From the NCBI RefSeq assembly GCF_025717065.2, contig NZ_JAOVZO020000019.1, positions 372,001 to 436,000 on the forward strand: a DNA stretch of 64,000 nt, read 5' to 3'. Shown here piece by piece: positions 1 through 64,000 of the stretch. Position 1 is the stretch's first letter, and the number at the start of each line of letters is the position of its first letter. The DNA comes from Tahibacter soli (lineage in GTDB: Bacteria; Pseudomonadota; Gammaproteobacteria; Xanthomonadales; Rhodanobacteraceae). The notes under the pieces were generated by a model. The model made no database searches. It saw nothing but the letters and a program-made list of their open reading frames with translations, and had not been told where the DNA came from. The position numbers and the translations under genes were made by a program.

Positions 1-158
1 AGCCGCGCGACGGCGGCGCGCCGGCGGTCGTGTACGAATCGGACGATCGGACGCCGCTCGTGTTCGAGCCGTATTACGCCGCCGGCGGACGCACGCACGG
101 CGCGTGGCGACTGACCTGGCTGGCGCTCGCGCCGCAGCCGCCGGAAGACGACGCGTGA
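1..158 (+). CDS. C-terminal fragment of an unknown protein (5' end outside window)
   Basis: An open frame read from base 3 runs to a TGA at 156-158, giving about 51 residues that end in PPEDDA. The fragment contains a stretch reading VVYESDDRTPLVFEPYY and has no stop before the end. Base composition and codon use match the neighbouring genes. I recognise no family from so short a piece, and the start lies upstream of the window. It runs in the same direction as the next gene, about 115 bases away, with two inverted repeats between them. Confidence 0.45.
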   Translation, partial: PRDGGAPAVVYESDDRTPLVFEPYYAAGGRTHGAWRLTWLALAPQPPEDDA

Positions 159-169
159 GCGCGCGGCGT

Positions 170-197
170 CGTAGTTTTTGTCGTCTGAGAAACTACG
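170..197. promoter_or_regulatory. inverted repeat CGTAGTTT...AAACTACG
   Basis: Perfect 8-bp arms (170-177 and 190-197) flank a 12-base centre that contains a short T run. It lies between the end of the truncated gene and the CoA-transferase gene. It could be a weak terminator or a repressor site. The T run is in the loop rather than after the stem, which argues against a classic terminator. Confidence 0.3.
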
Positions 198-238
198 TTC
201 GTCGACTGTTTCGCGCGCGCGCCGATGTGGAGACTAGC

Positions 239-257
239 GCTGCCAGAGGATGGCAGC
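239..257 (+). promoter_or_regulatory. short hairpin just upstream of the CoA-transferase RBS
   Basis: GCTGCCA and TGGCAGC form a 7-bp stem with a 5-base loop. It ends a few bases before the AGGA that serves the ATG at 273. It would sit in the 5' leader next to the ribosome site, so it could affect translation. That role is inference. Confidence 0.25.
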
Positions 258-272
258 CGCAGGATTCGAACC

Positions 273-1451
273 ATGACCGCTAGCCCATTCACGCACGTCG
301 AACGCCGCGGCCCGCCCGGCCCGCTGTCCGGCGTGCGCGTGCTCGACCTGTCGGCGTACATCGCGGGTCCCTACGGCTGCACACTTCTCGCCGACCAGGG
401 CGCGCAGGTGGTCAAGATCGAACCGCCCGACGGCGACAACCTGCGCAAGTATCCGTCGACGCTCGAGGCCGAGAGCCGCGCGTTTCTAGGCGTCAACCGT
501 TCGAAGATCGGCGTCACGCTCGATCTCAAATCGCCGCACGGTCTCGCCGCGCTGCTCCGGCTCGTGCGCGAAGCCGACGTGCTCGTCCACAATTTCCGGC
601 CGAGCGTGCCGAAGCGGCTCGGCATCGACGCCGACCGCCTCGCCGCGATCAATCCGCGCCTGATCTATTGCGCGGTGACCGGCTACGGCGAGCGCGGACC
701 GATGAAGGACAAGGCCGGCTACGACCAGGTGCTGCAGACGATGGCCGGCATCGCGGTGCTGCAGGGCCGGCGCGGCGGCACGCCGGAAATCGTGTACGGC
801 TCGGTCGTCGACTACTACGCCGCGGCGCTCGTCGCGAGCGGCGTCGCCTCCGCGCTGTACGAGCGCGAGAAGAGCGGTCGCGGACAGGTCGTCGGCGTGT
901 CGCTGCTGCGCGCGGCGCTGACGATGCAGTCGGCGCGCCTGATCTGGGCGCAGGGCGAACCGCTCGACGTCGGGCGCGACATGCACTCGGGCGGCGTCAC
1001 CGGCATCCATCCGGCCAAAGAGGGACATCTGTACTTGTCCGCCAACACGCCGCATTTCTGGAAGGCGCTGTGCGACAAGACCGGCCTTGCAGCCCTTGCC
1101 GCCGACGAGCGCTACGACAGCGTGCGCAAGCGCGCGCAGCGCGCCGCCGAGATCGTGCCGCAGCTGCGCGAAGCGCTGCTCGCGCGCACGGCCGAAGAAT
1201 GGGAAGCGCTGTTCGGCGACGACGTGCCGTGCGCGGCGGCGCGACGCGTCGAAGACATGTTCGACCACCCGCAGGTGGAAGCCGAGGCGATGATCGCGAC
1301 CGTGCCGCATCCGGTCGTCGGCAGCTATCGCGGACTGACGCGACCGGTCACGTTCAGCCGCACGCCGGGGCCGGAACCGTTTGCGGCGCCGACGTTGGGG
1401 CAGCACAACGCGGTGATGAACGACACGAAAGCGGACACGAACGTCATCTGA
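273..1451 (+). CDS. CaiB/BaiF family (class III) CoA-transferase
   Basis: Transfers coenzyme A between carboxylic acids in the cytoplasm; the substrate cannot be read from sequence. At 392 residues it has the usual family length. The N-terminus has the family signature GVRVLDLSAYIAGPYG followed by DQGAQVVKIEPPDGD. The segment GYDQVLQTMAG carries the Asp that forms the acyl intermediate in this family. NFRPSVPKRLGID matches the conserved 'N-F-R-P-G-x-x-x-R-L-G' stretch. The start is set at 273 because AGGA lies about 8 bases upstream; an ATG at 225 is in frame but lacks a ribosome site. No acyl-CoA dehydrogenase or other pathway partner is adjacent, so the pathway stays open. Confidence 0.9.
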   Translation: MTASPFTHVERRGPPGPLSGVRVLDLSAYIAGPYGCTLLADQGAQVVKIEPPDGDNLRKYPSTLEAESRAFLGVNRSKIGVTLDLKSPHGLAALLRLVREADVLVHNFRPSVPKRLGIDADRLAAINPRLIYCAVTGYGERGPMKDKAGYDQVLQTMAGIAVLQGRRGGTPEIVYGSVVDYYAAALVASGVASALYEREKSGRGQVVGVSLLRAALTMQSARLIWAQGEPLDVGRDMHSGGVTGIHPAKEGHLYLSANTPHFWKALCDKTGLAALAADERYDSVRKRAQRAAEIVPQLREALLARTAEEWEALFGDDVPCAAARRVEDMFDHPQVEAEAMIATVPHPVVGSYRGLTRPVTFSRTPGPEPFAAPTLGQHNAVMNDTKADTNVI

Positions 1452-1545
1452 TCGCCGCACACCGGGCGATATCCGACTCCGTGCGTATTGTGCGCGTCAC
1501 CGCGCGAAGCTAGCCTCGTGCGACCCTGACACGGATGGCACCGCG

Positions 1546-3414
1546 ATGTCCGAACCGACGCTCAAGCGTGCCCTCGGCACGATCGTGTTCAAGGCGCTGA
1601 TCGCGCTGTTTCTCTTGCCGGGCCTGACGCTCGGCGTCGCACGGTGGATACGGCACGACGCCGACATCGACATCAAGGCGCAGATCGCGCAGTCGATCGC
1701 GCAGAGCACGAAGATGTCGGCGGACGAACGCGCCGCCGCAACCGCGTTCTACGCCGCGTCGACGCCGTCGGCATCGTGCTACGACGACTCGCCCGCGCTG
1801 GCGCAGCTGCGCGCCGGCGTGTGCGAACCCTATTCGCCGCTGTGGCAGTTCGTCACGACCGAGCGCGTCGCGTTCGCGACCGTCGCCGGCAACGTGCTGC
1901 TGCTCGTCGTGCTCGCCGGCCTCGGCGCGCTGGCGTTCTCCAACCGCGCGGCGCAATACGCGAGCTTCGTGTTCGGCTGGCGCCTGCTCACCGTCACGGG
2001 CGCCGCGCAGATCGTCCTGCAAGGCGCATTCGCCGTGTGGCTGTCGTTCTGGATCACGGCGCACTTTTTCCACGTGTACATCATGAAGCTGATTCTCATC
2101 GTCGCGCTCGTCGCGGCGGTGGCGGTGTGGACCGCGCTCGTCGCGATCTTCCGCCGCGTGCCGCGAGGCAACGAGGTGCAGGGCCGGCTGCTCGCGCCGG
2201 AAGAAGCGCCGGCGTTGTGGACGCGCATCCGCGATTTCGCGAGCCGCCTCGGCACCGCGCCGCCGGCGCAGATCGTCGCCGGCATCGACGCGAACTTCTT
2301 CGTCACCGAAATGCCGCTCAAGGTGGGCGACCGCGAAACGCGGGGCCGCACGCTGTTCGTCAGCCTGCCGCTGCTGCGGCAGCTCGACAGCGACGAGGCG
2401 AACGCCGTGTTCGCGCACGAACTGGGTCACTTCGCCGGCGGCGACACGGCGAACTCCGCGGCGCTCGGCCCGAAGCTGTCGCAGTACGACTACTACAACG
2501 CGCAGCTGCGCCAGGGCGGCGTGGCGATCGTCGCGTCGTGGCTGCTCGACCTGTACCGCGTGATCTTCGAGATCGCGCTGCAGCAGTCGAGCCGCCGGCG
2601 CGAATTCGCGGCCGACGGCGTGGCGGCGGAGCTGACGTCGCCGCAGGCGGTGGTGCGCGCGCTCGTCAAGGTCGCCGCATACGCGCAGTACCGCCATCGC
2701 GTCGAACACGGCCTGTTCTCGCACAACGAGCGGCACGGCGAAGACATCGGCATCGCGCAGCGCGTGGCCACGGGGCTCGCCGCGTTCGGGCAGTCGCCCG
2801 AATTCGCCGACGCGATGCGCGCGGCCGACATGCCGCATCCGTTCGACTCGCATCCGCCGCTCGCACAGCGCATGCACAACGTCGGCTACGTGCTCGAAGA
2901 ACGGCACTTCGCCGATGTCGTGTGCGCGACCGCGATCGCGCCGTGGACGAACGACATCGTCGGTGCCGACGCCATGGAGCGCGAGCAGTGGCAGGCGTTC
3001 GAGCGCGAGTTCGCGCAGGCGCACGAAGAAACGCTGGCCTATCGGTACGAACCGCAGACTGACGAAGAGCGCGCGCTGGTGCTGCGCTACTTTCCGCCGG
3101 AGCGCTTCGCGCTGAAGAAGGACGAGACGATCGTCGTGACGTACGCGGGTCTGGAACTGCCGGGCCATCGCGAACCGCTGGACTGGGACCGCGTCGTCAA
3201 CATCGAATACGAAGACGCGACGCTCGGCGGCGACAAACTGAAGCTGCACCACCCCGAACGCGGCTGGCTCGGCGCGAAGACGACGAAGGTGTCGCTCGCG
3301 TTCGCGGGCAAGGACCGCGAACGGTTCAAGCAGACGCTCGGCCGCTATTGGCACCGGCATCGGGTGATGCGGGCGCAGCAGCAGGCTCAGGCGGTGGAGG
3401 CGGCGCGTGTGTAA
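1546..3414 (+). CDS. M48 family membrane metallopeptidase
   Basis: Membrane-anchored zinc peptidase of the HtpX/Ste24 superfamily, 622 residues. The zinc motif HELGH lies at about residues 291-295 (FAHELGHFAGGDT). The third ligand is probably the Glu of REFAADG near residue 353, at the usual distance. A hydrophobic segment near residues 10-30 and two or three more between about 110 and 200 anchor it ahead of the catalytic domain. The C-terminal 150 residues are soluble and resemble nothing I recognise. The family acts in membrane-protein quality control; the substrate here is unknown. It is convergent with the kinase gene that follows. The start at 1546 is the best in-frame ATG, though its ribosome site is weak. 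Confidence 0.88.
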   Translation: MSEPTLKRALGTIVFKALIALFLLPGLTLGVARWIRHDADIDIKAQIAQSIAQSTKMSADERAAATAFYAASTPSASCYDDSPALAQLRAGVCEPYSPLWQFVTTERVAFATVAGNVLLLVVLAGLGALAFSNRAAQYASFVFGWRLLTVTGAAQIVLQGAFAVWLSFWITAHFFHVYIMKLILIVALVAAVAVWTALVAIFRRVPRGNEVQGRLLAPEEAPALWTRIRDFASRLGTAPPAQIVAGIDANFFVTEMPLKVGDRETRGRTLFVSLPLLRQLDSDEANAVFAHELGHFAGGDTANSAALGPKLSQYDYYNAQLRQGGVAIVASWLLDLYRVIFEIALQQSSRRREFAADGVAAELTSPQAVVRALVKVAAYAQYRHRVEHGLFSHNERHGEDIGIAQRVATGLAAFGQSPEFADAMRAADMPHPFDSHPPLAQRMHNVGYVLEERHFADVVCATAIAPWTNDIVGADAMEREQWQAFEREFAQAHEETLAYRYEPQTDEERALVLRYFPPERFALKKDETIVVTYAGLELPGHREPLDWDRVVNIEYEDATLGGDKLKLHHPERGWLGAKTTKVSLAFAGKDRERFKQTLGRYWHRHRVMRAQQQAQAVEAARV

Positions 3415-3453
3415 AAGTGCGATCGTCTCTCAATCAACTGAAGTACGAAATGC

Positions 3454-6000
3454 TCAAGTAGCTATGTCAAGACAACGGCGCAACGAGGCAATGCCTGTCC
3501 GGTTAGGTTCTTTTTCCTTTTCGAGAATCTCGATGGCTGCGCTTATTTCGCCTTTTAGGCCCGTTTTGCGGTCGCGCTCGACCGCGATGCATCCCAAGTT
3601 TGCGCGCACGTCGACTTGACTGCCGATGTTGTTGTCGCGCTCGTATGTGGCCAATGCCATGCGGAGCATGACTTCAGCTTCGTCGTATCGGCGTTGATCA
3701 CGCAAAACCCATCCGAGTTCCTGCCGCAAGAACGCCAGCATATGGGCATCTGGTGACATGCTTTTTGTTCCGATCGCAACCGCACGCTCCAGATATGGCA
3801 GGCCTTCTTCAACACGGCCCATATCCACGAGAATCGCTCCGATGTTGTGCTCGATTCTCGCCGAATTCGGAGTTTCGCCGTATGCACGACGCAAAGTCGC
3901 AAGCGCCTTCATGAGGATCCTGACGCTACCCTCGTTGTCGCCACGCCGATGATAAATCGTCGCCAACGTATTCATCGCTGTTGTTATTCTGCTTGAATTT
4001 TCACCATAAATTCGAGCAATGGCCGACACCGCATCTTCGGCGTATTTTTCGGCGCGATCGAAATCTCCGCGAGTACGCCAATAGATTGCGACTGCAACGA
4101 GCAGATCTCCATAGAGCGGATCATCCCGGTTGAGGCCTCCCATGTCCTGAGGCAGGTATTTTGCGAGCAACTTCTCGCCCTCGATACCGGGCAACCTGAT
4201 CGCCAGTCGTACAGCGACTCGAACAATTCGCGAATCACCGAGCGCGACCTCTTTTTCCAACAGTGCAAGTGCGTCTCTCAGTACCTGTGTCGCTTCCTTG
4301 TTCCGCGCCAACGCATACAACGTCACCGCGCGCTGTACCGCGAACTCTGCCCGCCAACTGACGTCCATTTGATCGGCCAGCGCAAGAGCGCGCTCCTCGT
4401 ACTTCAACGCTTCGGCGTAACGACCGAACTCATTCTCCAATCGAATCAACGTCGCAAGATTTGACGCGAGTTCGCGACCTGGCGGCGACGGGAGATTTTC
4501 AAGCAATGCAAGCGACTCGCGTGCCGCCAGATACCCACCTTGCAAATCGTCCAACGAGAACGACGCCTCCGCGATCGCCGCCAACATCGCCGCCTTCAAC
4601 TGCGGCTGCTCCGTCAGCGCCTCACCAAGCTGCTGCCGACCGCGTTCAAGCAACTGCCGCGCTGTCACTTCGCGACCACGCGCTTCCTCCGGTTTCGCCG
4701 CGTTGAACAAACCAACGACGAAGTCGGTGACTTGCAGCGCCCGCGCACGCTCGAGCTGCGCCTGGTCGCGCTCGTGCACGAGCCGCTCGTTCTGCCGCAA
4801 CGTGAAGACGCCGAAGCCGATCACGCTCAGCGCCAACACCGCCGTCAGCGCGACGGGCAGCGCATTGCGCCGCACGAACAATCGCGCGCGATAGCCGCGC
4901 TCCCCGGCGCGGATCGAGATCGGCCGCGTTGCGAGATACGCCGCCACGTCGGCGTCGAGGTCGGCGACCGACGCGTAGCGTTCGTGCGGGGCCTTGGCCA
5001 GAGCCTTCGCGACGATCGCGTCGATGTCGCCGCGCAGTTGCCGACGCCGCTCGGGCGCCGCTTCGCTCGGCAACCGCGGTGCGTCGTGCAGCACACGCTC
5101 GACCAGCACCGACGCGTCGCCGTCGAACGGCAGGCTGCCGCCCGCGAGTTCGCACAGCAGCACGCCTAGCGCGTAGACGTCGGTCGCGACGCTGGTCGGC
5201 TGGCCGAGGAACTGCTCCGGCGCCGCGCTGCGCGGCGACAGGAAGCGGCGCTCGGCGTCGGCCGCCTCGACGCCGAGCGTCGTCGCGATGCCGAAGTCGA
5301 CGAGCTTGGGCTGCCCGTCGTCGGTCACGAGGATGTTGCCGGCCTTGAGGTCGCAATGGACGACGAGGTTCGCATGCGCGTACTGCACGGCCGCGCAGAC
5401 CTCGCGGAACAACCGCAACCGGTCGACCAGCGCGAGCCGACGTTCGTCGCACCAGCGCGTGATCGGCAGGCCGTTGACGTATTCCATCGCGAAATACGGG
5501 ATGCCGCCGGGGTCCTCGCCCGCGTCGATCAGGCGGGCAATGTTCGCGTGTTCCAACGTCGCGAGCAGACGCCTTTCGCGCGCCAGGCGCGCCGACGCAT
5601 CGGCGTCCAGATGGCCCGACGCCACGAGCTTGAGCGCGACGCGCTGCGCGACCTTGCCGTCGTGCCGCTCGGCGAGGTACACCACGCCCATACCGCCGCG
5701 ACCGATTTCCTCGACCACCGCGAACGCGCCGAAGCGGCGTCCGCGCACAACCCCGCTCGCGAGCCGGTCGAGCGCCGCGTGGACGTCGCGCAGCATCGGA
5801 TCGTCGCGCGTTTCGGCATAGTCTGCGTCGGCCGCGAGCAGCGATTCGACGAAGCGTCGCAGCTCGGCATCGCCGCCGCATTGCGTGTCGAGCGCCATGG
5901 CACGCTCATGCGCCGGCAGCGCGACGAGGTCGGAGAACAGGTCTTTGGCGCGCGCCCAGCGGTCTGCTCGCGCGGCTGCGGTGTCGTCGTTGGGGGTCAT
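3454..6000 (-). CDS. Serine/threonine protein kinase with C-terminal TPR region
   Basis: PknB-type kinase, 848 residues. The glycine loop GRGGMGVVY is near residue 102, the catalytic Lys is in VALKLV (about 124), the catalytic Asp is in HCDLKAGN (about 217), and the DFG is near 235. Cys replaces Arg before the catalytic Asp, so this is a non-RD kinase, in which activation-loop control differs. APEQ and DVYALGVLLCEL fit kinase subdomains VIII-IX. A membrane segment near 380-400 (ALPVALTAVLALSVIGFGVF) is followed by a coiled stretch and about 400 residues of TPR-like helices. The 3' third is clearly poorer in GC than the kinase part. In Lysobacterales such kinases often sit beside secretion or sigma-factor genes; none is adjacent here. 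ATG at 6000 is preferred over GTG at 6003. Confidence 0.9.
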   Translation of the reverse strand: MTPNDDTAAARADRWARAKDLFSDLVALPAHERAMALDTQCGGDAELRRFVESLLAADADYAETRDDPMLRDVHAALDRLASGVVRGRRFGAFAVVEEIGRGGMGVVYLAERHDGKVAQRVALKLVASGHLDADASARLARERRLLATLEHANIARLIDAGEDPGGIPYFAMEYVNGLPITRWCDERRLALVDRLRLFREVCAAVQYAHANLVVHCDLKAGNILVTDDGQPKLVDFGIATTLGVEAADAERRFLSPRSAAPEQFLGQPTSVATDVYALGVLLCELAGGSLPFDGDASVLVERVLHDAPRLPSEAAPERRRQLRGDIDAIVAKALAKAPHERYASVADLDADVAAYLATRPISIRAGERGYRARLFVRRNALPVALTAVLALSVIGFGVFTLRQNERLVHERDQAQLERARALQVTDFVVGLFNAAKPEEARGREVTARQLLERGRQQLGEALTEQPQLKAAMLAAIAEASFSLDDLQGGYLAARESLALLENLPSPPGRELASNLATLIRLENEFGRYAEALKYEERALALADQMDVSWRAEFAVQRAVTLYALARNKEATQVLRDALALLEKEVALGDSRIVRVAVRLAIRLPGIEGEKLLAKYLPQDMGGLNRDDPLYGDLLVAVAIYWRTRGDFDRAEKYAEDAVSAIARIYGENSSRITTAMNTLATIYHRRGDNEGSVRILMKALATLRRAYGETPNSARIEHNIGAILVDMGRVEEGLPYLERAVAIGTKSMSPDAHMLAFLRQELGWVLRDQRRYDEAEVMLRMALATYERDNNIGSQVDVRANLGCIAVERDRKTGLKGEISAAIEILEKEKEPNRTGIASLRRCLDIAT

Positions 6001-6123
6001 CACGCAGATGTAGCGCGACGCGGCCGGTATCGCAACGGACTCGTGCGGCGCCCCGCATTTTCATCCCGCACGCGCAATGGCGAAGAGGCCGCATAGACGA
6101 TGACGGCGCGCGGGATACCGGAG

Positions 6124-6153
6124 TTGTTGGCGCTGCCCGCGCCCGGATATACA
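6124..6153 (+). promoter_or_regulatory. candidate vapBC promoter
   Basis: TTGTTG (6124-6129), an 18-base spacer and TATACA (6148-6153) make a plausible sigma-70 promoter. The -10 lies inside the left arm of the palindrome at 6145-6169, so a bound repressor would block polymerase. Confidence 0.45.
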
Positions 6154-6169
6154 ATGCCGATGTATATCC
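6145..6169. promoter_or_regulatory. VapB(C) operator palindrome
   Basis: Perfect inverted repeat: GGATATACA (6145-6153), a 7-base centre, and TGTATATCC (6161-6169). It ends 16 bases before the vapB ATG and overlaps the likely -10. AbrB-fold VapB antitoxins bind such palindromes and, with VapC, repress their own operon. The assignment rests on position and symmetry. Confidence 0.7.
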
Positions 6170-6185
6170 ACGCCGGGAGCGATTC

Positions 6186-6419
6186 ATGCAAGTCGCCAAA
6201 TGGGGCAACAGTCTCGCCGTACGCCTGCCGGCCAGCGTTGTCGAAGCGCTGGAATTGCGCGAAGGCGACGATATCGAAATTCTCGTCGCCGGTGCACGCA
6301 CCTTCGCGGTCAGCAAGAAGCCCGGGGACGCACAGCGGCTGGCGCGTCTGCGCGAGTTCCGCGGCACGCTGCCCGCGGATTTCAAGTTCAGCCGCGAGAA
6401 GGCGAACGAGCGTGGCTAG
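6186..6419 (+). CDS. vapB: VapB-type antitoxin (AbrB/MazE swapped-hairpin fold)
   Basis: A 77-residue antitoxin. The N-terminal MQVAKWGNSLAVRLP followed by LELREGDDIEI is the AbrB/SpoVT swapped-hairpin DNA-binding domain. The charged C-terminus (about residues 45-77, with REFRGTLPADFKFSREK) would wrap around and inhibit the toxin. A GGGAG lies about 7 bases before the ATG. The gene overlaps the toxin by 8 bases, so the two are translationally coupled. The palindrome just upstream is the likely autoregulatory site. Confidence 0.92.
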   Translation: MQVAKWGNSLAVRLPASVVEALELREGDDIEILVAGARTFAVSKKPGDAQRLARLREFRGTLPADFKFSREKANERG

Positions 6420-6828
6420 GACAGCCGATTTCATCGACAGCAACGTGCTCCTCTACCTGCTGTCGGCGAACGATGCGAAGGCCGATCGCGCGGAAGCACT
6501 GTTGCAACGCCGGCCGATCGTCAGCGTGCAGGTGCTCAACGAAGTCACAAACGTCTGTCGTCGCAAACTTCGCATGGAGTGGCCGCAGATCGATCAGTTC
6601 CTGGAACTCGCGAGAAGTTTCTGCAAGGTCGTTCCCCTGACCGTCGAAGTACACGACCGCGCTCGGGAACTCGCGCAACGGTACAGCCTGTCGTTCTACG
6701 ACGCCTGCGTCGTAGCGGCGGCGCTGATCGCCGGTTGCCGGACGTTGCACACGGAGGACATGCAGCACGGGCTGGTGCTCGACGAAAGCATGGCGCTGAA
6801 CAATCCGTTCGCCGCCGACGCGAACTGA
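6412..6828 (+). CDS. vapC: VapC-type PIN-domain ribonuclease toxin
   Basis: A 138-residue PIN domain. The acidic residues that bind Mg/Mn are in place: Asp9 (FIDSNVLLY), Glu44 (VLNEVTN), Asp97 (FYDACVVAAA) and Asp116 (HTEDMQHG). The family cleaves RNA, often tRNA, when freed from its antitoxin; the target here is not known. The start is the GTG at 6412, which lies inside the end of vapB; a longer upstream reading would overlap the whole antitoxin. A perfect 36-bp palindrome lies 38 bases past the stop and may end the transcript. Confidence 0.92.
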   Translation: MARTADFIDSNVLLYLLSANDAKADRAEALLQRRPIVSVQVLNEVTNVCRRKLRMEWPQIDQFLELARSFCKVVPLTVEVHDRARELAQRYSLSFYDACVVAAALIAGCRTLHTEDMQHGLVLDESMALNNPFAADAN

Positions 6829-6855
6829 CGCGCCACACGCCCATCGCCGCACCGG

Positions 6856-6931
6856 AAACGCCGGCAGCGACCCCGTGATCGTCATGACGATCACGGGGTC
6901 GCCCGCAAGCGCAGACGATCCGGCGATGCCC
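6856..6931 (-). pseudogene. remnant copy of the 3' end of the adjacent PQQ-propeller gene
   Basis: This stretch matches 7164-7239, the 3' coding end of the neighbouring PQQ-repeat gene, at a constant offset of 308 bases; by eye about 67 of 76 bases agree. On the minus strand it still reads GIAGSSALAGDPVIVMTITG, against GIAGSPALAGDSVIVATIAG in the intact protein. The rest of the gene is absent on the upstream side, so this is a fragment left by duplication or an excised paralogue. Confidence 0.7.
6867..6902. terminator. perfect 36-bp palindrome downstream of vapC
   Basis: Each of the 18 base pairs from 6867/6902 to the centre at 6884/6885 is complementary, with no loop. It lies 38 bases after the vapC stop and inside the PQQ-gene remnant. 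As RNA it would form a long hairpin, but no T tract follows. It may act as a terminator, a cruciform or a dimer-binding site. Confidence 0.5.
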
Positions 6932-7151
6932 TGCGAGGCGGCGCGGGGGTAACGGCGCCGCCCGTCGGCACACGGATCGGCAAAGCGCGCGCCTACCATG
7001 CCTTGGCCAGACACCGGCGCAGGGAGCCGTGGTCGCCGCGGGGACAGCGATGCCTGCGAGCCGGAACTACGACCGGACTTGTCGTGCCGACGTCGCGCAA
7101 CGCTACTGCGGCGAGCATACCGATTCTCTCACCCGGCCCCGCGCACGCGTG

Positions 7152-8636
7152 TCAACGCAGCGCAAACGCCAGCAGCGACCCCGCGATCGTCGCGACGATC
7201 ACGCTGTCGCCCGCGAGCGCCGGCGATCCGGCGATGCCCCACTGGTGTCCGCCTGTATCGGCGAGCGGATGGCGCGCAACGATGCGACCCGTCTTGCGGT
7301 CGAGCACCGTGAAGCTCGCGCGATGCTTGACGAAGTATGGCGTGCCGCCGGCCGCGCCGACGTAGATGCGATTCGCCGTCACGAGCGGGGTTCCCCATGT
7401 CCATCCGTATACATCGCTGCGCCACAGCACGCGCCCGTCGGCCGGGTCGATCGCGCTGACGCGGCGCAGGTCGGACGAACCGACGTAGATCGTGCCGTCG
7501 ACGACGACCGGTGTCGATTCGACCCACGAGCCCCAGAAGAACAGACGCCACTTCGTTTCGCCGGTTGCGGCATCGAGCGACAACAGACCCGCGCCGCGGT
7601 TGCCGACGAGCACGCGATCGCCGTGCACGACCGGCGCGGCGTCGACTTCCGCGCCGGTGTCCGCGCGCCACGCCTCGCGGCCGGTCTTGCTCTCGAGCGC
7701 GTAGACGAAATGATCGGCGCTGCCGACGTAGACGCGGTCGCCGGCCGCGGCGGCGGCGTTGCGGATGCGCCCGCGCGTGTCGAAGCGCCAGCGCCGTTCG
7801 CCTTTCGCGGCGTCGACGGCATGAAAGCCGCCGTCGGCGGCGCCGACGTAGACGGTGCCGTCGGCGACGACCGGCTGCGCGCCCTGCCAGTCCCAGTCGT
7901 ACACCGTGGGATGCGGAAGTATACGTGTAGCTTCTTCGTCGCCGAGCCGGTAGCGCCAGCGCTCCTTGCCGGTGGCGCGGTCGAGGCGAAACAGCAGGCC
8001 GTTGTCGGCCGCGACGTAGACCGCGTCGCCCGCGACGGCGACGCTGCCGAAGATCGCGCGGCCGGCCGTGAACGTCCACACCGGTTTTCCGTCACGCGTA
8101 TCGACCGCGTTGACGATGCCGCCGGTCGTGCCGACGTAGGCGACGCCGTCGACGACGACCGGCGATGCGTAGACCTGCCCGCCCAGACGCGTTTCCCAGC
8201 GCGGCGCGGGACCGGCCGGCACTTTCGGCGGCGCGGCTTCCACCGGCAGCTTCGCCGCGCGCTTGAACACGGCCGGGCTGTTGGGTCCGGGATACGTGCC
8301 GCGCAGCGTGTCGCCGTCGAGTTCGAGCGACAGATACAGACCCTCGTGCGCGACGCGGTTGCCGTCCCGCACGACCTCGCCGCCGGGTTCGGCGCCGAAA
8401 TAGTTCGACACCGGCTGCGTCAGTTTCAGCGCGAGCTTGCCGTCGGCGCCGCGGACGAATTCGAGCCCCACGTCGATCTTTTCGCGCACCGAGCCCGCGG
8501 TGCCGATCCAGCGGCCGACGACCGGATCGTCGGCGGCGACGCCGTCCGCGGCGAAAAGAAACGTTGCGAGAACCGCCGGCGCGACCGCGCGTGCAACACG
8601 CAGGCAAAACCTCAGTGTCGATCGCATGCAATGCAT
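7152..8636 (-). CDS. Exported PQQ-binding-like beta-propeller repeat protein
   Basis: 494 residues. The signal peptide covers about residues 1-33 (RFCLRVARAVAPAVLATFLFAADGVAA). Next comes a short beta domain (about 35-125, starting DDPVVGRWIG). From about residue 140 come repeated propeller blades with the pattern 'VYVGxxDGxxxAxDxxxGxxxW', such as GTVYVGAADGGFHAVDAAKGERRW. This is the PQQ/pyrrolo-quinoline repeat seen in BamB-like and dehydrogenase-like proteins. No PQQ-dehydrogenase catalytic residues were recognised, so a binding or scaffold role is more likely than an enzyme. GGGGAGG about 7 bases upstream fixes the start at 8636. Its 3' end has a degenerate copy 300 bases downstream. Confidence 0.85.
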   Translation of the reverse strand: MHCMRSTLRFCLRVARAVAPAVLATFLFAADGVAADDPVVGRWIGTAGSVREKIDVGLEFVRGADGKLALKLTQPVSNYFGAEPGGEVVRDGNRVAHEGLYLSLELDGDTLRGTYPGPNSPAVFKRAAKLPVEAAPPKVPAGPAPRWETRLGGQVYASPVVVDGVAYVGTTGGIVNAVDTRDGKPVWTFTAGRAIFGSVAVAGDAVYVAADNGLLFRLDRATGKERWRYRLGDEEATRILPHPTVYDWDWQGAQPVVADGTVYVGAADGGFHAVDAAKGERRWRFDTRGRIRNAAAAAGDRVYVGSADHFVYALESKTGREAWRADTGAEVDAAPVVHGDRVLVGNRGAGLLSLDAATGETKWRLFFWGSWVESTPVVVDGTIYVGSSDLRRVSAIDPADGRVLWRSDVYGWTWGTPLVTANRIYVGAAGGTPYFVKHRASFTVLDRKTGRIVARHPLADTGGHQWGIAGSPALAGDSVIVATIAGSLLAFALR

Positions 8637-8957
8637 GATCGTCCTCCCCTTCGCCTCGTCGTTCGTCGCCGCGCAGCCGCGCCGGCGCCCTCGGCGACAC
8701 GGTAGAACCGCGCAACGAACGACACGCGTGCCGACGGGCACGGCAACGTTGCGGAAATCGCGCAGATGCGCGCGGGCGGCCGCGCTACGCGCCGGAACGC
8801 GATGCAACTATTCCACATAGCGCAATGTCACCAGCGACGGCAACAAAAATTATTTATACATGTGGCTTGATGGACCGTCGTCCGCGCGGCGCCCGGCGCA
8901 CCCTGAAGCCGGGTTCGCCGCACGGGCGACGTCCATCCATCGAAGGGAGAACCGATC
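8637..8957. promoter_or_regulatory. divergent intergenic region with an AT-rich patch
   Basis: This gap separates the PQQ-propeller gene (leftward) from the phospholipase-like gene (rightward). The only distinctive part is an AT-rich patch at about 8842-8862 (AAAAATTATTTATACATG), which offers TATAAA-like boxes on the minus strand and TATACA on the plus strand. No convincing -35 was found, and no small gene is supported here. Confidence 0.3.
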
Positions 8958-9899
8958 ATGCAACGCAACGCCCTGCAGTACCTGCGCGGATGCCGTCGCG
9001 CGCTCGCCGCGACAGCCCTCGCGCTGTGCATTCCATTCGCCTTCGCGCACGAACACGCCGCGCCGGCGGCGCCCGCCGCGGTCACGCTCGAAGGCCAGCT
9101 CGAATTCTTCGACCGCAAGACGTCGCCGGCCGATATCGCCGGCTGGTACGCGAACGCCGGTTCGCTGGTCGCGTTTCGCGTCGAAAGCTGGAACGCGAGC
9201 CGGCGCAGCGCGTTCGGCGAAACGCCCGACAAGGTGACCGTGCGCATCGAAGTGAACGGCTCGGCCATCGATCACGAGTTCGACTACACGCAGCAGGCGG
9301 TGAAGATCGACGGCCACGCGAGCAAGCTCGAAGCCGACGACGTGCAGGTGCTGCGCACGTTCTATCCGATGCTGGAGAAGGCGCTGTACGAAACCGCGCG
9401 CGGCGCGACGCTGCCGAACGCGCAGGACGCGCTGCACCGCATCGCGACGATGTACAGCGAGGCGCCCGTCGGCGCGGTGATCGGACAGCGCACGGTGACC
9501 GCGCCGGCGGTGTCGGGCACCGAACCGGAAGGCCGGCGGCGCAGCATCGTGCCCGGCGCGCACGCCGCAGCGCCGATGCAGGCGCTCGCGGGCGAAGCCT
9601 GCCAGGTCGACGGCGGCGACGGCATCACGAATCTGTCCAATCCCTGCAGCGCCGAACGCTGGCGCGATGCGTACCACGACGCCGACCACTGCTACTGGAG
9701 CACGTACGAGGCCTACGGCGAAAATCAGGCGAGCTGCCAGGGCCGCTGCGGCGCCGGCTGCGGTTGGCTCGGCGGTCGCGGCGCGTGGACCGTCGACTGC
9801 CACGACCACGACATGTGCGAGACGTACCACGACGCGAACTGCGGCGACGAATGGGACGAAGCCGCGAACGACTATCTGCTCGGCATCAATCGCTGCTGA
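8958..9899 (+). CDS. Secreted protein with phospholipase A2-like C-terminal domain
   Basis: 313 residues with a signal peptide (about 1-30, cleaved near FAFAHEHA). The middle (35-200) is not recognised. The C-terminal 90 residues are Cys-rich: CYWSTYEAYG, then CQGRCGAGCGW, then DCHDHDMC. The last fits the phospholipase A2 calcium-dependent active-site pattern C-x-x-H-D-x-C, with His284 and Asp285 as the candidate pair. The preceding Gly-rich Cys segment could be the calcium loop. The evenly placed cysteines imply disulfides and an extracytoplasmic location. GAAGGGAGA about 7 bases upstream sets the start. Hydrolysis of phospholipids is inferred from the motif alone. Confidence 0.7.
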   Translation: MQRNALQYLRGCRRALAATALALCIPFAFAHEHAAPAAPAAVTLEGQLEFFDRKTSPADIAGWYANAGSLVAFRVESWNASRRSAFGETPDKVTVRIEVNGSAIDHEFDYTQQAVKIDGHASKLEADDVQVLRTFYPMLEKALYETARGATLPNAQDALHRIATMYSEAPVGAVIGQRTVTAPAVSGTEPEGRRRSIVPGAHAAAPMQALAGEACQVDGGDGITNLSNPCSAERWRDAYHDADHCYWSTYEAYGENQASCQGRCGAGCGWLGGRGAWTVDCHDHDMCETYHDANCGDEWDEAANDYLLGINRC

Positions 9900-9911
9900 C
9901 GCCGCACGTAG

Positions 9912-9943
9912 ATCCGCTCTCCCGGCAAGCCGGGAGAGCGGAT
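9912..9943. terminator. bidirectional terminator hairpin
   Basis: ATCCGCTCTCCCGGC (9912-9926) pairs perfectly with 9929-9943 to give a 15-bp stem. It lies between two convergent genes ending at 9899 and 9955, so it can serve both. No long T tract is present on either side. Confidence 0.8.
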
Positions 9944-9954
9944 TATCAGGACGC

Positions 9955-12900
9955 CTACTGCTCGAAGCCGTTCTTGAAGATCAGATCGCCCGCGCACGCG
10001 GCGGGACCGACGGTGCAGATCGCCGGCGCGAAGCCCGACGTCAGCACCGTGCCGTTCGCGATGACCGGCTGGTTGACCGAGTGCGCCGTCAGCGCCGTGC
10101 CGTGGTCGGCGTTCTGCCAGCCGATCGTCGCGCTGCTGCCGTTCGCCGCCGCGGCGTTCTTGTAGACGAGGTCGAACACGTTCGAGCCTTCGCGGAACAG
10201 CACCGCGACGTCCACCGCGGTCGACGTGCCGACGAGCACCGCGCGCCACTCGACCTTCCAGACGCGGTTCGGCGCCGTGCCGGTCAGCTCGGTGAACACA
10301 CCCTTGCCGGTACCGCTGGTGTCGATGTCGTCCCAGTACACGAACAGCGTCGGCGCGTTGACCGGGAACACGCCCGAACCGCCGCCGGAACCGAACGCCG
10401 GCAGCGGCGTATTGCCCCACGCCTCGGTGCCGCCGGCCGCGACGAACTGGATGTTGCCGTTCGTGCTGACGCTGATCGTGCTGCCGCCGGTCACCGGCGT
10501 GTTGAGGATCGAGAAATTGAAGCCGGCCGGCACCGTGAGCGGCGCGACCGCATCGTCGGCACGGCTGCCGGGGAGGAGCGTGCCCGTCGTCGTGATCGTG
10601 CCGCCGGTCGCCGCGGTGAAGTTGTAGTTCGTACCGGCGGCGCGGCCGACCGGCAAGCTGAAGTTCACAATGCGAGGCGAACCGCCGCCGGAATAGGTGA
10701 TCGTCTGCGTCAGGTCGATCGTGCCGTAGCACGCGAGACCCGGATCGGTGCCGATCTGATACGCCGTCGTGTTCGTGCCGGTCGCCGCCGCGGCGAGGTT
10801 CGCGTACGGCGACGTGCCTTGCGTGATCGTCACGCCCGGCGTCGTCGTGGTCAGCGTGCTCGCGATCGCGGTCGCGCCGCTCGCGCCTTCGTTCTGCAGC
10901 GACACCGTCGCGGCATTGCATTCGCCCGGCTCGATCAGGTTGTTGCCGGTGTCGACCGTCGCGCCGCGGAAGTTGAGCAGCGGCTCGGGCGTCGTCACCT
11001 GCGCGACGAATTCCCTCGTCTCGGTTGCGCCGCAGGTGTCGGCGGCGCTCGCGCGGATCTTGTAGTAGCCGTACGTCGTCGACGCCGTCGTCGTGACGCT
11101 GACGGTACCGTCGGTCGCGATCGACACCGTGCCGCCGCCCGGCAGCGTCGTCGGCGATACCGAGACGCCGACGTAGTTGTTGTTCGCATCGGCCGGCGCC
11201 GCCGCCGGCACGACCGTCGCGGACGCGCTGCGCGTGAGGATGCGGTCCGCATACGCACCAAGCGTCGGCGCCTTGTTCGATCCCGCCGCGATGTTGACGA
11301 AGCTCGACGTCGTCGAACCCGCCGTGTCGGTCACCGTCAAGAGGACCGGATAGATCTTCGTGCCGCTGGTCGGCGCGACGAGCGAGCACGACGCCTGCGC
11401 GGTGACGCGGATCGTGCCGGCGTTGTTGACGACCGACGCGGTGATTTCCTGCGGCACCTGGGACAGCGCGACGGTCAGCGCGCCCGCCGCATCCTGCGTA
11501 TCGGTGACGGTGGCGACGTCGGCCGCCACGGCCGGGCTGCCCTGCGCGACGGTGACCGGACCGGTGACGGTGATCGACGGCGCCGTGTTGACGCCCGCCG
11601 TGATCGTGAAGTTCGCGTCGGAAATATCGAAGTACACATTGCCGACCGCCGACACGCGCACGCGCGCCTGCGACGTCGCGGCCGTGTTGGCCGGAATCGT
11701 CACGTTCGCGCTGCCGTTGTTCGGCACGCTCGGCGCGAGCGTCACCGGCCAGGTGTAGCCGCCGTCGAGCGACAGTGAGATCGCGACGTTCGCCGTGTTG
11801 ATCGGCGCGACGTCCGTGCTCGCGACGCTCCACGTCACGGTCTGCGCGCTGCCCGCGGCCCAGCTCACGGCCGTGTTCGGGGCGGTCACGGCGAACGGTC
11901 CGGCGGTGGCGACCGTCGTGACGGCCGTCGTGGTTTCGTTCGTGCCGCCGCCGCCGGCGCGGTTGTCGCGCACCGTGGCACGGAAGTTCATCGTGCGGGC
12001 CGTCGTCGGCAGCAGTTCGCCGGTGTAGCGCGCCGGCGTCGTCGTGCCCGGCAGCGGTGCGGTTGCCGGCACCACGTTCGCATTGTTCAAAATGTAGCGC
12101 AGGCTCGGGAACGTGCGCGACGGGCTCGTGGTCGGGTCGAACGAACGGAACAGCGGCCGGTTGCCGGTGTCGGTCAACGCGCCGCCGCTCGTCGCGGTGC
12201 CGAGGTCGAACTCTTCCCAGATGTAGGTCAGCGCGTCGTTGTCGGCATCGGCGCCGGTCGCGGTCAGCGTGAACGGCGTGCGCACGGGAATCGTGTACGC
12301 GGCCGTCGCGGTGACGGTCGGCGGCGTGTTGCCGGTCGCCGTGTTGGCGCTGCACGCGCCGTCGCCGGCGACGAACGCGAGGATGCGATTGAGACTGTCG
12401 CGATGGAAATAGTCTTCGCTGTTGGGCTGCGTGTTCTCCGAACCGCAGATGCCGGCGTAGGCCATGATCGTGATGCCGCTGCCGGTTTCGTACGCCGCCG
12501 ACGGCTCGCGGTTGCCGCCGCCGCAGCTCGACACGGTCGAATTGAACGTGTGCGGTCCGCCGAACTGGTGACCCATTTCGTGCGCGACGTAGTCGACGTC
12601 GTAGGCGTCGCCCGTCGGCGCGCCCGAACCGGTGACGCCGTTGGCCTTGACGCCGTCGCCGCACACCGAGCCGAGCGCCGCGATGCCGCCGCCGCCCGTG
12701 CTGAAGATGTGGCCGACGTCGTAGTTCGCGCTGCCGAGCAGAAGATCGAGGTTGTACTGGTTTTCGCCGAGCAGCGTTTCGCCGTCGTCGTTCGTGAACG
12801 GGTCGGTGGCGCCGTCGGTATAAATCGACAAATCGGTATTGTTCACCAATACCATCCGCACGCCGACTTCGCGCTCGTAGATGCCGTTGACGCGGTTCAT

Positions 12901-13650
12901 CGTCGTGACCATGCCGCCGAGCGCGTCGGCGACGGTGCCGCCGTGGAACTGCGTGTACTCGCCGGTCGCCGACAGCGCCAGGCGATACGTGCGCAGCGTG
13001 CCGCCCGAAGAGACGGCCGGTACCGGCGACACCGCATGCGCCTCGACCGGCTCGTTGCCGAGTGCGACGCCATGGGCGTCCTTGACCGTGCACTGCATCG
13101 GCTCGCCGGTGCGGGCGTAGTCGCGCTTGTCGTAGCTGATGTAGTGCGTCGTGTCCTTGTTCTGGTACGGATCGATGTACAGCGTGCCGTGCGCCGACAG
13201 GATCTGCGCGCGAAAGCCCTTCGGCGTCACGTCGAAGCGCAGCGTCGCACTCGGATCGGTCACGCCCTGGCCGAGATACGTGCGAATCTGCGGATACTTC
13301 GCCGCGAGCTCGTCCTGCATGATCGGCGACTCGACGATGCGGAACTGCCCGTACTTGCCGTCGGGCAGCGGCAGCGACAGCACGACGTCGCTCGTGCGCA
13401 CGTCCTGCTGCGATTCTTTCGGCGCGCTCGCGAGCACGCGCGCGAGGCTCGCGTTGTCGAGCGACAGCGTGCGGTATTTCGACGGCACGATCGCGCGCTG
13501 CGCCGTGCGCGACACGCTGGCTTCGGCCACGTCCTGCCACAAGCCGTCGCCGGCCGCGCCGGCGTGCACGGTCGACGCCTGCGCCCCTGCATTCGCGCCG
13601 AACGCCGCGCACGCGAGGCCGACGAACCAGGCCACTGAGTTTCGTTTCAC
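9955..13650 (-). CDS. Large secreted M12B/reprolysin-type zinc metalloprotease
   Basis: 1,231 residues. The signal peptide covers about 1-23 (FVGLACAAFGANAGAQA) and a propeptide runs to about 200. The catalytic domain carries HEMGHQFGGPH at 357-367, the HExxHxxGxxH zinc motif of metzincins. GITIMAYAGICG near residue 405 is the Met-turn. The rest (about 450-1,220) is a run of beta-rich modules: Gly/Thr-rich Ig- or proprotein-like domains with many 'VTWSVAST' type strands. The protein ends in DLIFKNGFEQ, a tail also seen in the gene at 62169. The GTG at 13650 is chosen because GGGGGA lies 6 bases upstream and the signal peptide starts there. The neighbouring leftward gene may encode a protease inhibitor. 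Confidence 0.87.
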   Translation of the reverse strand: MKRNSVAWFVGLACAAFGANAGAQASTVHAGAAGDGLWQDVAEASVSRTAQRAIVPSKYRTLSLDNASLARVLASAPKESQQDVRTSDVVLSLPLPDGKYGQFRIVESPIMQDELAAKYPQIRTYLGQGVTDPSATLRFDVTPKGFRAQILSAHGTLYIDPYQNKDTTHYISYDKRDYARTGEPMQCTVKDAHGVALGNEPVEAHAVSPVPAVSSGGTLRTYRLALSATGEYTQFHGGTVADALGGMVTTMNRVNGIYEREVGVRMVLVNNTDLSIYTDGATDPFTNDDGETLLGENQYNLDLLLGSANYDVGHIFSTGGGGIAALGSVCGDGVKANGVTGSGAPTGDAYDVDYVAHEMGHQFGGPHTFNSTVSSCGGGNREPSAAYETGSGITIMAYAGICGSENTQPNSEDYFHRDSLNRILAFVAGDGACSANTATGNTPPTVTATAAYTIPVRTPFTLTATGADADNDALTYIWEEFDLGTATSGGALTDTGNRPLFRSFDPTTSPSRTFPSLRYILNNANVVPATAPLPGTTTPARYTGELLPTTARTMNFRATVRDNRAGGGGTNETTTAVTTVATAGPFAVTAPNTAVSWAAGSAQTVTWSVASTDVAPINTANVAISLSLDGGYTWPVTLAPSVPNNGSANVTIPANTAATSQARVRVSAVGNVYFDISDANFTITAGVNTAPSITVTGPVTVAQGSPAVAADVATVTDTQDAAGALTVALSQVPQEITASVVNNAGTIRVTAQASCSLVAPTSGTKIYPVLLTVTDTAGSTTSSFVNIAAGSNKAPTLGAYADRILTRSASATVVPAAAPADANNNYVGVSVSPTTLPGGGTVSIATDGTVSVTTTASTTYGYYKIRASAADTCGATETREFVAQVTTPEPLLNFRGATVDTGNNLIEPGECNAATVSLQNEGASGATAIASTLTTTTPGVTITQGTSPYANLAAAATGTNTTAYQIGTDPGLACYGTIDLTQTITYSGGGSPRIVNFSLPVGRAAGTNYNFTAATGGTITTTGTLLPGSRADDAVAPLTVPAGFNFSILNTPVTGGSTISVSTNGNIQFVAAGGTEAWGNTPLPAFGSGGGSGVFPVNAPTLFVYWDDIDTSGTGKGVFTELTGTAPNRVWKVEWRAVLVGTSTAVDVAVLFREGSNVFDLVYKNAAAANGSSATIGWQNADHGTALTAHSVNQPVIANGTVLTSGFAPAICTVGPAACAGDLIFKNGFEQ

Positions 13651-13943
13651 GATGAGTCCCCCGCACAGCGGCCCGCGCCGCGTTGTTGAATGCCCGCGCG
13701 AACGCACCGGCAGCGGCGCGTTCGACGGGGTGTCGATATTTCGACGAGTATGGGTACGCGATAGTCCGCGAAACTTGGTACGACGGGGCGGTTTTGTTCA
13801 GTCGGTTGCGACTTTTTTTGCCGACTGCCGCGTGAAAAAGACCGCAGACGGATACGCGCCGGATCGCGGGACGGAGCGACCGGGCGCCTCGTGAATGACA
13901 TTGCGAAAACGCAAGACGCGCGCCTCGCGATACCGGCCCGACA
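13651..13943. promoter_or_regulatory. promoter region of the metalloprotease gene, with inverted repeat 13799-13827
   Basis: About 290 bases with no supported gene. CAGTCGG (13799-13805) and CCGACTG (13821-13827) form 7-bp arms around a centre containing seven Ts. It could terminate the upstream leftward gene or regulate the protease gene. No clear -35/-10 pair stands out. Confidence 0.3.
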
Positions 13944-14555
13944 TCAACCCGCCGCGTCGCACGCCTGCAGGCGCCGCACGAGCGGCCAGACGCTCGCGGG
14001 CGCGTGCTCGCTCGACCAGTGGACGGTCTTCGTCGTCGTGCCGATCGTGACGCGCACGCGATAGTCGTCGGCGCTGCCCGTCAGTTGCCCGAACGCGGAC
14101 TCCGGCGCGGTGAGCAGATCGCTGCGCCGCAGCTGTTCGCGCAGCGTCGCGCCATCGGCCGCGGACAGCGACGCGGTATCGCGCGTGCACCTGCTCACCC
14201 GTTGCGGCGCATTCGGCAATACCGCGCCTTCGCGCCGATGGAACTCCACGCGCACCGGGGTCGCCGCGTCGATGCGAAACTGCCGCGACGGCACGTCGCC
14301 GACGGCGTCACGGCGGATCTCTTCGCCCTCGCCGATCGGTTTCAACGCCACGCGGCCGGCCACGCTGCCGAGTCGGCCGAACGTCGATCGCGCGTCGGAC
14401 CGCGCCGGCGCGAGCCGCAATCGCTCGCGCAGGAATGTGTCGCCTTCGTCGATGCGCTGGATCGCGTGCACGGCGTCGCGCGCGAATGCGGGTGCGATGG
14501 CGAGGGCCATCGCGACAGCGGCGATGCGGCCATTCCACACGATTCGTCGATTCAT
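13944..14555 (-). CDS. Exported protein, possible emfourin-like protease inhibitor
   Basis: 203 residues with a signal peptide (about 1-25, AAVAMALAIAPAFARDA). The C-terminal half reads VRVEFHRREGAVLP, then ATLREQLRRSDLL, then DDYRVRVTIGTTTKTVHWSS, then VWPLVRRLQ. That order (a first strand with charged/Gly turn, a helix ending '(F/L)xxP', a strand pair 'Y.v.v..g...h.v.w', a final helix) resembles emfourin, the small inhibitor of the M4 protease protealysin. The resemblance is from memory of the family and needs a profile search. It lies about 290 bases downstream of nothing but directly before the M12B protease gene on the same strand, so an inhibitor role would make sense. GGAAG abuts the ATG. 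Confidence 0.55.
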   Translation of the reverse strand: MNRRIVWNGRIAAVAMALAIAPAFARDAVHAIQRIDEGDTFLRERLRLAPARSDARSTFGRLGSVAGRVALKPIGEGEEIRRDAVGDVPSRQFRIDAATPVRVEFHRREGAVLPNAPQRVSRCTRDTASLSAADGATLREQLRRSDLLTAPESAFGQLTGSADDYRVRVTIGTTTKTVHWSSEHAPASVWPLVRRLQACDAAG

Positions 14556-14652
14556 CTTCCGTCAGACGAGTCGCGACGTGCCAACCGAACATCCGACGCT
14601 GTCGACGGGGCGACACGCGCGCGTCGCGTTCGCGAACGAAAGCGTCGTCCGC

Positions 14653-15342
14653 TCACGTCGAATCGACCGGCCCGCCGACGAGATTCGCGCGCATGTCGCG
14701 ATAGTCCGGACGGATGCGATGCGGCCCGTAGCACAACAGGCGCAGCACGTCGGCCGGACGGCGCTGCCAGCTCGCCCAGGCGAGCGGCGTGTCGCCGTGC
14801 GCGTCGCGCGCCTCGCGGTCCGCCCCCGCGTCGAGCAGCAGTTGCAGCGTCTGCGGCGTGCCGCAGACCGCGGCGCGATGCAGCGGCGTTTCGCCGCGCG
14901 TGCGCGCATCGCGCATGAACGCGCCGGTTTCGACGCCGGGCTTCGTCGCAGCGTTCGGGTTCGCGCCGGCCGCCAGCAGCACGTGCACGACCGCGTCGTA
15001 GCGCACGCGATCGTCCGTGCACAGCGCCGCGTGCAGCGGCGTCTCGCCGGTGTCTTCGAGCGCGCCGTTCGCGTCGGCGCCGCGTTCGAGGAGGAATTCG
15101 CACAAGCGCCAGTGCCCGTGGAATGCCGCGGCGTTCAGGCCGAGGTCGTCGCCGAGCGACGCGAGCGCCTCGCCGTGCGACAGCAGCAAGCGCACGGCGC
15201 TGACGTCGCCGTAGTACGCGCACCACTGGATCAGGCGCGTGCCGCGATCGTCGGTCGCGCGCGCGTCGCCGCCCGATGCGACGAGGTCGAAGACGAGATC
15301 GGTTCTGCCCGCCGCGATGCGGTCGATCGGTGTTGCCGCCAT
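14653..15342 (-). CDS. Ankyrin repeat protein
   Basis: 229 residues made almost wholly of ankyrin repeats, with no signal peptide. Recognisable repeats include RLIQWCAYYGDVSAVRLLLSHG, then LNAAAFHGHWRLCEFLLERGADAN, then DTGETPLHAALCTDD, and RGETPLHRAAVCGTPQTLQLLLDAGAD. The last, HGDTPLAWASWQRR, is followed by a short capping helix. Such proteins bind other proteins; the partner is unknown. GGAGAG about 8 bases upstream supports the ATG at 15342, and longer readings run into the preceding gene. It follows the anti-sigma-like gene by 59 bases, so it may belong to the sigma-factor operon. Confidence 0.88.
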   Translation of the reverse strand: MAATPIDRIAAGRTDLVFDLVASGGDARATDDRGTRLIQWCAYYGDVSAVRLLLSHGEALASLGDDLGLNAAAFHGHWRLCEFLLERGADANGALEDTGETPLHAALCTDDRVRYDAVVHVLLAAGANPNAATKPGVETGAFMRDARTRGETPLHRAAVCGTPQTLQLLLDAGADREARDAHGDTPLAWASWQRRPADVLRLLCYGPHRIRPDYRDMRANLVGGPVDST

Positions 15343-15401
15343 GGCCGCTCTCCGTCGTGTGAAACGCGCTTGGTCGCTGATCCTGGCGAGCGATGTTCGC
15401 G

Positions 15402-16172
15402 TCAATCCTCGTCCGCCGCCACCTGCGCGTAACCGGCCGGCACCGCGGTGTCGAACACGTCCGGCGCGAAGTCGGCGTCGAACGCGAAGCGGTAGTCGAT
15501 CTGCAGGCCGCCGCCGCGCATGCGCATCTCGAGCGGCAGGCCGTCGGCGTCGGCCCAGATCTCGGCGGCGTTGCCGCCGAGGTCGAGCAGCCAGCCCTGC
15601 GCCGGCCGTCCGGCGATCGTGCGCGCATCGGTCAGCGGCGTCACCTTGCCCGGGTAGCGGCGCAGTTCGTCGAGCCACGCGATGTCGTTGCCGGCGGCGG
15701 CCGACTGCGCCGGGATCGACGCGACGACGGCCTGGCGCGGCTCGTGCAGCAGCGTCAGCAGCCGGCCGCGCGCGGGGTCGACGACGATACTCAGCGACTC
15801 GCCGATGTCGGTGCGCGTGGCGCCGGCGGCGTCGACGCGCGTGCGCGACGTCTGCATCACCTGTCCGTCGTGGCGTTGCGTCACGTCCATCTGCAGCGTG
15901 CGGAACTGGCGGAAATGCGCCTGCACCGCGGCGAACGCGTCGCCGTGGCCCGACAGCAACGGCAGGCCGATCGCGAGCGCGATAGCGGCCATCGCCGTGA
16001 AGCCGGCCGCGACCCAGCGGCGCACGACCGGCCGCTCGTGGCGCGGGCGGGTCCGCAGCGCGGCGGCGAGGCGCAGTTGCGCGGCATCGACCGCGGCGGC
16101 GGGGACTTCCCGCGCGGCCCGCACCGCTTCGTCCAGGACGGGCGACAGCTTTTCTTCATTCGGAACGGTCAT
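15402..16172 (-). CDS. Membrane-anchored anti-sigma-like / LolA-like protein
   Basis: 256 residues. About 50 residues of charged cytoplasmic N-terminus are followed by one membrane segment (WVAAGFTAMAAIALAIGLPLL, about 54-74). The C-terminal domain (80-250) is periplasmic and beta-rich, with HFRQFRTLQMDVTQRHDG and PLEMRMRGGGLQIDYRF. It recalls the LolA-like or DUF2092 fold. Its start overlaps the stop of the ECF sigma gene (ATGA), so the two are translationally coupled. That arrangement is typical of sigma/anti-sigma pairs. No zinc-binding HxxxCxxC anti-sigma motif is present, so the anti-sigma role is inferred from context and topology. Confidence 0.7.
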   Translation of the reverse strand: MTVPNEEKLSPVLDEAVRAAREVPAAAVDAAQLRLAAALRTRPRHERPVVRRWVAAGFTAMAAIALAIGLPLLSGHGDAFAAVQAHFRQFRTLQMDVTQRHDGQVMQTSRTRVDAAGATRTDIGESLSIVVDPARGRLLTLLHEPRQAVVASIPAQSAAAGNDIAWLDELRRYPGKVTPLTDARTIAGRPAQGWLLDLGGNAAEIWADADGLPLEMRMRGGGLQIDYRFAFDADFAPDVFDTAVPAGYAQVAADED

Positions 16173-16729
16173 GGCGCAGTCTCCGTGACGGCGTCGCCGA
16201 GTCGCGCTTCGAGCCGGCGGCGCGCGCGATGCAGGGTGACGTGGGTGGTATTGGTCGTGATCGCGAGCACGCGGGCGATGTCGTCGATCGCCATGCCTTC
16301 GAGATAGCGCAGGCTGAAGCACTGCGCCTCGCGCGGCGAGAGCTCCGCCATCGCCGCACGCAGGCGCCGCGCGCGCTCGTCGACGAGGCCGACGTCCTCG
16401 CTCGATGCCGCCGCGGCCGGCGCCTGCGCGCGCCAGACCGGCAGCAATCGCCACCAGCGGCGCTGCTGGCGCTGGCGGTCGATCGCGCGGCGCACGGCGG
16501 CGGCGGTCAGATAGGCGGGCCACGAGGCCACGTCGCGCGGCGGCTGTTCGATAAGACGCAGAAAGACGTCCTGCTGCACGTCTTCGGCGAGCGCCGCGTC
16601 GCCGAGCACGCGAAACGCGGCGCGGAACACGAGCGGGCCGTAGTGACGGGCGAGCGCGTCCGGCGCGTCGCTGGCAAAAGGTTCGGGAGGTTCGGTCACG
16701 CGTGTCTCCGGTAGAGCCATGGCGAGCAT
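16169..16729 (-). CDS. ECF-type RNA polymerase sigma factor
   Basis: About 186 residues. Region 2 is visible as YGPLVFRAAFRVLGDAALAEDVQQDVFLRLIEQPP with AYLTAAAVRRAIDRQRQQRRWW. Region 4 is LSPREAQCFSLRYLEGMAIDDIARVLAITTNTTHVTLHRARRRLEARL with its helix-turn-helix. It directs RNA polymerase to an unknown regulon. ATGs at 16729 and 16720 are both possible; GGAG lies 8 bases before 16729. The stop overlaps the next gene by four bases. It is divergent from the serine-hydrolase pair, and a palindrome lies in the shared control region. Confidence 0.88.
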   Translation of the reverse strand: MLAMALPETRVTEPPEPFASDAPDALARHYGPLVFRAAFRVLGDAALAEDVQQDVFLRLIEQPPRDVASWPAYLTAAAVRRAIDRQRQQRRWWRLLPVWRAQAPAAAASSEDVGLVDERARRLRAAMAELSPREAQCFSLRYLEGMAIDDIARVLAITTNTTHVTLHRARRRLEARLGDAVTETAP

Positions 16730-16780
16730 AGCGGGCGCTCCTGCGCTGAAGGTCGACCGGGATGACGTGCGAGCGCGCGG

Positions 16781-16809
16781 AAACTTACATTCGCCGAGGC
16801 TGTAAGTTT
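16781..16809. promoter_or_regulatory. inverted repeat AAACTTACA-N11-TGTAAGTTT
   Basis: Perfect 9-bp arms at 16781-16789 and 16801-16809 lie between the divergent sigma-factor and serine-hydrolase genes, 48 bases before the latter's ATG. The TTACA...TGTAA core recalls operators of the BlaI/MecI type, which control beta-lactamase genes, but no BlaI gene is visible here. It could equally be an ECF-related or hairpin element. Confidence 0.5.
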
Positions 16810-16857
16810 TGCCGCGCGCAGGCGTCATTCGGGGCGAACCCCACCCGGAGAACGCGC

Positions 16858-18075
16858 ATGAACCTCTCGCCCTCGCCTTCTTTCGCTCGCCGCTTGCTGC
16901 GCGGCTGTGCCGTCGCCGCCTGCGCGCTCGCGTCGTTCGCGGCGACCGCCGCGCCATTGCCGACGGCGGCGGCGCTCGATGCCGAAGTCGCGCGCGCGAT
17001 GGCGGCGACCGGCGCGCGCGGCCTTGCGATCGCGATCGTCGACGACGGCCGCGTGCGCGGCGTGCACGCCTACGGTCACCGCAACGAGCGCGGCGATCCG
17101 CTGCAGACCGACACGATCATGTACGGCGCGTCGCTGACGAAGGCCGTGTTCGGCTACACGATGATGCGCCTCGTCGACGAGGGCGTGCTCGATCTCGATC
17201 GACCGATCGCGCAGTACCTGCCCAAGCCGCTGCCGGACTATCCGGACGACGAGAAGTACGTGCCGTGGTCGGGTCTCGCCGGCGACGAGCGCTGGCGGCT
17301 CGTGACGCCGCGCATGCTGCTCACGCACAGCGCGGGCTTCGCGAACTTCGCGTTCCTCGAACCCGACGGCCGGCTGCGCATGCACTTCGATCCCGGCAAG
17401 CGCTATGCCTATTCGGGCGCGGGCCTGCTGCTTCTGCAGTTCGCGCTCGAACGCGGCATCGGGGTCGACCTCGGCGACGCGATGCAGCGCCGCGTGTTCG
17501 ATCGCTTCGCGATGCCGAACACGGCGATGCGCTGGCGCCCTGACTTCGCGCGCAACCTCGCCGACGGCTGGCGCGCCGACGGCGGCGTCGAGCCGCACGA
17601 CGAGCGCGGTACGGTGCGTGCGGCGGGTTCGATGGATACGACGATCGCCGACTTCGCGAACTTCACGGCGGCGCTCGTGCGCGGCGACGGGCTGACGAAA
17701 CGCAGTCGCGCCGAGATCGTCGCGGCGCAGCTGCCGATCACGACGGCGAGCCAGTTCCCGACGCTGCAGCCGGAACTGCCGAAGGCGCAGCGTCACCCGC
17801 ACCTCGCCGCCGGCATCGGCGTGGTCGTGTTCGACGGGCCGCAAGGCCGTGGCTTCATGAAGGGCGGACACAACGATACGACCGGCAACACGATGGTCTG
17901 CGTCGAGCGGCGCCGGCGCTGCGTGGCGATACTTTCGAACGACGTGCGCGCCGAGGCGGCGTTCCCTGCGCTCGTGCGCTTCGTGCTCGGCGAAACCGGC
18001 GCGCCGTGGCGCTGGGAGTACGGCGCCGACATGACGTTCTGGACGCCGTCGCCGTATGCACAAGGGGAGAAGTGA
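16858..18075 (+). CDS. Exported beta-lactamase-fold serine hydrolase (class C/PBP-like), first of two
   Basis: 405 residues with a signal peptide (about 1-33, CAVAACALASFAATAAP). The nucleophile motif S-x-x-K is GASLTKA (Ser92/Lys95). The second motif is YSG at about 185-187 (YAYSGAG), and the third is probably HND near 338 (KGGHNDTTGN). Family members are esterases, D-amino-acid peptidases or beta-lactamases; the substrate cannot be told. CCGGAG 6 bases upstream fixes the ATG. It is followed after 3 bases by a second family member, so the two form an operon. Confidence 0.88.
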   Translation: MNLSPSPSFARRLLRGCAVAACALASFAATAAPLPTAAALDAEVARAMAATGARGLAIAIVDDGRVRGVHAYGHRNERGDPLQTDTIMYGASLTKAVFGYTMMRLVDEGVLDLDRPIAQYLPKPLPDYPDDEKYVPWSGLAGDERWRLVTPRMLLTHSAGFANFAFLEPDGRLRMHFDPGKRYAYSGAGLLLLQFALERGIGVDLGDAMQRRVFDRFAMPNTAMRWRPDFARNLADGWRADGGVEPHDERGTVRAAGSMDTTIADFANFTAALVRGDGLTKRSRAEIVAAQLPITTASQFPTLQPELPKAQRHPHLAAGIGVVVFDGPQGRGFMKGGHNDTTGNTMVCVERRRRCVAILSNDVRAEAAFPALVRFVLGETGAPWRWEYGADMTFWTPSPYAQGEK

Positions 18076-18078
18076 ACG

Positions 18079-19176
18079 ATGCGCGCCATCTTTGCGATCG
18101 TACTGTTCGCCGTTTCCACGGCATCTGGCGCCGACGACACGGCGAAGCTCGCGCAGTTCAAGGCGTACGCGCAGCAGTACCGCACCGAGCGGGCCGTGCC
18201 GAGCCTGTCGTACGCGATCGTCAAGGACGACCGGATCGTCGCGGCCGAAGGTCTCGGCTGGCAGGATCACGACGCCGAAGAGCCGACGACGCCGGACACG
18301 AGCTATCTCGTCGCGTCGATCACGAAGACGTTCACCGCGGCGACGCTGCTCGCGATGGACGCGGACGGCACGATCGACCTCGACGACGATTTCACCGCGC
18401 TGTCCGACTGGAAGGAACGCTGCGCGGCGCTCGTCGCAAGCGGCAGCATCTTCGCGGGCGGCAAGGCGCTCGACGACGGCTACGTGCCGCCGAAGATCGA
18501 CTGCGCCGCGCGCATCACGATGCGGCAGGTGCTGCGGATGCGCGTGCTCGGAGAGCCGGGCAGCAACTTTTTCTACAACCCGGTGGTGTTCGGCCGGCTC
18601 GCGAACCGCGTCGAGGAGATCACCGGCAAGCCGTTCGAGCACTGGGTGCGCCGCTACGTGATCGACAAGGCGGGCCTCGCGAACGTCGCGGCCGGCTGGC
18701 GCGACGCTAAGGGCGGCCGGGCGCTGGTCGATCTCGCGCCGCCGTTTCGACGCAGGAACGGATCGGAAGAACTTGAACCGGCACCGCTGCCGAATCCCGA
18801 AATGAACGCATCGAGCGGCATCGTCGCGAGCGCGCGCAGCCTCGCCGCGTATTCGCTCGCGCTCGATCGCGGACGCATCCTGCCGCGGCGGCTTCTCTGG
18901 ACGATGTGGACGCCGCCGACCGACGCCGACGGCCAGCCGGCGAGCTACGCGTACGGCTGGTGGACGCAAACGTGGCGCGGCCGGCGGCTGGTGTGGCACG
19001 CGGGCCGCTGGCCCGACGCGTACGCCGGCCTGCTGCTCAAGGTGCCCGAAAAGGGACTGACACTGGTCGCGCTCGGCAACACCGACGGTCTTGCGTGGGC
19101 GAACCGGCCGCAGACGGCACAAGTGGAAAAGAATCCGTTGGCGCTCAGGTTCCTCGAACTGTTCGCGGCGGACTGA
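18079..19176 (+). CDS. Exported beta-lactamase-fold serine hydrolase, second of two
   Basis: 365 residues with a short signal peptide (about 1-17, AIFAIVLFAVSTASGAD). Motifs: S-x-x-K in VASITKTF (Ser80/Lys83), Y-x-N-like FFYNP (Tyr166/Asn167) and H-A-G at about 307-309 (VWHAGRW). It is the same superfamily as the preceding gene but only distantly alike, so this is an old pair rather than a recent duplication. GGGGAG precedes the ATG. A role in cell-wall or ester metabolism is possible. Confidence 0.86.
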   Translation: MRAIFAIVLFAVSTASGADDTAKLAQFKAYAQQYRTERAVPSLSYAIVKDDRIVAAEGLGWQDHDAEEPTTPDTSYLVASITKTFTAATLLAMDADGTIDLDDDFTALSDWKERCAALVASGSIFAGGKALDDGYVPPKIDCAARITMRQVLRMRVLGEPGSNFFYNPVVFGRLANRVEEITGKPFEHWVRRYVIDKAGLANVAAGWRDAKGGRALVDLAPPFRRRNGSEELEPAPLPNPEMNASSGIVASARSLAAYSLALDRGRILPRRLLWTMWTPPTDADGQPASYAYGWWTQTWRGRRLVWHAGRWPDAYAGLLLKVPEKGLTLVALGNTDGLAWANRPQTAQVEKNPLALRFLELFAAD

Positions 19177-19316
19177 CTGTCCGCGACGTTGAAGGATCGC
19201 CAGACACTTAACGATCGGCATCCGCCGGTCGCGGAGCGATGCCGCGGCCGGCGCGGCTTGGCCCCGCCCCGACGACGCACGAGCGCGGTGCACCTGCGAT
19301 CCCCGCGTCCGGAGAG

Positions 19317-19345
19317 TTGACTCGACAGGCGTCCCGGCGCATAGT
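19317..19345 (+). promoter_or_regulatory. marR promoter, probably giving a leaderless mRNA
   Basis: TTGACT (19317-19322, 5/6 to consensus), a 17-base spacer and CATAGT (19340-19345, 4/6). A start about 7 bases past the -10 falls on the marR ATG at 19352. No ribosome site precedes that ATG. Confidence 0.55.
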
Positions 19346-19359
19346 TGTCACATGCAACA
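19344..19359. promoter_or_regulatory. MarR operator site 1 (GTTG-N7-CAAC), over the marR start codon
   Basis: GTTGTCACATGCAACA spans the last base pairs of the -10 and the ATG of marR. The same pattern occurs at 19905-19920 before arsN1, with 13 of 16 bases identical. The shared symmetric half-sites at the two regulator-linked promoters suggest autoregulation plus control of the arsN1 unit. Confidence 0.6.
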
Positions 19360-19885
19360 AAAAGCCGCCACCCCTCGACGTCTTCCGGCGAACTCGTCCG
19401 GCGCCGCCGTGCTGGCCGATGCCGAGGCGCTGCATTCGGCCGTATCCGACCTCGTGCGGGTCTACCAGTTTCGCGATCGCGACAAGATCTGCTGCTACGA
19501 CATTTCGGTGACGCAGTGCTACGCCCTGGAAGCGCTCGCCGAGAAAGGGCCGATGCGCAGCCAGGCGCTGGCCGAACTGTTGCTGCTCGACAAGAGCACG
19601 ACCACGCGCGTGGTCGACGCGCTCGAGCGCAAAGGTTACGTCACGCGCAAGGCCGATGCGAGCGACGCGCGGGCGCTGTCGCTCGAGATCACGCGCGGCG
19701 GTCGCACGCTGTACGAAACCATCAATCGCGACCTGATCGCGCAGCAGGCGGAACTTCTGGCCGACCTCGATCCGGAAGTCCGCGCCGGCGTGACCGACGT
19801 GATCCGTCGCCTGGCCCGCGCGGCCGAAGCGCGTTTCGTCTCCGGCATCAGCGTCGGATCGTGCTCGCCGAAAGGCTGCGGCTGA
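19352..19885 (+). CDS. Cys-rich MarR family regulator, likely arsenic-responsive
   Basis: 177 residues. The winged helix is SQALAELLLLDKSTTTRVVDALERKGYVTRK with the wing DASDARALSLEITRGG. Five cysteines stand out: Cys47, Cys48 and Cys56 (DKICCYDISVTQCYALE) just before the DNA-binding domain, and Cys171 and Cys176 in the tail (GSCSPKGCG). Such clusters could bind a trivalent arsenical and release DNA. It precedes arsN1, a flavoprotein and an exporter on the same strand. Two matching palindromes, one over its own ATG and one before arsN1, mark the likely regulon. Sensing of arsenicals is inferred from context and cysteines. Confidence 0.85.
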   Translation: MQQKAATPRRLPANSSGAAVLADAEALHSAVSDLVRVYQFRDRDKICCYDISVTQCYALEALAEKGPMRSQALAELLLLDKSTTTRVVDALERKGYVTRKADASDARALSLEITRGGRTLYETINRDLIAQQAELLADLDPEVRAGVTDVIRRLARAAEARFVSGISVGSCSPKGCG

Positions 19886-19903
19886 CCCCTTTTTTGACCA
19901 CAT

Positions 19904-19920
19904 TGTTGTCACTACCAACA
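19904..19920. promoter_or_regulatory. MarR operator site 2 (TGTTG-N7-CAACA) at the arsN1 promoter
   Basis: A 5-bp-arm palindrome three bases before the arsN1 ATG, sharing GTTGTCAC and CAACA with site 1. TTGACC at 19894-19899 could be the -35; the -10 is weak. So arsN1 has its own promoter and a very short leader. Confidence 0.58.
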
Positions 19921-19922
19921 CT

Positions 19923-20468
19923 ATGACGCATCGAGCCGCCTTCCGCCCTGCCCGCGCCGACGACGCCGCGGCGATCACCGCGATCTACAACCAGGGCATC
20001 GCCGAGCGCGGCGCGACCTTCGAGACCGAGCCCCGGCGCGCAGCCGACATGGCCGCACGCATCGCCGACGACAGCTATCCGCTGCTGGTCGCCGTCGAAG
20101 ACGGCATCGTGCTGGGCTGGGCGAGCCTGAGCAGCTACCGCCCGCGCGCCTGTTACGCCGGCATCGCCGAGTTCTCGATCTACCTCGACGGTGCCGCGCG
20201 CGGCCGCGGCATCGGCCGAGGACTGCTCGAGGCGCTGGTCGACGCGGCGCGTGGCCGCGGCTGCTGGAAGCTCGTCTCGCGCGTCTTTCCGTCCAACGCC
20301 GCCAGTCGCGCGCTGTGCCGCGCCTGCGGTTTCCGCGAGGTCGGCGTCTACGAAAAGCACGGCCGGCTCGACGGCCGCTGGCTCGATGTCGTCATCGTCG
20401 AACGCCTGATTCCCGAGAACATTTCCCCCGACAACCCGGTCGCCGCCGCTGGCGACGCCGCCTACTGA
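19923..20468 (+). CDS. arsN1: GNAT acetyltransferase, ArsN1 type (arsinothricin resistance)
   Basis: 181 residues, single GNAT domain. It matches the ArsN1/phosphinothricin acetyltransferase pattern: AIYNQGIAERGATFETEPR near the N-terminus, then LGWASLSSYRPR, then CYAGIAEFSIYLDGAARGRGIG, where RGRGIG is the acetyl-CoA loop. SRVFPSNAASRALCRACGFREVGVYEKHGRLDGRW follows. ArsN1 acetylates the amine of arsinothricin, an organoarsenical glutamate mimic, which inactivates it. It is followed after 12 bases by the flavoprotein gene and lies in an ars island, which favours this over a bar/pat role against phosphinothricin. The substrate is inferred. Confidence 0.85.
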   Translation: MTHRAAFRPARADDAAAITAIYNQGIAERGATFETEPRRAADMAARIADDSYPLLVAVEDGIVLGWASLSSYRPRACYAGIAEFSIYLDGAARGRGIGRGLLEALVDAARGRGCWKLVSRVFPSNAASRALCRACGFREVGVYEKHGRLDGRWLDVVIVERLIPENISPDNPVAAAGDAAY

Positions 20469-20480
20469 AGCGAGGTTCGC

Positions 20481-22040
20481 ATGTCCACTGCATTGCCTGT
20501 CGTCATCATCGGCGCCGGTCCGGTCGGCTTGGCCGCGGCGGCTCACGTTCGTGCGCGCGGCTTCACGCCGCTGGTGCTGGAGGCCGGCGACGCCGTCGGC
20601 GCCGGCATGCGCCAATGGGCCCACGTGCGGATGTTCTCGCCGTGGGCATTCAACATCGATCGCAAATCGGCGGCGCTGCTCGCCGCGAACGGCTGGGAAG
20701 CGCCGGACCCGACGCATTTCCCCACCGGCGGCGAAGTCGTCGCGCACTATCTCGCGCCGCTTGCCGCGACGCCGGCGCTCGCGCCGCATATTCGCGTGAA
20801 CGCGCGCGTGCTCGGCGTCACCCGACGCGCACGCGACCGCATGAAGAACGCGCAGCGCGACACGACGCCGTTCGTCGTGCGCTATCTCGATCACGGCGAC
20901 GAGCGCGAAGTGCTCGCGTCGGCCGTGATCGACGCCTCCGGCACGATCGACTCGCCCAACCCGATCGGTGCGGCCGGCCTGCCGGCGATCGGCGAACGTG
21001 CCGCGCGAGAGCGCATCGCCTACGGCATGCCGGACGTGACCGGCGCGGCACGCGAACGCTATCGCGGCAAGCGCGTGCTCGTCGTCGGCAGCGGCCATTC
21101 GGCGTTCAACGTGCTGACGGATCTCGCGCGCCTGGTTCGCACCGAACCCGGTACCGAAGTGCATTGGGCCGTGCGCCGCCCGTCGCTGCGTCGCGTGCTC
21201 GGCGGCGGCGAGAACGACCAGCTCAAGGAGCGCGGCCGGCTCGGCCTGCGCATCGCCAGGCTCGTCGACGACGGCATCGTCGCGGTGCATACGAACGTCC
21301 ACATCGACCGCATTGCGACGACGGCCGAAGGGCTCGTGGCCCGGGACGGCGAAACGGCGTTGCCGCCGGTCGACGAGATCGTCGCCGCGACGGGCTTTCG
21401 CCCGGACCTGTCGATCCTCGACGAAGTGCGGCTCGATCTCGATCCCGGCACTCAGGCGCCAGCCGCGCTCGCGCCGCTGATCGATCCGAACCTGCACAGC
21501 TGCGGCACCGTGCGTCCGCATGGCGCCGTCGAGCTCAGGCAGCCCGACGCCGACCTGTACGTCGTCGGCATGAAGAGCTACGGCCGCGCACCGACGTTTC
21601 TGCTGATGACGGGCTACGAACAGGTGCGCTCGGTCGCCGCGGCGATCGCCGGCGACTGGGAGGCGGCACGACGCGTCGAACTGGTGCTGCCGGAAACCGG
21701 CGTGTGCAACACGCAGTTCGTCGACGACGAAAGCACGTCGGCCGGCTCCTGTGCGACGGGCTGTGGTACCGCGACGGTCGCGGCGACTGCCACGAGCAGT
21801 GCCAGTTGCGGCACCAGCACCGCCGGCTGCGGCACCGCGTCGGCGCTGGCGCCGGCGATCGTCGAGGCATCGGCCGGTTGTTGCGGCGGTCCGGCCGCGG
21901 CCGACGCCGACGCGTGCTGCGCCGACGATGCGAACGCCAAGGCGGCCGGCAAAAGCGGCTGCGGTTGTGAAGCGTCCGCGGTCGCCGTGCCCGAACCTGC
22001 GCCGGCAGTCGCGGCGGCGGCCAGCTGCTGCCGTCGCTGA
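20481..22040 (+). CDS. FAD-dependent NAD(P)-binding oxidoreductase with Cys-rich C-terminal tail (ars-associated)
   Basis: 519 residues. Two Rossmann motifs: GAGPVG at 11-16 for FAD and GSGHSA at 203-208 for NAD(P), the layout of flavin monooxygenases and thioredoxin-reductase-like enzymes. EIVAATGFRPDLSIL is the usual flavoprotein signature. The catalytic part ends near residue 400. The last 117 residues are low in complexity (Ala/Thr/Ser) and hold 13 cysteines, including CC pairs at 467-468, 479-480 and 516-517 and CGC at 494-496. Paired cysteines of this kind bind As(III) in ArsD-like proteins. The gene is ArsO-like by context. A role in oxidising or reducing an arsenical, with the tail as a metalloid trap or donor, is inference. 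Confidence 0.82.
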   Translation: MSTALPVVIIGAGPVGLAAAAHVRARGFTPLVLEAGDAVGAGMRQWAHVRMFSPWAFNIDRKSAALLAANGWEAPDPTHFPTGGEVVAHYLAPLAATPALAPHIRVNARVLGVTRRARDRMKNAQRDTTPFVVRYLDHGDEREVLASAVIDASGTIDSPNPIGAAGLPAIGERAARERIAYGMPDVTGAARERYRGKRVLVVGSGHSAFNVLTDLARLVRTEPGTEVHWAVRRPSLRRVLGGGENDQLKERGRLGLRIARLVDDGIVAVHTNVHIDRIATTAEGLVARDGETALPPVDEIVAATGFRPDLSILDEVRLDLDPGTQAPAALAPLIDPNLHSCGTVRPHGAVELRQPDADLYVVGMKSYGRAPTFLLMTGYEQVRSVAAAIAGDWEAARRVELVLPETGVCNTQFVDDESTSAGSCATGCGTATVAATATSSASCGTSTAGCGTASALAPAIVEASAGCCGGPAAADADACCADDANAKAAGKSGCGCEASAVAVPEPAPAVAAAASCCRR

Positions 22041-22049
22041 CGATCGGTC

Positions 22050-23222
22050 GTGCGCTGGCCCGTTCTCGTCGCGCTCGGCGGTACGCAATGCGTCTTCTGG
22101 GGCATTGTGTACTACGCGTTCTCGGTTCTTCTCGTACCGATGCGGACGGAATGGGCCGTGACCGACGCAGCGGTCGCCGGCGCTTTCTCCGTGGGCTTGG
22201 CCGTGAGCGCGGCGCTGGCGCCGCGCGTCGGCCGCGCGCTGGATCGAGGTCATGGCGTCGCGCTGCTTCGCGGTGGAGCGCTGGCCGGAGCCGCGCTGCT
22301 GGTCGCCTGGTCGTACGCATCGTCGGTGCTGGCGTTGTACGTCGTGTGGGCTGGCCTGGGCGTCTGCATGGCGGCGGTGCTGTACGAGAGCGTGTTCGCC
22401 CTCGTGGCGCGTGCCGTCATCGATCCGTCGTCGCGCCTGCGCGCGCTGGCGGGCATCACGATCCTCGGCGGCCTGGCGAGCACGCTCTTTTTGCCGCTCG
22501 TCGGATGGGGCGTGAGTGCGGTCGGCTGGCGTTCCACGCTGCAGGGATTGGTCGTGCTGTGGCTGATCGCCGCAGGGATCCAGGAACGATGGGCGCTGAG
22601 CGAGCTGACTGCCACGGCGCAACGGCCGTCGCCGCTGTCGATCGAACGATCGGCACTGCCGGCGACGCCCTGGCAGCTCGCCACGCCGTTCGTCGTCACG
22701 ACGTTTGCCGGCATGGCAGTCACGACCCTGGTCGTGCCGATGCTCGTCGCGCGCGGCTACGCAATCGAGCAGGCTGCGCTGGTACTGGCCGGTCTTGGCA
22801 TCATGCAGCTGCCGGGGCGCATCTGGATCGGCAGCGCCCGGCGTGCAGCCTCGGCGACGCAGCTGCTCCTGGTTCCGATCGTGCTGCAGGCGATCGGTAC
22901 GGCCGTGCTGAGCGTCGCGCCGTCGTTGAGCATCGCCTTCGTCGGCGTCGCGTTGTTCGGCGTCGGCGCCGGTCTCAGCACCGTTGCGCGACCGTGGGTG
23001 GTTCCGCTGCTCTACGGCAGCGCGAACGTCGGCCGGGTGAACGGGTCGATCGCGCGGGCGCAAGGCGTGGCGCGAGCCGCCGGCCCGTTGACCACTGCGG
23101 CGTTGGCGCAAGCGGCAGGCGCGTGGGCGGTCTTCGCCGGCGTGGCGCTCCTGGTAATGCTCACGTTGCCGGCCGCTCGGGCGACGGCACGCCGGGCGGC
23201 GCTGACGCGGACAGCCGCCTGA
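22050..23222 (+). CDS. MFS transporter in the ars island (candidate arsenical exporter)
   Basis: 390 residues with about 12 membrane segments, no signal peptide, and the MFS loop between helices 2 and 3 (RVGRALDRG). It resembles the oxalate/monocarboxylate-type MFS branch. It follows the flavoprotein by 9 bases from a GTG start (VRWPVLVALGG), so it is in the MarR-controlled unit. ArsJ is encoded separately, so this one may export a different species, such as acetylated or oxidised arsinothricin, As(III), or an organoarsenical (compare ArsK). Which one cannot be told from sequence. Confidence 0.82.
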   Translation: MRWPVLVALGGTQCVFWGIVYYAFSVLLVPMRTEWAVTDAAVAGAFSVGLAVSAALAPRVGRALDRGHGVALLRGGALAGAALLVAWSYASSVLALYVVWAGLGVCMAAVLYESVFALVARAVIDPSSRLRALAGITILGGLASTLFLPLVGWGVSAVGWRSTLQGLVVLWLIAAGIQERWALSELTATAQRPSPLSIERSALPATPWQLATPFVVTTFAGMAVTTLVVPMLVARGYAIEQAALVLAGLGIMQLPGRIWIGSARRAASATQLLLVPIVLQAIGTAVLSVAPSLSIAFVGVALFGVGAGLSTVARPWVVPLLYGSANVGRVNGSIARAQGVARAAGPLTTAALAQAAGAWAVFAGVALLVMLTLPAARATARRAALTRTAA

Positions 23223-23246
23223 TTCATCGTGAGACGAGCGTCATGC

Positions 23247-23275
23247 TTGCACTTATCCGTTGATTCCAGAATACT
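23247..23275 (+). promoter_or_regulatory. arsR promoter, probably leaderless
   Basis: TTGCAC (23247-23252), a 17-base spacer, and AATACT (23270-23275, 4/6 to consensus). The expected transcript start coincides with the arsR ATG at 23282, and no ribosome site is present. Confidence 0.42.
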
Positions 23276-23287
23276 CGAAATATGGAA
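23264..23287. promoter_or_regulatory. ArsR operator candidate over the arsR start codon
   Basis: An imperfect palindrome with outer arms TTCCA (23264-23268) and TGGAA (23283-23287) and the inner sequence ATACTCGAAATAT. The inner part resembles the TTCGAA/ATATTCGAA half-sites common in ars operators. It covers the -10 and the ATG, a good position for repression. Confidence 0.5.
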
Positions 23288-23641
23288 ACTAAAGCCGCAC
23301 TCAGAACACTCTCGGCCCTTGCGCAGGAAACGCGGTTGGCGATTTACCGCTATCTCGTGGAAGCCGGCCCGGCCGGCGCTTTCGCCGGCACCGTCGCCGA
23401 AGCGCTCGGCGTACCGTCGACGACGCTGTCGTTCCACTTCAAGGAGCTGAGCAACGCCGACCTGGTCGAGGGCCAGCAACAGGGCACGTATATCCGCTAC
23501 ACCGCCAAGCTCGACACGATCCAGGCGGTCGTGGGCTATCTGACGGAGACCTGCTGCGGCGGCAACCCCGAGATGTGCGCCCCTGTCGCGGTGCCGTTGC
23601 CGATGCCGGCCGTCAAGCGCAAGGCATCCCGACAGCAATGA
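23282..23641 (+). CDS. arsR: ArsR/SmtB family arsenic-responsive repressor
   Basis: 119 residues. Opens METKAALRTLSALAQETRLAIYRYL, the standard start of the family. The winged helix lies at about 35-75 (VAEALGVPSTTLSFHFKELSNADLVEGQQQGTYIRY). The arsenite site is C-terminal: Cys91, Cys92 and Cys99 (TETCCGGNPEMC), like the Acidithiobacillus ArsR type and unlike the E. coli type with its site in the DNA-recognition helix. It should lift repression of the downstream arsC, GAPDH and arsJ genes when As(III) binds. Its stop overlaps the next (broken) arsC start. Confidence 0.93.
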   Translation: METKAALRTLSALAQETRLAIYRYLVEAGPAGAFAGTVAEALGVPSTTLSFHFKELSNADLVEGQQQGTYIRYTAKLDTIQAVVGYLTETCCGGNPEMCAPVAVPLPMPAVKRKASRQQ

Positions 23642-23981
23642 GCGCCGTATCGCCGACGCCGCCGTTTCGCGTCCTGTTTCCGTGCACCGGCAACTCCGCA
23701 TGCAGCATCCCCCGTGAGGCCACGCCGCAGCACCCGGGCGTTGCGCGCTACGCGGCCTACGGCGCCGGTAGCCGGCCGGTCGCGTTCACCCCCAAGCGCT
23801 CGCGCAGCTGCAGACCCGCGGCATCGCGACGGAAAGTCTCACCAGCAAGTCGTGGAACGCTTTCCGCAACGCAGGGGCTCCCGAGATCGACGTCGTGATC
23901 ACCGTTTGCGACAACGCCGCGCAGGAGTCTTGTCCCGTCTTCTTCGGCGAATTCGCGCGCGCACCGGGGCCTGCACCGTAA
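23638..23981 (+). pseudogene. Disrupted arsenate reductase (arsC, LMW-phosphatase type)
   Basis: The reading starts inside the arsR stop (ATGA) and keeps VLFPCTGNSACSI, where the active-site loop CTGNSAR has lost its Arg to Cys. Near 23780-23792 the frame shifts: the second frame continues VHPQALAQLQTRGIATESLTSKSWNAF, then GAPEIDVVITVCDNAA, and stops at 23981, lacking the C-terminal third. The ancestral protein is clear, and the copy is dead by both a lost catalytic residue and a frameshift. The next gene is an intact paralogue that starts in its stop codon (TAATG). Confidence 0.8.
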
Positions 23982-24511
23982 TGTATTCGGAGACCGCCGT
24001 GGACCGTCCGTACCGCGTTCTGTACTTGTGCACCGGCAATTCGGCGCGAAGCATCCTTGCCGAAGTGCTGACCAATCGCTTCAGCCACGGCAAGTTCGAG
24101 GCCTACAGCGCCGGCAGCCGCCCGTGCGGTTTCGTCGACCCGTTCGTGCTCGATCTGCTGCGCGATCTGAAGCTGCCGGCGGAAGGGTTGCGCAGCAAGA
24201 GCTGGGACGAGTTCGCGCAGCCGGGCGCACCGCAGATGGATTTCATCGTGACCGTGTGCGACCGCGCCGCCGGCGAAGCATGCCCGGTCTGGCCGGGCCA
24301 TCCGCTGACCGCGCATTGGGGCGTGCCGGATCCCGCGGCTGCGACCGGGCCCGATGCGAGCCGACGCGAGACCTATCGCCGCGTCATGTACACCTTGCAA
24401 CACCGCATCACCTTGCTCACCGAACTCAACGTCACGTCGCTCGACCGTCTCGCATTGCGCACGCGGCTCGGCGAAATCGCGACGCAAGTCCCGCTCGACG
24501 ACGCGAGCTGA
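23981..24511 (+). CDS. arsC: Arsenate reductase, low-molecular-weight phosphatase (thioredoxin) type
   Basis: 176 residues. The CX5R loop is LCTGNSARS (Cys17, Arg23), and the second and third redox cysteines are Cys93 (VTVCDRAA) and Cys101 (EACPVWPG). SKSWDEF and HWGVPDPAA complete the family signature. It reduces arsenate to arsenite in the cytoplasm; the resulting As(III) is the ArsR inducer. ATG at 23981 overlaps the broken copy's stop, and a GTG eight codons on is an alternative. The C-terminus is about 20 residues longer than the usual ArsC. Confidence 0.92.
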   Translation: MYSETAVDRPYRVLYLCTGNSARSILAEVLTNRFSHGKFEAYSAGSRPCGFVDPFVLDLLRDLKLPAEGLRSKSWDEFAQPGAPQMDFIVTVCDRAAGEACPVWPGHPLTAHWGVPDPAAATGPDASRRETYRRVMYTLQHRITLLTELNVTSLDRLALRTRLGEIATQVPLDDAS

Positions 24512-24538
24512 TCGACTGCACCTTCTCGGACCCATGAA

Positions 24539-25546
24539 ATGACGATACGCGTAGGCATCAACGGCTTCGGGCGCATGGGACGCCTGACGTTGCGCGCAGG
24601 ATGGAACGATCCGTCGCTGCATTTCGTACAGATCAACGATCCCGCCGGCGACGCCGCAACCTTGGCGCATTTGCTCAACTTCGATTCGATCCACGGACGA
24701 TGGTCGGTGGAGGCGCGCGCCGACGGCGATGCCATTGTGATCGGCGACCAGCGCATTCCCGTCACGCGCAACAAGGCGATCGGCGATACCGACTGGTCGG
24801 CGTGCGATGTCGTCGTTGAAGCCTCGGGCAAGTTTCGCAAGACCGAGGTGCTGCGGCCGTATCTGGACCAGGGCGTCAAACGCGTCGTCGTGACAGCGCC
24901 GGTGAAGGAAGCCGGCGTGCTCGACTGTGTGGTCGGCGTCAATCACGACCGGTTCGATCCGGCGCAGCACCGCATCGTCACCGCGGCATCGTGCACGACG
25001 AACTGCTTCGCCCCGGTCGTCAAGGTGATTCACGAGAACCTCGGCATCCGCCACGGCAGTCTCACGACGATCCACAGCCTGACCAACACGCAGGTCATCG
25101 TCGACGCGCCGCACAAGGATCTGCGTCGCGCGCGTGCGTGCGGGTCGAGCCTGATCCCCACGTCGACCGGTTCGGCGACGGCGATCGCCGCGATCTTTCC
25201 CGAACTCAAGGGCCGCTTGAACGGCCATGCCGTGCGCGTGCCGTTGACGAATGCGTCGCTGACCGACTGCGTGTTCGAGGTCGAGCGGCCGACGACCGTG
25301 GAAGAAGTGAACGGTTTCCTGAAGGCGGCGTCGGAGAACGAACTCGCCGGCATCCTCGGCTACGAAGAACGGCCGCTGGTCTCGATCGACTACCGCGGCG
25401 ATCCGCGTTCGGGCATCGTCGACGCGCTCTCCACGATGGTCGTCAACGGCACTCACGTGAAGATCTACGCGTGGTACGACAACGAGTGGGGCTACGTGAA
25501 CCGCACCGCGGAACTCGTGCGCCTGGTCGGTGGCGCGGAGCGCTGA
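24539..25546 (+). CDS. Glyceraldehyde-3-phosphate dehydrogenase, ArsJ-associated
   Basis: 335 residues, full length. NAD site [10 protein letters not shown] at the start; catalytic Cys152 in [13 protein letters not shown]; substrate site SLTNTQ and [22 protein letters not shown]-terminal [12 protein letters not shown]. In ars operons this enzyme uses arsenate in place of phosphate to make 1-arseno-3-phosphoglycerate. The unstable product is exported by ArsJ, whose gene begins 3 bases later. The tight pairing is the evidence for the arsenic role; glycolysis alone would not need it here. Confidence 0.92.
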
Positions 25547-25549
25547 ACC

Positions 25550-26794
25550 ATGACCGCGCTGTCCGCCGACGTGCGCCAGTACGCCGCCATCACGGCGAAC
25601 TACTGGGCGTTCACGCTGACCGACGGCGCGCTGCGCATGCTCGTCGTGCTGCATTTTCACGCGCTCGGCTACAGCCCGCTCGAAGTCGCGATGCTATTCC
25701 TGTTCTACGAGATGTTCGGTGTCGTGACGAACCTCGTCGGCGGCTGGCTCGGCGCGCGGATCGGGCTCAATCGCACGATGAACATCGGGCTTGCGTTGCA
25801 GGTCGTCGCGCTCGCGATGCTGACGCTGCCCGCGGCCGCACTGACGGTGCCGTGGGTGATGAGTGCGCAGGCGCTGTCGGGCATCGCGAAGGATCTCAAC
25901 AAGATGAGCGCCAAGAGCAGCATCAAGCTGCTCGTGCCGGCCGATCAGCCGGGCGCGCTGTATCGCTGGGTCGCGGCATTGACGGGTTCAAAGAACGCAC
26001 TCAAGGGCGTCGGCTTCTTCCTCGGCGGCGCCCTGCTCGCGACGCTGGGTTTTACGCGGGCGATCGGCGCGATGGCGATCGCGCTTGCCGCCGTCTGGCT
26101 CGCGAGTCTCGTCGTCCTGCGTCGCGATCTCGGCAAGGCCAGGAACAAACCGAAGTTCCGCGACCTCGTTTCCAAGAGTCGGGCGATCAACCTGCTGTCG
26201 GCCGCGCGTCTGTTCCTCTTCGGCGCTCGCGACGTCTGGTTCGTCGTCGCGCTGCCGGTCTATCTCGCCGCCACGCTCGGCTGGAGCAACGCCGCAGTGG
26301 GCGCATTCCTGGCGGCCTGGATCATTGGCTACGGCATCGTGCAATCGCTCGCGCCGCATGTGACCGGCAAACGCAGCGGCAAGGTGCCCGACGGGCGCAA
26401 CGCGCTGGCGTGGGCGATCGCGCTGGCGGCGTCGCCGGCGCTGATTGCGTTGGCGCTCGGCGCCGGCTTTCCGGCGGCGACGGTCCTCGTGATCGGTCTC
26501 GCGCTCTTCGGTGTGTTGTTCGCGATCAACTCGTCGCTGCACAGCTACCTGATCGTGAGCTACGCCGCCGAAGACGGCGTCTCGCTCGACGTCGGTTTCT
26601 ACTACATGGCCAACGCGCTCGGGCGCCTGCTCGGAACGGTGCTGTCAGGGTGGGTGTTCCAGGTCTGGGGACTTGGCGCATGCCTCTGGATCTCGAGCGC
26701 GCTGGTCGCAATCGCCGCCGTCATTTCCGTCGCGTTGCCGCGGCACCGCGGAATGATTCCTCTGGATACGCCAGCCGCCGATACCGACGCCTGA
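25550..26794 (+). CDS. arsJ: ArsJ organoarsenical efflux permease (MFS)
   Basis: 414 residues with about 11-12 membrane segments. Distinctive ArsJ stretches are NYWAFTLTDGALRMLVVLHF at the N-terminus and LSGIAKDLNKMSAKSSIKLLVP near 115-135. It exports 1-arseno-3-phosphoglycerate, which then falls apart outside to arsenate and 3-phosphoglycerate. It follows the GAPDH gene by 3 bases and closes the ars operon. The gene ends convergently with the small unknown gene at 26947; no strong terminator is visible in the 150-base gap. Confidence 0.92.
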   Translation: MTALSADVRQYAAITANYWAFTLTDGALRMLVVLHFHALGYSPLEVAMLFLFYEMFGVVTNLVGGWLGARIGLNRTMNIGLALQVVALAMLTLPAAALTVPWVMSAQALSGIAKDLNKMSAKSSIKLLVPADQPGALYRWVAALTGSKNALKGVGFFLGGALLATLGFTRAIGAMAIALAAVWLASLVVLRRDLGKARNKPKFRDLVSKSRAINLLSAARLFLFGARDVWFVVALPVYLAATLGWSNAAVGAFLAAWIIGYGIVQSLAPHVTGKRSGKVPDGRNALAWAIALAASPALIALALGAGFPAATVLVIGLALFGVLFAINSSLHSYLIVSYAAEDGVSLDVGFYYMANALGRLLGTVLSGWVFQVWGLGACLWISSALVAIAAVISVALPRHRGMIPLDTPAADTDA

Positions 26795-26946
26795 TCGAGT
26801 TTCGAACGATCTTCGTTGCCGGCATCCGCATCGCCGACACGGCAAATGTTGTGCGCTGGCGAAAAAGGGGGCGCGCTGCTGCGCAGGCGTTCGACATGAA
26901 CGTACTCGCCTTCGCGGCGAATGCGCGACGCCGCGGCAACTCCAGC

Positions 26947-27429
26947 CTATTCGCCTCGCCGCTGCATCAGCGCCGCATAGGCAACGGCGTCCTCGAGCCG
27001 GTCGTACCGAAATGCGCGCCATCGATACGCGTGGCCGATCGCGACGATGCCGAGCGACGCCATGATTTCGCGATCCCGCGCGGTCGGCGGTTCGGCCGAC
27101 CGCTCTGCCGAATACGGCCCCTTCGGCTCGAGCAATGAAGGACGAGTGCGCGTCAGGGCGACGTGGGCTATCGCATCGGCAAGCCGGTCGTAGCGATAGC
27201 CGTTGTACTGATAGTGGCGACCGTCGAAACCGACCGATTGGCGAAGCAGCCACTCTTCCGGCTTCTGCGGCGTACGATCGACGCCACGCGATTCCGACAG
27301 AAATCTCAGGGTATTTTCCGGGCGAACGTGTCCGCTCTCCGATCGCCGGGGCAGGAATCCGCCTTCCGACGTAAAGGCGTTCTCGGCTTCGACGTACGAG
27401 TATTTGTTGCCTCGGCTCATGGCGGTCAT
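26947..27429 (-). CDS. Unknown small protein with two internal YRYDRL repeats
   Basis: 160 residues, soluble, no signal peptide or membrane segment. I do not recognise a family. Two copies of one motif are visible: YQYNGYRYDRLADAIAHVAL near residues 77-96 and YRWRAFRYDRLEDAVAYAAL near 135-154, that is 'Y-x5-(Y/F)-R-Y-D-R-L-x-D-A-(I/V)-A-x-(V/A)-A-L'. Each would be a strand-turn-helix unit about 35-40 residues long. The start is the ATG at 27429, one base after the stop of the upstream small gene; an ATG three codons later is also possible. The two genes form an operon leftward, convergent with arsJ. Confidence 0.6.
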   Translation of the reverse strand: MTAMSRGNKYSYVEAENAFTSEGGFLPRRSESGHVRPENTLRFLSESRGVDRTPQKPEEWLLRQSVGFDGRHYQYNGYRYDRLADAIAHVALTRTRPSLLEPKGPYSAERSAEPPTARDREIMASLGIVAIGHAYRWRAFRYDRLEDAVAYAALMQRRGE

Positions 27430-27430
27430 C

Positions 27431-27691
27431 TCAGTGCCGACTGGTGACGCCGAAGAACGAATCGATCATCTGCCGAAACATCGATCGCTCCGGAACCGCC
27501 TGCGTCGCGGCGCGAAGACGGATGCCGCCCGAAGCCGCCGGCATCGGGCCGACGATCCTGACTGCCGGTCGCGACCAGCGATCCGCGTCGGCGCTTGCTT
27601 CAGCGTCGAGCTTTTCAAGATCGAGAGCGCTGCCGACCACGTCCGGCGAATTCGCGTCGATCGAAGGGTTGTTGCCGTTGTTCGTGCGCAT
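27431..27691 (-). CDS. Unknown small protein
   Basis: 86 residues beginning MRTNNGNNPSIDANSPDVVG and ending DSFFGVTSRH. It is acidic at the front, with a moderately basic middle (RPAVRIVGPMPAASGGIRLR), and has no signal peptide. GGAG lies 6 bases upstream of the ATG at 27691. Its stop is one base from the next gene's ATG, so the pair is probably co-translated. No family recognised. Confidence 0.5.
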   Translation of the reverse strand: MRTNNGNNPSIDANSPDVVGSALDLEKLDAEASADADRWSRPAVRIVGPMPAASGGIRLRAATQAVPERSMFRQMIDSFFGVTSRH

Positions 27692-28173
27692 GGCGTACTC
27701 CAGTGACACCGTCCCTGGTGTATTTCCCGCGGCGGACAGTCGGCGGACACGCGGCCGCGAAGGCCGTGCGTCGATCGGGACCGAGCCCGTTGCTGCGCGA
27801 TACGCGCAACGTCTCGTAGGAGGACTCGGCGTCGACGCGCGAGTCCGGCGAGGCAGGCTTCGACTATGCGCGTGCCTGCGTTACCAAACGGTTATCCGGA
27901 TGCATCGTGCTACAGTCGACCGGCAGGCGCTCGGCCAATACGCCAGCCATGCAACAATTTATCCAAGTCCACATCATATTTTGCCGCACCGGCGCCTAGG
28001 CACACGACGACCGGGCGGATCCGCTGCCGCAGGCGGCGCATCCTCGCGCCGCAACGACCGGCCCGATCGCGCGACGACGAAGAACCCGTTTCCGACGCTG
28101 CGGCTCCAGCGACAAGCACGGTTACGCGCGCCCTTCCGGCCTCCGCCGTCCGCGGAAACTCTCAAGGAACCCG
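27692..28173. promoter_or_regulatory. 482-base divergent control region before ndvB
   Basis: No supported gene. It lies between the leftward small-gene operon and the rightward glucan-synthase gene. GGACTCG (27823-27829) and CGAGTCC (27839-27845) form a 7-bp inverted repeat around GCGTCGACG. AT-richer sequence at about 27951-27984 is the best place for the ndvB promoter, but no clear -35/-10 pair stands out. Confidence 0.3.
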
Positions 28174-31100
28174 GTGAACGATTCGCTCAAGAAGTACCGT
28201 GACGGATTCGTCAGGCTGCTGGCAGGCGCGCGCTACAAGCGCAAGCGCATCGAGGCGACCGAATCGCCGCTGCGCGCCGAGCTGTTCAGTGCCGAGCAAA
28301 TGGATGAGCACGGCCGCACGCTGGCGGCGTTTCACCGCGTGCAGGCCGGCCGCGGCCGCAATCGCCTGCTTGCGCGACTGGACGAAAACGAAATCGTCCT
28401 GATCGACACCTGCGCGCTGCTGTCGACGGCGATCCGCGAAAACCGGCGCGTGACGCCGGCCAGCGAATGGCTGCTGGACAACTACTACCTCATCGACGAA
28501 CACGTGCGCACTGCAAGGCTGCATTTTCCTAAAGGCTATAGTTTTCAATTGCCACGGCTGGCCAACGGCATGTCGGCGGGGCTGCCGCGCATCTACGACA
28601 TCGCGCTGAACGCGATCTCGCACGGCGACGGCCGCTTCGACCAGGATAGCCTGCATCGCTTCGTCGCGGCCTATCAGCGTACGGCGCCCCTGAGCCTGGG
28701 CGAGCTGTGGGCGATTCCGATCATGCTGCGCCTCGCGCTGATCGAAAACCTGCGCCGCGTGGCGAGCCGCGTCGCGCTGGACCGGCGCCATCGCAATCTC
28801 GCCGCCTACTGGGGCGAAAGCATGGCGGAGATCGCCGCCCACGATCCCAAGAGCCTGATCCTCGCCGTCGCCGACATGGCCCGCTCCGATCCGCCGGCCA
28901 GCAGTTCGTTCGTCGCCGAACTGATGCAGCGCCTGCAGAACCAGAGCGCCTCGCTCGCCGTACCCGTATCGTGGCTCGAGCAGCGTCTGGCGGAAGCCGG
29001 CGTCACGATCGAGCAGCTGGTGCAGTCGGAAAACCAGCAGCAGGCCGCCGACCAGATGTCGGTGAGCAACAGCATCGGCAGCCTGCGCCTGCTGTTGTCG
29101 ACCGACTGGCGCGGCTTCGTCGAAGGGCTAAGCCTGATCGAGACGACGCTGGCGACCGACCCGGCCGGCGTCTACGCGAACATGAGCTTCACCACGCGCG
29201 ACGCCTATCGCCACGTGGTCGAACGCATCGCGCGCAAGGCCGGGCGATCCGAAGCCGACGTCGCCGAGGCCGTGGTTGAACTGGCCGTCGAGGCCGCGCG
29301 CGACGAGGCCGCCGACGCCCCGCGCGCGCACGTCGGCTACTACTTGATCGATGCGGGCCTCGCAACGCTTGAACGTCGCTTCGGTCGGCGTGCGACGGTG
29401 CAGCGCATTGCGGTGCCGATCTATCTCGGCGCGATCGCGCTGCTGACCGCGGCGATCGCGGGCGTCGCGTTCCTGCTGCCGGGTCCGACGCCGCCGGCGT
29501 ATTGGGCGGCTCTCGTCGCGGCGCCGCTGGTGCTCGCGGCAAGCCAGCTCGCGCTGGTCGTCGTCAACTGGCTCGCCGCGTTCGTGATCGCACCGAAGAC
29601 GCTGCCGCGCATGGACTACGCGCTCGGCATTCCGGCCGAGGCGACGACGCTGGTCGTCGTGCCGACGCTGCTCGGCAGCGCGCAGGCCGCGCAGGAAGAA
29701 GTCGACGACCTGGAAATCCGCTATCTCGCCAATCGCGTCGACCATCTGCATTTCGCGCTGCTCGGCGACTACCCGGACGCCGCCGGCGAGCACGCGTCCA
29801 CCGACGAGCAAGTGCTGGCCGCCGCCGTTGCGGGCATCGAACGGCTCAACCGGCTGTACGCCGATGCCGGCGGGTCGCGCTTTTTCCTGCTGCACCGTCG
29901 GCGCCGCTGGAATGCGGGCGAAGGCGTCTGGATGGGCGAGGAACGCAAACGCGGCAAGCTCGGCGATCTCAACGCGCTGCTGCGCGACGGGACGGACACC
30001 CCTTTCGCGCGCATCGTCGGCGACCCGGCGCTACTGCGCACGGTCCGCTATGTGATCACGCTCGATGCCGACACGCGCCTGCCGCACGACGTCGCACACA
30101 AGCTGGTCGCCACGATGCGGCATCCGCTCAACCGCGCGCGCTTCGACGCCGCGCGCGGCCGCGTCGTATCGGGCTACGGCATCCTGCAGCCGCGCGTCGG
30201 CACCACGCTGCCGCTGGCCGGCGCGTCGGGCTACGCCATGCTGTTCGGCGGCGATCCCGGACTCGACCCGTATACGCGTGCCGTATCGGACGTCTACCAG
30301 GACCTGTTCGGCGAAGGCTCGTTCACCGGCAAGGGCATCTACGAAGTCGATGCCTTCGAGGACGCGCTGGCGCAACGCCTGCCCGCCAATCGCATTCTGA
30401 GCCACGACCTGCTCGAAGGCGGCTATGTCCGTGCGGGGCTGGTCAGCGACATTGCGGTTTTCGAGAATTTTCCACAGAGCTACCGTTCCGACATCAAGCG
30501 GCGCCATCGCTGGATTCGCGGCGACTGGCAGATAGCACGCTGGCTGCTCCCGCGCGTGCCGCGTGCCGACGCGGGCACCGAAAACAATCCGTTGTCGCCA
30601 TTGTCGCGCTGGAAGGTGCTGGACAATCTGCGCCGCAGTTTCGCCGCGCCCGCTCAGTTTCTGCTGTTCGTGCTCGGCTGGCTGTTGCTGCCGGCGGCGG
30701 CCGCGTGGACGGTTTTCGTGCTGCTGCTGACGCTGGCGCCGGTGCCGCTCGAAGCGATGTCGGCCGTCGTGCGCAAGCCGGCCGATTCACGTTGGCGCGC
30801 GCATCTGAGGTTCGTCGCGCGCGGCACGGGCGTACGCCTGGGCCAGGCAGCATTCGCTCTCGCGTGCCTGCCGTTCGAGGCGATGGTCGCGCTTGATGCG
30901 ATCGCACGGACGCTCTGGCGCCTGCACGTTTCGCAGCGCCGCCTGCTGGAGTGGACGCCGTCGAGCGTCGTGGAGCGCGGCGACGGCGGCCGCCTGTCGG
31001 GACTGCTGCGCGAGATGGCGTTCGCGCCGCTGGCGGCTATCGGCCTCGGCATCGCCCTTGCGCAATGGCAACCGGCCGCGCTCCTGCCGGCCTTGCCGAT

Positions 31101-34100
31101 TCTGCTGCTGTGGTTGATCGGCCCGCTCGTCGCCTGGCACGCAAGCCGCCCGAGAACGTCGGCGCAGGAAGGACTCGATCCCAAGCACGAGCCGCTGCTG
31201 CGCGACGCGGCCCGGCGCACCTGGCACTTCTTCGAGCGCCATGTCGGACCAGTCGACAACTGGCTGCCGCCGGACAACTACCAGCAGCAACCCGGCGACG
31301 TCGTCGCGCACCGCACTTCGCCGACCAACATCGGCCTGAGCCTGCTCGCGAGCCTCGCCGCGCACGACTTCGGCTACCTCTCGCTCGGCCGGCTGCTGCA
31401 GCGCACACGCGCCACGTTCGACAGCATGGACAAACTCGAGCGCTATCGCGGGCATCTGTTCAACTGGTACGACACGCGCACGCTCGCGCCGCTGAATCCG
31501 CGCTACGTGTCGATGGTCGACAGCGGCAATCTCGCCGGACACCTGCTGACCTTGCGGCAGGGCCTGCTGGCGCTGCGGCGCTACGTGCCGGCACAAGCGC
31601 GCATTCTCGACGGATTGTGCGACACGGCCGGCGTGCTGCACGCGCTGCTGCCGCCGCCGCTGCGCGCGCCGGCACAGCACTTCATGCACACGGCGAGCGC
31701 TGCGGAACTCAGACGGCGCGCCGGCGAGAGCGACCTTGCGGCCGACCTGACGCAACTGCTGGCGCTGGCGCAAGGGCTGCGCGACAACGCGCCCGACGAC
31801 GAGGCCGTCACCGCCTGGGCCCGGTCGCTGGTCGCGCAATGCGCCGATCACCTTGAAGAGGTGTCGCTTTTTTCAGCCAAGCCGGGCGCGTGCCTGGAAG
31901 ACATGGTCGCGGCGGGTTCGTCCGCGGCAACCGGCTGGCTCGGCGCGGCGCGCAAACTGGCCGAGCGCGCAGCCGCACTTGCCGTGCTCGACTACGAATT
32001 TCTGTACGACGCCAAGCGCGACCTGTTCAGCATCGGCTTCAACGTCAACGACCATCGCCGCGATTCGGGCTACTACGACCTGCTCGCGTCGGAGGTGCGC
32101 CTCGGCGTGTTCGTCGCGGTCGCGCAGGGCCAGGTGCCGCAGAAAGCCTGGTTCTCGCTCGGCCGACTGCTCACGCACGCGGGCGGCACGCCGGTGCTGC
32201 TGTCGTGGAGCGGCTCGATGTTCGAGTACCTGATGCCGAACCTCGTCATGCCGACCTATCCGCAATCGCTGCTCGCACACACCGCCGTCGCCGCCGTGGC
32301 GCGGCAGATCGCGTACGGGCGTGAGCGCGACGTGCCCTGGGGCGTGTCCGAGTGCGGCTATCACCTCACCGACGCCGCGCAGAACTACCAATACCGCGCG
32401 TTCGGCGTGCCGGGCCTGGGGCTCGAGCGCGGCCTGTCGAAGGAACTCGTCATCGCGCCCTACGCGAGCGCGCTGGCCTTGCTGGTGGCGCCGAATGCGG
32501 CGGCGGAGAATCTCGCGCGCCAGGCCGAACAGAACTGGCTTACGCCGTTCGGCTACTACGAAGCCGTGGACTACAGCGCCACGCGCATTCCGCCAGGCCA
32601 GCGCTGCGCGATCGTGCGATCGTTCATGGCGCACCACCAGGGCATGAGCCTCCTCGCGTTCGCGCACGTGCTGCTCGACCGTCCGATGCAGCGGCGCTTC
32701 GAAGCGGACCCGCAAGTGCAGTCTGCGTTGCTGCTGCTGCAGGAGCGCGTGCCGCGGGCCGCCGGCCAGCCCGCGAGCGATCCGCGACTGGTCGACGCGC
32801 GCAACGCCAGCGAGGCGCCGGCCGTTCCGCTGCGCGTGTTCAATCGTCCCGATCCGGCGACGCCGGCGGTGCAACTGCTGTCTAACGGGCGCTACCACGT
32901 CATGGTGACGAGTGCCGGCGGCGGCTACAGCCGCTGGCGCGACATCGCGCTGACGCGCTGGCGCGAAGATCCGACGCGCGACGCGTGGGGCAGTTTCTGC
33001 TATCTGCGCGATCTCGGCAGCGGGCGCGTCTGGTCGACAGCGTTCCAGCCCACGCTGCAGCCCGGCGAAGACTACGAAACCGTGTTCACCGAGGCGCGCG
33101 TGGAATTTCGCCGTCGTCTCGACGGCTGGGAGACGCATACCGAAATCGTCGTATCGCCCGAAGACGACATCGAGCTGCGCCGCACGCGCATCACCAACCG
33201 CGCCGCGGTCGCCCGCACGATCGAGGCAACCAGCTACGCCGAAGTGGTGCTCGCGCCGGCGATCAGCGACAGCTTGCATCCGGCGTTCAGCAACCTCTTC
33301 GTGCAGACCGAAATCGTCGCGGCGCGCGACGCGATCGTATGTTCGCGCCGGCCGCGCGACACGCACGACGCGCCGCCGTGGATGTTCCATCTGCTGGCCG
33401 TCCACGACGGCGACAGCGACGGCGTGTCGTTCGAAACCGACCGCGCGCGCTTCGTCGGGCGACGCCGGTCGAGCGCGCATCCGCGCGCGCTGGACCGCGA
33501 CGTCGCGCTGTCGGGTTCGCAAGGGTCGGTGCTCGATCCGATCGTCGCGATCCGGCATCGGATCACCGTGCAGCCCGAACAGACCGTCCACGTCGATCTC
33601 GTGACCGGCGTCGGCACGAGCCGCGAGAACTGCCTGCACCTGGTGGACAAGTATCACGACCGGCGCCTGGCCGATCGCGTGATCGACCTCGCCTGGACGC
33701 ACAGCCAGGTATCGCTGCGGCAGATCAACATCAGCGAAGCCGAGGCGCAGACCTATGCACGCCTGGCAGGCCGCATGCTGTACAGCCACGCTTCGCTGCG
33801 CGCCGACGCGCAGCTCGTGCTGCGAAATCGACGCGGCCAGCCGGGCCTATGGGCGTACGCGATCTCGGGCGATTTGCCGATCGTGCTGCTGCAGGTCAGC
33901 GGCAGCGACGACCTCGACCTCGCGCGCGACGCCGTGCAGGCGCACGCCTACTGGCGCCTCAAGGGCCTCGCCGCCGACCTCGTGATCTGGAACGAGGAAC
34001 GCGGCGGCTACCGACAGAACCTGCACGATGCGCTGATGGGCATGATCTCCGCGAGCGTCGATGCGAATCTGCTCGAGCGGCCGGGCGGCATCTTCGTGCG

Positions 34101-36684
34101 CGCGGCCGAGCAGATTCCTCACGAGGATCGCGTGCTGCTGCTCGCGGTCGCGCGCGTCGTGCTCAGCGACAAGAAAGGCAGCCTCGTCGAGCACCTGCAG
34201 CGGCGCGAGTCCGGCGAGCTCGCGATGCCGCGTCTGGTGCCCGTCGAGCCGCCGGCGCGCATCGCGAACGACGACGCGCCGGTCGCACGCGCGCCGCTGC
34301 GCCTGGACAACGGCCGCGGCGGATTCTCGCCGGACGGCAGCGAATACGTGATCGCGACGGGCCCGGGAACGTCGACGCCGGCGCCGTGGATCAACGTCAT
34401 CGCGAACGCCGAATTCGGCTGCCTCGTGTCGGAAAGCGGCGTCGGCTACAGCTGGCGCGAGAACGCGCACGAATACCGTCTCACGCCGTGGCAGAACGAT
34501 CCGGTCGGCGATACGGCGGGCGAAGCGTTCTACATCCGCGACGAGGAAAGCGGCCGCTACTGGTCGCCGTCGGCGCTGCCCTCACCCGGCAGCGAGCCGT
34601 ACGTGACGCGTCACGGCTTCGGCTACAGCGTGTTCGAGCATTGCGAAAACGGCATCCGCAGCGAACAGCGCATCTACGTCGCGCCCGACGCCGCGGTGAA
34701 ATTCGTCGTGCTGCGCCTGCGCAACGTCTCGGGCAGGCGCCGCGCGCTGTCGGCCACCGGCTACGTCGAATGGGTGCTGGGCGATCTCGCCTCGAAATCG
34801 GCGATGCACGTGGTCACCGAACTGGATCCGGGCAGCGGCGCGTTGCTCGCGCGCAATCCGTTCCATCCGGAGTTCGGCGAGTGGGTCGCGTTCTTCGACG
34901 TCGACGAAGCCGAACGCACGCTGAGCGGCGACCGCCTGGAATTCATCGGCCGCAACGGCAATCTGGCGCGCCCGGCGGCGATGGAGCGCACGCGGCTGTC
35001 CGGCCGCGTCGGCGCGCTCATGGATCCCTGCGGCGCGATCCAGATTCCGTTCGAACTCGAAGACGGGCAGTCGCGCGAAATCATCTTCCGCATCGGCTCG
35101 GCGGCGACGGCGGACGACGCGAGCGCGCTGATCAGGCGCCACCGCAGGCCCGGTTCCGCACGCGCGGCGCTCGATGCCGTGCGCGCGCAATGGACGGGCC
35201 TGCTCGGCACGATCGAACTCGACACGCCGGACGAAGCGCTCAACGCGCTCGGCAACGGCTGGCTGCTGTACCAGGTGATCGCATGCCGGCTGTGGGGACG
35301 CAGCGGCTACTACCAGTCCGGCGGCGCGTTCGGTTTTCGCGATCAGCTGCAGGACACGATGGCGCTGGTTCACGCCGCGCCCGAACTGCTGCGCGCGCAA
35401 TTGCTGCTCTGTGCACAGCGCCAGTTCAAGGAAGGCGACGTGCAGCACTGGTGGCATCCGCCGAGCGGCCGCGGCGTGCGCACGCGCTGCTCTGACGACT
35501 ATCTGTGGCTGCCGTTCGCCGCCTGCCGCTATGTCGCGTGCAGCGGCGACGCCGCCGTGCTCGACGTCGCGCTGCCGTTTCTCGACGGGCGCGCGCTGGC
35601 GCCGGGCGAGGAGTCGTACTACGACCTGCCGCTGCGCTGGGACGATCACCTGCCACTGTACGAGCATTGCGTGCGCGCGATCGAACACGGCCTGCGCCTG
35701 GGGCCGCACGGCCTGCCGCTGATCGGCAGCGGCGACTGGAACGACGGTATGAACAACGTCGGCAAGGGCGGCCGCGGCGAAAGCGTCTGGCTGGGTTTTT
35801 TCCTGTATCGCGTGCTGCTCGACTTCGCGCCGCTGGCACGGGCGCGCGGCGAAACGGCGTTCGCCGCGCGCTGCGAAACCGAAGCGGCGACGCTGCAGGC
35901 CAACCTGGAACGGCACGGTTGGGACGGCGCCTGGTACCGGCGCGCGTACTTCGACGACGGCACGCCGCTGGGCTCGGCCGGCAACGACGAATGCCGCATC
36001 GATGCGATCGCGCAAAGCTGGGCCGCGCTTTCGGGCGCGGCGCCGGACGAGCGCGTGCAGCGCGCGCTGGATGCGCTCAAGTCGCAGCTGGTGCGGCCGC
36101 GAGCGCGGCTGATCCAATTGCTTGACCCGCCGTTCGACCAGTCGCCGCTCGACCCGGGCTATATCCGCGGCTACGTCCCCGGCGTGCGCGAAAACGGCGG
36201 CCAATATACCCACGCGGCAATCTGGGCCGTGATGGCCTTCGTCGAGGCGGGACGCACGCGCGAGGCCTGGGAACTGTTCGACCTGATCAATCCGCTGCGC
36301 CACGCGCTGACGCCGGAAGATGTGGACACTTACAAAGTGGAACCCTATGTGGCTGCCGCCGACGTCTACGCGGTGGACCCGCATGCCGGGCGCGGCGGCT
36401 GGACTTGGTACACCGGATCGGCCGGCTGGATGTACCGCCTGATCGTCGAGTCGCTACTGGGACTGCGCCGCGAAGGCGAATGCCTGCATATCGATCCGCG
36501 CCTGCCGCCGCACTGGCCGGGTTTCCGTTTCAACTACCGGGCCGGCGCGACCGTCTATCGGTGCCACGTCCGCGTCGCGGCCGACGGCGAGGTACCGACG
36601 GTGCCCGCCACGCTGGCGCTGATCGACGACGGCGGTGATCACGCCCGGGAGTTCGTCGTCGCGCGCCAATCGGCTCATTCGTGA
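28174..36684 (+). CDS. ndvB: Cyclic beta-1,2-glucan synthase (NdvB/ChvB)
   Basis: 2,836 residues, the usual giant size. It builds cyclic beta-1,2-glucan at the inner membrane for the periplasm, where it serves osmoadaptation and host interaction. Order seen: N-terminal region; membrane pair near 410-470; family-84 glycosyltransferase domain with TLDADTR (Asp631/Asp633) and RRHRW (776-780); more membrane segments to about 1,000; a middle glycoamylase/cyclisation domain (about 1,010-1,500); two sugar-binding beta domains; and a C-terminal GH94 phosphorylase domain with GDWNDGMN near 2,520. The GTG at 28174 has AAGGA 5 bases upstream. Downstream come a BON protein and a Crp/Fnr regulator. Confidence 0.95.
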   Translation: MNDSLKKYRDGFVRLLAGARYKRKRIEATESPLRAELFSAEQMDEHGRTLAAFHRVQAGRGRNRLLARLDENEIVLIDTCALLSTAIRENRRVTPASEWLLDNYYLIDEHVRTARLHFPKGYSFQLPRLANGMSAGLPRIYDIALNAISHGDGRFDQDSLHRFVAAYQRTAPLSLGELWAIPIMLRLALIENLRRVASRVALDRRHRNLAAYWGESMAEIAAHDPKSLILAVADMARSDPPASSSFVAELMQRLQNQSASLAVPVSWLEQRLAEAGVTIEQLVQSENQQQAADQMSVSNSIGSLRLLLSTDWRGFVEGLSLIETTLATDPAGVYANMSFTTRDAYRHVVERIARKAGRSEADVAEAVVELAVEAARDEAADAPRAHVGYYLIDAGLATLERRFGRRATVQRIAVPIYLGAIALLTAAIAGVAFLLPGPTPPAYWAALVAAPLVLAASQLALVVVNWLAAFVIAPKTLPRMDYALGIPAEATTLVVVPTLLGSAQAAQEEVDDLEIRYLANRVDHLHFALLGDYPDAAGEHASTDEQVLAAAVAGIERLNRLYADAGGSRFFLLHRRRRWNAGEGVWMGEERKRGKLGDLNALLRDGTDTPFARIVGDPALLRTVRYVITLDADTRLPHDVAHKLVATMRHPLNRARFDAARGRVVSGYGILQPRVGTTLPLAGASGYAMLFGGDPGLDPYTRAVSDVYQDLFGEGSFTGKGIYEVDAFEDALAQRLPANRILSHDLLEGGYVRAGLVSDIAVFENFPQSYRSDIKRRHRWIRGDWQIARWLLPRVPRADAGTENNPLSPLSRWKVLDNLRRSFAAPAQFLLFVLGWLLLPAAAAWTVFVLLLTLAPVPLEAMSAVVRKPADSRWRAHLRFVARGTGVRLGQAAFALACLPFEAMVALDAIARTLWRLHVSQRRLLEWTPSSVVERGDGGRLSGLLREMAFAPLAAIGLGIALAQWQPAALLPALPILLLWLIGPLVAWHASRPRTSAQEGLDPKHEPLLRDAARRTWHFFERHVGPVDNWLPPDNYQQQPGDVVAHRTSPTNIGLSLLASLAAHDFGYLSLGRLLQRTRATFDSMDKLERYRGHLFNWYDTRTLAPLNPRYVSMVDSGNLAGHLLTLRQGLLALRRYVPAQARILDGLCDTAGVLHALLPPPLRAPAQHFMHTASAAELRRRAGESDLAADLTQLLALAQGLRDNAPDDEAVTAWARSLVAQCADHLEEVSLFSAKPGACLEDMVAAGSSAATGWLGAARKLAERAAALAVLDYEFLYDAKRDLFSIGFNVNDHRRDSGYYDLLASEVRLGVFVAVAQGQVPQKAWFSLGRLLTHAGGTPVLLSWSGSMFEYLMPNLVMPTYPQSLLAHTAVAAVARQIAYGRERDVPWGVSECGYHLTDAAQNYQYRAFGVPGLGLERGLSKELVIAPYASALALLVAPNAAAENLARQAEQNWLTPFGYYEAVDYSATRIPPGQRCAIVRSFMAHHQGMSLLAFAHVLLDRPMQRRFEADPQVQSALLLLQERVPRAAGQPASDPRLVDARNASEAPAVPLRVFNRPDPATPAVQLLSNGRYHVMVTSAGGGYSRWRDIALTRWREDPTRDAWGSFCYLRDLGSGRVWSTAFQPTLQPGEDYETVFTEARVEFRRRLDGWETHTEIVVSPEDDIELRRTRITNRAAVARTIEATSYAEVVLAPAISDSLHPAFSNLFVQTEIVAARDAIVCSRRPRDTHDAPPWMFHLLAVHDGDSDGVSFETDRARFVGRRRSSAHPRALDRDVALSGSQGSVLDPIVAIRHRITVQPEQTVHVDLVTGVGTSRENCLHLVDKYHDRRLADRVIDLAWTHSQVSLRQINISEAEAQTYARLAGRMLYSHASLRADAQLVLRNRRGQPGLWAYAISGDLPIVLLQVSGSDDLDLARDAVQAHAYWRLKGLAADLVIWNEERGGYRQNLHDALMGMISASVDANLLERPGGIFVRAAEQIPHEDRVLLLAVARVVLSDKKGSLVEHLQRRESGELAMPRLVPVEPPARIANDDAPVARAPLRLDNGRGGFSPDGSEYVIATGPGTSTPAPWINVIANAEFGCLVSESGVGYSWRENAHEYRLTPWQNDPVGDTAGEAFYIRDEESGRYWSPSALPSPGSEPYVTRHGFGYSVFEHCENGIRSEQRIYVAPDAAVKFVVLRLRNVSGRRRALSATGYVEWVLGDLASKSAMHVVTELDPGSGALLARNPFHPEFGEWVAFFDVDEAERTLSGDRLEFIGRNGNLARPAAMERTRLSGRVGALMDPCGAIQIPFELEDGQSREIIFRIGSAATADDASALIRRHRRPGSARAALDAVRAQWTGLLGTIELDTPDEALNALGNGWLLYQVIACRLWGRSGYYQSGGAFGFRDQLQDTMALVHAAPELLRAQLLLCAQRQFKEGDVQHWWHPPSGRGVRTRCSDDYLWLPFAACRYVACSGDAAVLDVALPFLDGRALAPGEESYYDLPLRWDDHLPLYEHCVRAIEHGLRLGPHGLPLIGSGDWNDGMNNVGKGGRGESVWLGFFLYRVLLDFAPLARARGETAFAARCETEAATLQANLERHGWDGAWYRRAYFDDGTPLGSAGNDECRIDAIAQSWAALSGAAPDERVQRALDALKSQLVRPRARLIQLLDPPFDQSPLDPGYIRGYVPGVRENGGQYTHAAIWAVMAFVEAGRTREAWELFDLINPLRHALTPEDVDTYKVEPYVAAADVYAVDPHAGRGGWTWYTGSAGWMYRLIVESLLGLRREGECLHIDPRLPPHWPGFRFNYRAGATVYRCHVRVAADGEVPTVPATLALIDDGGDHAREFVVARQSAHS

Positions 36685-36785
36685 TAGCCCGGCAACGCGG
36701 CGCGGCCGGGTATGTGTGCCAGCGAACCGAGCGGCGGGCAATTTGCGCGCACACTGGTGCGATAACCGCAACACCGGAGATCGTC

Positions 36786-37682
36786 TTGAAAGAAGCCCCT
36801 CGTAGTCTCGTGCTGGTCGGAGGCAACGCTCTGCCCCGGCCCGTCAGCGCCGGTTCCGCCGCGAAATCACCGAATACGGAGGGTTTGCAGTTCGTCGACA
36901 CGCGGCGCGAGATGCAGATACAGACCACCTTCGACATGAATCCGCATTTGCGCGAGTTCAATCTGAACGTGCTGGTCGACGGCAACAAGGCGGTACTCGG
37001 CGGAAACGTCGACAACGGCGTTGCCAGGGACCTGGCGGAACAGATCACCCTGGTCGCCGACGACATCCTGCAGATCGACAACCGGATTCTCGTGGACGCC
37101 GACTACGTGCGGCCTGCCAGGACGACGAACGAACGCACCTTCAGCGAAAGGGTCGGCGACGCCACCACTACCGCGTCGATCAGGTCGCGACTGCTGTGGA
37201 GTTCGCATACCAGCGGGCTCGACATCCGCGCGGAAACCCTGCAGGGCAAGGTGACCCTGGCCGGCATGGTCGCAGGCAGTGCCGAAAGGGATCACGCCGA
37301 ACGGATTGCCAGGAACACGCAAGGCGTGATCGCCCTGCGCAACGACATCGTGCTCGCCCGGAAATCCGACAAGGGTCTCGATGCGACCGACACGGGCGCC
37401 GAACGATCGATGCCCGATTCGTGGATTACCGACAAAGTAAATAAATCGCTGATGTTCACGCGCGGCGTGTCGGGCGCGAACATCTCGGTCGCCGCGCTGG
37501 AAGGCGTGGTGTGGCTGAGCGGCATCGTGCAAAGCACGGCCGAGCGCGAACTTGCGATCGAGGTTGCCGGCGAAACGCGCGGCGTGAGGAACGTCGAAGC
37601 CGGCGGCCTGACGGTTGAACGAAACCCGGTCGACGATCGCCCTGCATCCGCCGAGCGCGAACCCGAGAAGGCACTGCGATGA
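36786..37682 (+). CDS. Triple BON-domain protein
   Basis: About 298 residues with three BON domains: IQTTFDMNPHLREFNLNVLV with DGNKAVLGGNVDN (about 40-100), ATTTASIRSRLLWSSHTSGL with GKVTLAGMVAGSAERDHAE (about 120-185), and WITDKVNKSLMFTRGVSG with GVVWLSGIVQSTAERE (about 215-285). The repeated hydrophobic-Gly 'V-x-L-x-G-x-V' turn is the BON hallmark. OsmY-like BON proteins act in the envelope, but no signal peptide is seen here. The likely start is TTG at 36786 with GGAG 6 bases before it; other starts in frame lack a ribosome site. It lies 101 bases after ndvB. Confidence 0.8.
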   Translation: MKEAPRSLVLVGGNALPRPVSAGSAAKSPNTEGLQFVDTRREMQIQTTFDMNPHLREFNLNVLVDGNKAVLGGNVDNGVARDLAEQITLVADDILQIDNRILVDADYVRPARTTNERTFSERVGDATTTASIRSRLLWSSHTSGLDIRAETLQGKVTLAGMVAGSAERDHAERIARNTQGVIALRNDIVLARKSDKGLDATDTGAERSMPDSWITDKVNKSLMFTRGVSGANISVAALEGVVWLSGIVQSTAERELAIEVAGETRGVRNVEAGGLTVERNPVDDRPASAEREPEKALR

Positions 37683-37843
37683 ACAAGGCCATGCTGACGG
37701 ACAAGTGGTTGCGGCTGATCCGCCGCATCAAGGCGCTGGGGAACACGCCGATCCCGGTCCTCGTACCCGCGTATTGCCCAAGTACGTACCCCCGGGCAAA
37801 AGGCCAACGTGCCAATCATGGAGTACCTGAGCGCTCGCCATAA
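37679..37843 (+). CDS. Possible small basic protein, coupled to the BON gene
   Basis: A 54-residue frame whose ATG overlaps the BON-gene stop (ATGA). It starts MNKAMLTDKWLRLIRRIKAL, an amphipathic basic helix, and ends in a Pro/Arg-rich tail. There is no separate ribosome site, so it would need coupled translation. No homologue recognised; it could be a chance frame. Confidence 0.3.
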   Translation: MNKAMLTDKWLRLIRRIKALGNTPIPVLVPAYCPSTYPRAKGQRANHGVPERSP

Positions 37844-37901
37844 GCGCTGCAAGGAAGCCGTGGGCCGGCGCGCGCACCCCGCCGGCTCACACAGTGCGTG
37901 A

Positions 37902-38609
37902 TCAACGCGCGTTCACCTCGGGCAGCAGCCGGTCGAACTCCGTCTTGACCACCTGATAGCACTCGCAACTGCGGGCCTCCAGCTTCGGCCGGTCCAGTAC
38001 CTCGATATGGCCACGGTTGTAGTGGATGAGGCCGTCGACCTGTAGCTTCCCGGCCGCTTCCGTCACGCCCTCCCGGCGCACGCCCAGCATGTTGGCGATC
38101 AGTTCCTGAGTCATGGTCAGCCGGTTCGACGACAGGCGATCGAGGCTCAGCAACAGCCAACGGCAAAGTTGCTGGTCGATGGAATGGTGGCGGTTGCATA
38201 CTGCGGTCTGGGCCATTTGCGTCAGCAGGGCCTGGGTGTAGCGCAGCAGCAGATATTGCATCGAGGCCGCGCGCGTGAACTCGTCCCTGAGAAACTGTCC
38301 TTTCAGGCGATAGGCATGCCCGGCGCTTTGCACCACGGAACGACTCGTGGTGGTCTCTCCCCCCATGAACAGCGCAACCCCGACCATGCCCTCGTTGCCG
38401 ACCACGGCGATTTCCGCCGAAGCGCCATCTTTCATGACATAGAGCAGCGACACGATCGACGTCGTCGGAAAGTACACATGGCGCAGCTGGCTGCCCGATT
38501 CGTAGAGCACCTGGCCAAGCGGCATGTCGATCGGTTCGAGCCCGGGCAGCAGCCGCTCCAGTTCATCGTCCGGCAATGCGCGAAGCAGGCCGTTCTGTCG
38601 CGGGCTCAT
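37902..38609 (-). CDS. Crp/Fnr family transcriptional regulator
   Basis: 235 residues. The cyclic-nucleotide-like fold spans about 15-120 (EPIDMPLGQVLYESG, then EIAVVGNEGMVGVALFMGG). The helix-turn-helix is near 170-200 (RLTMTQELIANMLGVRREGVTEAAGKLQ). It has no N-terminal Cys cluster, so it is not an Fnr-type oxygen sensor. CECYQVV near the end holds two cysteines of unknown role. Ligand and targets are unknown. The ATG at 38609 is used; a TTG four codons upstream is possible. Confidence 0.87.
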   Translation of the reverse strand: MSPRQNGLLRALPDDELERLLPGLEPIDMPLGQVLYESGSQLRHVYFPTTSIVSLLYVMKDGASAEIAVVGNEGMVGVALFMGGETTTSRSVVQSAGHAYRLKGQFLRDEFTRAASMQYLLLRYTQALLTQMAQTAVCNRHHSIDQQLCRWLLLSLDRLSSNRLTMTQELIANMLGVRREGVTEAAGKLQVDGLIHYNRGHIEVLDRPKLEARSCECYQVVKTEFDRLLPEVNAR

Positions 38610-38935
38610 GCCGTCGGGCAATGACGATGTCGATCGGGGCCTGCCCGCACGCGTTTTTTTGGTGCCGACATCGGTGAATCCGCTGACTGCGTCGATAGCC
38701 TGGGACTATAAACGCACACGCCGTGTTTTGAGGCGGCGACTATGCGCTGCGACGGCGATTGTGGAGACGTGCATCACTGCGGACCAGAAACATAGCGCCC
38801 TCTACAAGGGCGCCGTGTGCCTACCGTGCATGATTTGTAGTACGAAAAGCCTTTCAAAGTTGCACATTGTGCGTGCCAGAGTCGCGGCTTATGGGTGTCC
38901 GCACAAACGCGCCGACCGCTCCGCCGGTCAGCGAT
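38610..38935. other. gene-free stretch with one hairpin at 38795-38813
   Basis: This gap separates the start of the Crp/Fnr gene from the end of nrdJb, both leftward. GCGCCCT (38795-38801) and AGGGCGC (38807-38813) form a 7-bp stem with a 5-base loop. On the minus strand it is followed by TATGTTTCT, so it could weakly end the nrdJb transcript. No other gene or site is supported. Confidence 0.35.
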
Positions 38936-39712
38936 TCAGCCGCACTTGGAATAGCCGCAGTTGAGGCAGGTTTCGCAACCGTCCATGACGATCATCGCCG
39001 ACGTGTTGCATTTGCTGCACAGCGTCGCACCGGCCGGGAATTCCGCGGAATCGGAAGTGCGCGACGACGACTCCGCGCCCGCGCCGGCGAGATCGCCGCT
39101 GATGCCCGCCAGACGCCCTTCAGGTTTTTTTGCGCCGCGCTGCTCATAGGCCGCACGTTTGTCGGCGATCAGCGCGCGCATTTCGGGCGACAGATCGGGA
39201 TCGTGGATCAGCCCGATCGACTTCAGATGCTGCTCGACCACCGCGCCGAGCTCGGCCACGATCGACGACATGTAGACGCCGCCGGCCTTGTAGTAGCCGC
39301 CGCGCGGATCGAACACGGCTTTCAATTCCTCGACGAGGAACGTCACGTCGCCGCCCTTGCGGAACACCGCCGACATGATGCGCGTGAGCGCCACGATCCA
39401 CTGGAAGTGGTCCATGTTCTTCGAGTTGATGAAGATCTCGAACGGCCGGCGCAGTTGATATTCGGTGCCTTCGTTCAGCACGATGTCGTTGATCGTCACG
39501 TACAGCGCGTGCTCGACGAGCGGCGATTTGATCTTGTAGGTCGCGCCGATCAGCATCTCCGGACGCTCGACCTTCTCGTGCATCTGGATGACTTCGGCGC
39601 TCGGCGCCTCCACGACGGCGAGCGGCGCGAGCACGGTTTTCACCTCGGCCGCTTTCTCGTTCGGCTTCTCGACCGAATAGCCTTTGATTTTCTTGCCGAT
39701 CTTGATCGTCAT
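38936..39712 (-). CDS. nrdJb: Class II ribonucleotide reductase, C-terminal component NrdJb (TSCPD/zinc-ribbon)
   Basis: 258 residues. Begins MTIKIGKKIKGYSVEKP and contains the TSCPD-type domain (EIFINSKNMDHFQWIVALTRIMSAVFRKGGD, about 95-140). It ends in a Cys-rich tail: LCSKCNTSAMIVMDGCETCLNCGYSKCG. The tail acts in thiol delivery to the active site of adenosylcobalamin-dependent reductases. In Pseudomonas and relatives this enzyme is split into NrdJa and NrdJb, usually side by side. Here a histone H1-like gene and hairpins lie between the two. A 24-base hairpin lies about 90 bases upstream of its ATG. Confidence 0.88.
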   Translation of the reverse strand: MTIKIGKKIKGYSVEKPNEKAAEVKTVLAPLAVVEAPSAEVIQMHEKVERPEMLIGATYKIKSPLVEHALYVTINDIVLNEGTEYQLRRPFEIFINSKNMDHFQWIVALTRIMSAVFRKGGDVTFLVEELKAVFDPRGGYYKAGGVYMSSIVAELGAVVEQHLKSIGLIHDPDLSPEMRALIADKRAAYEQRGAKKPEGRLAGISGDLAGAGAESSSRTSDSAEFPAGATLCSKCNTSAMIVMDGCETCLNCGYSKCG

Positions 39713-39763
39713 GGCGCGAGCCTTCGGGTGCCGGCGCGGCACTGTGCATTCTGCAAAGGACCT

Positions 39764-39783
39764 CCGCGCCGGTGTCGGCGCGG
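39764..39783 (-). promoter_or_regulatory. hairpin in the nrdJb leader, sister of the terminator at 39802-39825
   Basis: CCGCGCCG (39764-39771) pairs with CGGCGCGG (39776-39783) around GTGT. It nearly repeats the stem 20 bases away. It lies about 50 bases before the nrdJb ATG on the transcribed strand, so it would sit in the leader if transcription reads through. Confidence 0.45.
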
Positions 39784-39801
39784 CACATACTTTCAAAATA
39801 T

Positions 39802-39825
39802 CTCCGCGCCGAGGACGGCGCGGAG
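39802..39825 (-). terminator. rho-independent-like terminator after the histone H1-like gene
   Basis: CTCCGCGCCG and CGGCGCGGAG form a perfect 10-bp stem with a 4-base loop. On the minus strand it is followed by ATATTTTG. It lies 190 bases past the stop of the leftward H1-like gene and before nrdJb, so it would separate the two. Confidence 0.55.
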
Positions 39826-40015
39826 TGAATCAAGGCTGTAGCGCGTTGCCGCGCGTGCTTGGCAGTGGGTCTTGCTCAGGTGAAGCGCCTGCCGCGTCTG
39901 GCACGCGGCGGCGTTCCTCACCGCCAGTCAGTGCGCCGACGCAGCCTCGCCGACGACGCACCACTTCCCACCGGGTGCCGCGGTGACCGCAGCTCGCCGG
40001 CGGAAGCCTGGTTGC

Positions 40016-40597
40016 TTAGCGGCGTCCGCCCTTCTTGGCCGCCTTCTTCACGACTTTCTTCGCAGCGGCCTTCTTCGGCGCGGCCTTCTTCGCCGGTGCC
40101 TTCTTCGCCGCTACCTTCTTCGCGCCGTAGCGTGCCGGCGCTTTCTTCGCCGCCGCCTTCTTCGCGGGAGCCTTCTTCGCCGGCGCCTTCTTCACCGCGG
40201 CCTTCTTCGCCACCTTCTTCGCGGCGGCCTTCTTGGCCGGCGCAGCCTTCTTCGCGGCGGCCTTCTTCGCCGGCGCGGCGGCCTTCTTCGCGGCAGCCTT
40301 CACCGGCGCTGCGGCTTTCTTCGCCGCATTCTTCGCGGCCGGCTTCGCCTTCGTCACGGCCTTCTTCGCCTTCGCGACGACGGCCTTGACCTTCTCTTCC
40401 GCGGCGTTCTTGACTTCCTTCGCCTTCTTCACGGCCGATTTGGCGCGCTTGGCGACGGCCTCTTTCGCGTCGGAAGCGGCGGCGCTCACGGTGGCGACGG
40501 CGGCTTCGGTTTTCTCTGCGACGGCTTCGCCGACGTTCTGCGCGGTTTCTTTGACGGCTTCCAGCGCATTGCTGATCGTCTCACCTACGGTCTGCAT
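40016..40597 (-). CDS. Ala/Lys-rich histone H1-like protein
   Basis: 193 residues. The N-terminal 65 residues are an amphipathic helix (MQTVGETISNALEAVKETAQ). The rest is tandem KKAAAPAK/AAAKKAPAKKA units, a strongly basic, disordered tail like AlgP of Pseudomonas and the C-terminal domain of histone H1. Such proteins bind and compact DNA and can alter transcription. AGGAGGG-like GGAGGG 5 bases upstream fixes the ATG at 40597. The gene lies between nrdJa and nrdJb on the same strand. The repeats are coding, not an intergenic array. Confidence 0.85.
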   Translation of the reverse strand: MQTVGETISNALEAVKETAQNVGEAVAEKTEAAVATVSAAASDAKEAVAKRAKSAVKKAKEVKNAAEEKVKAVVAKAKKAVTKAKPAAKNAAKKAAAPVKAAAKKAAAPAKKAAAKKAAPAKKAAAKKVAKKAAVKKAPAKKAPAKKAAAKKAPARYGAKKVAAKKAPAKKAAPKKAAAKKVVKKAAKKGGRR

Positions 40598-40707
40598 AAA
40601 ACCCTCCAGCTCCTCGTTCGGGTTGGTGTGTGTGCGTGCGTGTTGCAGTGTGGACATTACTCCAATCTTGTCGTGCGCGCCTTCTCGTTGAACGTCGGCG
40701 CGTGCGC

Positions 40708-42855
40708 TCAGAACTTGCCGTAGTAGCCTTCCTTGAGCGCGTCGAACAAATTGGCGGCGGTGTGCGTCTCGCCGTCGTACTCGATCTCTTCGTTTCCTTT
40801 CACTTCGACAACACTACCGTCCTCCAGCTCGAAACGGTAGATGGTGTTTTCGAGATCGGCCTCTTTCACCAGCACGCCCTGGAACGCAGCAGGGTTGAAG
40901 CGGAACGTGGTACAGCCCTTGAGCCCTTGGCTGTGGGCGTAGGTGTAGATGTTCTTGAAGTCTTCGTACGGATAGTCGGTCGGCACATTCGCGGTTTTCG
41001 AGATCGACGAGTCGATCCACTTCTGCGCCGCCGCCTGTATGTCGACATGCTCGGTCGGCGAGATGTCGTCGGCCGCGACGAAGTAGTCCGGCAGCTTCTC
41101 GTCGGGCTTGTCCGACAGCGGCATCGCGCGCGCATTGATGAGTTCGCGATACGCGAGCAGCTCGAAGCTGCAGACGTCGACCTTTTCCTTCGATTTCTTG
41201 CCTTCGCGGATCACGTTGCGCGAATACAGGTGCGCGAACGACGGTTCGATGCCGTTCGACGCATTGTTCGCGAGCGACAGCGAAATCGTGCCGGTCGGCG
41301 CGATCGACGAATGGTGCGTGAAGCGCGACCCGTGCTCGGCGAGCTGCGCGACCAGCTCCGGCGCGACGCCCGCGACGCGTTGCATATAGCGGCTGTACTT
41401 CGCATGCAGCACGCGGCCGGGTATCGCGTCGCCGAGCTTCCAGCCGTCGGCGGCCATTTCGGGGCGCTTGCGCAGCATTTCGGCGGTGACGTCGAACGTC
41501 TGCGCGAGGATCGGCGCGGGGCCTTTTTCCTGCGCGAGCGCGAGACCCACTTCCCAGCCGGCGAGCGCCATCTCGCGGCTCACGGCCTCGGTGAACGCGC
41601 ATGCGTCCTTCGCGCCGTAGCGCATCTTGAGCATCGTGAGCGTCGAGCCGAGGCCGAGAAAGCCCAGGCCGTGGCGGCGCTTGGACAGGATCTCGTTGCG
41701 CTGCTGTTCGAGCGGCAGCCCGTTGATCTCCACGACGTTGTCGAGCATGCGCGTGAACACGCGCACGACCTCGCGGTACTCGTCGAAATCGAAGCGCGCC
41801 TTAGGACCGAACGGATCGCGCACGAACAGCGTGAGGTTGATCGAGCCGAGCAGGCAGCTGCCGTAGGGCGGCAGCGGCTGTTCGCCGCAAGGATTCGTGG
41901 CGCGGATGTTCTCGCACCACCAGTTGTTGTTCATCTCGTTGACGCGGTCGATCAGGATGAAGCCCGGCTCGGCGTAGTCATACGTCGAGACCATGATCAT
42001 GTCCCACAGGTGCCGCGCGCGGATGTGGCTGTAGATCTTGCACGCCACCTGCCCGTCGTCGCGCGCGACGTAGTTGCGCGTCGTCGGCCACTCGCGCCAG
42101 ACCACTTTCGACGCGTCGTCGAAATCGACGTCGTCCTTTTCCTTCTGCGTGATCGGAAACACGAGCGGCCAGTCGCCGTCCTGCGCCACCGCTTCCATGA
42201 AGCCGTCGGTGATCAGCAACGACAGGTTGAACTGGCGCAGGCGGGCGTCTTCGCGCTTGGCGCGGATGAAATCCTTCACGTCCGGATGCGACACGTCGAA
42301 CGTGCCCATCTGCGCGCCGCGGCGACCGCCGGCGGAGCTGACGGTGAAACACATCTTGTCGTAGATGTCCATGAACGACATCGGCCCGGACGTGTACGCG
42401 CCGGCGCCCGAGACGTACGCGCCGCGCGGACGCAGCGTCGAGAATTCGTAGCCGATGCCGCAGCCGGCCTTCAAGGTCAGGCCCGCCTCGTGCACCTTCT
42501 GCAGAATTCCATCCATGGAATCTTCGATCGTGCCGGACACGGTGCAGTTGATCGTCGACGTCGCGGGCTTGTGCTCCAGCGCGCCGGCGTTCGACGTGAC
42601 GCGGCCGGCCGGAATCGCGCCGTGGCGCAGCGCCCACAGGAAACGTTCGTTCCAGAAGGCGCGCTTCTCGTCGGTGTCCTCGACGTCCGACAGCGCCTTG
42701 GCGATGCGCTGGTAGCTGTGGTCGATCGATACGTCGACCGGTTCGCCGAGCTTCGTGCGGAGCCGGTATTTCCGGTCCCAGATGTCGTAGGAAGCGGGCT
42801 GCATCGGAATCGCCGCCCCGCTGCGGGCCGATTCCGCCAAACGCACCGTACTCAT
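40708..42855 (-). CDS. nrdJa: Class II (adenosylcobalamin-dependent) ribonucleoside-diphosphate reductase, catalytic component NrdJa
   Basis: 715 residues. It reduces ribonucleotides to deoxyribonucleotides with a cobalamin radical, independent of oxygen. Substrate and redox motifs: TINCTVSGTIEDSMDGI (an active-site Cys), GCGIGYEFSTLRPRGAYVSGAG, and NPCGEQPLPPYGSC, which holds the N-x-C-x-E active site. The C-terminal redox tail is missing because it is in NrdJb. AGGAGG 8 bases upstream picks the ATG at 42855. A NrdR-box-like palindrome lies about 210 bases upstream. No cobalamin riboswitch was recognised. Confidence 0.94.
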   Translation of the reverse strand: MSTVRLAESARSGAAIPMQPASYDIWDRKYRLRTKLGEPVDVSIDHSYQRIAKALSDVEDTDEKRAFWNERFLWALRHGAIPAGRVTSNAGALEHKPATSTINCTVSGTIEDSMDGILQKVHEAGLTLKAGCGIGYEFSTLRPRGAYVSGAGAYTSGPMSFMDIYDKMCFTVSSAGGRRGAQMGTFDVSHPDVKDFIRAKREDARLRQFNLSLLITDGFMEAVAQDGDWPLVFPITQKEKDDVDFDDASKVVWREWPTTRNYVARDDGQVACKIYSHIRARHLWDMIMVSTYDYAEPGFILIDRVNEMNNNWWCENIRATNPCGEQPLPPYGSCLLGSINLTLFVRDPFGPKARFDFDEYREVVRVFTRMLDNVVEINGLPLEQQRNEILSKRRHGLGFLGLGSTLTMLKMRYGAKDACAFTEAVSREMALAGWEVGLALAQEKGPAPILAQTFDVTAEMLRKRPEMAADGWKLGDAIPGRVLHAKYSRYMQRVAGVAPELVAQLAEHGSRFTHHSSIAPTGTISLSLANNASNGIEPSFAHLYSRNVIREGKKSKEKVDVCSFELLAYRELINARAMPLSDKPDEKLPDYFVAADDISPTEHVDIQAAAQKWIDSSISKTANVPTDYPYEDFKNIYTYAHSQGLKGCTTFRFNPAAFQGVLVKEADLENTIYRFELEDGSVVEVKGNEEIEYDGETHTAANLFDALKEGYYGKF

Positions 42856-43280
42856 CAATCGTCCTCCTGAGTCCCTGTTTGCAGGTGTGGACGCTCGCTC
42901 ATCGCCGGTTGCGCGTCAGGGAACGCACAGCCGCCCGCCGACACCCGTCCGCCTTCGACGAGTCGTTCCGCGGTCCGCGATTTTTCACTCAGTTGCCATT
43001 CGGCCACCACCGTCCGGGCTTTGTGCCGGCGACCCCAACGATTAGGGTCCACCCCCGTGTTGCCGGCACAACATCTTGTGCTTGCGAGCGCGGGCAAAAC
43101 TACGCCTGGGGGTGCGGCGTGTCAATCGAGGGGGCGTGAAAGAATGTTGACGCGCTAAGCAGTGCGGCAATGTCGCGGGGTGACAGCGAAGCTGAACGAA
43201 TCGCGAAACGGGCCTGGAAACGGGAAACCTCGGACCCTATACGCGGTCAACGCTGCGACTTGACGCATACAGGGAAACCC
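42856..43280. other. divergent gap between nrdJa and the DegQ-like gene
   Basis: 425 bases without a supported gene. It holds the NrdR-like box and a short inverted repeat GACCC...GGGTC at about 43032-43050. Neither a clear sigma-70 nor a clear sigma-E promoter was found by eye for the DegQ-like gene. Confidence 0.3.
43066..43081 (-). promoter_or_regulatory. NrdR-box-like palindrome upstream of nrdJa
   Basis: GCACAAGATGTTGTGC (minus strand) is a near-perfect palindrome with outer GCACAA/TTGTGC arms. It matches the strongly conserved positions of the known NrdR box (A-C-A-C-W-A-t-A-T-a-T-W-G-T-G-T), about 12 of 16 by eye. NrdR represses ribonucleotide reductase operons. Boxes usually come in pairs; I found no second copy, and the site is about 210 bases from the start codon. 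Confidence 0.5.
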
Positions 43281-44672
43281 ATGTCCTCGATCACCCGCCT
43301 CGTCTTCGCGACCGGCGCCGCGCTCGGCATCGGCATCGCGGCCGGCTTCGCCGTTTCCAATACGCCGACGGCCTCGGCCGCGCTGCCCGCGCTCGTCGAC
43401 GGTCAGGCCATGCCGTCGCTCGCGCCGATGCTCGAACGCGTGACGCCGGCCGTCGTGAACATTTCCTCGAAAACGCACACGCGCGTGCGTGATCCGATGC
43501 TCGACGATCCGTTCTTCCGCCGCTTCTTCGGCGTGCCGAACATGCCGCGCGAGCGCGTCGAGCAGTCGCTCGGCTCGGGCGTGATCGTCGATGCGGCCAA
43601 GGGCTACGTACTGACGAACAACCACGTCGTGCAGGGCGCCGACGACATCACGGTGACGCTCGCCGACCAGCGCGAGCTGAAGGCCAAGATCATCGGCACC
43701 GATCCCGATACCGACGTGGCGGTGATCCAGATTGCCGCCGAGAATCTCAAGGCGATTCCGCTCGCGGATTCGACGCGGCTGCGCGTCGGCGACTTCGTGG
43801 TCGCCGTCGGCAATCCGTTCGGGCTCGGACAGTCGGCCACGACCGGCATCGTCTCGGCGCTCGGCCGTTCGGGCCTGCGCGGCCTCGGCTACCAGAACTT
43901 CATCCAGACCGACGCGTCGATCAATCCCGGCAATTCGGGCGGCGCGCTGGTCAATCTCAACGGCGATCTCGTCGGCATCAACTCGGCGATCTTCTCGCCG
44001 TCGGGCGGCAACATCGGCATCGGTTTCGCGATTCCGTCGAGCCTCGCCGGCGACGTGATGGGTCAGCTCGTCAAGACCGGCTCGGTCAAGCGCGGCTCGC
44101 TCGGCATCGAAACGCAGAACGTGACGCCGGAGATCGCCGAAATGCTCGGTGCGCAGCCCGGCAAGGGCGCCGTCGTGACGCGCGTGCTCGCCGATTCGGC
44201 GGCCGAAAACGCCGGCCTGCGCCCGGGCGACGTGATCGTGTCGGTCAACGGCAGGAACGTGAGCACCGAGCAGGACCTGCACAACACCGAAGGACTGCTG
44301 CCGGTCGGCAGCGAAGTGCAGCTCGGCATCCTGCGCGACGGCAAGACGACCACGGCGACGGCGAAGCTCACGGCGCAGACGAGCGCGAGCGTCGAGGGCC
44401 AGGCGCTCGACCCGCGGCTCGTCGGCGCGGAATTCACGCAGATCGCGGACCGCCAGCGCCAGCAGGGTCTGCGCGGCGCGGCGATCACGCGCGTCGCGGA
44501 CGGCTCGCGCGCCGAATCGAACGGACTCAAGGCCGGCGACGTCGTCGTGGCGGTCAACCAGGTCGACATTCGCAACCTCGAAGACCTCAAGGCGCTGACG
44601 CGGCGGCAGTCGCGGCAGCTGCTGCTGACCGTGGTGCGGGGGCAGAATGCGTATTTTGTGATGTGTGAATAA
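43281..44672 (+). CDS. degQ: HtrA family periplasmic serine protease (DegQ-like)
   Basis: 463 residues with an N-terminal export signal/anchor (VFATGAALGIGIAAGFAVS). Catalytic triad in trypsin-like order: His115 (LTNNHVVQ), Asp145 (DPDTDVAVI), Ser219 (NPGNSGGAL). Two PDZ domains follow (about 255-350 and 370-460; for example AAENAGLRPGDVIVSVNGR and AESNGLKAGDVVVAVNQ). It degrades or holds misfolded proteins in the envelope. The linker before the catalytic domain is short, as in DegQ. AGGG precedes the ATG at 43281; the upstream in-frame ATG at 43170 would spoil the signal peptide. Confidence 0.93.
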   Translation: MSSITRLVFATGAALGIGIAAGFAVSNTPTASAALPALVDGQAMPSLAPMLERVTPAVVNISSKTHTRVRDPMLDDPFFRRFFGVPNMPRERVEQSLGSGVIVDAAKGYVLTNNHVVQGADDITVTLADQRELKAKIIGTDPDTDVAVIQIAAENLKAIPLADSTRLRVGDFVVAVGNPFGLGQSATTGIVSALGRSGLRGLGYQNFIQTDASINPGNSGGALVNLNGDLVGINSAIFSPSGGNIGIGFAIPSSLAGDVMGQLVKTGSVKRGSLGIETQNVTPEIAEMLGAQPGKGAVVTRVLADSAAENAGLRPGDVIVSVNGRNVSTEQDLHNTEGLLPVGSEVQLGILRDGKTTTATAKLTAQTSASVEGQALDPRLVGAEFTQIADRQRQQGLRGAAITRVADGSRAESNGLKAGDVVVAVNQVDIRNLEDLKALTRRQSRQLLLTVVRGQNAYFVMCE

Positions 44673-44706
44673 GGAGGTCCGGCTGCTGCCGTCGCTCGTA
44701 TCTTTA

Positions 44707-44863
44707 GCTCGTCATTCCAGCGAGGAGCGACAACGGCGCAGCCGGCCCGAAGGGCGAGTGACGTAGTCGCGAGTCAAGCTGGAATCCAGCCCTGGCTTTT
44801 TTGAGTTCGCGCATCGATTGAGCGCTGAAGAGCTGGATTCCAGCTTTCGCTGGGATGACGAGC
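44707..44863. repeat. 157-bp element with 17-bp terminal inverted repeats
   Basis: The left end GCTCGTCATTCCAGCGA (44707-44723) and the reverse complement of 44847-44863 agree at 16 of 17 bases. Inside, GCTGGAATCCAGC and GCTGGATTCCAGC occur as further palindromic pieces. No protein is encoded. The form matches short extragenic repeats carrying CGTCATTCCAGC-type ends that are common in proteobacteria, or a small MITE. Only one copy is in this window. Confidence 0.7.
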
Positions 44864-45007
44864 AAAAAGAAGATGAGCGAAAGCCCGGGCACCGCACTTG
44901 AACCGCCCTAGCCGCCCCCAACGCCATCTCGTTGTTCCACCGCACGATTCGGAGCGCGGACGCGTGGTATGGTGCGCGCGATTCGTTCCGTGGGTGGGTC
45001 TTCTTCC

Positions 45008-46270
45008 GTGAATAAACCTCGTCTCGCCGCCGCGTGCCGCCGCGCGTTTCTGCCGTTGTCGCTGCTCGTTCTCCTGAACCCGGCGTTCGCCGCCGATCCG
45101 CCGGCCGCACCAGCCCCCAAACCCGCCGCGCCGGCTGCCTCACCCGCCGCCGCGCCGGCCGCTGCCAAGCCCGCGGCGCCGAAACCGGCCGCCCCGAAAC
45201 CGGCCGCGGCGAAGCCCGCGACCGCCGCCGCGAAACCCGCGCCGGCGCCGAAAGGCCCGATCGCCGGTAGTCTCGTCTGGCGCGGCGACATCGCCAGCGC
45301 GCGCGGCCTGATGAACGACATCGCCAAGCAGTACGAACGCGAAAAGCGCATCCGCATCGAGATCAATCCGTTCAGCACGATCTCGGGCATCGACGCGGTG
45401 GCCGGCGGCACCGCCGATCTCGCCGGCAGCCTGCGTCCCGCGCACGGCAAGCGCACCGAGGAGACGGGCCTCACGTTCGTGCCGGTCGCCTGGGACGGCC
45501 TCGTCATGATCACCTCGCCGACCAATCCGGTCGCGTCGATCAGCGTCAAGGACATCTGGCGCGTGTACTACGGCCGCGCCGACAACTGGAAGCTGCTCGG
45601 CGGCAAGGACCAGGCGATCAACATGTACGCGGTCGCAGGTCCGCTCGACGGCGTCGAATACTCGCTGCGCGCGATGATCTTCAAGAACGGCGACCAGCGC
45701 GTGGCCGTGCCGCGCCTGTACATCAACACCGCCAAGCTCGAAGAAGGCGTCACGCTCGATCCGGCCGCGCTCGGCGTCAGCACGCTCTCGTCGACAGCCG
45801 GCAACCCGAAGCTCAAGATCCTCAACGTCGAAGGCGTCGTGCCGTCGATGGCGAGCGTCGGCAACGGCAGCTATCCGCTCTACACGCCGGTCTACGTCGC
45901 GCTGCGCGAAGACGCCGCGAACGCCGCGAAGGTGAAGGAATTCATCGCGTGGCTCGACACGCCGCCGGCGCACGAGACGCTTCGCAAGCACCAGCTCGTG
46001 CCGTATTCGGCCGGCGCCGAACTCGCCGCGAACGACGCCACGCGCCTCGCCATGATCGAAACGAAGGTCAACGAAACGCCGATCGCCGCGCCCGCCGCGA
46101 CCGCCGCCGCGCTGTCGCGCGTCGCGCCAACCTCGCCCGCGACGCAGGCCGCGAAGGAAAGCGCGGCTGAATCGCGCGAGGTCAAGGCCGAAGCGAAGAA
46201 AGCCGCCGCGAAGGCGCCGAAGTCGGCACCGAAGGCCGAGGCAAAGGCGGAGGCCACGGGCGGCAAGTGA
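45008..46270 (+). CDS. PstS-like periplasmic substrate-binding protein with Ala/Pro linker
   Basis: 420 residues. Signal peptide (about 1-28, FLPLSLLVLLNPAFAA), then a 50-residue Ala/Pro/Lys linker (AKPAAPKPAAPKPAAAKP). The folded part begins LVWRGDIASARGLMNDI and has the periplasmic-binding fold (about 80-350): TISGIDAVAGGTADLAGSLRP, then VAWDGLVMITSPTNPVASIS. This is the phosphate-binding PstS superfamily pattern. The tail is again Ala/Lys-rich. No transporter genes accompany it, so a carrier role is uncertain. The start is taken as GTG at 45008, where the signal peptide begins; ATG at 44969 is the alternative. Confidence 0.78.
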   Translation: MNKPRLAAACRRAFLPLSLLVLLNPAFAADPPAAPAPKPAAPAASPAAAPAAAKPAAPKPAAPKPAAAKPATAAAKPAPAPKGPIAGSLVWRGDIASARGLMNDIAKQYEREKRIRIEINPFSTISGIDAVAGGTADLAGSLRPAHGKRTEETGLTFVPVAWDGLVMITSPTNPVASISVKDIWRVYYGRADNWKLLGGKDQAINMYAVAGPLDGVEYSLRAMIFKNGDQRVAVPRLYINTAKLEEGVTLDPAALGVSTLSSTAGNPKLKILNVEGVVPSMASVGNGSYPLYTPVYVALREDAANAAKVKEFIAWLDTPPAHETLRKHQLVPYSAGAELAANDATRLAMIETKVNETPIAAPAATAAALSRVAPTSPATQAAKESAAESREVKAEAKKAAAKAPKSAPKAEAKAEATGGK

Positions 46271-46956
46271 ACATCCTCGCGATCACGCTCGACCTCGACG
46301 ACACGCTCTGGCCCATCGCGCCGATCGTGCTGCGCGCCGAGGAGAAGCTCGACGCGTGGCTGCGCGCGAACTGCCCGAAGGTCGCCGATGCGTATCCGAT
46401 ACCGGCGATGCGCGCGCTGCGCGAGGCGATCAGCGCCGCGCATCCGCATCTGGCGCACGACTTCACCGCGCAGCGGCGCCTCTCCCTCGCCGCCGCGCTC
46501 GAGCCGCACGGCCACGGCGACGCGCTCGACGCGGCGTTCGAGGCGTACTACGCCGCGCGCAACGAAGTGGACCTGTACCCCGACGTGCGCGACGCGCTCG
46601 CCCGCCTCGCCGCGCGCGTGCCGATCGTGAGCCTGTCGAACGGCAACGCCGATCTCGAACGCATCGGCCTGCGGCCGCTGTTCGCCGGCACGGTCACCGC
46701 GCGCGACTTCGGCGCCGGCAAGCCGGCGCCGGAAATCTTCCGCCACGCATGCGCGCTCGCGGGCGTTGCGCCTGCGCACGTGCTGCACGTCGGCGACGAT
46801 CCCGAACTCGACGTGATCGGCGCGCGCAACGCGGGCCTCAAGACCGCGTGGGTGAACCGCGGCGGCCATTCGTGGTCGCACGAGGGCACGCCCGACGTCG
46901 TCGTGACCGATCTTGCCGAACTCGCCGACTGGCTCGATCTCGCCCGTGCCGCCTGA
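46267..46956 (+). CDS. HAD family hydrolase
   Basis: 229 residues. Motif I is LDLDDTLWP (Asp9 nucleophile, Asp11), motif II is IVSLSNGNAD, motif III Lys is in GAGKPAPEIF, and motif IV is HVGDDPELDVIGARNAG. The cap is C1-type. Typical substrates are phosphorylated sugars or nucleotides, not predictable here. The GTG start overlaps the preceding stop (GTGA), so it is translationally coupled to the PstS-like gene. That is an odd pairing with no obvious functional link. Confidence 0.9.
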   Translation: MNILAITLDLDDTLWPIAPIVLRAEEKLDAWLRANCPKVADAYPIPAMRALREAISAAHPHLAHDFTAQRRLSLAAALEPHGHGDALDAAFEAYYAARNEVDLYPDVRDALARLAARVPIVSLSNGNADLERIGLRPLFAGTVTARDFGAGKPAPEIFRHACALAGVAPAHVLHVGDDPELDVIGARNAGLKTAWVNRGGHSWSHEGTPDVVVTDLAELADWLDLARAA

Positions 46957-47003
46957 GCGCAGAGCCTTCTCCACCTAGCCGCCAACGCCAACAAGGACCC
47001 GGC

Positions 47004-48371
<1,368 letters not shown>

Positions 48372-48398
48372 CCCTTACTCCGACGTCAGCGCGCGAAG

Positions 48399-48538
48399 CC
48401 CTCTCCCCCAAGCTCGCTTGGGGGAGAGGGTTGGGGTGAGGGGGCTGGCGCGTCGCCATTCCTCGATCTCGACGAAGACACCGGCGTCGCCCCCTCACCC
48501 CGCCCCTCTCCCCCAACGCAAAGCGTTGGGGGAGAGGG
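48399..48538. repeat. composite palindrome of two hairpins and matching arms
   Basis: Hairpin 1 (48399-48430) has a 15-bp stem starting CCCTCTCCCCC. Hairpin 2 (48504-48538) has a 16-bp stem with the same CCCTCTCCCCCAA left arm. Between them GGGGTGAGGGGG (48433-48444) is complementary to CCCCCTCACCCC (48490-48501). The 140-bp unit is thus near-symmetric about 48467. It lies between convergent genes, so it also works as a terminator. This CCCTCTCCC-type repeat is common in GC-rich proteobacteria. Confidence 0.8.
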
Positions 48539-48575
48539 AGTCAGACGCAATCTCGACATTCACGAGACGCGTAAA

Positions 48576-50051
48576 TCACAGCCCTCCCACCGCCTGCGCC
48601 ACCGCCCGGAACAGCGCCCGCCCCTTGTTCATCGTCTCGTCCCACTCCATCGCCGGATCGGAGTCGTAGACGATGCCCGCGCCGGCCTGCACGTGCAGGC
48701 GACCGTCCTGGATCACCGCGGTGCGGATGGCGATGGCCGTGTCGGCGTCGCCCCACCAGCCGATGTAGCCGACCGCGCCGGAATAGATGTTGCGGCGGAT
48801 CGGTTCGAGTTCCTGGATCACCTCGAGCGCGCGGATCTTCGGCGCGCCGCTCACGGTGCCCGCCGGAAAACTCGCGCGCAGCACGTCGAGATAACTCAAG
48901 CCCTCGGCGAGATCGCCTTCCACCTGCGAGACGATGTGCATGACATGCGAGTAGCGCTCGATCGAAAAGCTTTCGGTGACGCGCACGGTGCCGGTCTTCG
49001 ACACGCGGCCGACGTCGTTGCGGCCGAGGTCGATCAGCATCAGATGCTCGGCGCGCTCCTTCGGATCGGCCAGCAGTTCGGCTTCGAGCGCGGCGTCGGC
49101 CTCGGGCGTCGCGCCGCGCGGGCGCGTGCCGGCGATCGGCCGCAGCACGACCTTGCCGTCCTTGAGGCGCACGAGGATCTCCGGCGACGAGCCGACGATC
49201 TGCGTGGACCCCAGATCGAGAAAATACATGTACGGCGACGGGTTCAGCGAACGCAGCGCGCGGTATACGTCGACCGGCCGCGCGCGGAACGGCACGCTCA
49301 TGCGCTGCGACAGCACGACCTGGAAGATGTCGCCGGCACGAATGTATTCCTTGCTTTTTTCCACCGCGGCGATGAAGCCCTCGCGCGTGAAGCCCGACAC
49401 GAAATCGGCTTCGTCGAGCAGCTTCGGATCGAGTACGTCGGGATAGCTCGACCCCGAGCGGCGCAGGCGGAACGTCAGCTCGTCGAGCCGGCGGCATGCC
49501 CGCGCGTACGCGTGCGGCTCGGCCGGATCGGCGTGCACGATGAGGTACAGGCGCCCTTTGAGGTTGTCGAATACCGCCACTTCCTCCGACAGCATCAGGA
49601 GCGCGTCGGGCGTGCCGAGCTGGTCGGGCTTGTCCCAGCCCGCGAGCCGCGGCTCGACGTAGCCGATCGCCTCGAAACCGAAATAGCCGACGAGGCCGCC
49701 GGTGAACGCCGGCAGGCCCGGCAGCTGCGGCACGCGATAGCGCGCGCGCAGCGCTTCGACTTCGCCGAGCGGATCGTCGAGCTCGCGCGTTTCGACGGTC
49801 TGTCCGAGTTCGGCGGTCGTGAGCGTGTTGCCGCGCAGCGTGTGCACGCGCCGGCACGGCAGGCCGATGATCGAATGACGGCCCCAGTTTTCACCGCCCT
49901 GGATCGATTCGAGCAAATAGGTATACGGGCCGTCGGCGAGCTTGAGGTATACCGACAGCGGCGTGTCGAGATCGGACAGCACTTCGCGCACGACCGGAAT
50001 CCGGTTGTAGCCTTCGTCCGCCAATGCCTGGAATTGCTGCTGGGAGATCAC
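48576..50051 (-). CDS. trpE: Anthranilate synthase component I
   Basis: 491 residues, chorismate-binding family. It makes anthranilate from chorismate with TrpG, the first step of tryptophan synthesis. The N-terminus reads VISQQQFQALADEGYNRIPVVREVLSD. The catalytic domain shows GAGIVYDSDP, GGLVGYFGFEAIGY, IAGTRPRGATPEAD and DLGRNDVGRVSKTG. SGAPKIRALEVIQELE precedes the final helices. GTG at 50051 is chosen as the start because it matches the usual family start. TrpG, TrpD and TrpC are not in this window, and no leader peptide was recognised. Confidence 0.94.
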   Translation of the reverse strand: MISQQQFQALADEGYNRIPVVREVLSDLDTPLSVYLKLADGPYTYLLESIQGGENWGRHSIIGLPCRRVHTLRGNTLTTAELGQTVETRELDDPLGEVEALRARYRVPQLPGLPAFTGGLVGYFGFEAIGYVEPRLAGWDKPDQLGTPDALLMLSEEVAVFDNLKGRLYLIVHADPAEPHAYARACRRLDELTFRLRRSGSSYPDVLDPKLLDEADFVSGFTREGFIAAVEKSKEYIRAGDIFQVVLSQRMSVPFRARPVDVYRALRSLNPSPYMYFLDLGSTQIVGSSPEILVRLKDGKVVLRPIAGTRPRGATPEADAALEAELLADPKERAEHLMLIDLGRNDVGRVSKTGTVRVTESFSIERYSHVMHIVSQVEGDLAEGLSYLDVLRASFPAGTVSGAPKIRALEVIQELEPIRRNIYSGAVGYIGWWGDADTAIAIRTAVIQDGRLHVQAGAGIVYDSDPAMEWDETMNKGRALFRAVAQAVGGL

Positions 50052-50185
50052 GCGCGTCGTTCCGCCGTATCGGGCGCACGACCATAGCAAGACAGGCCGA
50101 TACACGACAGGCTATTTTGTCGCGCACGCACGGCCCGGCCCCCTCCCGGGCGGTATGTTCAGGCTCCACGCAAGGATTCGCGCCC

Positions 50186-51934
50186 ATGCTCGCCACACCC
50201 TCCCGCTTCGATCGCGCCGCTTCGATCGCGCCTTCCCGCTTCGATCGCGCGGTCGCCGCCGCGCTCGCCGTCGCGGCTCTCGTCTACATCGTCTACGGCC
50301 TCGCGACGATGGCGCAGTGGACGCCGCTGACGCTGTACGCCGACCAATGGCGCCAGTACGTCACGTTCCTGACGCTCGACTTTCCCGGCAACGTCGTCGC
50401 GCCGGACAACGGGCATCGCCAGGTGCTGCCGAATTTCGTCGCGTGGCTCGACATCGCCGCGTTCGGCGGGTCGCACGTGCTGCAGCTCGCGGTCGGCTGG
50501 ACGTCGGTGCTCGCCGCCGTCGCGCTCGTCGCCGCCGTCGCACTGCGCGACGACGCGCTGGCGCTCGCGCCGCGCTGGGCCGGCGCGTTTCTCGCCGCGT
50601 TCGCGGTCGTCTGGCTCGGCAACGCGCGCACGCTCGCGCACACCGGCGAGCTGATGCACGTCTACCTCACGATGGCGCTGACGCTCGCCGGCATCGTCTG
50701 CGCGCTGCGCGCGGCCGGCTCCCCGGCGGCGCCCTCGACGCGATCCGGCGCCTGGCTCGCCGCGGCGCTCGTGTGCGGCTTCGCGGCGACGAACACGTTC
50801 GGCTACGGCCTCGCGAGCTTCGTCGGCATCCTGGCCGCGCTGGTGTTCTCGCGCGCGCCGCGGCGCGCGATCGCGATCGCGGCCGGCGGTCTCGTTCTCG
50901 CGGCGCTGTACTACTTCGGCATGCGCGGCGGCGACAGCGTGTCGGGCTCGCTGCGCATCGATCCCTTGCAGAACCTGCTGGCCGCCGCACGCTGGCTCGG
51001 CGGCCCGCTGAACTACGTCGCGCCGTATCTGTGGCAGGAACAGGCGGCGAATCTGCTGCCGGGGATGCTGCGCGGATCGGCGCAGGCGTCGTCGGCATTG
51101 CTGCGCGCGCACGTCGCCGCCGATATTTCCGCGGCCGTCTGGCCGCAGGCGCTCGTCGGCGGCGCCGGCATCGTCGCGCTGCTCGTCGCGAGCGCGCGCG
51201 CGCTGCGCACCGGCGCGTCGCCGACGCGCACGCGACGCCTGGGCCTTGCGATCGCGTGGTTCGGCCTCGCCGCGGCCGGCATCATCGCGCTGTCGCGTCT
51301 GGGCTATTTCGTCGAGCATCCGGATCAGATCTACGCCGACCGCTACCAGCCGTGGCCGTGCCTGTTCTGGCTCGGCATCGCGCTGATCGCGCTCGGACGC
51401 CGCACCGAGGGCCACGCGGCATGGCCGCGCGTGCTCGCCGCCGGCGCGCTCGCGCTGGCCTTCATCGCGTGGCCGGCCGAACGCGGCGGGCGCATCTACG
51501 CATCGCTCGTTCGCGGCCTCGTCGAAAACACCGCGGCGGGCACGGCGACCGGCGTGCTCGGCCGCGACGACGAGTTCGGCGAAACGCTGCGCGACGAACT
51601 CGTGCGCGGCACGCCGGTGCTCAGGCAGGCCGACATCCCGCCGTTCTCGTGGCGCGAGACGCGCGCGCTCGGTGCGACGCTTGCCGACGCCGCGCGCCCG
51701 CTCGCCGACGCGAAGATCGCGACGGTGCCGATCGCCAATCTGTTCGAGGGCGACGGTCAACGCGTCACGGTCGAACTGCCGCCCGGATCGATGCTGCCGG
51801 CGCGCGCGGTGCTCGTGGACGGCGAACGGCGCGTCGTCGGCATCGCGGTACGCGATCCGCGTGCCGGCGCGTGGCATCTCTCCGGCTACGCGCGCGGCAC
51901 GCAGCCGCCCGTATCGGCGGCCGTGCTGCCTTGA
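50186..51934 (+). CDS. Polytopic membrane protein, unknown
   Basis: 582 residues with about 9-11 membrane segments and a C-terminal soluble part (about 440-580). The N-terminus reads TPSRFDRAASIAPSRFDRA, a small tandem repeat of SRFDRA. The first loop has YADQWRQYVTFLTLDFPGN, and a late loop has EHPDQIYADRYQPWP. Acidic/aromatic loops after the first helix are seen in GT-C glycosyltransferases, but the match is weak. AAGGA 8 bases upstream supports the ATG. It is divergent from trpE. Confidence 0.7.
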   Translation: MLATPSRFDRAASIAPSRFDRAVAAALAVAALVYIVYGLATMAQWTPLTLYADQWRQYVTFLTLDFPGNVVAPDNGHRQVLPNFVAWLDIAAFGGSHVLQLAVGWTSVLAAVALVAAVALRDDALALAPRWAGAFLAAFAVVWLGNARTLAHTGELMHVYLTMALTLAGIVCALRAAGSPAAPSTRSGAWLAAALVCGFAATNTFGYGLASFVGILAALVFSRAPRRAIAIAAGGLVLAALYYFGMRGGDSVSGSLRIDPLQNLLAAARWLGGPLNYVAPYLWQEQAANLLPGMLRGSAQASSALLRAHVAADISAAVWPQALVGGAGIVALLVASARALRTGASPTRTRRLGLAIAWFGLAAAGIIALSRLGYFVEHPDQIYADRYQPWPCLFWLGIALIALGRRTEGHAAWPRVLAAGALALAFIAWPAERGGRIYASLVRGLVENTAAGTATGVLGRDDEFGETLRDELVRGTPVLRQADIPPFSWRETRALGATLADAARPLADAKIATVPIANLFEGDGQRVTVELPPGSMLPARAVLVDGERRVVGIAVRDPRAGAWHLSGYARGTQPPVSAAVLP

Positions 51935-51950
51935 GGATCGCCCGGGATCG

Positions 51951-52634
51951 CTACCTGCGCCGCTTCGATTCGAGCGACACGAGGTCGCCGACCTCGACGC
52001 GCGGATAGACCGGATTCGCGTACGGCCCGCCCTGCTCGCGCAGACGGCGCTGGCGCGTCATGCCGTCGATCGTCTCGCCGGTCGAGTAGTCGGTCACTTC
52101 GAGCGGACCGAATCGTGTAGCCGAGGTGCGAGCCGGTCGTCATGACGAGGTCCATGCGCCACAGCGACATCGCGCGCGGCATCGCGACCGCGTCGCCGTA
52201 GCGCGGTTTGAGTTCGTCGCGCCAGATCGCGTTGGCGCGGGCGACTTCTTCGGGCGTGAGCTGCGCGTAGCCCCATTCGAGCGCGTCGGCGAGCGGCGGG
52301 TCGCCGCGTTCGGCCGCGAGCGCGAGCCAGGCGACGCCGCGCGCGCGGTCGGCGCTTACGCCGGCGCCCTTGAAGTGCATGAGCCCGAGGTTGTACTGCG
52401 CGATCTTGTGACCCAGTACGCGCTGATGTCCCAGCGGTACAGCGCCGATTCGAGCTGGCCGCGCCTGAACGACTGCGTGCCTTTTTCGAGGAAGTAGTTG
52501 CCGCGGTTGAAACGCGACTGCGGCTCGGGCAGCGGTCCGAACGTCGCGCCGGGCGCCATCTGCGCCGCGGCGGCGAAAGGCAGACCTGCCGCGAGCACGG
52601 CGGCCAAGAGCGATTTTCCGATCCGAGCGAGCAT
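51951..52634 (-). pseudogene. Sel1-like secreted protein paralogue, disrupted by two frameshifts
   Basis: A near-copy of the next gene in three frames. It begins MLARIGKSLLAAVLAAGLPFA (signal peptide), then NYFLEKGTQSFRRGQLESALYRWDISAYW; near 52412 one base is missing, after which GHKIAQYNLGLMHFKG resumes. A second shift near 52110 precedes GPLEVTDYSTGETIDGMTRQRR, and the last frame ends SLESKRRR at 51951. A perfect AAGGAG 6 bases before the ATG and strong similarity to the intact paralogue show it was functional recently. Indels could also be assembly errors, as both fall near short runs. Confidence 0.75.
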
Positions 52635-52657
52635 CGTTGACTCCTTGCGCAGGAAAG

Positions 52658-53320
52658 CTACGGTTTCGCGGCGTCGAGCGACATCAGGTCGCCGACCTCG
52701 ACGCGCGGATAGATCGGATTGCCGAACGGCTCGCCGCTTTCGGCGAGGCGCTTCTGACGCTGCATGCCGTCCTCGTCGATGCCGCTGCCGTTGTTGACGG
52801 CGAGCGGGCCGATCACGTGCCCCGTGTGCGAGCCGGTCGTCATGACGTGATCGGCGCGCCACAGCGACAGCGCGCGCGGCATGGCGACCTTGTCGCCGTA
52901 GCGCGGCTTGAGCTCGTCGTTCCACAGCGCGTTGGCGCGCTCGACCTCGTCGGGCGCGAGCGTTGCGTACGTGCGGGCGAGCGCGTCGCGCAGCGCCGGC
53001 TCGCCGCGTTCGGACGACAGCGCGATCCACGCGACGCCGCGCGGACGATCCACCGGCACGCCGACGCCCTTGTAGTACATCAATCCCAGATTGTACTGCG
53101 CGACTTTCTGGCCCCAGTACGCGGCGACTTCCCAGCGATCCTTCGCCGAGGCGTAGTTGCCGCGCTGGAATTCGCGCATGCCGAGCGCGAGGAAATAGTC
53201 GCCGCGCACGCCGCGCGTGCGGACCGACGCGAACTCGTCGCCGTCGTAGGCGGCGTGGCCGATGCCGGCGAAGGCGGCGAGAACGGCTCCGAACAGCAGG
53301 CTTGCGATACGAAAACGCAT
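52658..53320 (-). CDS. Exported Sel1-like repeat protein
   Basis: 220 residues with a signal peptide (about 1-23, LFGAVLAAFAGIGHAAY). The Sel1-type repeat is visible at about 45-100: MREFQRGNYASAKDRWEVAAYWGQ, then AQYNLGLMYYKGVGVPVDRPRGVAW. The tail (about 145-220) reads MTTGSHTGHVIGPLAVN, then NPIYPRVEVGDLMSLD. Sel1 proteins scaffold envelope complexes; the partner is unknown. It lies 74 bases after the histidine-kinase gene and 24 bases before the disrupted paralogue, on the same strand as the two-component system. Confidence 0.78.
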   Translation of the reverse strand: MRFRIASLLFGAVLAAFAGIGHAAYDGDEFASVRTRGVRGDYFLALGMREFQRGNYASAKDRWEVAAYWGQKVAQYNLGLMYYKGVGVPVDRPRGVAWIALSSERGEPALRDALARTYATLAPDEVERANALWNDELKPRYGDKVAMPRALSLWRADHVMTTGSHTGHVIGPLAVNNGSGIDEDGMQRQKRLAESGEPFGNPIYPRVEVGDLMSLDAAKP

Positions 53321-53394
53321 GGCGGCACCCTTCGTCGGTCGACGGTGCCGCCCGTTCTACTACGGTCTTCGTACATCGTCAACGAAACGTTTTT

Positions 53395-55422
53395 TCATCG
53401 ACCGCGCAGCGCCGTTTCCCGCGGCATTCCGGCGAGCCGCAGCACGAATTCGACGCCGTCGCGGCCCGGCAGGTTGTGCGCCGACGCCGCGCCGCCGTGA
53501 CGTTCGGCTACGAGCCGCACGACATACAGGCCGAGGCCCAGGTGCGGCGTCTCGCCGCCGCGGCCGCCGCCTTCGCGCAGGCTGACGAGCGAATCGAACA
53601 GCCGGCCCTGCATCGTCGCCGGCAGCGGCGGGCCCTGGTTCGCGACGCCGATTTCGACGCCATCCTCGACCACCGTCAGGCGCAGCGCGATCCAGCCCGA
53701 TTCCGGCGTGAACGAACGCGCATTGTCGAAAAGCTTGTCGAGCGCCTGCGCGATCAGTTCCGGCGCGCCGTGGAACGGCACCGGCTGCGCCGGCACGTCG
53801 CACTGCACGGTGCGCGGCACGGCGAGCGCGCGGTACGACTCGGCGCAGCCGCGCACGACGTCGGAAAGATTGAAGTCTTCGGCGTCGGCCGACGCGATCG
53901 CGCGCTCCATGCGGCTCGCCTCGCTCATCGCGCGCACGATCGCGACGAGGCGCTCGGTGCCGTCGCGCGCACGCGCGACGTAGGCGCGCGCGCTGCCGGG
54001 AATCGGCTGCTGTTCGAGGTTGTCGAGCGACGATTTGACGATCGCGAGCGGCGTGTGCAGCTCGTGCGAGAGCTTCGACGCGAGCGTGCGCAGGTAGTCG
54101 GTGTATGCGCCGATCGCGTCGAGCAGCTGCTGGAAGCTGCGCGCGAGGTCGCCCAGTTCGTCGGTCGCCGCGGTCAGCGGCATGCGGCCTTCGACGCGGC
54201 CGTCGGCCGCGAGCGCGCGCTCGGCCGCGTCGCGCAGGCGCCGGATGCGCACCGACAGCCACGTCGCGAACGCGAACAGCACGCCGCCGGCGAGCACGAG
54301 CACGCCGAGGCTGATCGCGCCGAGGCGCTTCAATGCCGCATCGGTCGTCAGCGCGAGCGCCGCGTTCGACTGCTCCACGACGAGCGCGCCGCGCGTTTCG
54401 CCGCGCAGCGTCAACGGCACGGTCGCCACGAGCACGACGTCGCCCGGCGTCAGGCCGGCGCGCCAGGTCGCGGCCGGCACGCCCGACAGGGCCTGCCACA
54501 GTTCGGCCGCGTCGATGCGCGGCATGCTCGCGGCGAGCGCCGCGCTGCCGGTCAGCGACGGCGCGATCAGCCAGCGATACGTCCAGCGCGCGAACAGCGA
54601 CGGCTCGGCCTGCGGCTGCGCCGGCGCGCCTGCGATGCGGCCGTGCTCGGCCAGCAGCCAGCCGTCGGCGCTGACGAGGCGCGTGCGCGTCGCATCGGGC
54701 GCGAACTGGCCCAGTTCGCGCGCGAGATTCGCCGAATAGCGCAGCAGCGGCAGCGTTTCCGGCGTCGTGCTGCCGGCCGGATTGCCCGCGTCGAACACGC
54801 CGAGCGACATGCGTTCGGGCATCTGCGCGACGGGCAGCCGCAGCTCGACGTGGTAGCCGGCGGCGTCTTCCTGCCACTCGCCCGACAGCGTCAGCGGCAG
54901 GCCGCCGCCGTCGGCGCCGAGCGCGAGCGCGTCGAAGCTGCCCGGCGCGGCGCTCGCGATGAGGTAGCGCCGCGTCGCGCCGTCGCGCGCGAGCGTCAGG
55001 GTCAGATGATCGGCGCGGTCGGCGTCGGGATCGTGCGCGTCGGCGCGCCGGCGCGTCGTGTCGCGCACGTCGATCATGAGGTTGAGCCATTGCGCGTCGG
55101 CGCCGAGCAGCACTTTCAACTTTTGCGCATCCTGCGCCGGCCCGAGGTTCTGCGCGTAGGCGCGCAGCGCCGCCCACTCGTCGCCGTAGCCGTCGATCTG
55201 CACCGGCACGTCGAGCGCGTGCACGTACAGCGTCGCGCCGAGCGGCGGCAGTTCGGCGCCGATCGCCGCGAGGCTGCGCGCAAGCGCCTTGCCCGAGGCG
55301 ATCAGCGTCTGCTCCTGGCCTTGCCGCAGCAGCACTTCCATCTGCCGCACGAACTGCCAGCCGGCCCACGGCAGGGCCAGCATCGTCAGCGCGACGAGCA
55401 GCAATTTTCGACGCAGGCTCAC
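53395..55422 (-). CDS. Sensor histidine kinase resembling the proteobacterial dedicated-sortase type
   Basis: 675 residues. Membrane segment near 8-25, a periplasmic sensor (30-300) opening PVQIDGYGDEWAAL, a CBM9/DOMON-like strand pattern, then a second membrane segment near 370-390. HAMP, the H-box SKLSHELHTPL (His453), an N-box DKLFDNARSFTP and a G-box GLGLYVVRLV follow. The sensor and kinase recall the 'dedicated sortase system' kinase (PdsS), based on memory of that family. No sortase or PdsO gene is visible. GTG at 55422 overlaps the regulator stop (GTGA), so the pair is translationally coupled. Confidence 0.85.
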   Translation of the reverse strand: MSLRRKLLLVALTMLALPWAGWQFVRQMEVLLRQGQEQTLIASGKALARSLAAIGAELPPLGATLYVHALDVPVQIDGYGDEWAALRAYAQNLGPAQDAQKLKVLLGADAQWLNLMIDVRDTTRRRADAHDPDADRADHLTLTLARDGATRRYLIASAAPGSFDALALGADGGGLPLTLSGEWQEDAAGYHVELRLPVAQMPERMSLGVFDAGNPAGSTTPETLPLLRYSANLARELGQFAPDATRTRLVSADGWLLAEHGRIAGAPAQPQAEPSLFARWTYRWLIAPSLTGSAALAASMPRIDAAELWQALSGVPAATWRAGLTPGDVVLVATVPLTLRGETRGALVVEQSNAALALTTDAALKRLGAISLGVLVLAGGVLFAFATWLSVRIRRLRDAAERALAADGRVEGRMPLTAATDELGDLARSFQQLLDAIGAYTDYLRTLASKLSHELHTPLAIVKSSLDNLEQQPIPGSARAYVARARDGTERLVAIVRAMSEASRMERAIASADAEDFNLSDVVRGCAESYRALAVPRTVQCDVPAQPVPFHGAPELIAQALDKLFDNARSFTPESGWIALRLTVVEDGVEIGVANQGPPLPATMQGRLFDSLVSLREGGGRGGETPHLGLGLYVVRLVAERHGGAASAHNLPGRDGVEFVLRLAGMPRETALRGR

Positions 55423-56108
55423 GGCTTCCAGCGATAGCCGACGCCGTGCACGGTTTCGACGCCGTCGAACGCCGCGTCGATCGCGAGGAATTTCTTGCGG
55501 ATGCGCTTGATGTGCGAGGTGATCGTCGCGTCGTCGACGACGACCTGCGCCTCGCGCATGAGCTGGTCGCGATTCTTCACGTGTCCCGGAAAGCGCACCA
55601 TCGTGTGCACCATCCAGAACTCGGTCACGGTCAGCGGCACTTCCTCGCCGTTCCAGGTCACGCGCATGCGCTCCTGCTCGAGCTTGAGCGGGCCGTGCTC
55701 GATCGCGCTCTCGGTCTCGGCCGGCTTGCGCAGCGCCTCGATGCGGCGAAACAGCGCGTTGATGCGCGCGGCGAGCTGGTGCAGCGAGACGTCCTTGGTC
55801 AGATAGTCGTCGGCGCCCAGGCGCAGGCCCGAGATCACGTCGAGGTCGGAATCGCGCGCGGTCAGGAACAGGATCGGCAGGGTCTGCGCGCGCGCGCGCA
55901 GGCCGCGGCAGAGGTCGAAACCGCCTTCGGGCTCGTCGCCGAGGCCGACGTCGATGATCACGAGTTCGGGCAGGCGCATCGCGAACGCCGCTTCGGCCTC
56001 CGGGCGCGACGCGTAGCCGCGCACTTCGTAGCCGAAGCGCGTCAGCGCCTCGACGTAGTTCGCGCGGATCAGCGGTTCGTCTTCGACGATGGCGATGCTG
56101 CGTGGCAT
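55419..56108 (-). CDS. Winged-helix response regulator, partner of the kinase
   Basis: 229 residues. Receiver: Glu9/Asp10/Glu11, Asp53 in VIIDVGLGDE as the phosphorylation site, Lys105 in YLTKDVS. OmpR-type DNA-binding domain: VTWNGEEVPLTVTEFWMVHTM, then VKNRDQLMREAQVVVDDATITSHIKRIRKKFLAID with GVGYRW. The GFDLC...LPILFLTARDSDLDVISGLRLGADDYLTKD stretch resembles the PdsR regulator of the dedicated-sortase system. The start is ATG at 56108, the first residue of the receiver fold; the longer reading from 56228 has no sensible N-terminus. Confidence 0.9.
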   Translation of the reverse strand: MPRSIAIVEDEPLIRANYVEALTRFGYEVRGYASRPEAEAAFAMRLPELVIIDVGLGDEPEGGFDLCRGLRARAQTLPILFLTARDSDLDVISGLRLGADDYLTKDVSLHQLAARINALFRRIEALRKPAETESAIEHGPLKLEQERMRVTWNGEEVPLTVTEFWMVHTMVRFPGHVKNRDQLMREAQVVVDDATITSHIKRIRKKFLAIDAAFDGVETVHGVGYRWKP

Positions 56109-56285
56109 GGGTACACCCGGTGCTTGAGGTGACGCGACTGTAGGCACGCGCCCGCCGCGCCGCAACGGCGGCGTGCCGATTGCCAGACAAATGCCAGAAA
56201 TGGTCGGTACAACGTCGCAAACGAACATCGCGCCGCCGCTCGCGAACGCTCTACTGACGCTGCCCTGAAACGACGAGGTACCCGA

Positions 56286-56408
56286 ATGAACGCCGCCGAC
56301 CGCCCCGAACCGAACGCCGAACTCAAGGCCGGCTTCGAACCGCTGCGTGTGATTTTCGCGATCGGCGCGCTCGTGCTCGGCTTCCTCGTCGCCGCCTTGC
56401 AGGCCTGA
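56286..56408 (+). CDS. Single-membrane-span microprotein
   Basis: 40 residues: a charged N-terminus (MNAADRPEPNAELKAGFEPL) and one membrane helix (VIFAIGALVLGFLVAAL). GAGG lies about 7 bases before the ATG. It is divergent from the two-component system and followed by another tiny gene. No family recognised. Confidence 0.5.
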   Translation: MNAADRPEPNAELKAGFEPLRVIFAIGALVLGFLVAALQA

Positions 56409-56445
56409 CCTGCCGGGGCACCGCCAACACTACGGAGCCAAGACG

Positions 56446-56673
56446 ATGGACGTTTGCCTGCCTGCCGACTTTCAGATCTTCGACGATGCGGCCGCCGCGG
56501 ACTACCGCGAACCGCTGCGCTACGTCGACGAGGGACCGGCCTCCTACGAAGACGGCTACTGGCTCGGCGCCGAAGCGCTCGTGACGCCGCTGCCGCTGAA
56601 CGACCCGGCGCGGCCCGGTCCCCGCCGCAAGCGCGGCACGGCCGCCGACGATCCGAGCTGGTGCGTGGTGTAG
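56446..56673 (+). CDS. Small acidic protein, unknown
   Basis: 75 residues starting MDVCLPADFQIFDDAAAADY, acidic in front and basic near PGPRRKRG, ending WCVV. No signal peptide. GGAG lies 8 bases upstream of the ATG. It is 37 bases after the microprotein and 160 bases before the subtilase, all on the same strand. No family recognised. Confidence 0.5.
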   Translation: MDVCLPADFQIFDDAAAADYREPLRYVDEGPASYEDGYWLGAEALVTPLPLNDPARPGPRRKRGTAADDPSWCVV

Positions 56674-56834
56674 GCCTGCGATCCCGCTCGAAAACCGCGT
56701 GAACATTCGTGTTGACGCGGAGTAGACGTCCCATTGACGTGGAATGAATGCGCCATGATGAGGCGCGGCACGACGCTACGGCACCACCGTAACACGGGTG
56801 GTATCCGTCCGCCGGCCGCCCCGAGAGATCCTTC
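56674..56834 (+). promoter_or_regulatory. upstream region of the subtilase gene
   Basis: 161 bases. TTGACG occurs twice, at about 56712 and 56734, 22 bases apart; either could be a -35, but no good -10 follows at the right distance. ACCACCGT and ACGGGTGGT at about 56780-56803 form a short imperfect hairpin. Confidence 0.3.
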
Positions 56835-59612
56835 ATGGCACCCATCGTTCGCAACACCGCTCTGGCTTCCCTGATCGCCGCCTGCCTCGCCGCAGGCGCC
56901 GTTTCGACCGCGCGCGCCGCCGACACGGCGGCGATGCGCCTCGTGCGCTTCGCCGAGCCGGGCGCCCTCGCCTACCGCGGCGGCACCGGCGCGCTGCGCC
57001 CGACCGCGCCTGCCGCGAACCGGCGCTTCGACGCGAACGCGCCCGACGTCGCCGCGTACCGCGCCTGGCTCGGCGGCACGCAGGCGCAGCATCGCGCCGA
57101 CATCGCCGCGCGCCTCGGCCGTGCGGTCGATCTCGCGCACACGTACCAGATGACGCACAGCGGCATCGCGCTCGCGCTGACCGACGCCGAGGCGGCCGCG
57201 GTCGCCGCGCTGCCGGGCGTCGTGTCGGTCGAGGCCGAACCGATCTATCCGCTCGCCACGTACCGCGGTCCGACGTTCATCGGCGCGGGCACGGTGTGGA
57301 ACACCGCACCGAGCGATCCCGTGCGGCGCGGCCGCGGCACCGTCGTCGGCGTCATCGACAGCGGCGCGAACCCGACGCACCCGTCGTTCGCGAACGACGG
57401 GTCGTGCGGCTTCAACGCGGCCGATCCGAAGCTCAAGAGCTATCGCGACTGCATGACGTCGGACAACGGCGTCTGCAACGGCTCGATACCCGAGGACTAC
57501 AACACCGGCCACGGCGTGCACACGGCGAGCACGGCGGCCGGCAACACGGTCACTCTCGCGGCGACGCCCGCGCCGGTGCTGCCGGCGCCGTATACGCAGA
57601 TGTCCGGCGTCGCGCCTTGCGCCAGCGTGCGCACGTACAAGGTCTGCGACAGCTCGACGTGCAACGGCTCGGCGATTCTGGCGGCGATCGAGAACATCGT
57701 GGTCGACGGCGACATCGACGTCGCCAACTACTCGATCTCCGGCGGCAGGACGCCCTGGAGCATGGGGGACATCGACCTCGAGTTCCTCGACCTCGTCAAT
57801 GCCGGCGTGCTGGTCGTCGCCGCCGCGGGCAATACCAGCTTGGACGAGCCCGACCCGGTCGGCAAGGTCAACCACATCGGTCCGTGGATGACCACCGTCG
57901 CGGCCGTCACGCACGACGCGGTCGCGCTGCCGGCGCTGACCGTCGTCGCGCCGACGCAGCCGGCGAGCCTCGCTGACATCGCGGTCAAGCCGGGCAGCAC
58001 AACGCCGCCCGCGAACGACATGAGCAACCTGCCGCTCAAGACCTATTCCGCGAACCCGATCGGCTGCACCGCCGACGGCGGCATCGCCGCGAACGCGCTG
58101 CAGGGCGCGATTGCGGTGCTGCGTCGCGGCACCTGCACGTTCGGCGAGAAAATCACGAACGCGGCCAACGCCGGCGCGGTCGCGGTGGTCATCGGCAACA
58201 ACCAGTCCGGCGTCCTGACGATGGACACGGCCGGTGCCGCGAACATTCCGGCCTATAGCATTTCGAGCGTGGCCGTCGGCGACGCGCTGGCCGCGTACGC
58301 GAACGACAACGCCGGCGCCGCCGCATCGTTCGACCTCACCCATCGCCAGGGCAACCGCCTCGCCGACTTCAGCCAGCGCGGGCCGACGATCGAGTACTAC
58401 CGCGGCCTGACCAAGCCCGACGTGTCCGCGCCCGGCGTCGGCATCTACGCCGCGCAGACGCCCGGCAACGGCCAGTACGGCGAGATAAGCGGCACCTCGA
58501 TGGCGAGCCCGCACGTCGCCGGCGCGGCATTGCTCGTGCGCGCGGCGCATCCGGCGTGGAGCCCGATGGCGGTCAAGTCGGCGCTGCAGATGACGGCCCG
58601 GAGCGGCGGCTTTCAGGAAGACGGCGTCAGCGCCTCGAAGGTCGACCAGATCGGCAGCGGCCTCGTCGACGTCGCCGCCGCGGTCCGCGCCGGCCTCGTG
58701 ATGGAAGAGACCTACGACAACTTCGTCGCGGCGAACCCGTCGGTGCGCGGCGTGGCGCTCGACGCGCTGAACCTGCCGTCGCTGCGCAACCGCAACTGCT
58801 CGCCGACGTGCATGTTCACGCGTACGGTGACGTCGACGCTCGCGAGTGCGTCGACGTGGAACGCGACGTTCGCGAGCGACACCGACGGCGTCACGGCCGA
58901 GACGACGCCGTCGACGTTCACGCTGCCGGCCGGCGGCTCCCAGACGATCACGGTCACCGTGAAGCTCGGCGTCGGCAACGCGCTCGCCGCGGCCGCATCG
59001 GGCGCGCTGACGCTGACCGAGGCCGCGTCGCAGGCGCCGCCGGCTCACCTCTCCGTCACCGTCCTCGGCACGCGACCGCGCGACGCCGTCTTCGGCGACG
59101 GCCTCGAAGCGGCCGACATGACGAACATCGTCGCGGTCGACAATCTCAACTACGTGTTCCCGCTGCTGCCGTCGGGCGGCGCCGTGAACTGGCAGACCGG
59201 CGCGCTGTGCAACCAGACGAACGACTGCTTCTACGGCAACTACCACTTCAACATCTGGACGTACACGAACGCGCAGGGCTCGATCGCCGCGATCAACCAT
59301 CCGCTCAAGGAGCCGCGCGAAGACTACGGCAGCGTCGTGCTGCCCGGCACGATGACGTTCGTCGTCATGCAGCGCGGCGAGACGATCGGCCCGCAGTCGA
59401 CGTTCTCGGCAGTCGCGTCGCAGATCGGCGCGGAACAGTGGCGCGCCGCCGGCGGCGTCGACGGCTATATCGGCTTCCGCTTCCGCAACACCGCGACGAA
59501 CCAGATCAACTACGGCTACGCGCGGTTCATCACGCAGGGACCGGTCGGCCTGCCGGCGACGCTCGTGGGCTATCGCTACGACGCGAGCGGGGCGCCGATC
59601 ACGATTCGCTGA
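56835..59612 (+). CDS. Secreted subtilisin-like (S8) serine peptidase with PA insert
   Basis: 925 residues. Signal peptide (about 1-28, LIAACLAAGAVSTARAA), inhibitor-like propeptide (about 40-140), then the catalytic domain with Asp175 (VIDSGANPTHP), His226 (GHGVHTAS) and Ser555 (GTSMASPHVAGAA). The gap between His and Ser is large because of a protease-associated (PA) domain near 390-480 (GAIAVLRRGTCTFGEKITNAANAGAVAV). A beta-rich domain follows (about 640-750). Then FGDGLEAADM and a further 165 residues read like an added module. It is expected to be exported and to degrade extracellular protein. Confidence 0.92.
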   Translation: MAPIVRNTALASLIAACLAAGAVSTARAADTAAMRLVRFAEPGALAYRGGTGALRPTAPAANRRFDANAPDVAAYRAWLGGTQAQHRADIAARLGRAVDLAHTYQMTHSGIALALTDAEAAAVAALPGVVSVEAEPIYPLATYRGPTFIGAGTVWNTAPSDPVRRGRGTVVGVIDSGANPTHPSFANDGSCGFNAADPKLKSYRDCMTSDNGVCNGSIPEDYNTGHGVHTASTAAGNTVTLAATPAPVLPAPYTQMSGVAPCASVRTYKVCDSSTCNGSAILAAIENIVVDGDIDVANYSISGGRTPWSMGDIDLEFLDLVNAGVLVVAAAGNTSLDEPDPVGKVNHIGPWMTTVAAVTHDAVALPALTVVAPTQPASLADIAVKPGSTTPPANDMSNLPLKTYSANPIGCTADGGIAANALQGAIAVLRRGTCTFGEKITNAANAGAVAVVIGNNQSGVLTMDTAGAANIPAYSISSVAVGDALAAYANDNAGAAASFDLTHRQGNRLADFSQRGPTIEYYRGLTKPDVSAPGVGIYAAQTPGNGQYGEISGTSMASPHVAGAALLVRAAHPAWSPMAVKSALQMTARSGGFQEDGVSASKVDQIGSGLVDVAAAVRAGLVMEETYDNFVAANPSVRGVALDALNLPSLRNRNCSPTCMFTRTVTSTLASASTWNATFASDTDGVTAETTPSTFTLPAGGSQTITVTVKLGVGNALAAAASGALTLTEAASQAPPAHLSVTVLGTRPRDAVFGDGLEAADMTNIVAVDNLNYVFPLLPSGGAVNWQTGALCNQTNDCFYGNYHFNIWTYTNAQGSIAAINHPLKEPREDYGSVVLPGTMTFVVMQRGETIGPQSTFSAVASQIGAEQWRAAGGVDGYIGFRFRNTATNQINYGYARFITQGPVGLPATLVGYRYDASGAPITIR

Positions 59613-59743
59613 CGCGCCCGGACACCATTGTTTGCACTACCGACGAGGCGGCCGCACCGCCTCGTCGGCGTTTGTGCGGCGTCCGAGCGGACGTCTTTTG
59701 CCGCATGGGGGCTTTTTGAATGCTCGCGACGTATGATCTTTCC

Positions 59744-62113
59744 ATGTCGGCCCCCTCGTACCGCTTCGGCGAATTTCGCGTCGATCCCGCAACGCGCAGG
59801 CTATGGAAAGGCGAAGACGGCGTCGCGCTGCGGCCGAAGGTGTTCGACTGCATCGTGTATCTCATCGAGCATCGCGATCGCGCGGTCGGCCGCGACGAGC
59901 TGATCTCGGCGGTCTGGGGCAAGGTCGACATCACCGACGGCGTGCTCGGACAGACGATCCTGCAGGCGCGCCGCAGCCTCGACGATACCGGCAAGGAACA
60001 GACCACCGTCCGCACGGTGCAGGGCTTCGGCTACCACTGGGTCGCGAAGGTCGACGTCGTCGAGCCGCCGATGCCGACCGCCGTCGCGATCGCGGTTCCC
60101 GTCGCGGCGACGCCCGTCGAAGCGTCGCCGCTCGCGCCTGTCGCGCCGCCGCGCCGTCGACGCACGCTCGTCGCCGCGATCGCGGCCGCTCTCGTGGTCG
60201 CGCCGCTCGCCGCGTATGTCGTCTGGCGCGAGCGTCCGACCGCCACCGCGCCCGCGACGCCGACGATCGCCGCGTCGCAGGCGTCGGCGCTCGTGCTGCC
60301 GGTCGTCGTCGAAGGCGTCGGCGACAGTCCCGCGTGGATACGGCTCGGCGCGATGGATCTCGTCGCTGACCGGCTGCATGCCGCGGGTCTGCGCGTCGTG
60401 CCGAGCGACAACGTGGTGATGCTCGCCGGCCGCCTCGGCGCCGCGCCCGGCACGACCGACATCGGCGCGATGCTGCGCGCGACGCGCGCGACGGTCGCCG
60501 TCGAGCCGCGCGCGCGGCGCACCGCGCAGGGCTGGCGCATGTCGCTGACGACGCCGCTCGGCGCGACGCCGCCGATCTCCGTGCACGGCGAAGGCACCGA
60601 CGTGCTCGACGCCGCACGCGTCGCGGCCGACGAACTCGCGCGCGCGCTCGGCTACCGCCCGCCCGCGGGCGGCACCGGCGACGGCGCCGATCTCGCGATG
60701 CTGCTGACGCAGGTCGACGCCGCGGTGCTGTCGGGCCAGCTCGATCAGGCGAGGCAGCTGCTCGAAAGCGCCGGCGCGGAAGCGCTCGCGCGGCCCGACC
60801 TGCGCTTCCAGCTCGCCCGCATCGACTACGAAGGGGGCCGCCTCGATACGGCCGAAGCGGCGTTCCGGCAGATCGCCGCCGACGTGTCCCCCGAGGCCGA
60901 CCGCACGATGCGCGCCCGCGCGCTCAACGGGCTCGGCGCCGTCGCGTTCAAGCGCGAGCGCTACGCCGACGCCGAACAGCTGTTCGGCGACGCGCTCGGG
61001 CTGCTCGACCGCGAACATCCTCGCGAACGCGGCATCGCGTACAACGGCCGCGCCGTGTCGCGCAACGCGCAGCGCCGTTTCGACGACGCGATGGCCGACT
61101 TCGCCGAAGCGCGCGTCGCGCTGGAGCTCGCCGGCGACAGCATCCACCTCGTGCTGGCCGACTCGAACCTCGGCGCGCTCAATTTCAACCGCGGCCGCTA
61201 CGCCGACGCGGCCGTGTCGCTCGCGCGCGCGGCCGAGCGTTTTGAATCTTTCCACGTGTACAACATGGAACTCATGACGCGAGTGAACCTCGCCAACGTG
61301 CAGACCGGCCTCGTCGACGTCGCCGGCGCGCAGGCGAACGCGCGCCGCATCGAGGCGCTGATTCCGCTGATGAACGACCCCAGCGACCAGAACAGCGGCC
61401 GTCTTTCGCTCGTGCATCTGCTGCGCGAGCGCGGCGCGCTGCGCACGGCCGACGAGGTGCTCAACCTCGTGCGCGCGGCCGCGCAGACCGATGCGACGGC
61501 CGCCGCGGCCGTCGGCGCGATCGACGCGCGGCAGGCGTTCGCCGACGGCGATCCGCGGCGCGCGACCGAGCTCGCCGCGCCGGTGCTCAAGCAACATGCC
61601 GAGCAGCTGTTTCCGCGCTTTCGCACGCAGACGCGCTACGTGCTCGTCGGTGCCTACGCGCGCAACGGCGATCTGGCCGCCGCGCAGCGCGAACTCGACG
61701 GCCTGCGCAAGGCGTCCGACGACGACCTCGTGCCGCCGGCACCGATGTATCTCGCGCTGGCACAGGCCGAGATCGCGCGCGCCGCCGGCACCGCCGACGC
61801 GGCGACGTCGGCATATGCCGAGGCGGTCGCCGCGGCCGAGGCCTCGCACATCCCGGCCGACGTGATCGAGGCGTGCGCGGCATATGCGGGCTACCTGCTC
61901 GAACGCGGCGAACTCGCGCGCGCGAGCGCCGTCGCCGAACGCGTGTCGCCATGGGTGCAGCAGAACTACGCGGCCGCGCTCGTGCAGCTCGCGCTGTACC
62001 ACGCGAGCGGCCTCGCGCCGGCATGGCGCACGGCGCTCGAACGTGCGCGCGCACTCGCCGGCGAACGCGCGATTCCGCCGGAACTCACGAAAGAACCCGT
62101 ACCCAGGTCGTAA
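59744..62113 (+). CDS. Membrane-bound winged-helix regulator with TPR domain (CadC-like)
   Basis: 789 residues. The N-terminal OmpR-type winged helix reads YRFGEFRVDPATRRLW, then LRPKVFDCIVYLIEHRDRAVGRDELISAVWG. The single membrane segment is near 145-165 (LVAAIAAALVVAPLAAYVVW). The remainder (about 200-780) is TPR-like helices, for example AFRQIAADVSPEADRTMRARALNGLGAVAFKRERYADAEQLF. It is a one-component sensor that binds DNA without a receiver. Targets are unknown; the neighbouring subtilase is a guess. ATG at 59744 opens the domain cleanly; ATG at 59720 is possible. Confidence 0.85.
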   Translation: MSAPSYRFGEFRVDPATRRLWKGEDGVALRPKVFDCIVYLIEHRDRAVGRDELISAVWGKVDITDGVLGQTILQARRSLDDTGKEQTTVRTVQGFGYHWVAKVDVVEPPMPTAVAIAVPVAATPVEASPLAPVAPPRRRRTLVAAIAAALVVAPLAAYVVWRERPTATAPATPTIAASQASALVLPVVVEGVGDSPAWIRLGAMDLVADRLHAAGLRVVPSDNVVMLAGRLGAAPGTTDIGAMLRATRATVAVEPRARRTAQGWRMSLTTPLGATPPISVHGEGTDVLDAARVAADELARALGYRPPAGGTGDGADLAMLLTQVDAAVLSGQLDQARQLLESAGAEALARPDLRFQLARIDYEGGRLDTAEAAFRQIAADVSPEADRTMRARALNGLGAVAFKRERYADAEQLFGDALGLLDREHPRERGIAYNGRAVSRNAQRRFDDAMADFAEARVALELAGDSIHLVLADSNLGALNFNRGRYADAAVSLARAAERFESFHVYNMELMTRVNLANVQTGLVDVAGAQANARRIEALIPLMNDPSDQNSGRLSLVHLLRERGALRTADEVLNLVRAAAQTDATAAAAVGAIDARQAFADGDPRRATELAAPVLKQHAEQLFPRFRTQTRYVLVGAYARNGDLAAAQRELDGLRKASDDDLVPPAPMYLALAQAEIARAAGTADAATSAYAEAVAAAEASHIPADVIEACAAYAGYLLERGELARASAVAERVSPWVQQNYAAALVQLALYHASGLAPAWRTALERARALAGERAIPPELTKEPVPRS

Positions 62114-62118
62114 ACGAA

Positions 62119-62148
62119 AAACCCGCGCGGCTCGCGCCGCGCGGGTTT
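62119..62148. terminator. strong bidirectional terminator
   Basis: AAACCCGCGCGGC (62119-62131) pairs with 62136-62148 in a perfect 13-bp stem with a TCGC loop. A-rich and T-rich flanks on both sides suit both directions. It lies between convergent genes ending at 62113 and 62169. Confidence 0.88.
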
Positions 62149-62168
62149 CTCTCGACACTACCCACGAC

Positions 62169-64000
62169 TCATTCGAACCCGTCGTCGAACAGCGAGTCGG
62201 GCCGGAAGAAATACACCGCGCCCTGATACGCGTTCGGCATGTAGTTCACGCCCATCGCGCCGATCACCGCCGTGCTCCCGTCCCAGCCGATCGCCCAGCC
62301 GAACCAGTTGTTGAATACGCCGTCGCTCGCCGTGATGGTGCTCGTGATGCTCCACTGCGCGCCCTGTTTGCGAATCGCGTGCACCGCGCCGCGCTGCGCC
62401 GCGCCGCCGACGGTCGCATACGGCTCGCCGATGAATCCGGTGTCGCCGCGCAGCATCGCCCGGTAGCCGAAGTTGTAGTACGCGCCCAGGTTCGGCGAGA
62501 CCAGCTTCTGCGTTTCGCTCCAGACGCCGTCCGTCGACGTGAACATGTACGCCGCGCCGGCGGCGGCGAGACCGGCGACCCTCGTACTCGACGTGCCGAC
62601 GAGCAGATTTGCGCCCGAGAGCGCGACCGCGCTGCCGAGCCGGGAGTCGGCGACGCCGTCGCTCGCGGTCAGCTTCTGCGCGAGGCTCCACTGGCCGGGC
62701 GTCGATTCGGTATACACGTACACGGCGCCGCGATTGGCGACGCCTGCGATGTCCGCGCCATTCGAGGCGACAGCGATCGTGCCGCCGTCGATCGCGACGT
62801 TGGCGCCGAAGTAGTCGAGCGTCGCGCCGTCGGCCGCGACGAGCTTCTGCGTCTGCGCCCACGTGCCGTTCGTGCGCGTGAAGACGTAGACCGCGCCCTG
62901 GTAGTTATGGCCGAGGTAAGGTGCGCCGCCGGCGCCGATCGCCGCGCGGTCGCCGCTCATCGAAATGCGGCCGAAATTGGCGCCGGGATAGGGATCGCTC
63001 GCGACGAGTTTCTGCGTCTGCGTCCAGGTGCCGTCCGCTTCGGTGAACACGTAGACCGCGCCGGCGCCGGCCGCGTTGCTGACGGTCGAGCCTTCGGCGC
63101 CGATCAACGCGGTATCGCCTTCGATAGCGATGGCGCTGCCGAAGTGCTGCTGGGCCGTACCGTCCGACGAGAGCAGCTTCTGGGCCTGCGTCCACGTGCC
63201 GTTGATGCGCTTGAACACATAGACCGCGCCGCGCTGGTCGACGCCGTTGATGCGCATGTTCGGCGAACCGACCAGCGCGACGTCGCCGCGCACGGCCGCC
63301 GACGTACCGAAGTAGCCGCCGTTCGTGCCGTCGCTCGGCGTCAGCTTCTGCCCTTCGACCCACACTTCCGCGTCGCCGACCGCGACCGGGAGCGCCGCCG
63401 ACGTGCTGCCGTCGTGGTTGGCGTCGCCGGTATACGTCGCGGTCAGCGTGCGCGCGCCGGCCGTCGCGAACGTGATCGCGCACTGTCCCGACGCGACCGT
63501 CGCGGTGCAGGTTTCGCCGCTGCTCGCGATGACGCTCACATCGCCCGTAACCGCACCCGCACCGGCGACGGCGTAGCCGACCGTCACCGGCTGGCCGGTC
63601 GTTGCCGGCGTCGCGCCGACGAGCGTCGTCGTCGTCGGCGCCTTCGCGATCGTGAGCATCTGCGACGCGCTCGCGCTCGCCGTGAAGTTCGCGTCGCCGG
63701 CATAGGCCGCGACGAGCGCGTGCGTGCCGGCCGTCAGCGACGACGCGGCGAGCGTGCACGCCCCTGCGGCGACCGGTGCGGTGCAACCCGCGGCACCGTC
63801 CACGGTAACGCCGACGTCGCCACCCGGCGTGCCCGCCCCGGGCGCGTTGACGGACAGCGCGAAGCCGGCGGCGACCGCGTCGCCGTAGACGGCCGTCGTC
63901 GGCGTCGCAGCGCCAAATGCCGTCGTCGTCGACGCGCGTTCGACGACGTGCGTCGCCGTCGCGCTGCTCGGCAGATAGTCGGGCGACGTGTGGCTCGCCG
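62169..64000 (-). CDS. Secreted Ig-like / FG-GAP-type beta-propeller protein (5' end beyond window)
   Basis: At least 610 residues, open to the window edge. Near the edge it has Ig-like (Big_3_5) strands: TTAVYGDAVAAGFALSVNAP, then AGTHALVAAYAGDANFTASAS. From about 330 residues before the end come seven blade-like repeats of the form 'Q-K-L-x(2)-SDG...FG...VAI-GD-x-AxVGA...GAVYVF', such as GTWTQAQKLLSSDGTAQQHFG. They resemble FG-GAP/integrin-alpha propeller blades. It ends SLFDDGFE, the same tail type as the M12B protease. Export is inferred from domain content; the signal lies outside. Confidence 0.85.
   Translation of the reverse strand, partial: ASHTSPDYLPSSATATHVVERASTTTAFGAATPTTAVYGDAVAAGFALSVNAPGAGTPGGDVGVTVDGAAGCTAPVAAGACTLAASSLTAGTHALVAAYAGDANFTASASASQMLTIAKAPTTTTLVGATPATTGQPVTVGYAVAGAGAVTGDVSVIASSGETCTATVASGQCAITFATAGARTLTATYTGDANHDGSTSAALPVAVGDAEVWVEGQKLTPSDGTNGGYFGTSAAVRGDVALVGSPNMRINGVDQRGAVYVFKRINGTWTQAQKLLSSDGTAQQHFGSAIAIEGDTALIGAEGSTVSNAAGAGAVYVFTEADGTWTQTQKLVASDPYPGANFGRISMSGDRAAIGAGGAPYLGHNYQGAVYVFTRTNGTWAQTQKLVAADGATLDYFGANVAIDGGTIAVASNGADIAGVANRGAVYVYTESTPGQWSLAQKLTASDGVADSRLGSAVALSGANLLVGTSSTRVAGLAAAGAAYMFTSTDGVWSETQKLVSPNLGAYYNFGYRAMLRGDTGFIGEPYATVGGAAQRGAVHAIRKQGAQWSITSTITASDGVFNNWFGWAIGWDGSTAVIGAMGVNYMPNAYQGAVYFFRPDSLFDDGFE

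Follow-up and report, generated by a model that had tools for sequence, protein, structure and literature searches.

Two adjacent arsenic operons in Tahibacter soli, apparently with a MarR-type and an ArsR-type switch

Methylarsenite detoxification by ArsV-type systems is described in a passage of PMC10080717 that cites Chen 2021: arsV of Paracoccus sp. SY encodes a methylarsenite oxidase, the arsW product exports methylarsenate, and that of arsK in Ensifer adhaerens ST2 exports methylarsenite. Systems of ArsV with ArsW or ArsK also appear in the reference lists of PMC11719878 and PMC9144182. The arsinothricin operon of Burkholderia gladioli is As(III)-inducible, and in the excerpt of its report the authors attribute this induction to an ArsR. 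In the literature excerpts searched for MarR-type arsenic regulators, mentions of MarR were to multidrug regulators, references or unrelated words ("marrow").

We analyzed a window of 64,000 nt from Tahibacter soli (GCF_025717065.2, contig NZ_JAOVZO020000019.1, positions 372,001–436,000, forward strand). Eight open reading frames were close-packed on its plus strand between 19352 and 26794, in the order marR-arsN1-flavoprotein-MFS (unit 1) and arsR-arsC-GAPDH-arsJ (unit 2). They apparently form two adjacent arsenic operons, arranged head to tail and each with its own switch, of the MarR type in unit 1 and of the ArsR type in unit 2. Judged from their sequences, unit 1 appears to be equipped against arsenic-containing antibiotics and unit 2 for arsenate efflux. 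An earlier sequence-only reading had placed the eight genes at these positions and had called both units arsenic-related; all eight were confirmed there, and the family scores and the survey of flavoprotein neighbourhoods agreed with the arsenic assignment. Gene content, protein families, conserved cysteines, conserved DNA sites and conserved neighbourhood were observed directly. The best overall explanation, which we consider probable, is a MarR-switched unit of ArsN1, an ArsV-type flavoprotein and an MFS transporter beside an ArsR-switched unit of ArsC and GAPDH-ArsJ. The enzymes of both units are of known kinds, and the MarR regulator and its putative DNA site look new.

Unit 2 is the known arsenate/ArsJ module. 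Its ArsR/SmtB regulator (23282–23641) carries CC-x6-C near the C-terminus (Cys91, Cys92, and Cys99) and narrowly missed the NF033788 cut-off (53.5 bits, cut-off 55). Among 54 ArsR proteins encoded near the flavoprotein gene, 34 have a CC-x4-8-C cluster and 20 do not. No promoter of the ArsR unit was found by consensus. The intact ArsC (23981–24511), a thioredoxin-type arsenate reductase with the LMW phosphatase fold, exceeded the gathering score of PF01451 (LMWPc) and contains Cys17, Cys93, and Cys101; its best match, TIGR02691, stayed below the cut-off (62.4 bits, cut-off 174.3). The ArsJ-associated GAPDH (24539–25546; NF033735, 561.9 bits, cut-off 450) adjoins the 1-arseno-3-phosphoglycerate efflux permease ArsJ (25550–26794; NF033734, 615.6 bits, cut-off 400). 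Arsenate handling as 1-arseno-3-phosphoglycerate, which the sequence-only reading had proposed, is implied by this pair. A feature beyond that reading is a decayed second arsC (about 23638–23963, plus strand), split over two frames and missing its C-terminal part, between arsR and the intact arsC. The relic was 57% (23638–23778) and 69% (23772–23963) identical to an arsC of Tahibacter caeni (locus L022) that lies between arsR and acr3.

For the flavoprotein and the MFS of unit 1, the sequence-only reading had assigned no step and had allowed for a new branch of arsenic chemistry or export. Such a branch is not needed, because the two genes match the arrangement described for ArsV with ArsK or ArsW, the substrate of the MFS being putative. 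The flavoprotein (20481–22040) is an ArsV-like FAD/NADPH monooxygenase by PF13738, conserved cysteines and synteny, and it was 48% identical, Cys-rich tail included, to a plasmid protein of E. adhaerens E-60 encoded between arsR and arsK. The order arsR-flavoprotein-arsK occurs on two E. adhaerens plasmids, with one arsK scoring 513 bits. The putative link to ArsV runs through gene order in E. adhaerens strains that do not include ST2, and no curated ArsV or ArsW model was among the profile matches of the eight proteins. Most likely, going by these resemblances, the flavoprotein and the MFS convert MAs(III) to MAs(V) and carry out export. No ArsM above the cut-off was found in the T. soli genome, and methylarsenite would therefore have to come from neighbours.

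The MFS transporter (22050–23222, GTG start) is a divergent relative of ArsK, its best NCBIfam match (NF033733, 92.5 bits, cut-off 400). Its identity was 45–60% with the MFS proteins of MarR-type loci in Lysobacterales but fell to 27% with the E. adhaerens protein. The T. soli genome has no Acr3 or ArsB, which together with the decay of the second arsC suggests loss of the usual arsenite pump. The MFS might then export arsenite in place of the lost Acr3; unit 1 would in that case serve the ArsC of unit 2. The position of the relic's best match beside acr3 in T. caeni fits this possibility, as does T. aquaticus (G291), which has no Acr3 and three copies of unit 1 with the MFS. However, the MFS diverges from ArsK, and among the sampled genomes G012, G046, G269, and G270 carried both MFS and Acr3 and G003 and G052 neither, making substitution possible but rather doubtful. 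The four genomes with both genes rule out MFS and Acr3 as strict alternatives.

Flavoprotein homologues do co-occur with ars genes, the point on which the sequence-only reading had made the arsenic assignment of unit 1 depend. Where the homologue had 3 kb or more of flanking sequence on each side (66 loci), an ars-type gene was present in 65 (ArsR counted) and a non-regulator ars gene in 49, both as raw counts uncorrected for background. Of 97 loci, 88 had a regulator gene on one or the other strand no more than 1.3 kb upstream (ArsR 53, MarR 28, and PadR 7); the other nine had no regulator by the queries used. An MFS of the ArsK kind followed the flavoprotein gene in 62 of 86 loci, and the queries found none in 24. 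The complete MarR-ArsN1-flavoprotein-MFS set was found in 10 of 14 loci, window included, from 12 genomes among the 299 sampled in the order, a recurrence greater than chance. GAPDH and ArsJ genes lay within the examined stretch near 10 of 25 MarR loci, four on the same strand and six on the opposite strand. Units 1 and 2 are therefore separate modules: the two-part island of the sequence-only reading holds in that both parts are arsenic units, but the varying orientation rules out one fixed island.

ArsN1 (19923–20468) belongs to family A of the arsinothricin N-acetyltransferases (NF040503, 224.3 bits, cut-off 170), which implies the arsinothricin handling proposed earlier. Its gene occurred near 22 of 28 MarR-type flavoprotein loci, compared with 3 of 53 ArsR-type, 4 of 7 PadR-type, and 2 of 9 regulator-less loci; the arsN1 of locus L117 was a full-length match. 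This MarR was also found in four plasmid records (E 1e-12), all of them arsenic loci and all with the cysteine arrangement CC-x7-C. In one, from P. amygdali, the MarR gene adjoins the arsinothricin biosynthesis cluster arsQ-arsL-arsM. An arsR is also next to this MarR gene, which, like the ArsR-attributed induction in B. gladioli, counts against the preferred explanation of unit 1. In Pseudomonas pXWY and Deinococcus, MarR stands beside arsN1 and an ArsO-like protein (40–42% identical to ArsO, 28–29% to the T. soli flavoprotein) rather than the flavoprotein of the T. soli type. The arsN1 counts, the P. amygdali cluster and the ArsO-like loci would all suit a dedicated arsinothricin unit, in which the flavoprotein acts not on methylarsenite but on trivalent (reduced) arsinothricin or hydroxyarsinothricin, re-oxidising them, arsinothricin or its acetylated form leaves the cell through the MFS, and MarR senses these compounds. 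We consider this unlikely, since most relatives of the flavoprotein are accompanied by ArsR and lack arsN1, and trivalent arsinothricin as a threat to the cell is itself deduced.

The MarR-family regulator (19352–19885) exceeded the gathering score of PF01047 (58.1 bits, gathering score 24.6). Its Cys47, Cys48, and Cys56 were conserved in all 28 aligned MarR sequences (window included; three are repeats of loci found twice), and the CC-x7-C lies N-terminal to the DNA-binding domain or at its beginning. In a tree of 93 flavoproteins (short, truncated and repeated sequences left out), MarR apparently took the place of ArsR once, with weak branch support. A sigma-70-like promoter of marR, TTGACT-17-CATAGT (19317–19345, plus strand), was predicted by consensus match and was the sole promoter-like site in 19200–20000, where shuffled sequences average 0.1. 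The start coordinate of the sequence-only reading, 19317, falls on the first hexamer of this site. Two palindromes of the form GTTG-N7-CAAC, which that reading did not include, are putative MarR operators: one overlaps the marR start codon (19344–19358) and the other immediately precedes arsN1 (19905–19919). Both recur in related loci. Among 24 unique loci (after removal of the window, three repeats and loci with short flanks), the exact form was present upstream of marR in 22 and absent in 2, and present after marR in 16 and absent in 8. There were 43 copies in 8,640 bp beside marR and 6 in 381,819 bp elsewhere. The window alone has three against 0.7 expected, a count within chance (up to three in 100 simulations).

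Cysteine serves as a redox switch in many MarR proteins. Accordingly, this MarR might answer oxidants or electrophiles in the manner of OhrR or HypR, with the arsenic genes as one of several targets. However, two of the three GTTG-N7-CAAC copies of the window flank marR, the four plasmid relatives are all in ars loci, and close homologues were confined to 2 genomes, the T. soli genome among them, in a sample of 369 from the class (E 1e-15), all of which leaves an oxidant sensor quite improbable.

The flavoprotein has 14 cysteines, 12 of them beyond residue 409 in the tail (about residues 410–519). Cys341 and Cys409 were conserved in 72 of 72 aligned sequences, of which 71 had a CC pair within the tail (9 of 80 loci were left out of the alignment). 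The FAD and NADPH motifs are GAGPVG (11–16) and GSGHSA (203–208), with G11, G13, G16, G203, and G205 invariant in all 72. Searching the proteins of related loci for the Cys tail gave 73 matches (70 by filter and three variants), all of them in this flavoprotein; in its structure model, residues 421–467 and 497–519 were unresolved. A disulfide or arsenical reductase like YpdA (bacillithiol disulfide reductase), which would maintain thiols or the Cys tail in the reduced state, is very unlikely. Despite top fold matches to three YpdA chains (TM-score by target 0.83–0.85) and a tail full of CC pairs, the monooxygenase DfoA ranks next, and Val or Ile replaces the Cys of the YpdA GGGPCG motif in all 72 flavoproteins; assignment as a YpdA-type disulfide reductase was rejected. 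Assignment as ArsO was likewise rejected (NF040505, 54.7 bits, cut-off 425; 27% partial identity).

For the preferred explanation, two separately switched units, we infer each biochemical step of these proteins, the identity of the inducer, and control by repression, not activation. MarR would occupy both GTTG-N7-CAAC palindromes, the one at the marR promoter and the one preceding arsN1, until the thiols of Cys47, Cys48, and Cys56 bind an arsenical (As(III) or an organoarsenical in trivalent form) and MarR leaves the DNA. ArsN1, the ArsV-type flavin monooxygenase and the ArsK/ArsW-like MFS pump would then be made. ArsN1 would acetylate arsinothricin. The flavoprotein would use NADPH and O2 to turn methylarsenite, and perhaps further organoarsenicals in the trivalent state, into the pentavalent form, which is less toxic; the Cys tail of the enzyme probably collects the arsenical. 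The MFS would export arsenical. In unit 2, ArsR, as a repressor, would control ArsC and GAPDH-ArsJ; the former would reduce As(V) to As(III), and the latter would send As(V) out as 1-arseno-3-phosphoglycerate.

More broadly, we tentatively suggest, with somewhat less than even confidence, that MarR, and PadR in Roseomonas-type loci (where the protein has GCC and a Cys-bearing C-terminus), independently became multi-thiol arsenical sensors and displaced ArsR at ArsV-type operons. The MarR branch would be tuned to organoarsenical antibiotics and would govern arsN1 plus arsV or arsO through GTTG-N7-CAAC, and in P. amygdali maybe arsinothricin production. If so, arsenic-containing antibiotics would have a sensor of their own that does not belong to the ArsR family, arsenic operons would be switched by three or more regulator families able to carry Cys pairs (ArsR, MarR, and PadR), and arsinothricin resistance would have its own switch and a recognisable DNA site. 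Genomes could then be searched for organoarsenical-antibiotic regulons, and an arsinothricin or methylarsenite biosensor may be possible. The enzymes are a new pairing of ArsV, ArsN1 and ArsJ, and otherwise expected.

Compared with known systems, the T. soli regulators resemble AfArsR of Acidithiobacillus, whose As(III) site, in the excerpt of PMC11212059, is three cysteines within a short stretch (NCCHGTRDCA, CC-x5-C): T. soli ArsR has CC-x6-C and its MarR CC-x7-C. The MarR, however, has a fold different from that of AfArsR, and its cysteines precede the DNA-binding domain or lie where it begins. Like PpArsN1 of P. putida KT2440 (excerpt of PMC6465285), T. soli ArsN1 is a family A protein in an ars locus, but its gene is apparently under a MarR, with its own palindrome in front. 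The adjacent GAPDH and ArsJ genes, both above curated cut-offs, agree with the arsenate efflux system of Chen 2016, as cited in PMC6947025, whereas here the pair adjoins an ArsV-type unit, with a decayed arsC and no acr3. ArsO of the Streptomyces FR-008 plasmid, from the arsRBOCT operon, shares only the broad flavin monooxygenase superfamily with the T. soli flavoprotein, and a homologue of the latter occurs together with ArsO in that one locus. In arrangement, unit 1 resembles ArsV with ArsW or ArsK as cited in the passages above, since its ars operon places a flavoprotein with FAD and NADPH motifs beside an MFS related to ArsK; T. soli differs in having MarR in place of ArsR, an arsN1, a divergent MFS and a longer Cys tail.

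Eight closely spaced open reading frames lie on the forward strand at 19352–26794: marR, arsN1, a flavoprotein gene and an MFS gene (unit 1), followed by arsR, arsC, a GAPDH gene and arsJ (unit 2). Both the genes and their placement had been read correctly in the sequence-only reading. The genome measured 6.65 Mb in 23 contigs. ArsN1 family A, the ArsJ-associated GAPDH and ArsJ passed their NCBIfam cut-offs, and ArsR narrowly missed its own. MarR, ArsC, the MFS (390 aa) and the flavoprotein (519 aa) reached no NCBIfam equivalog, and each contained a Pfam domain. All functions assigned to the genes of both units are predictions. Two adjacent serine beta-lactamase-family (PF00144) genes were located directly upstream (16762–19176), and 28174–36684 encoded a protein of 2836 aa in which glycosyltransferase, glucoamylase and GH94 domains occur; we class it with the cyclic beta-1,2-glucan synthases.

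At E 1e-30, the flavoprotein was found at 14 loci in 12 of 299 sampled genomes of the order. Within flanks of only ~1.5 kb, all 14 loci had a marR relative upstream of the flavoprotein gene, 12 had arsN1, 12 had the MFS gene, and 10 had the full four-gene set. A profile scan of bacterial genomes yielded at least 587 flavoprotein relatives, and the best 80 of these, six hand-picked plasmid loci and the order loci gave 100 loci surveyed by tblastn, with counts slightly inflated by three order loci that duplicate scan loci. In the 97 loci whose upstream sequence reached 1 kb or more, the regulator lying no further than 1.3 kb from the flavoprotein gene was ArsR in 53, MarR in 28 and PadR in seven, while tblastn found none within this distance in nine. 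arsN1 was present in 22/28 MarR loci, 3/53 ArsR loci and 4/7 PadR loci, and an ArsK-like MFS gene was downstream of the flavoprotein gene in 62 of 86 surveyed loci. According to the sequence-only reading, unit 1 would not be an arsenic unit if homologues of its flavoprotein and MFS did not occur with ars genes, and the survey did not refute the unit: 65 of 66 loci with at least 3 kb on each side had an ars-type gene when ArsR was counted, and 49 of 66 had a non-regulator one, both being raw counts rather than enrichments over background.

GAPDH and ArsJ were encoded in the sequence examined around 10 of 25 MarR loci, the window included (four on the same strand, six on the opposite), and ArsJ was encoded in 4 of 66 other loci longer than 9 kb, a set distinct from the 66 with 3-kb flanks. 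Units 1 and 2 are distinct modules, each with its own regulator, and frequently stay associated.

Cys47, Cys48 and Cys56 were kept in all 28 aligned MarR proteins, within I-C-C-x3-S-x2-Q-C. The palindrome GTTG-N7-CAAC, a putative MarR operator, occurred at 4702, 19344 and 19905, the latter two flanking marR. It is remarkable for its location and conservation and not for its count alone (3 in the window versus 0.7 expected, and up to 3 in 100 simulations). Of 24 unique related loci, 22 had it upstream of marR and 16 downstream, with 43 copies in 8,640 bp beside marR versus 6 in 381,819 bp elsewhere (~317-fold). A search of open papers, seen in part, returned none that describes a MarR protein as a sensor of arsenicals.

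Four plasmid records contained a MarR relative at E 1e-12, all in arsenic loci, and all four proteins kept CC-x7-C, with GTTG-N7-CAAC within ~150 bp upstream of each gene. The relative accompanied arsN1 and the flavoprotein gene in P. nitroreducens, and lay between ArsN1 and ArsN2, followed by an ArsO-like gene, in Deinococcus taeanensis. In Pseudomonas pXWY (locus L117), an unannotated arsN1 (57% identity) came after it, along with an ArsO-like gene; the arsN1-like frame (6506–6997) was missing from the gene table and overlapped the end of the opposite-strand ArsO-like gene. In P. amygdali (locus L119, 4031–4528; palindrome 119 bp upstream), it adjoined arsQ-arsL-arsM of arsinothricin biosynthesis. 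Two observations count against a role of this MarR relative in arsinothricin synthesis: for B. gladioli, the authors of the work put the As(III)-inducibility of arsQML down to an ArsR, and an arsR is also present at the P. amygdali locus.

A quick tree of 93 flavoproteins was labelled by neighbouring regulator and compared with 500 label shuffles. The MarR label (24 rows) required one change (branch support 68; 95 for a 25-row set including one ArsR row), PadR (6 rows) one change (support 99), and ArsR (55 rows) ten, and no shuffle gave counts as low for any of the three. It follows that the regulator has probably been exchanged in these operons, with MarR perhaps taken up once, in Gamma- and Betaproteobacteria. 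PadR occupied the position of ArsR before the ArsV-like flavoprotein gene in seven loci (L018, L074, L079, L082, L084, L089 and L097), and all seven PadR relatives had GCC together with CxC or CC at the C-terminus.

Neither Acr3 nor ArsB was found in the genome, and no ArsM or ArsH scored over the cut-off. A decayed second arsC in two frames (23638–23963) lies between arsR and the intact arsC. Its best match among the arsC proteins compared was the T. caeni arsC between arsR and acr3, which suggests an ancestral arsR-arsC-acr3-arsC-GAPDH-arsJ operon that has since lost acr3. T. aquaticus (G291) was also without Acr3 and had three copies of unit 1 (L132, L133 and L134), each convergent with an ArsR-ArsC-GAPDH-ArsJ unit. 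Both the MFS and Acr3 were present in four other genomes, which makes it no more than possible that the MFS took the place of Acr3. The MFS had no significant BLAST match to ArsJ; its nearest NCBIfam family was ArsK (92.5 bits), on which eight MFS proteins of other loci scored 102–242 and two from E. adhaerens 479 and 513, the latter from strain E-60 (cut-off 400). As(III)/MAs(III), as for ArsK, and MAs(V), as for ArsW, are both candidate substrates.

The nearest flavoproteins among the matches listed were those of Tahibacter caeni and T. aquaticus (75–79% identity). Cys341 and Cys409 were invariant in 72 aligned flavoproteins. In the tail, Cys467 and Cys468 were kept in 70 and 71 of these, Cys479 and Cys480 in 60 and 59, and Cys494 and Cys496 in 56 each. 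Since these cysteines are so widely kept, the Cys-bearing tail is, judged from the alignment, a family trait, with 12 Cys in 110 residues in the window versus a family median of 6 in 54. In its core, the predicted fold was good (mean pLDDT 83.6), and it resembled YpdA and flavin monooxygenases; unlike YpdA, the flavoprotein lacks the YpdA motif Cys.

Two Ensifer adhaerens plasmids (L112 and L113) had the order arsR-flavoprotein-arsK, with aioR nearby along with genes whose annotation, arsenate reductase (azurin), denotes arsenite oxidase. A GNAT gene (6993–7511) preceded arsR in both; in L112, its product was nearest to ArsN1 family B, below the cut-off (137.7 versus 210 bits). The E-60 flavoprotein was 48% identical to that of the window, tail included. 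ArsV is described as adjoining arsK or another transporter. Passages of a review (PMC10080717), citing Chen 2021, assign methylarsenite oxidase to arsV of Paracoccus sp. SY, methylarsenate export to arsW, and methylarsenite export to arsK of E. adhaerens ST2. Given this synteny, identity and the review's assignments, the flavoprotein would most likely catalyze MAs(III) to MAs(V). Compared with described ars systems, the island appears to be new in its regulation, and by analogy its chemistry would be mostly known.
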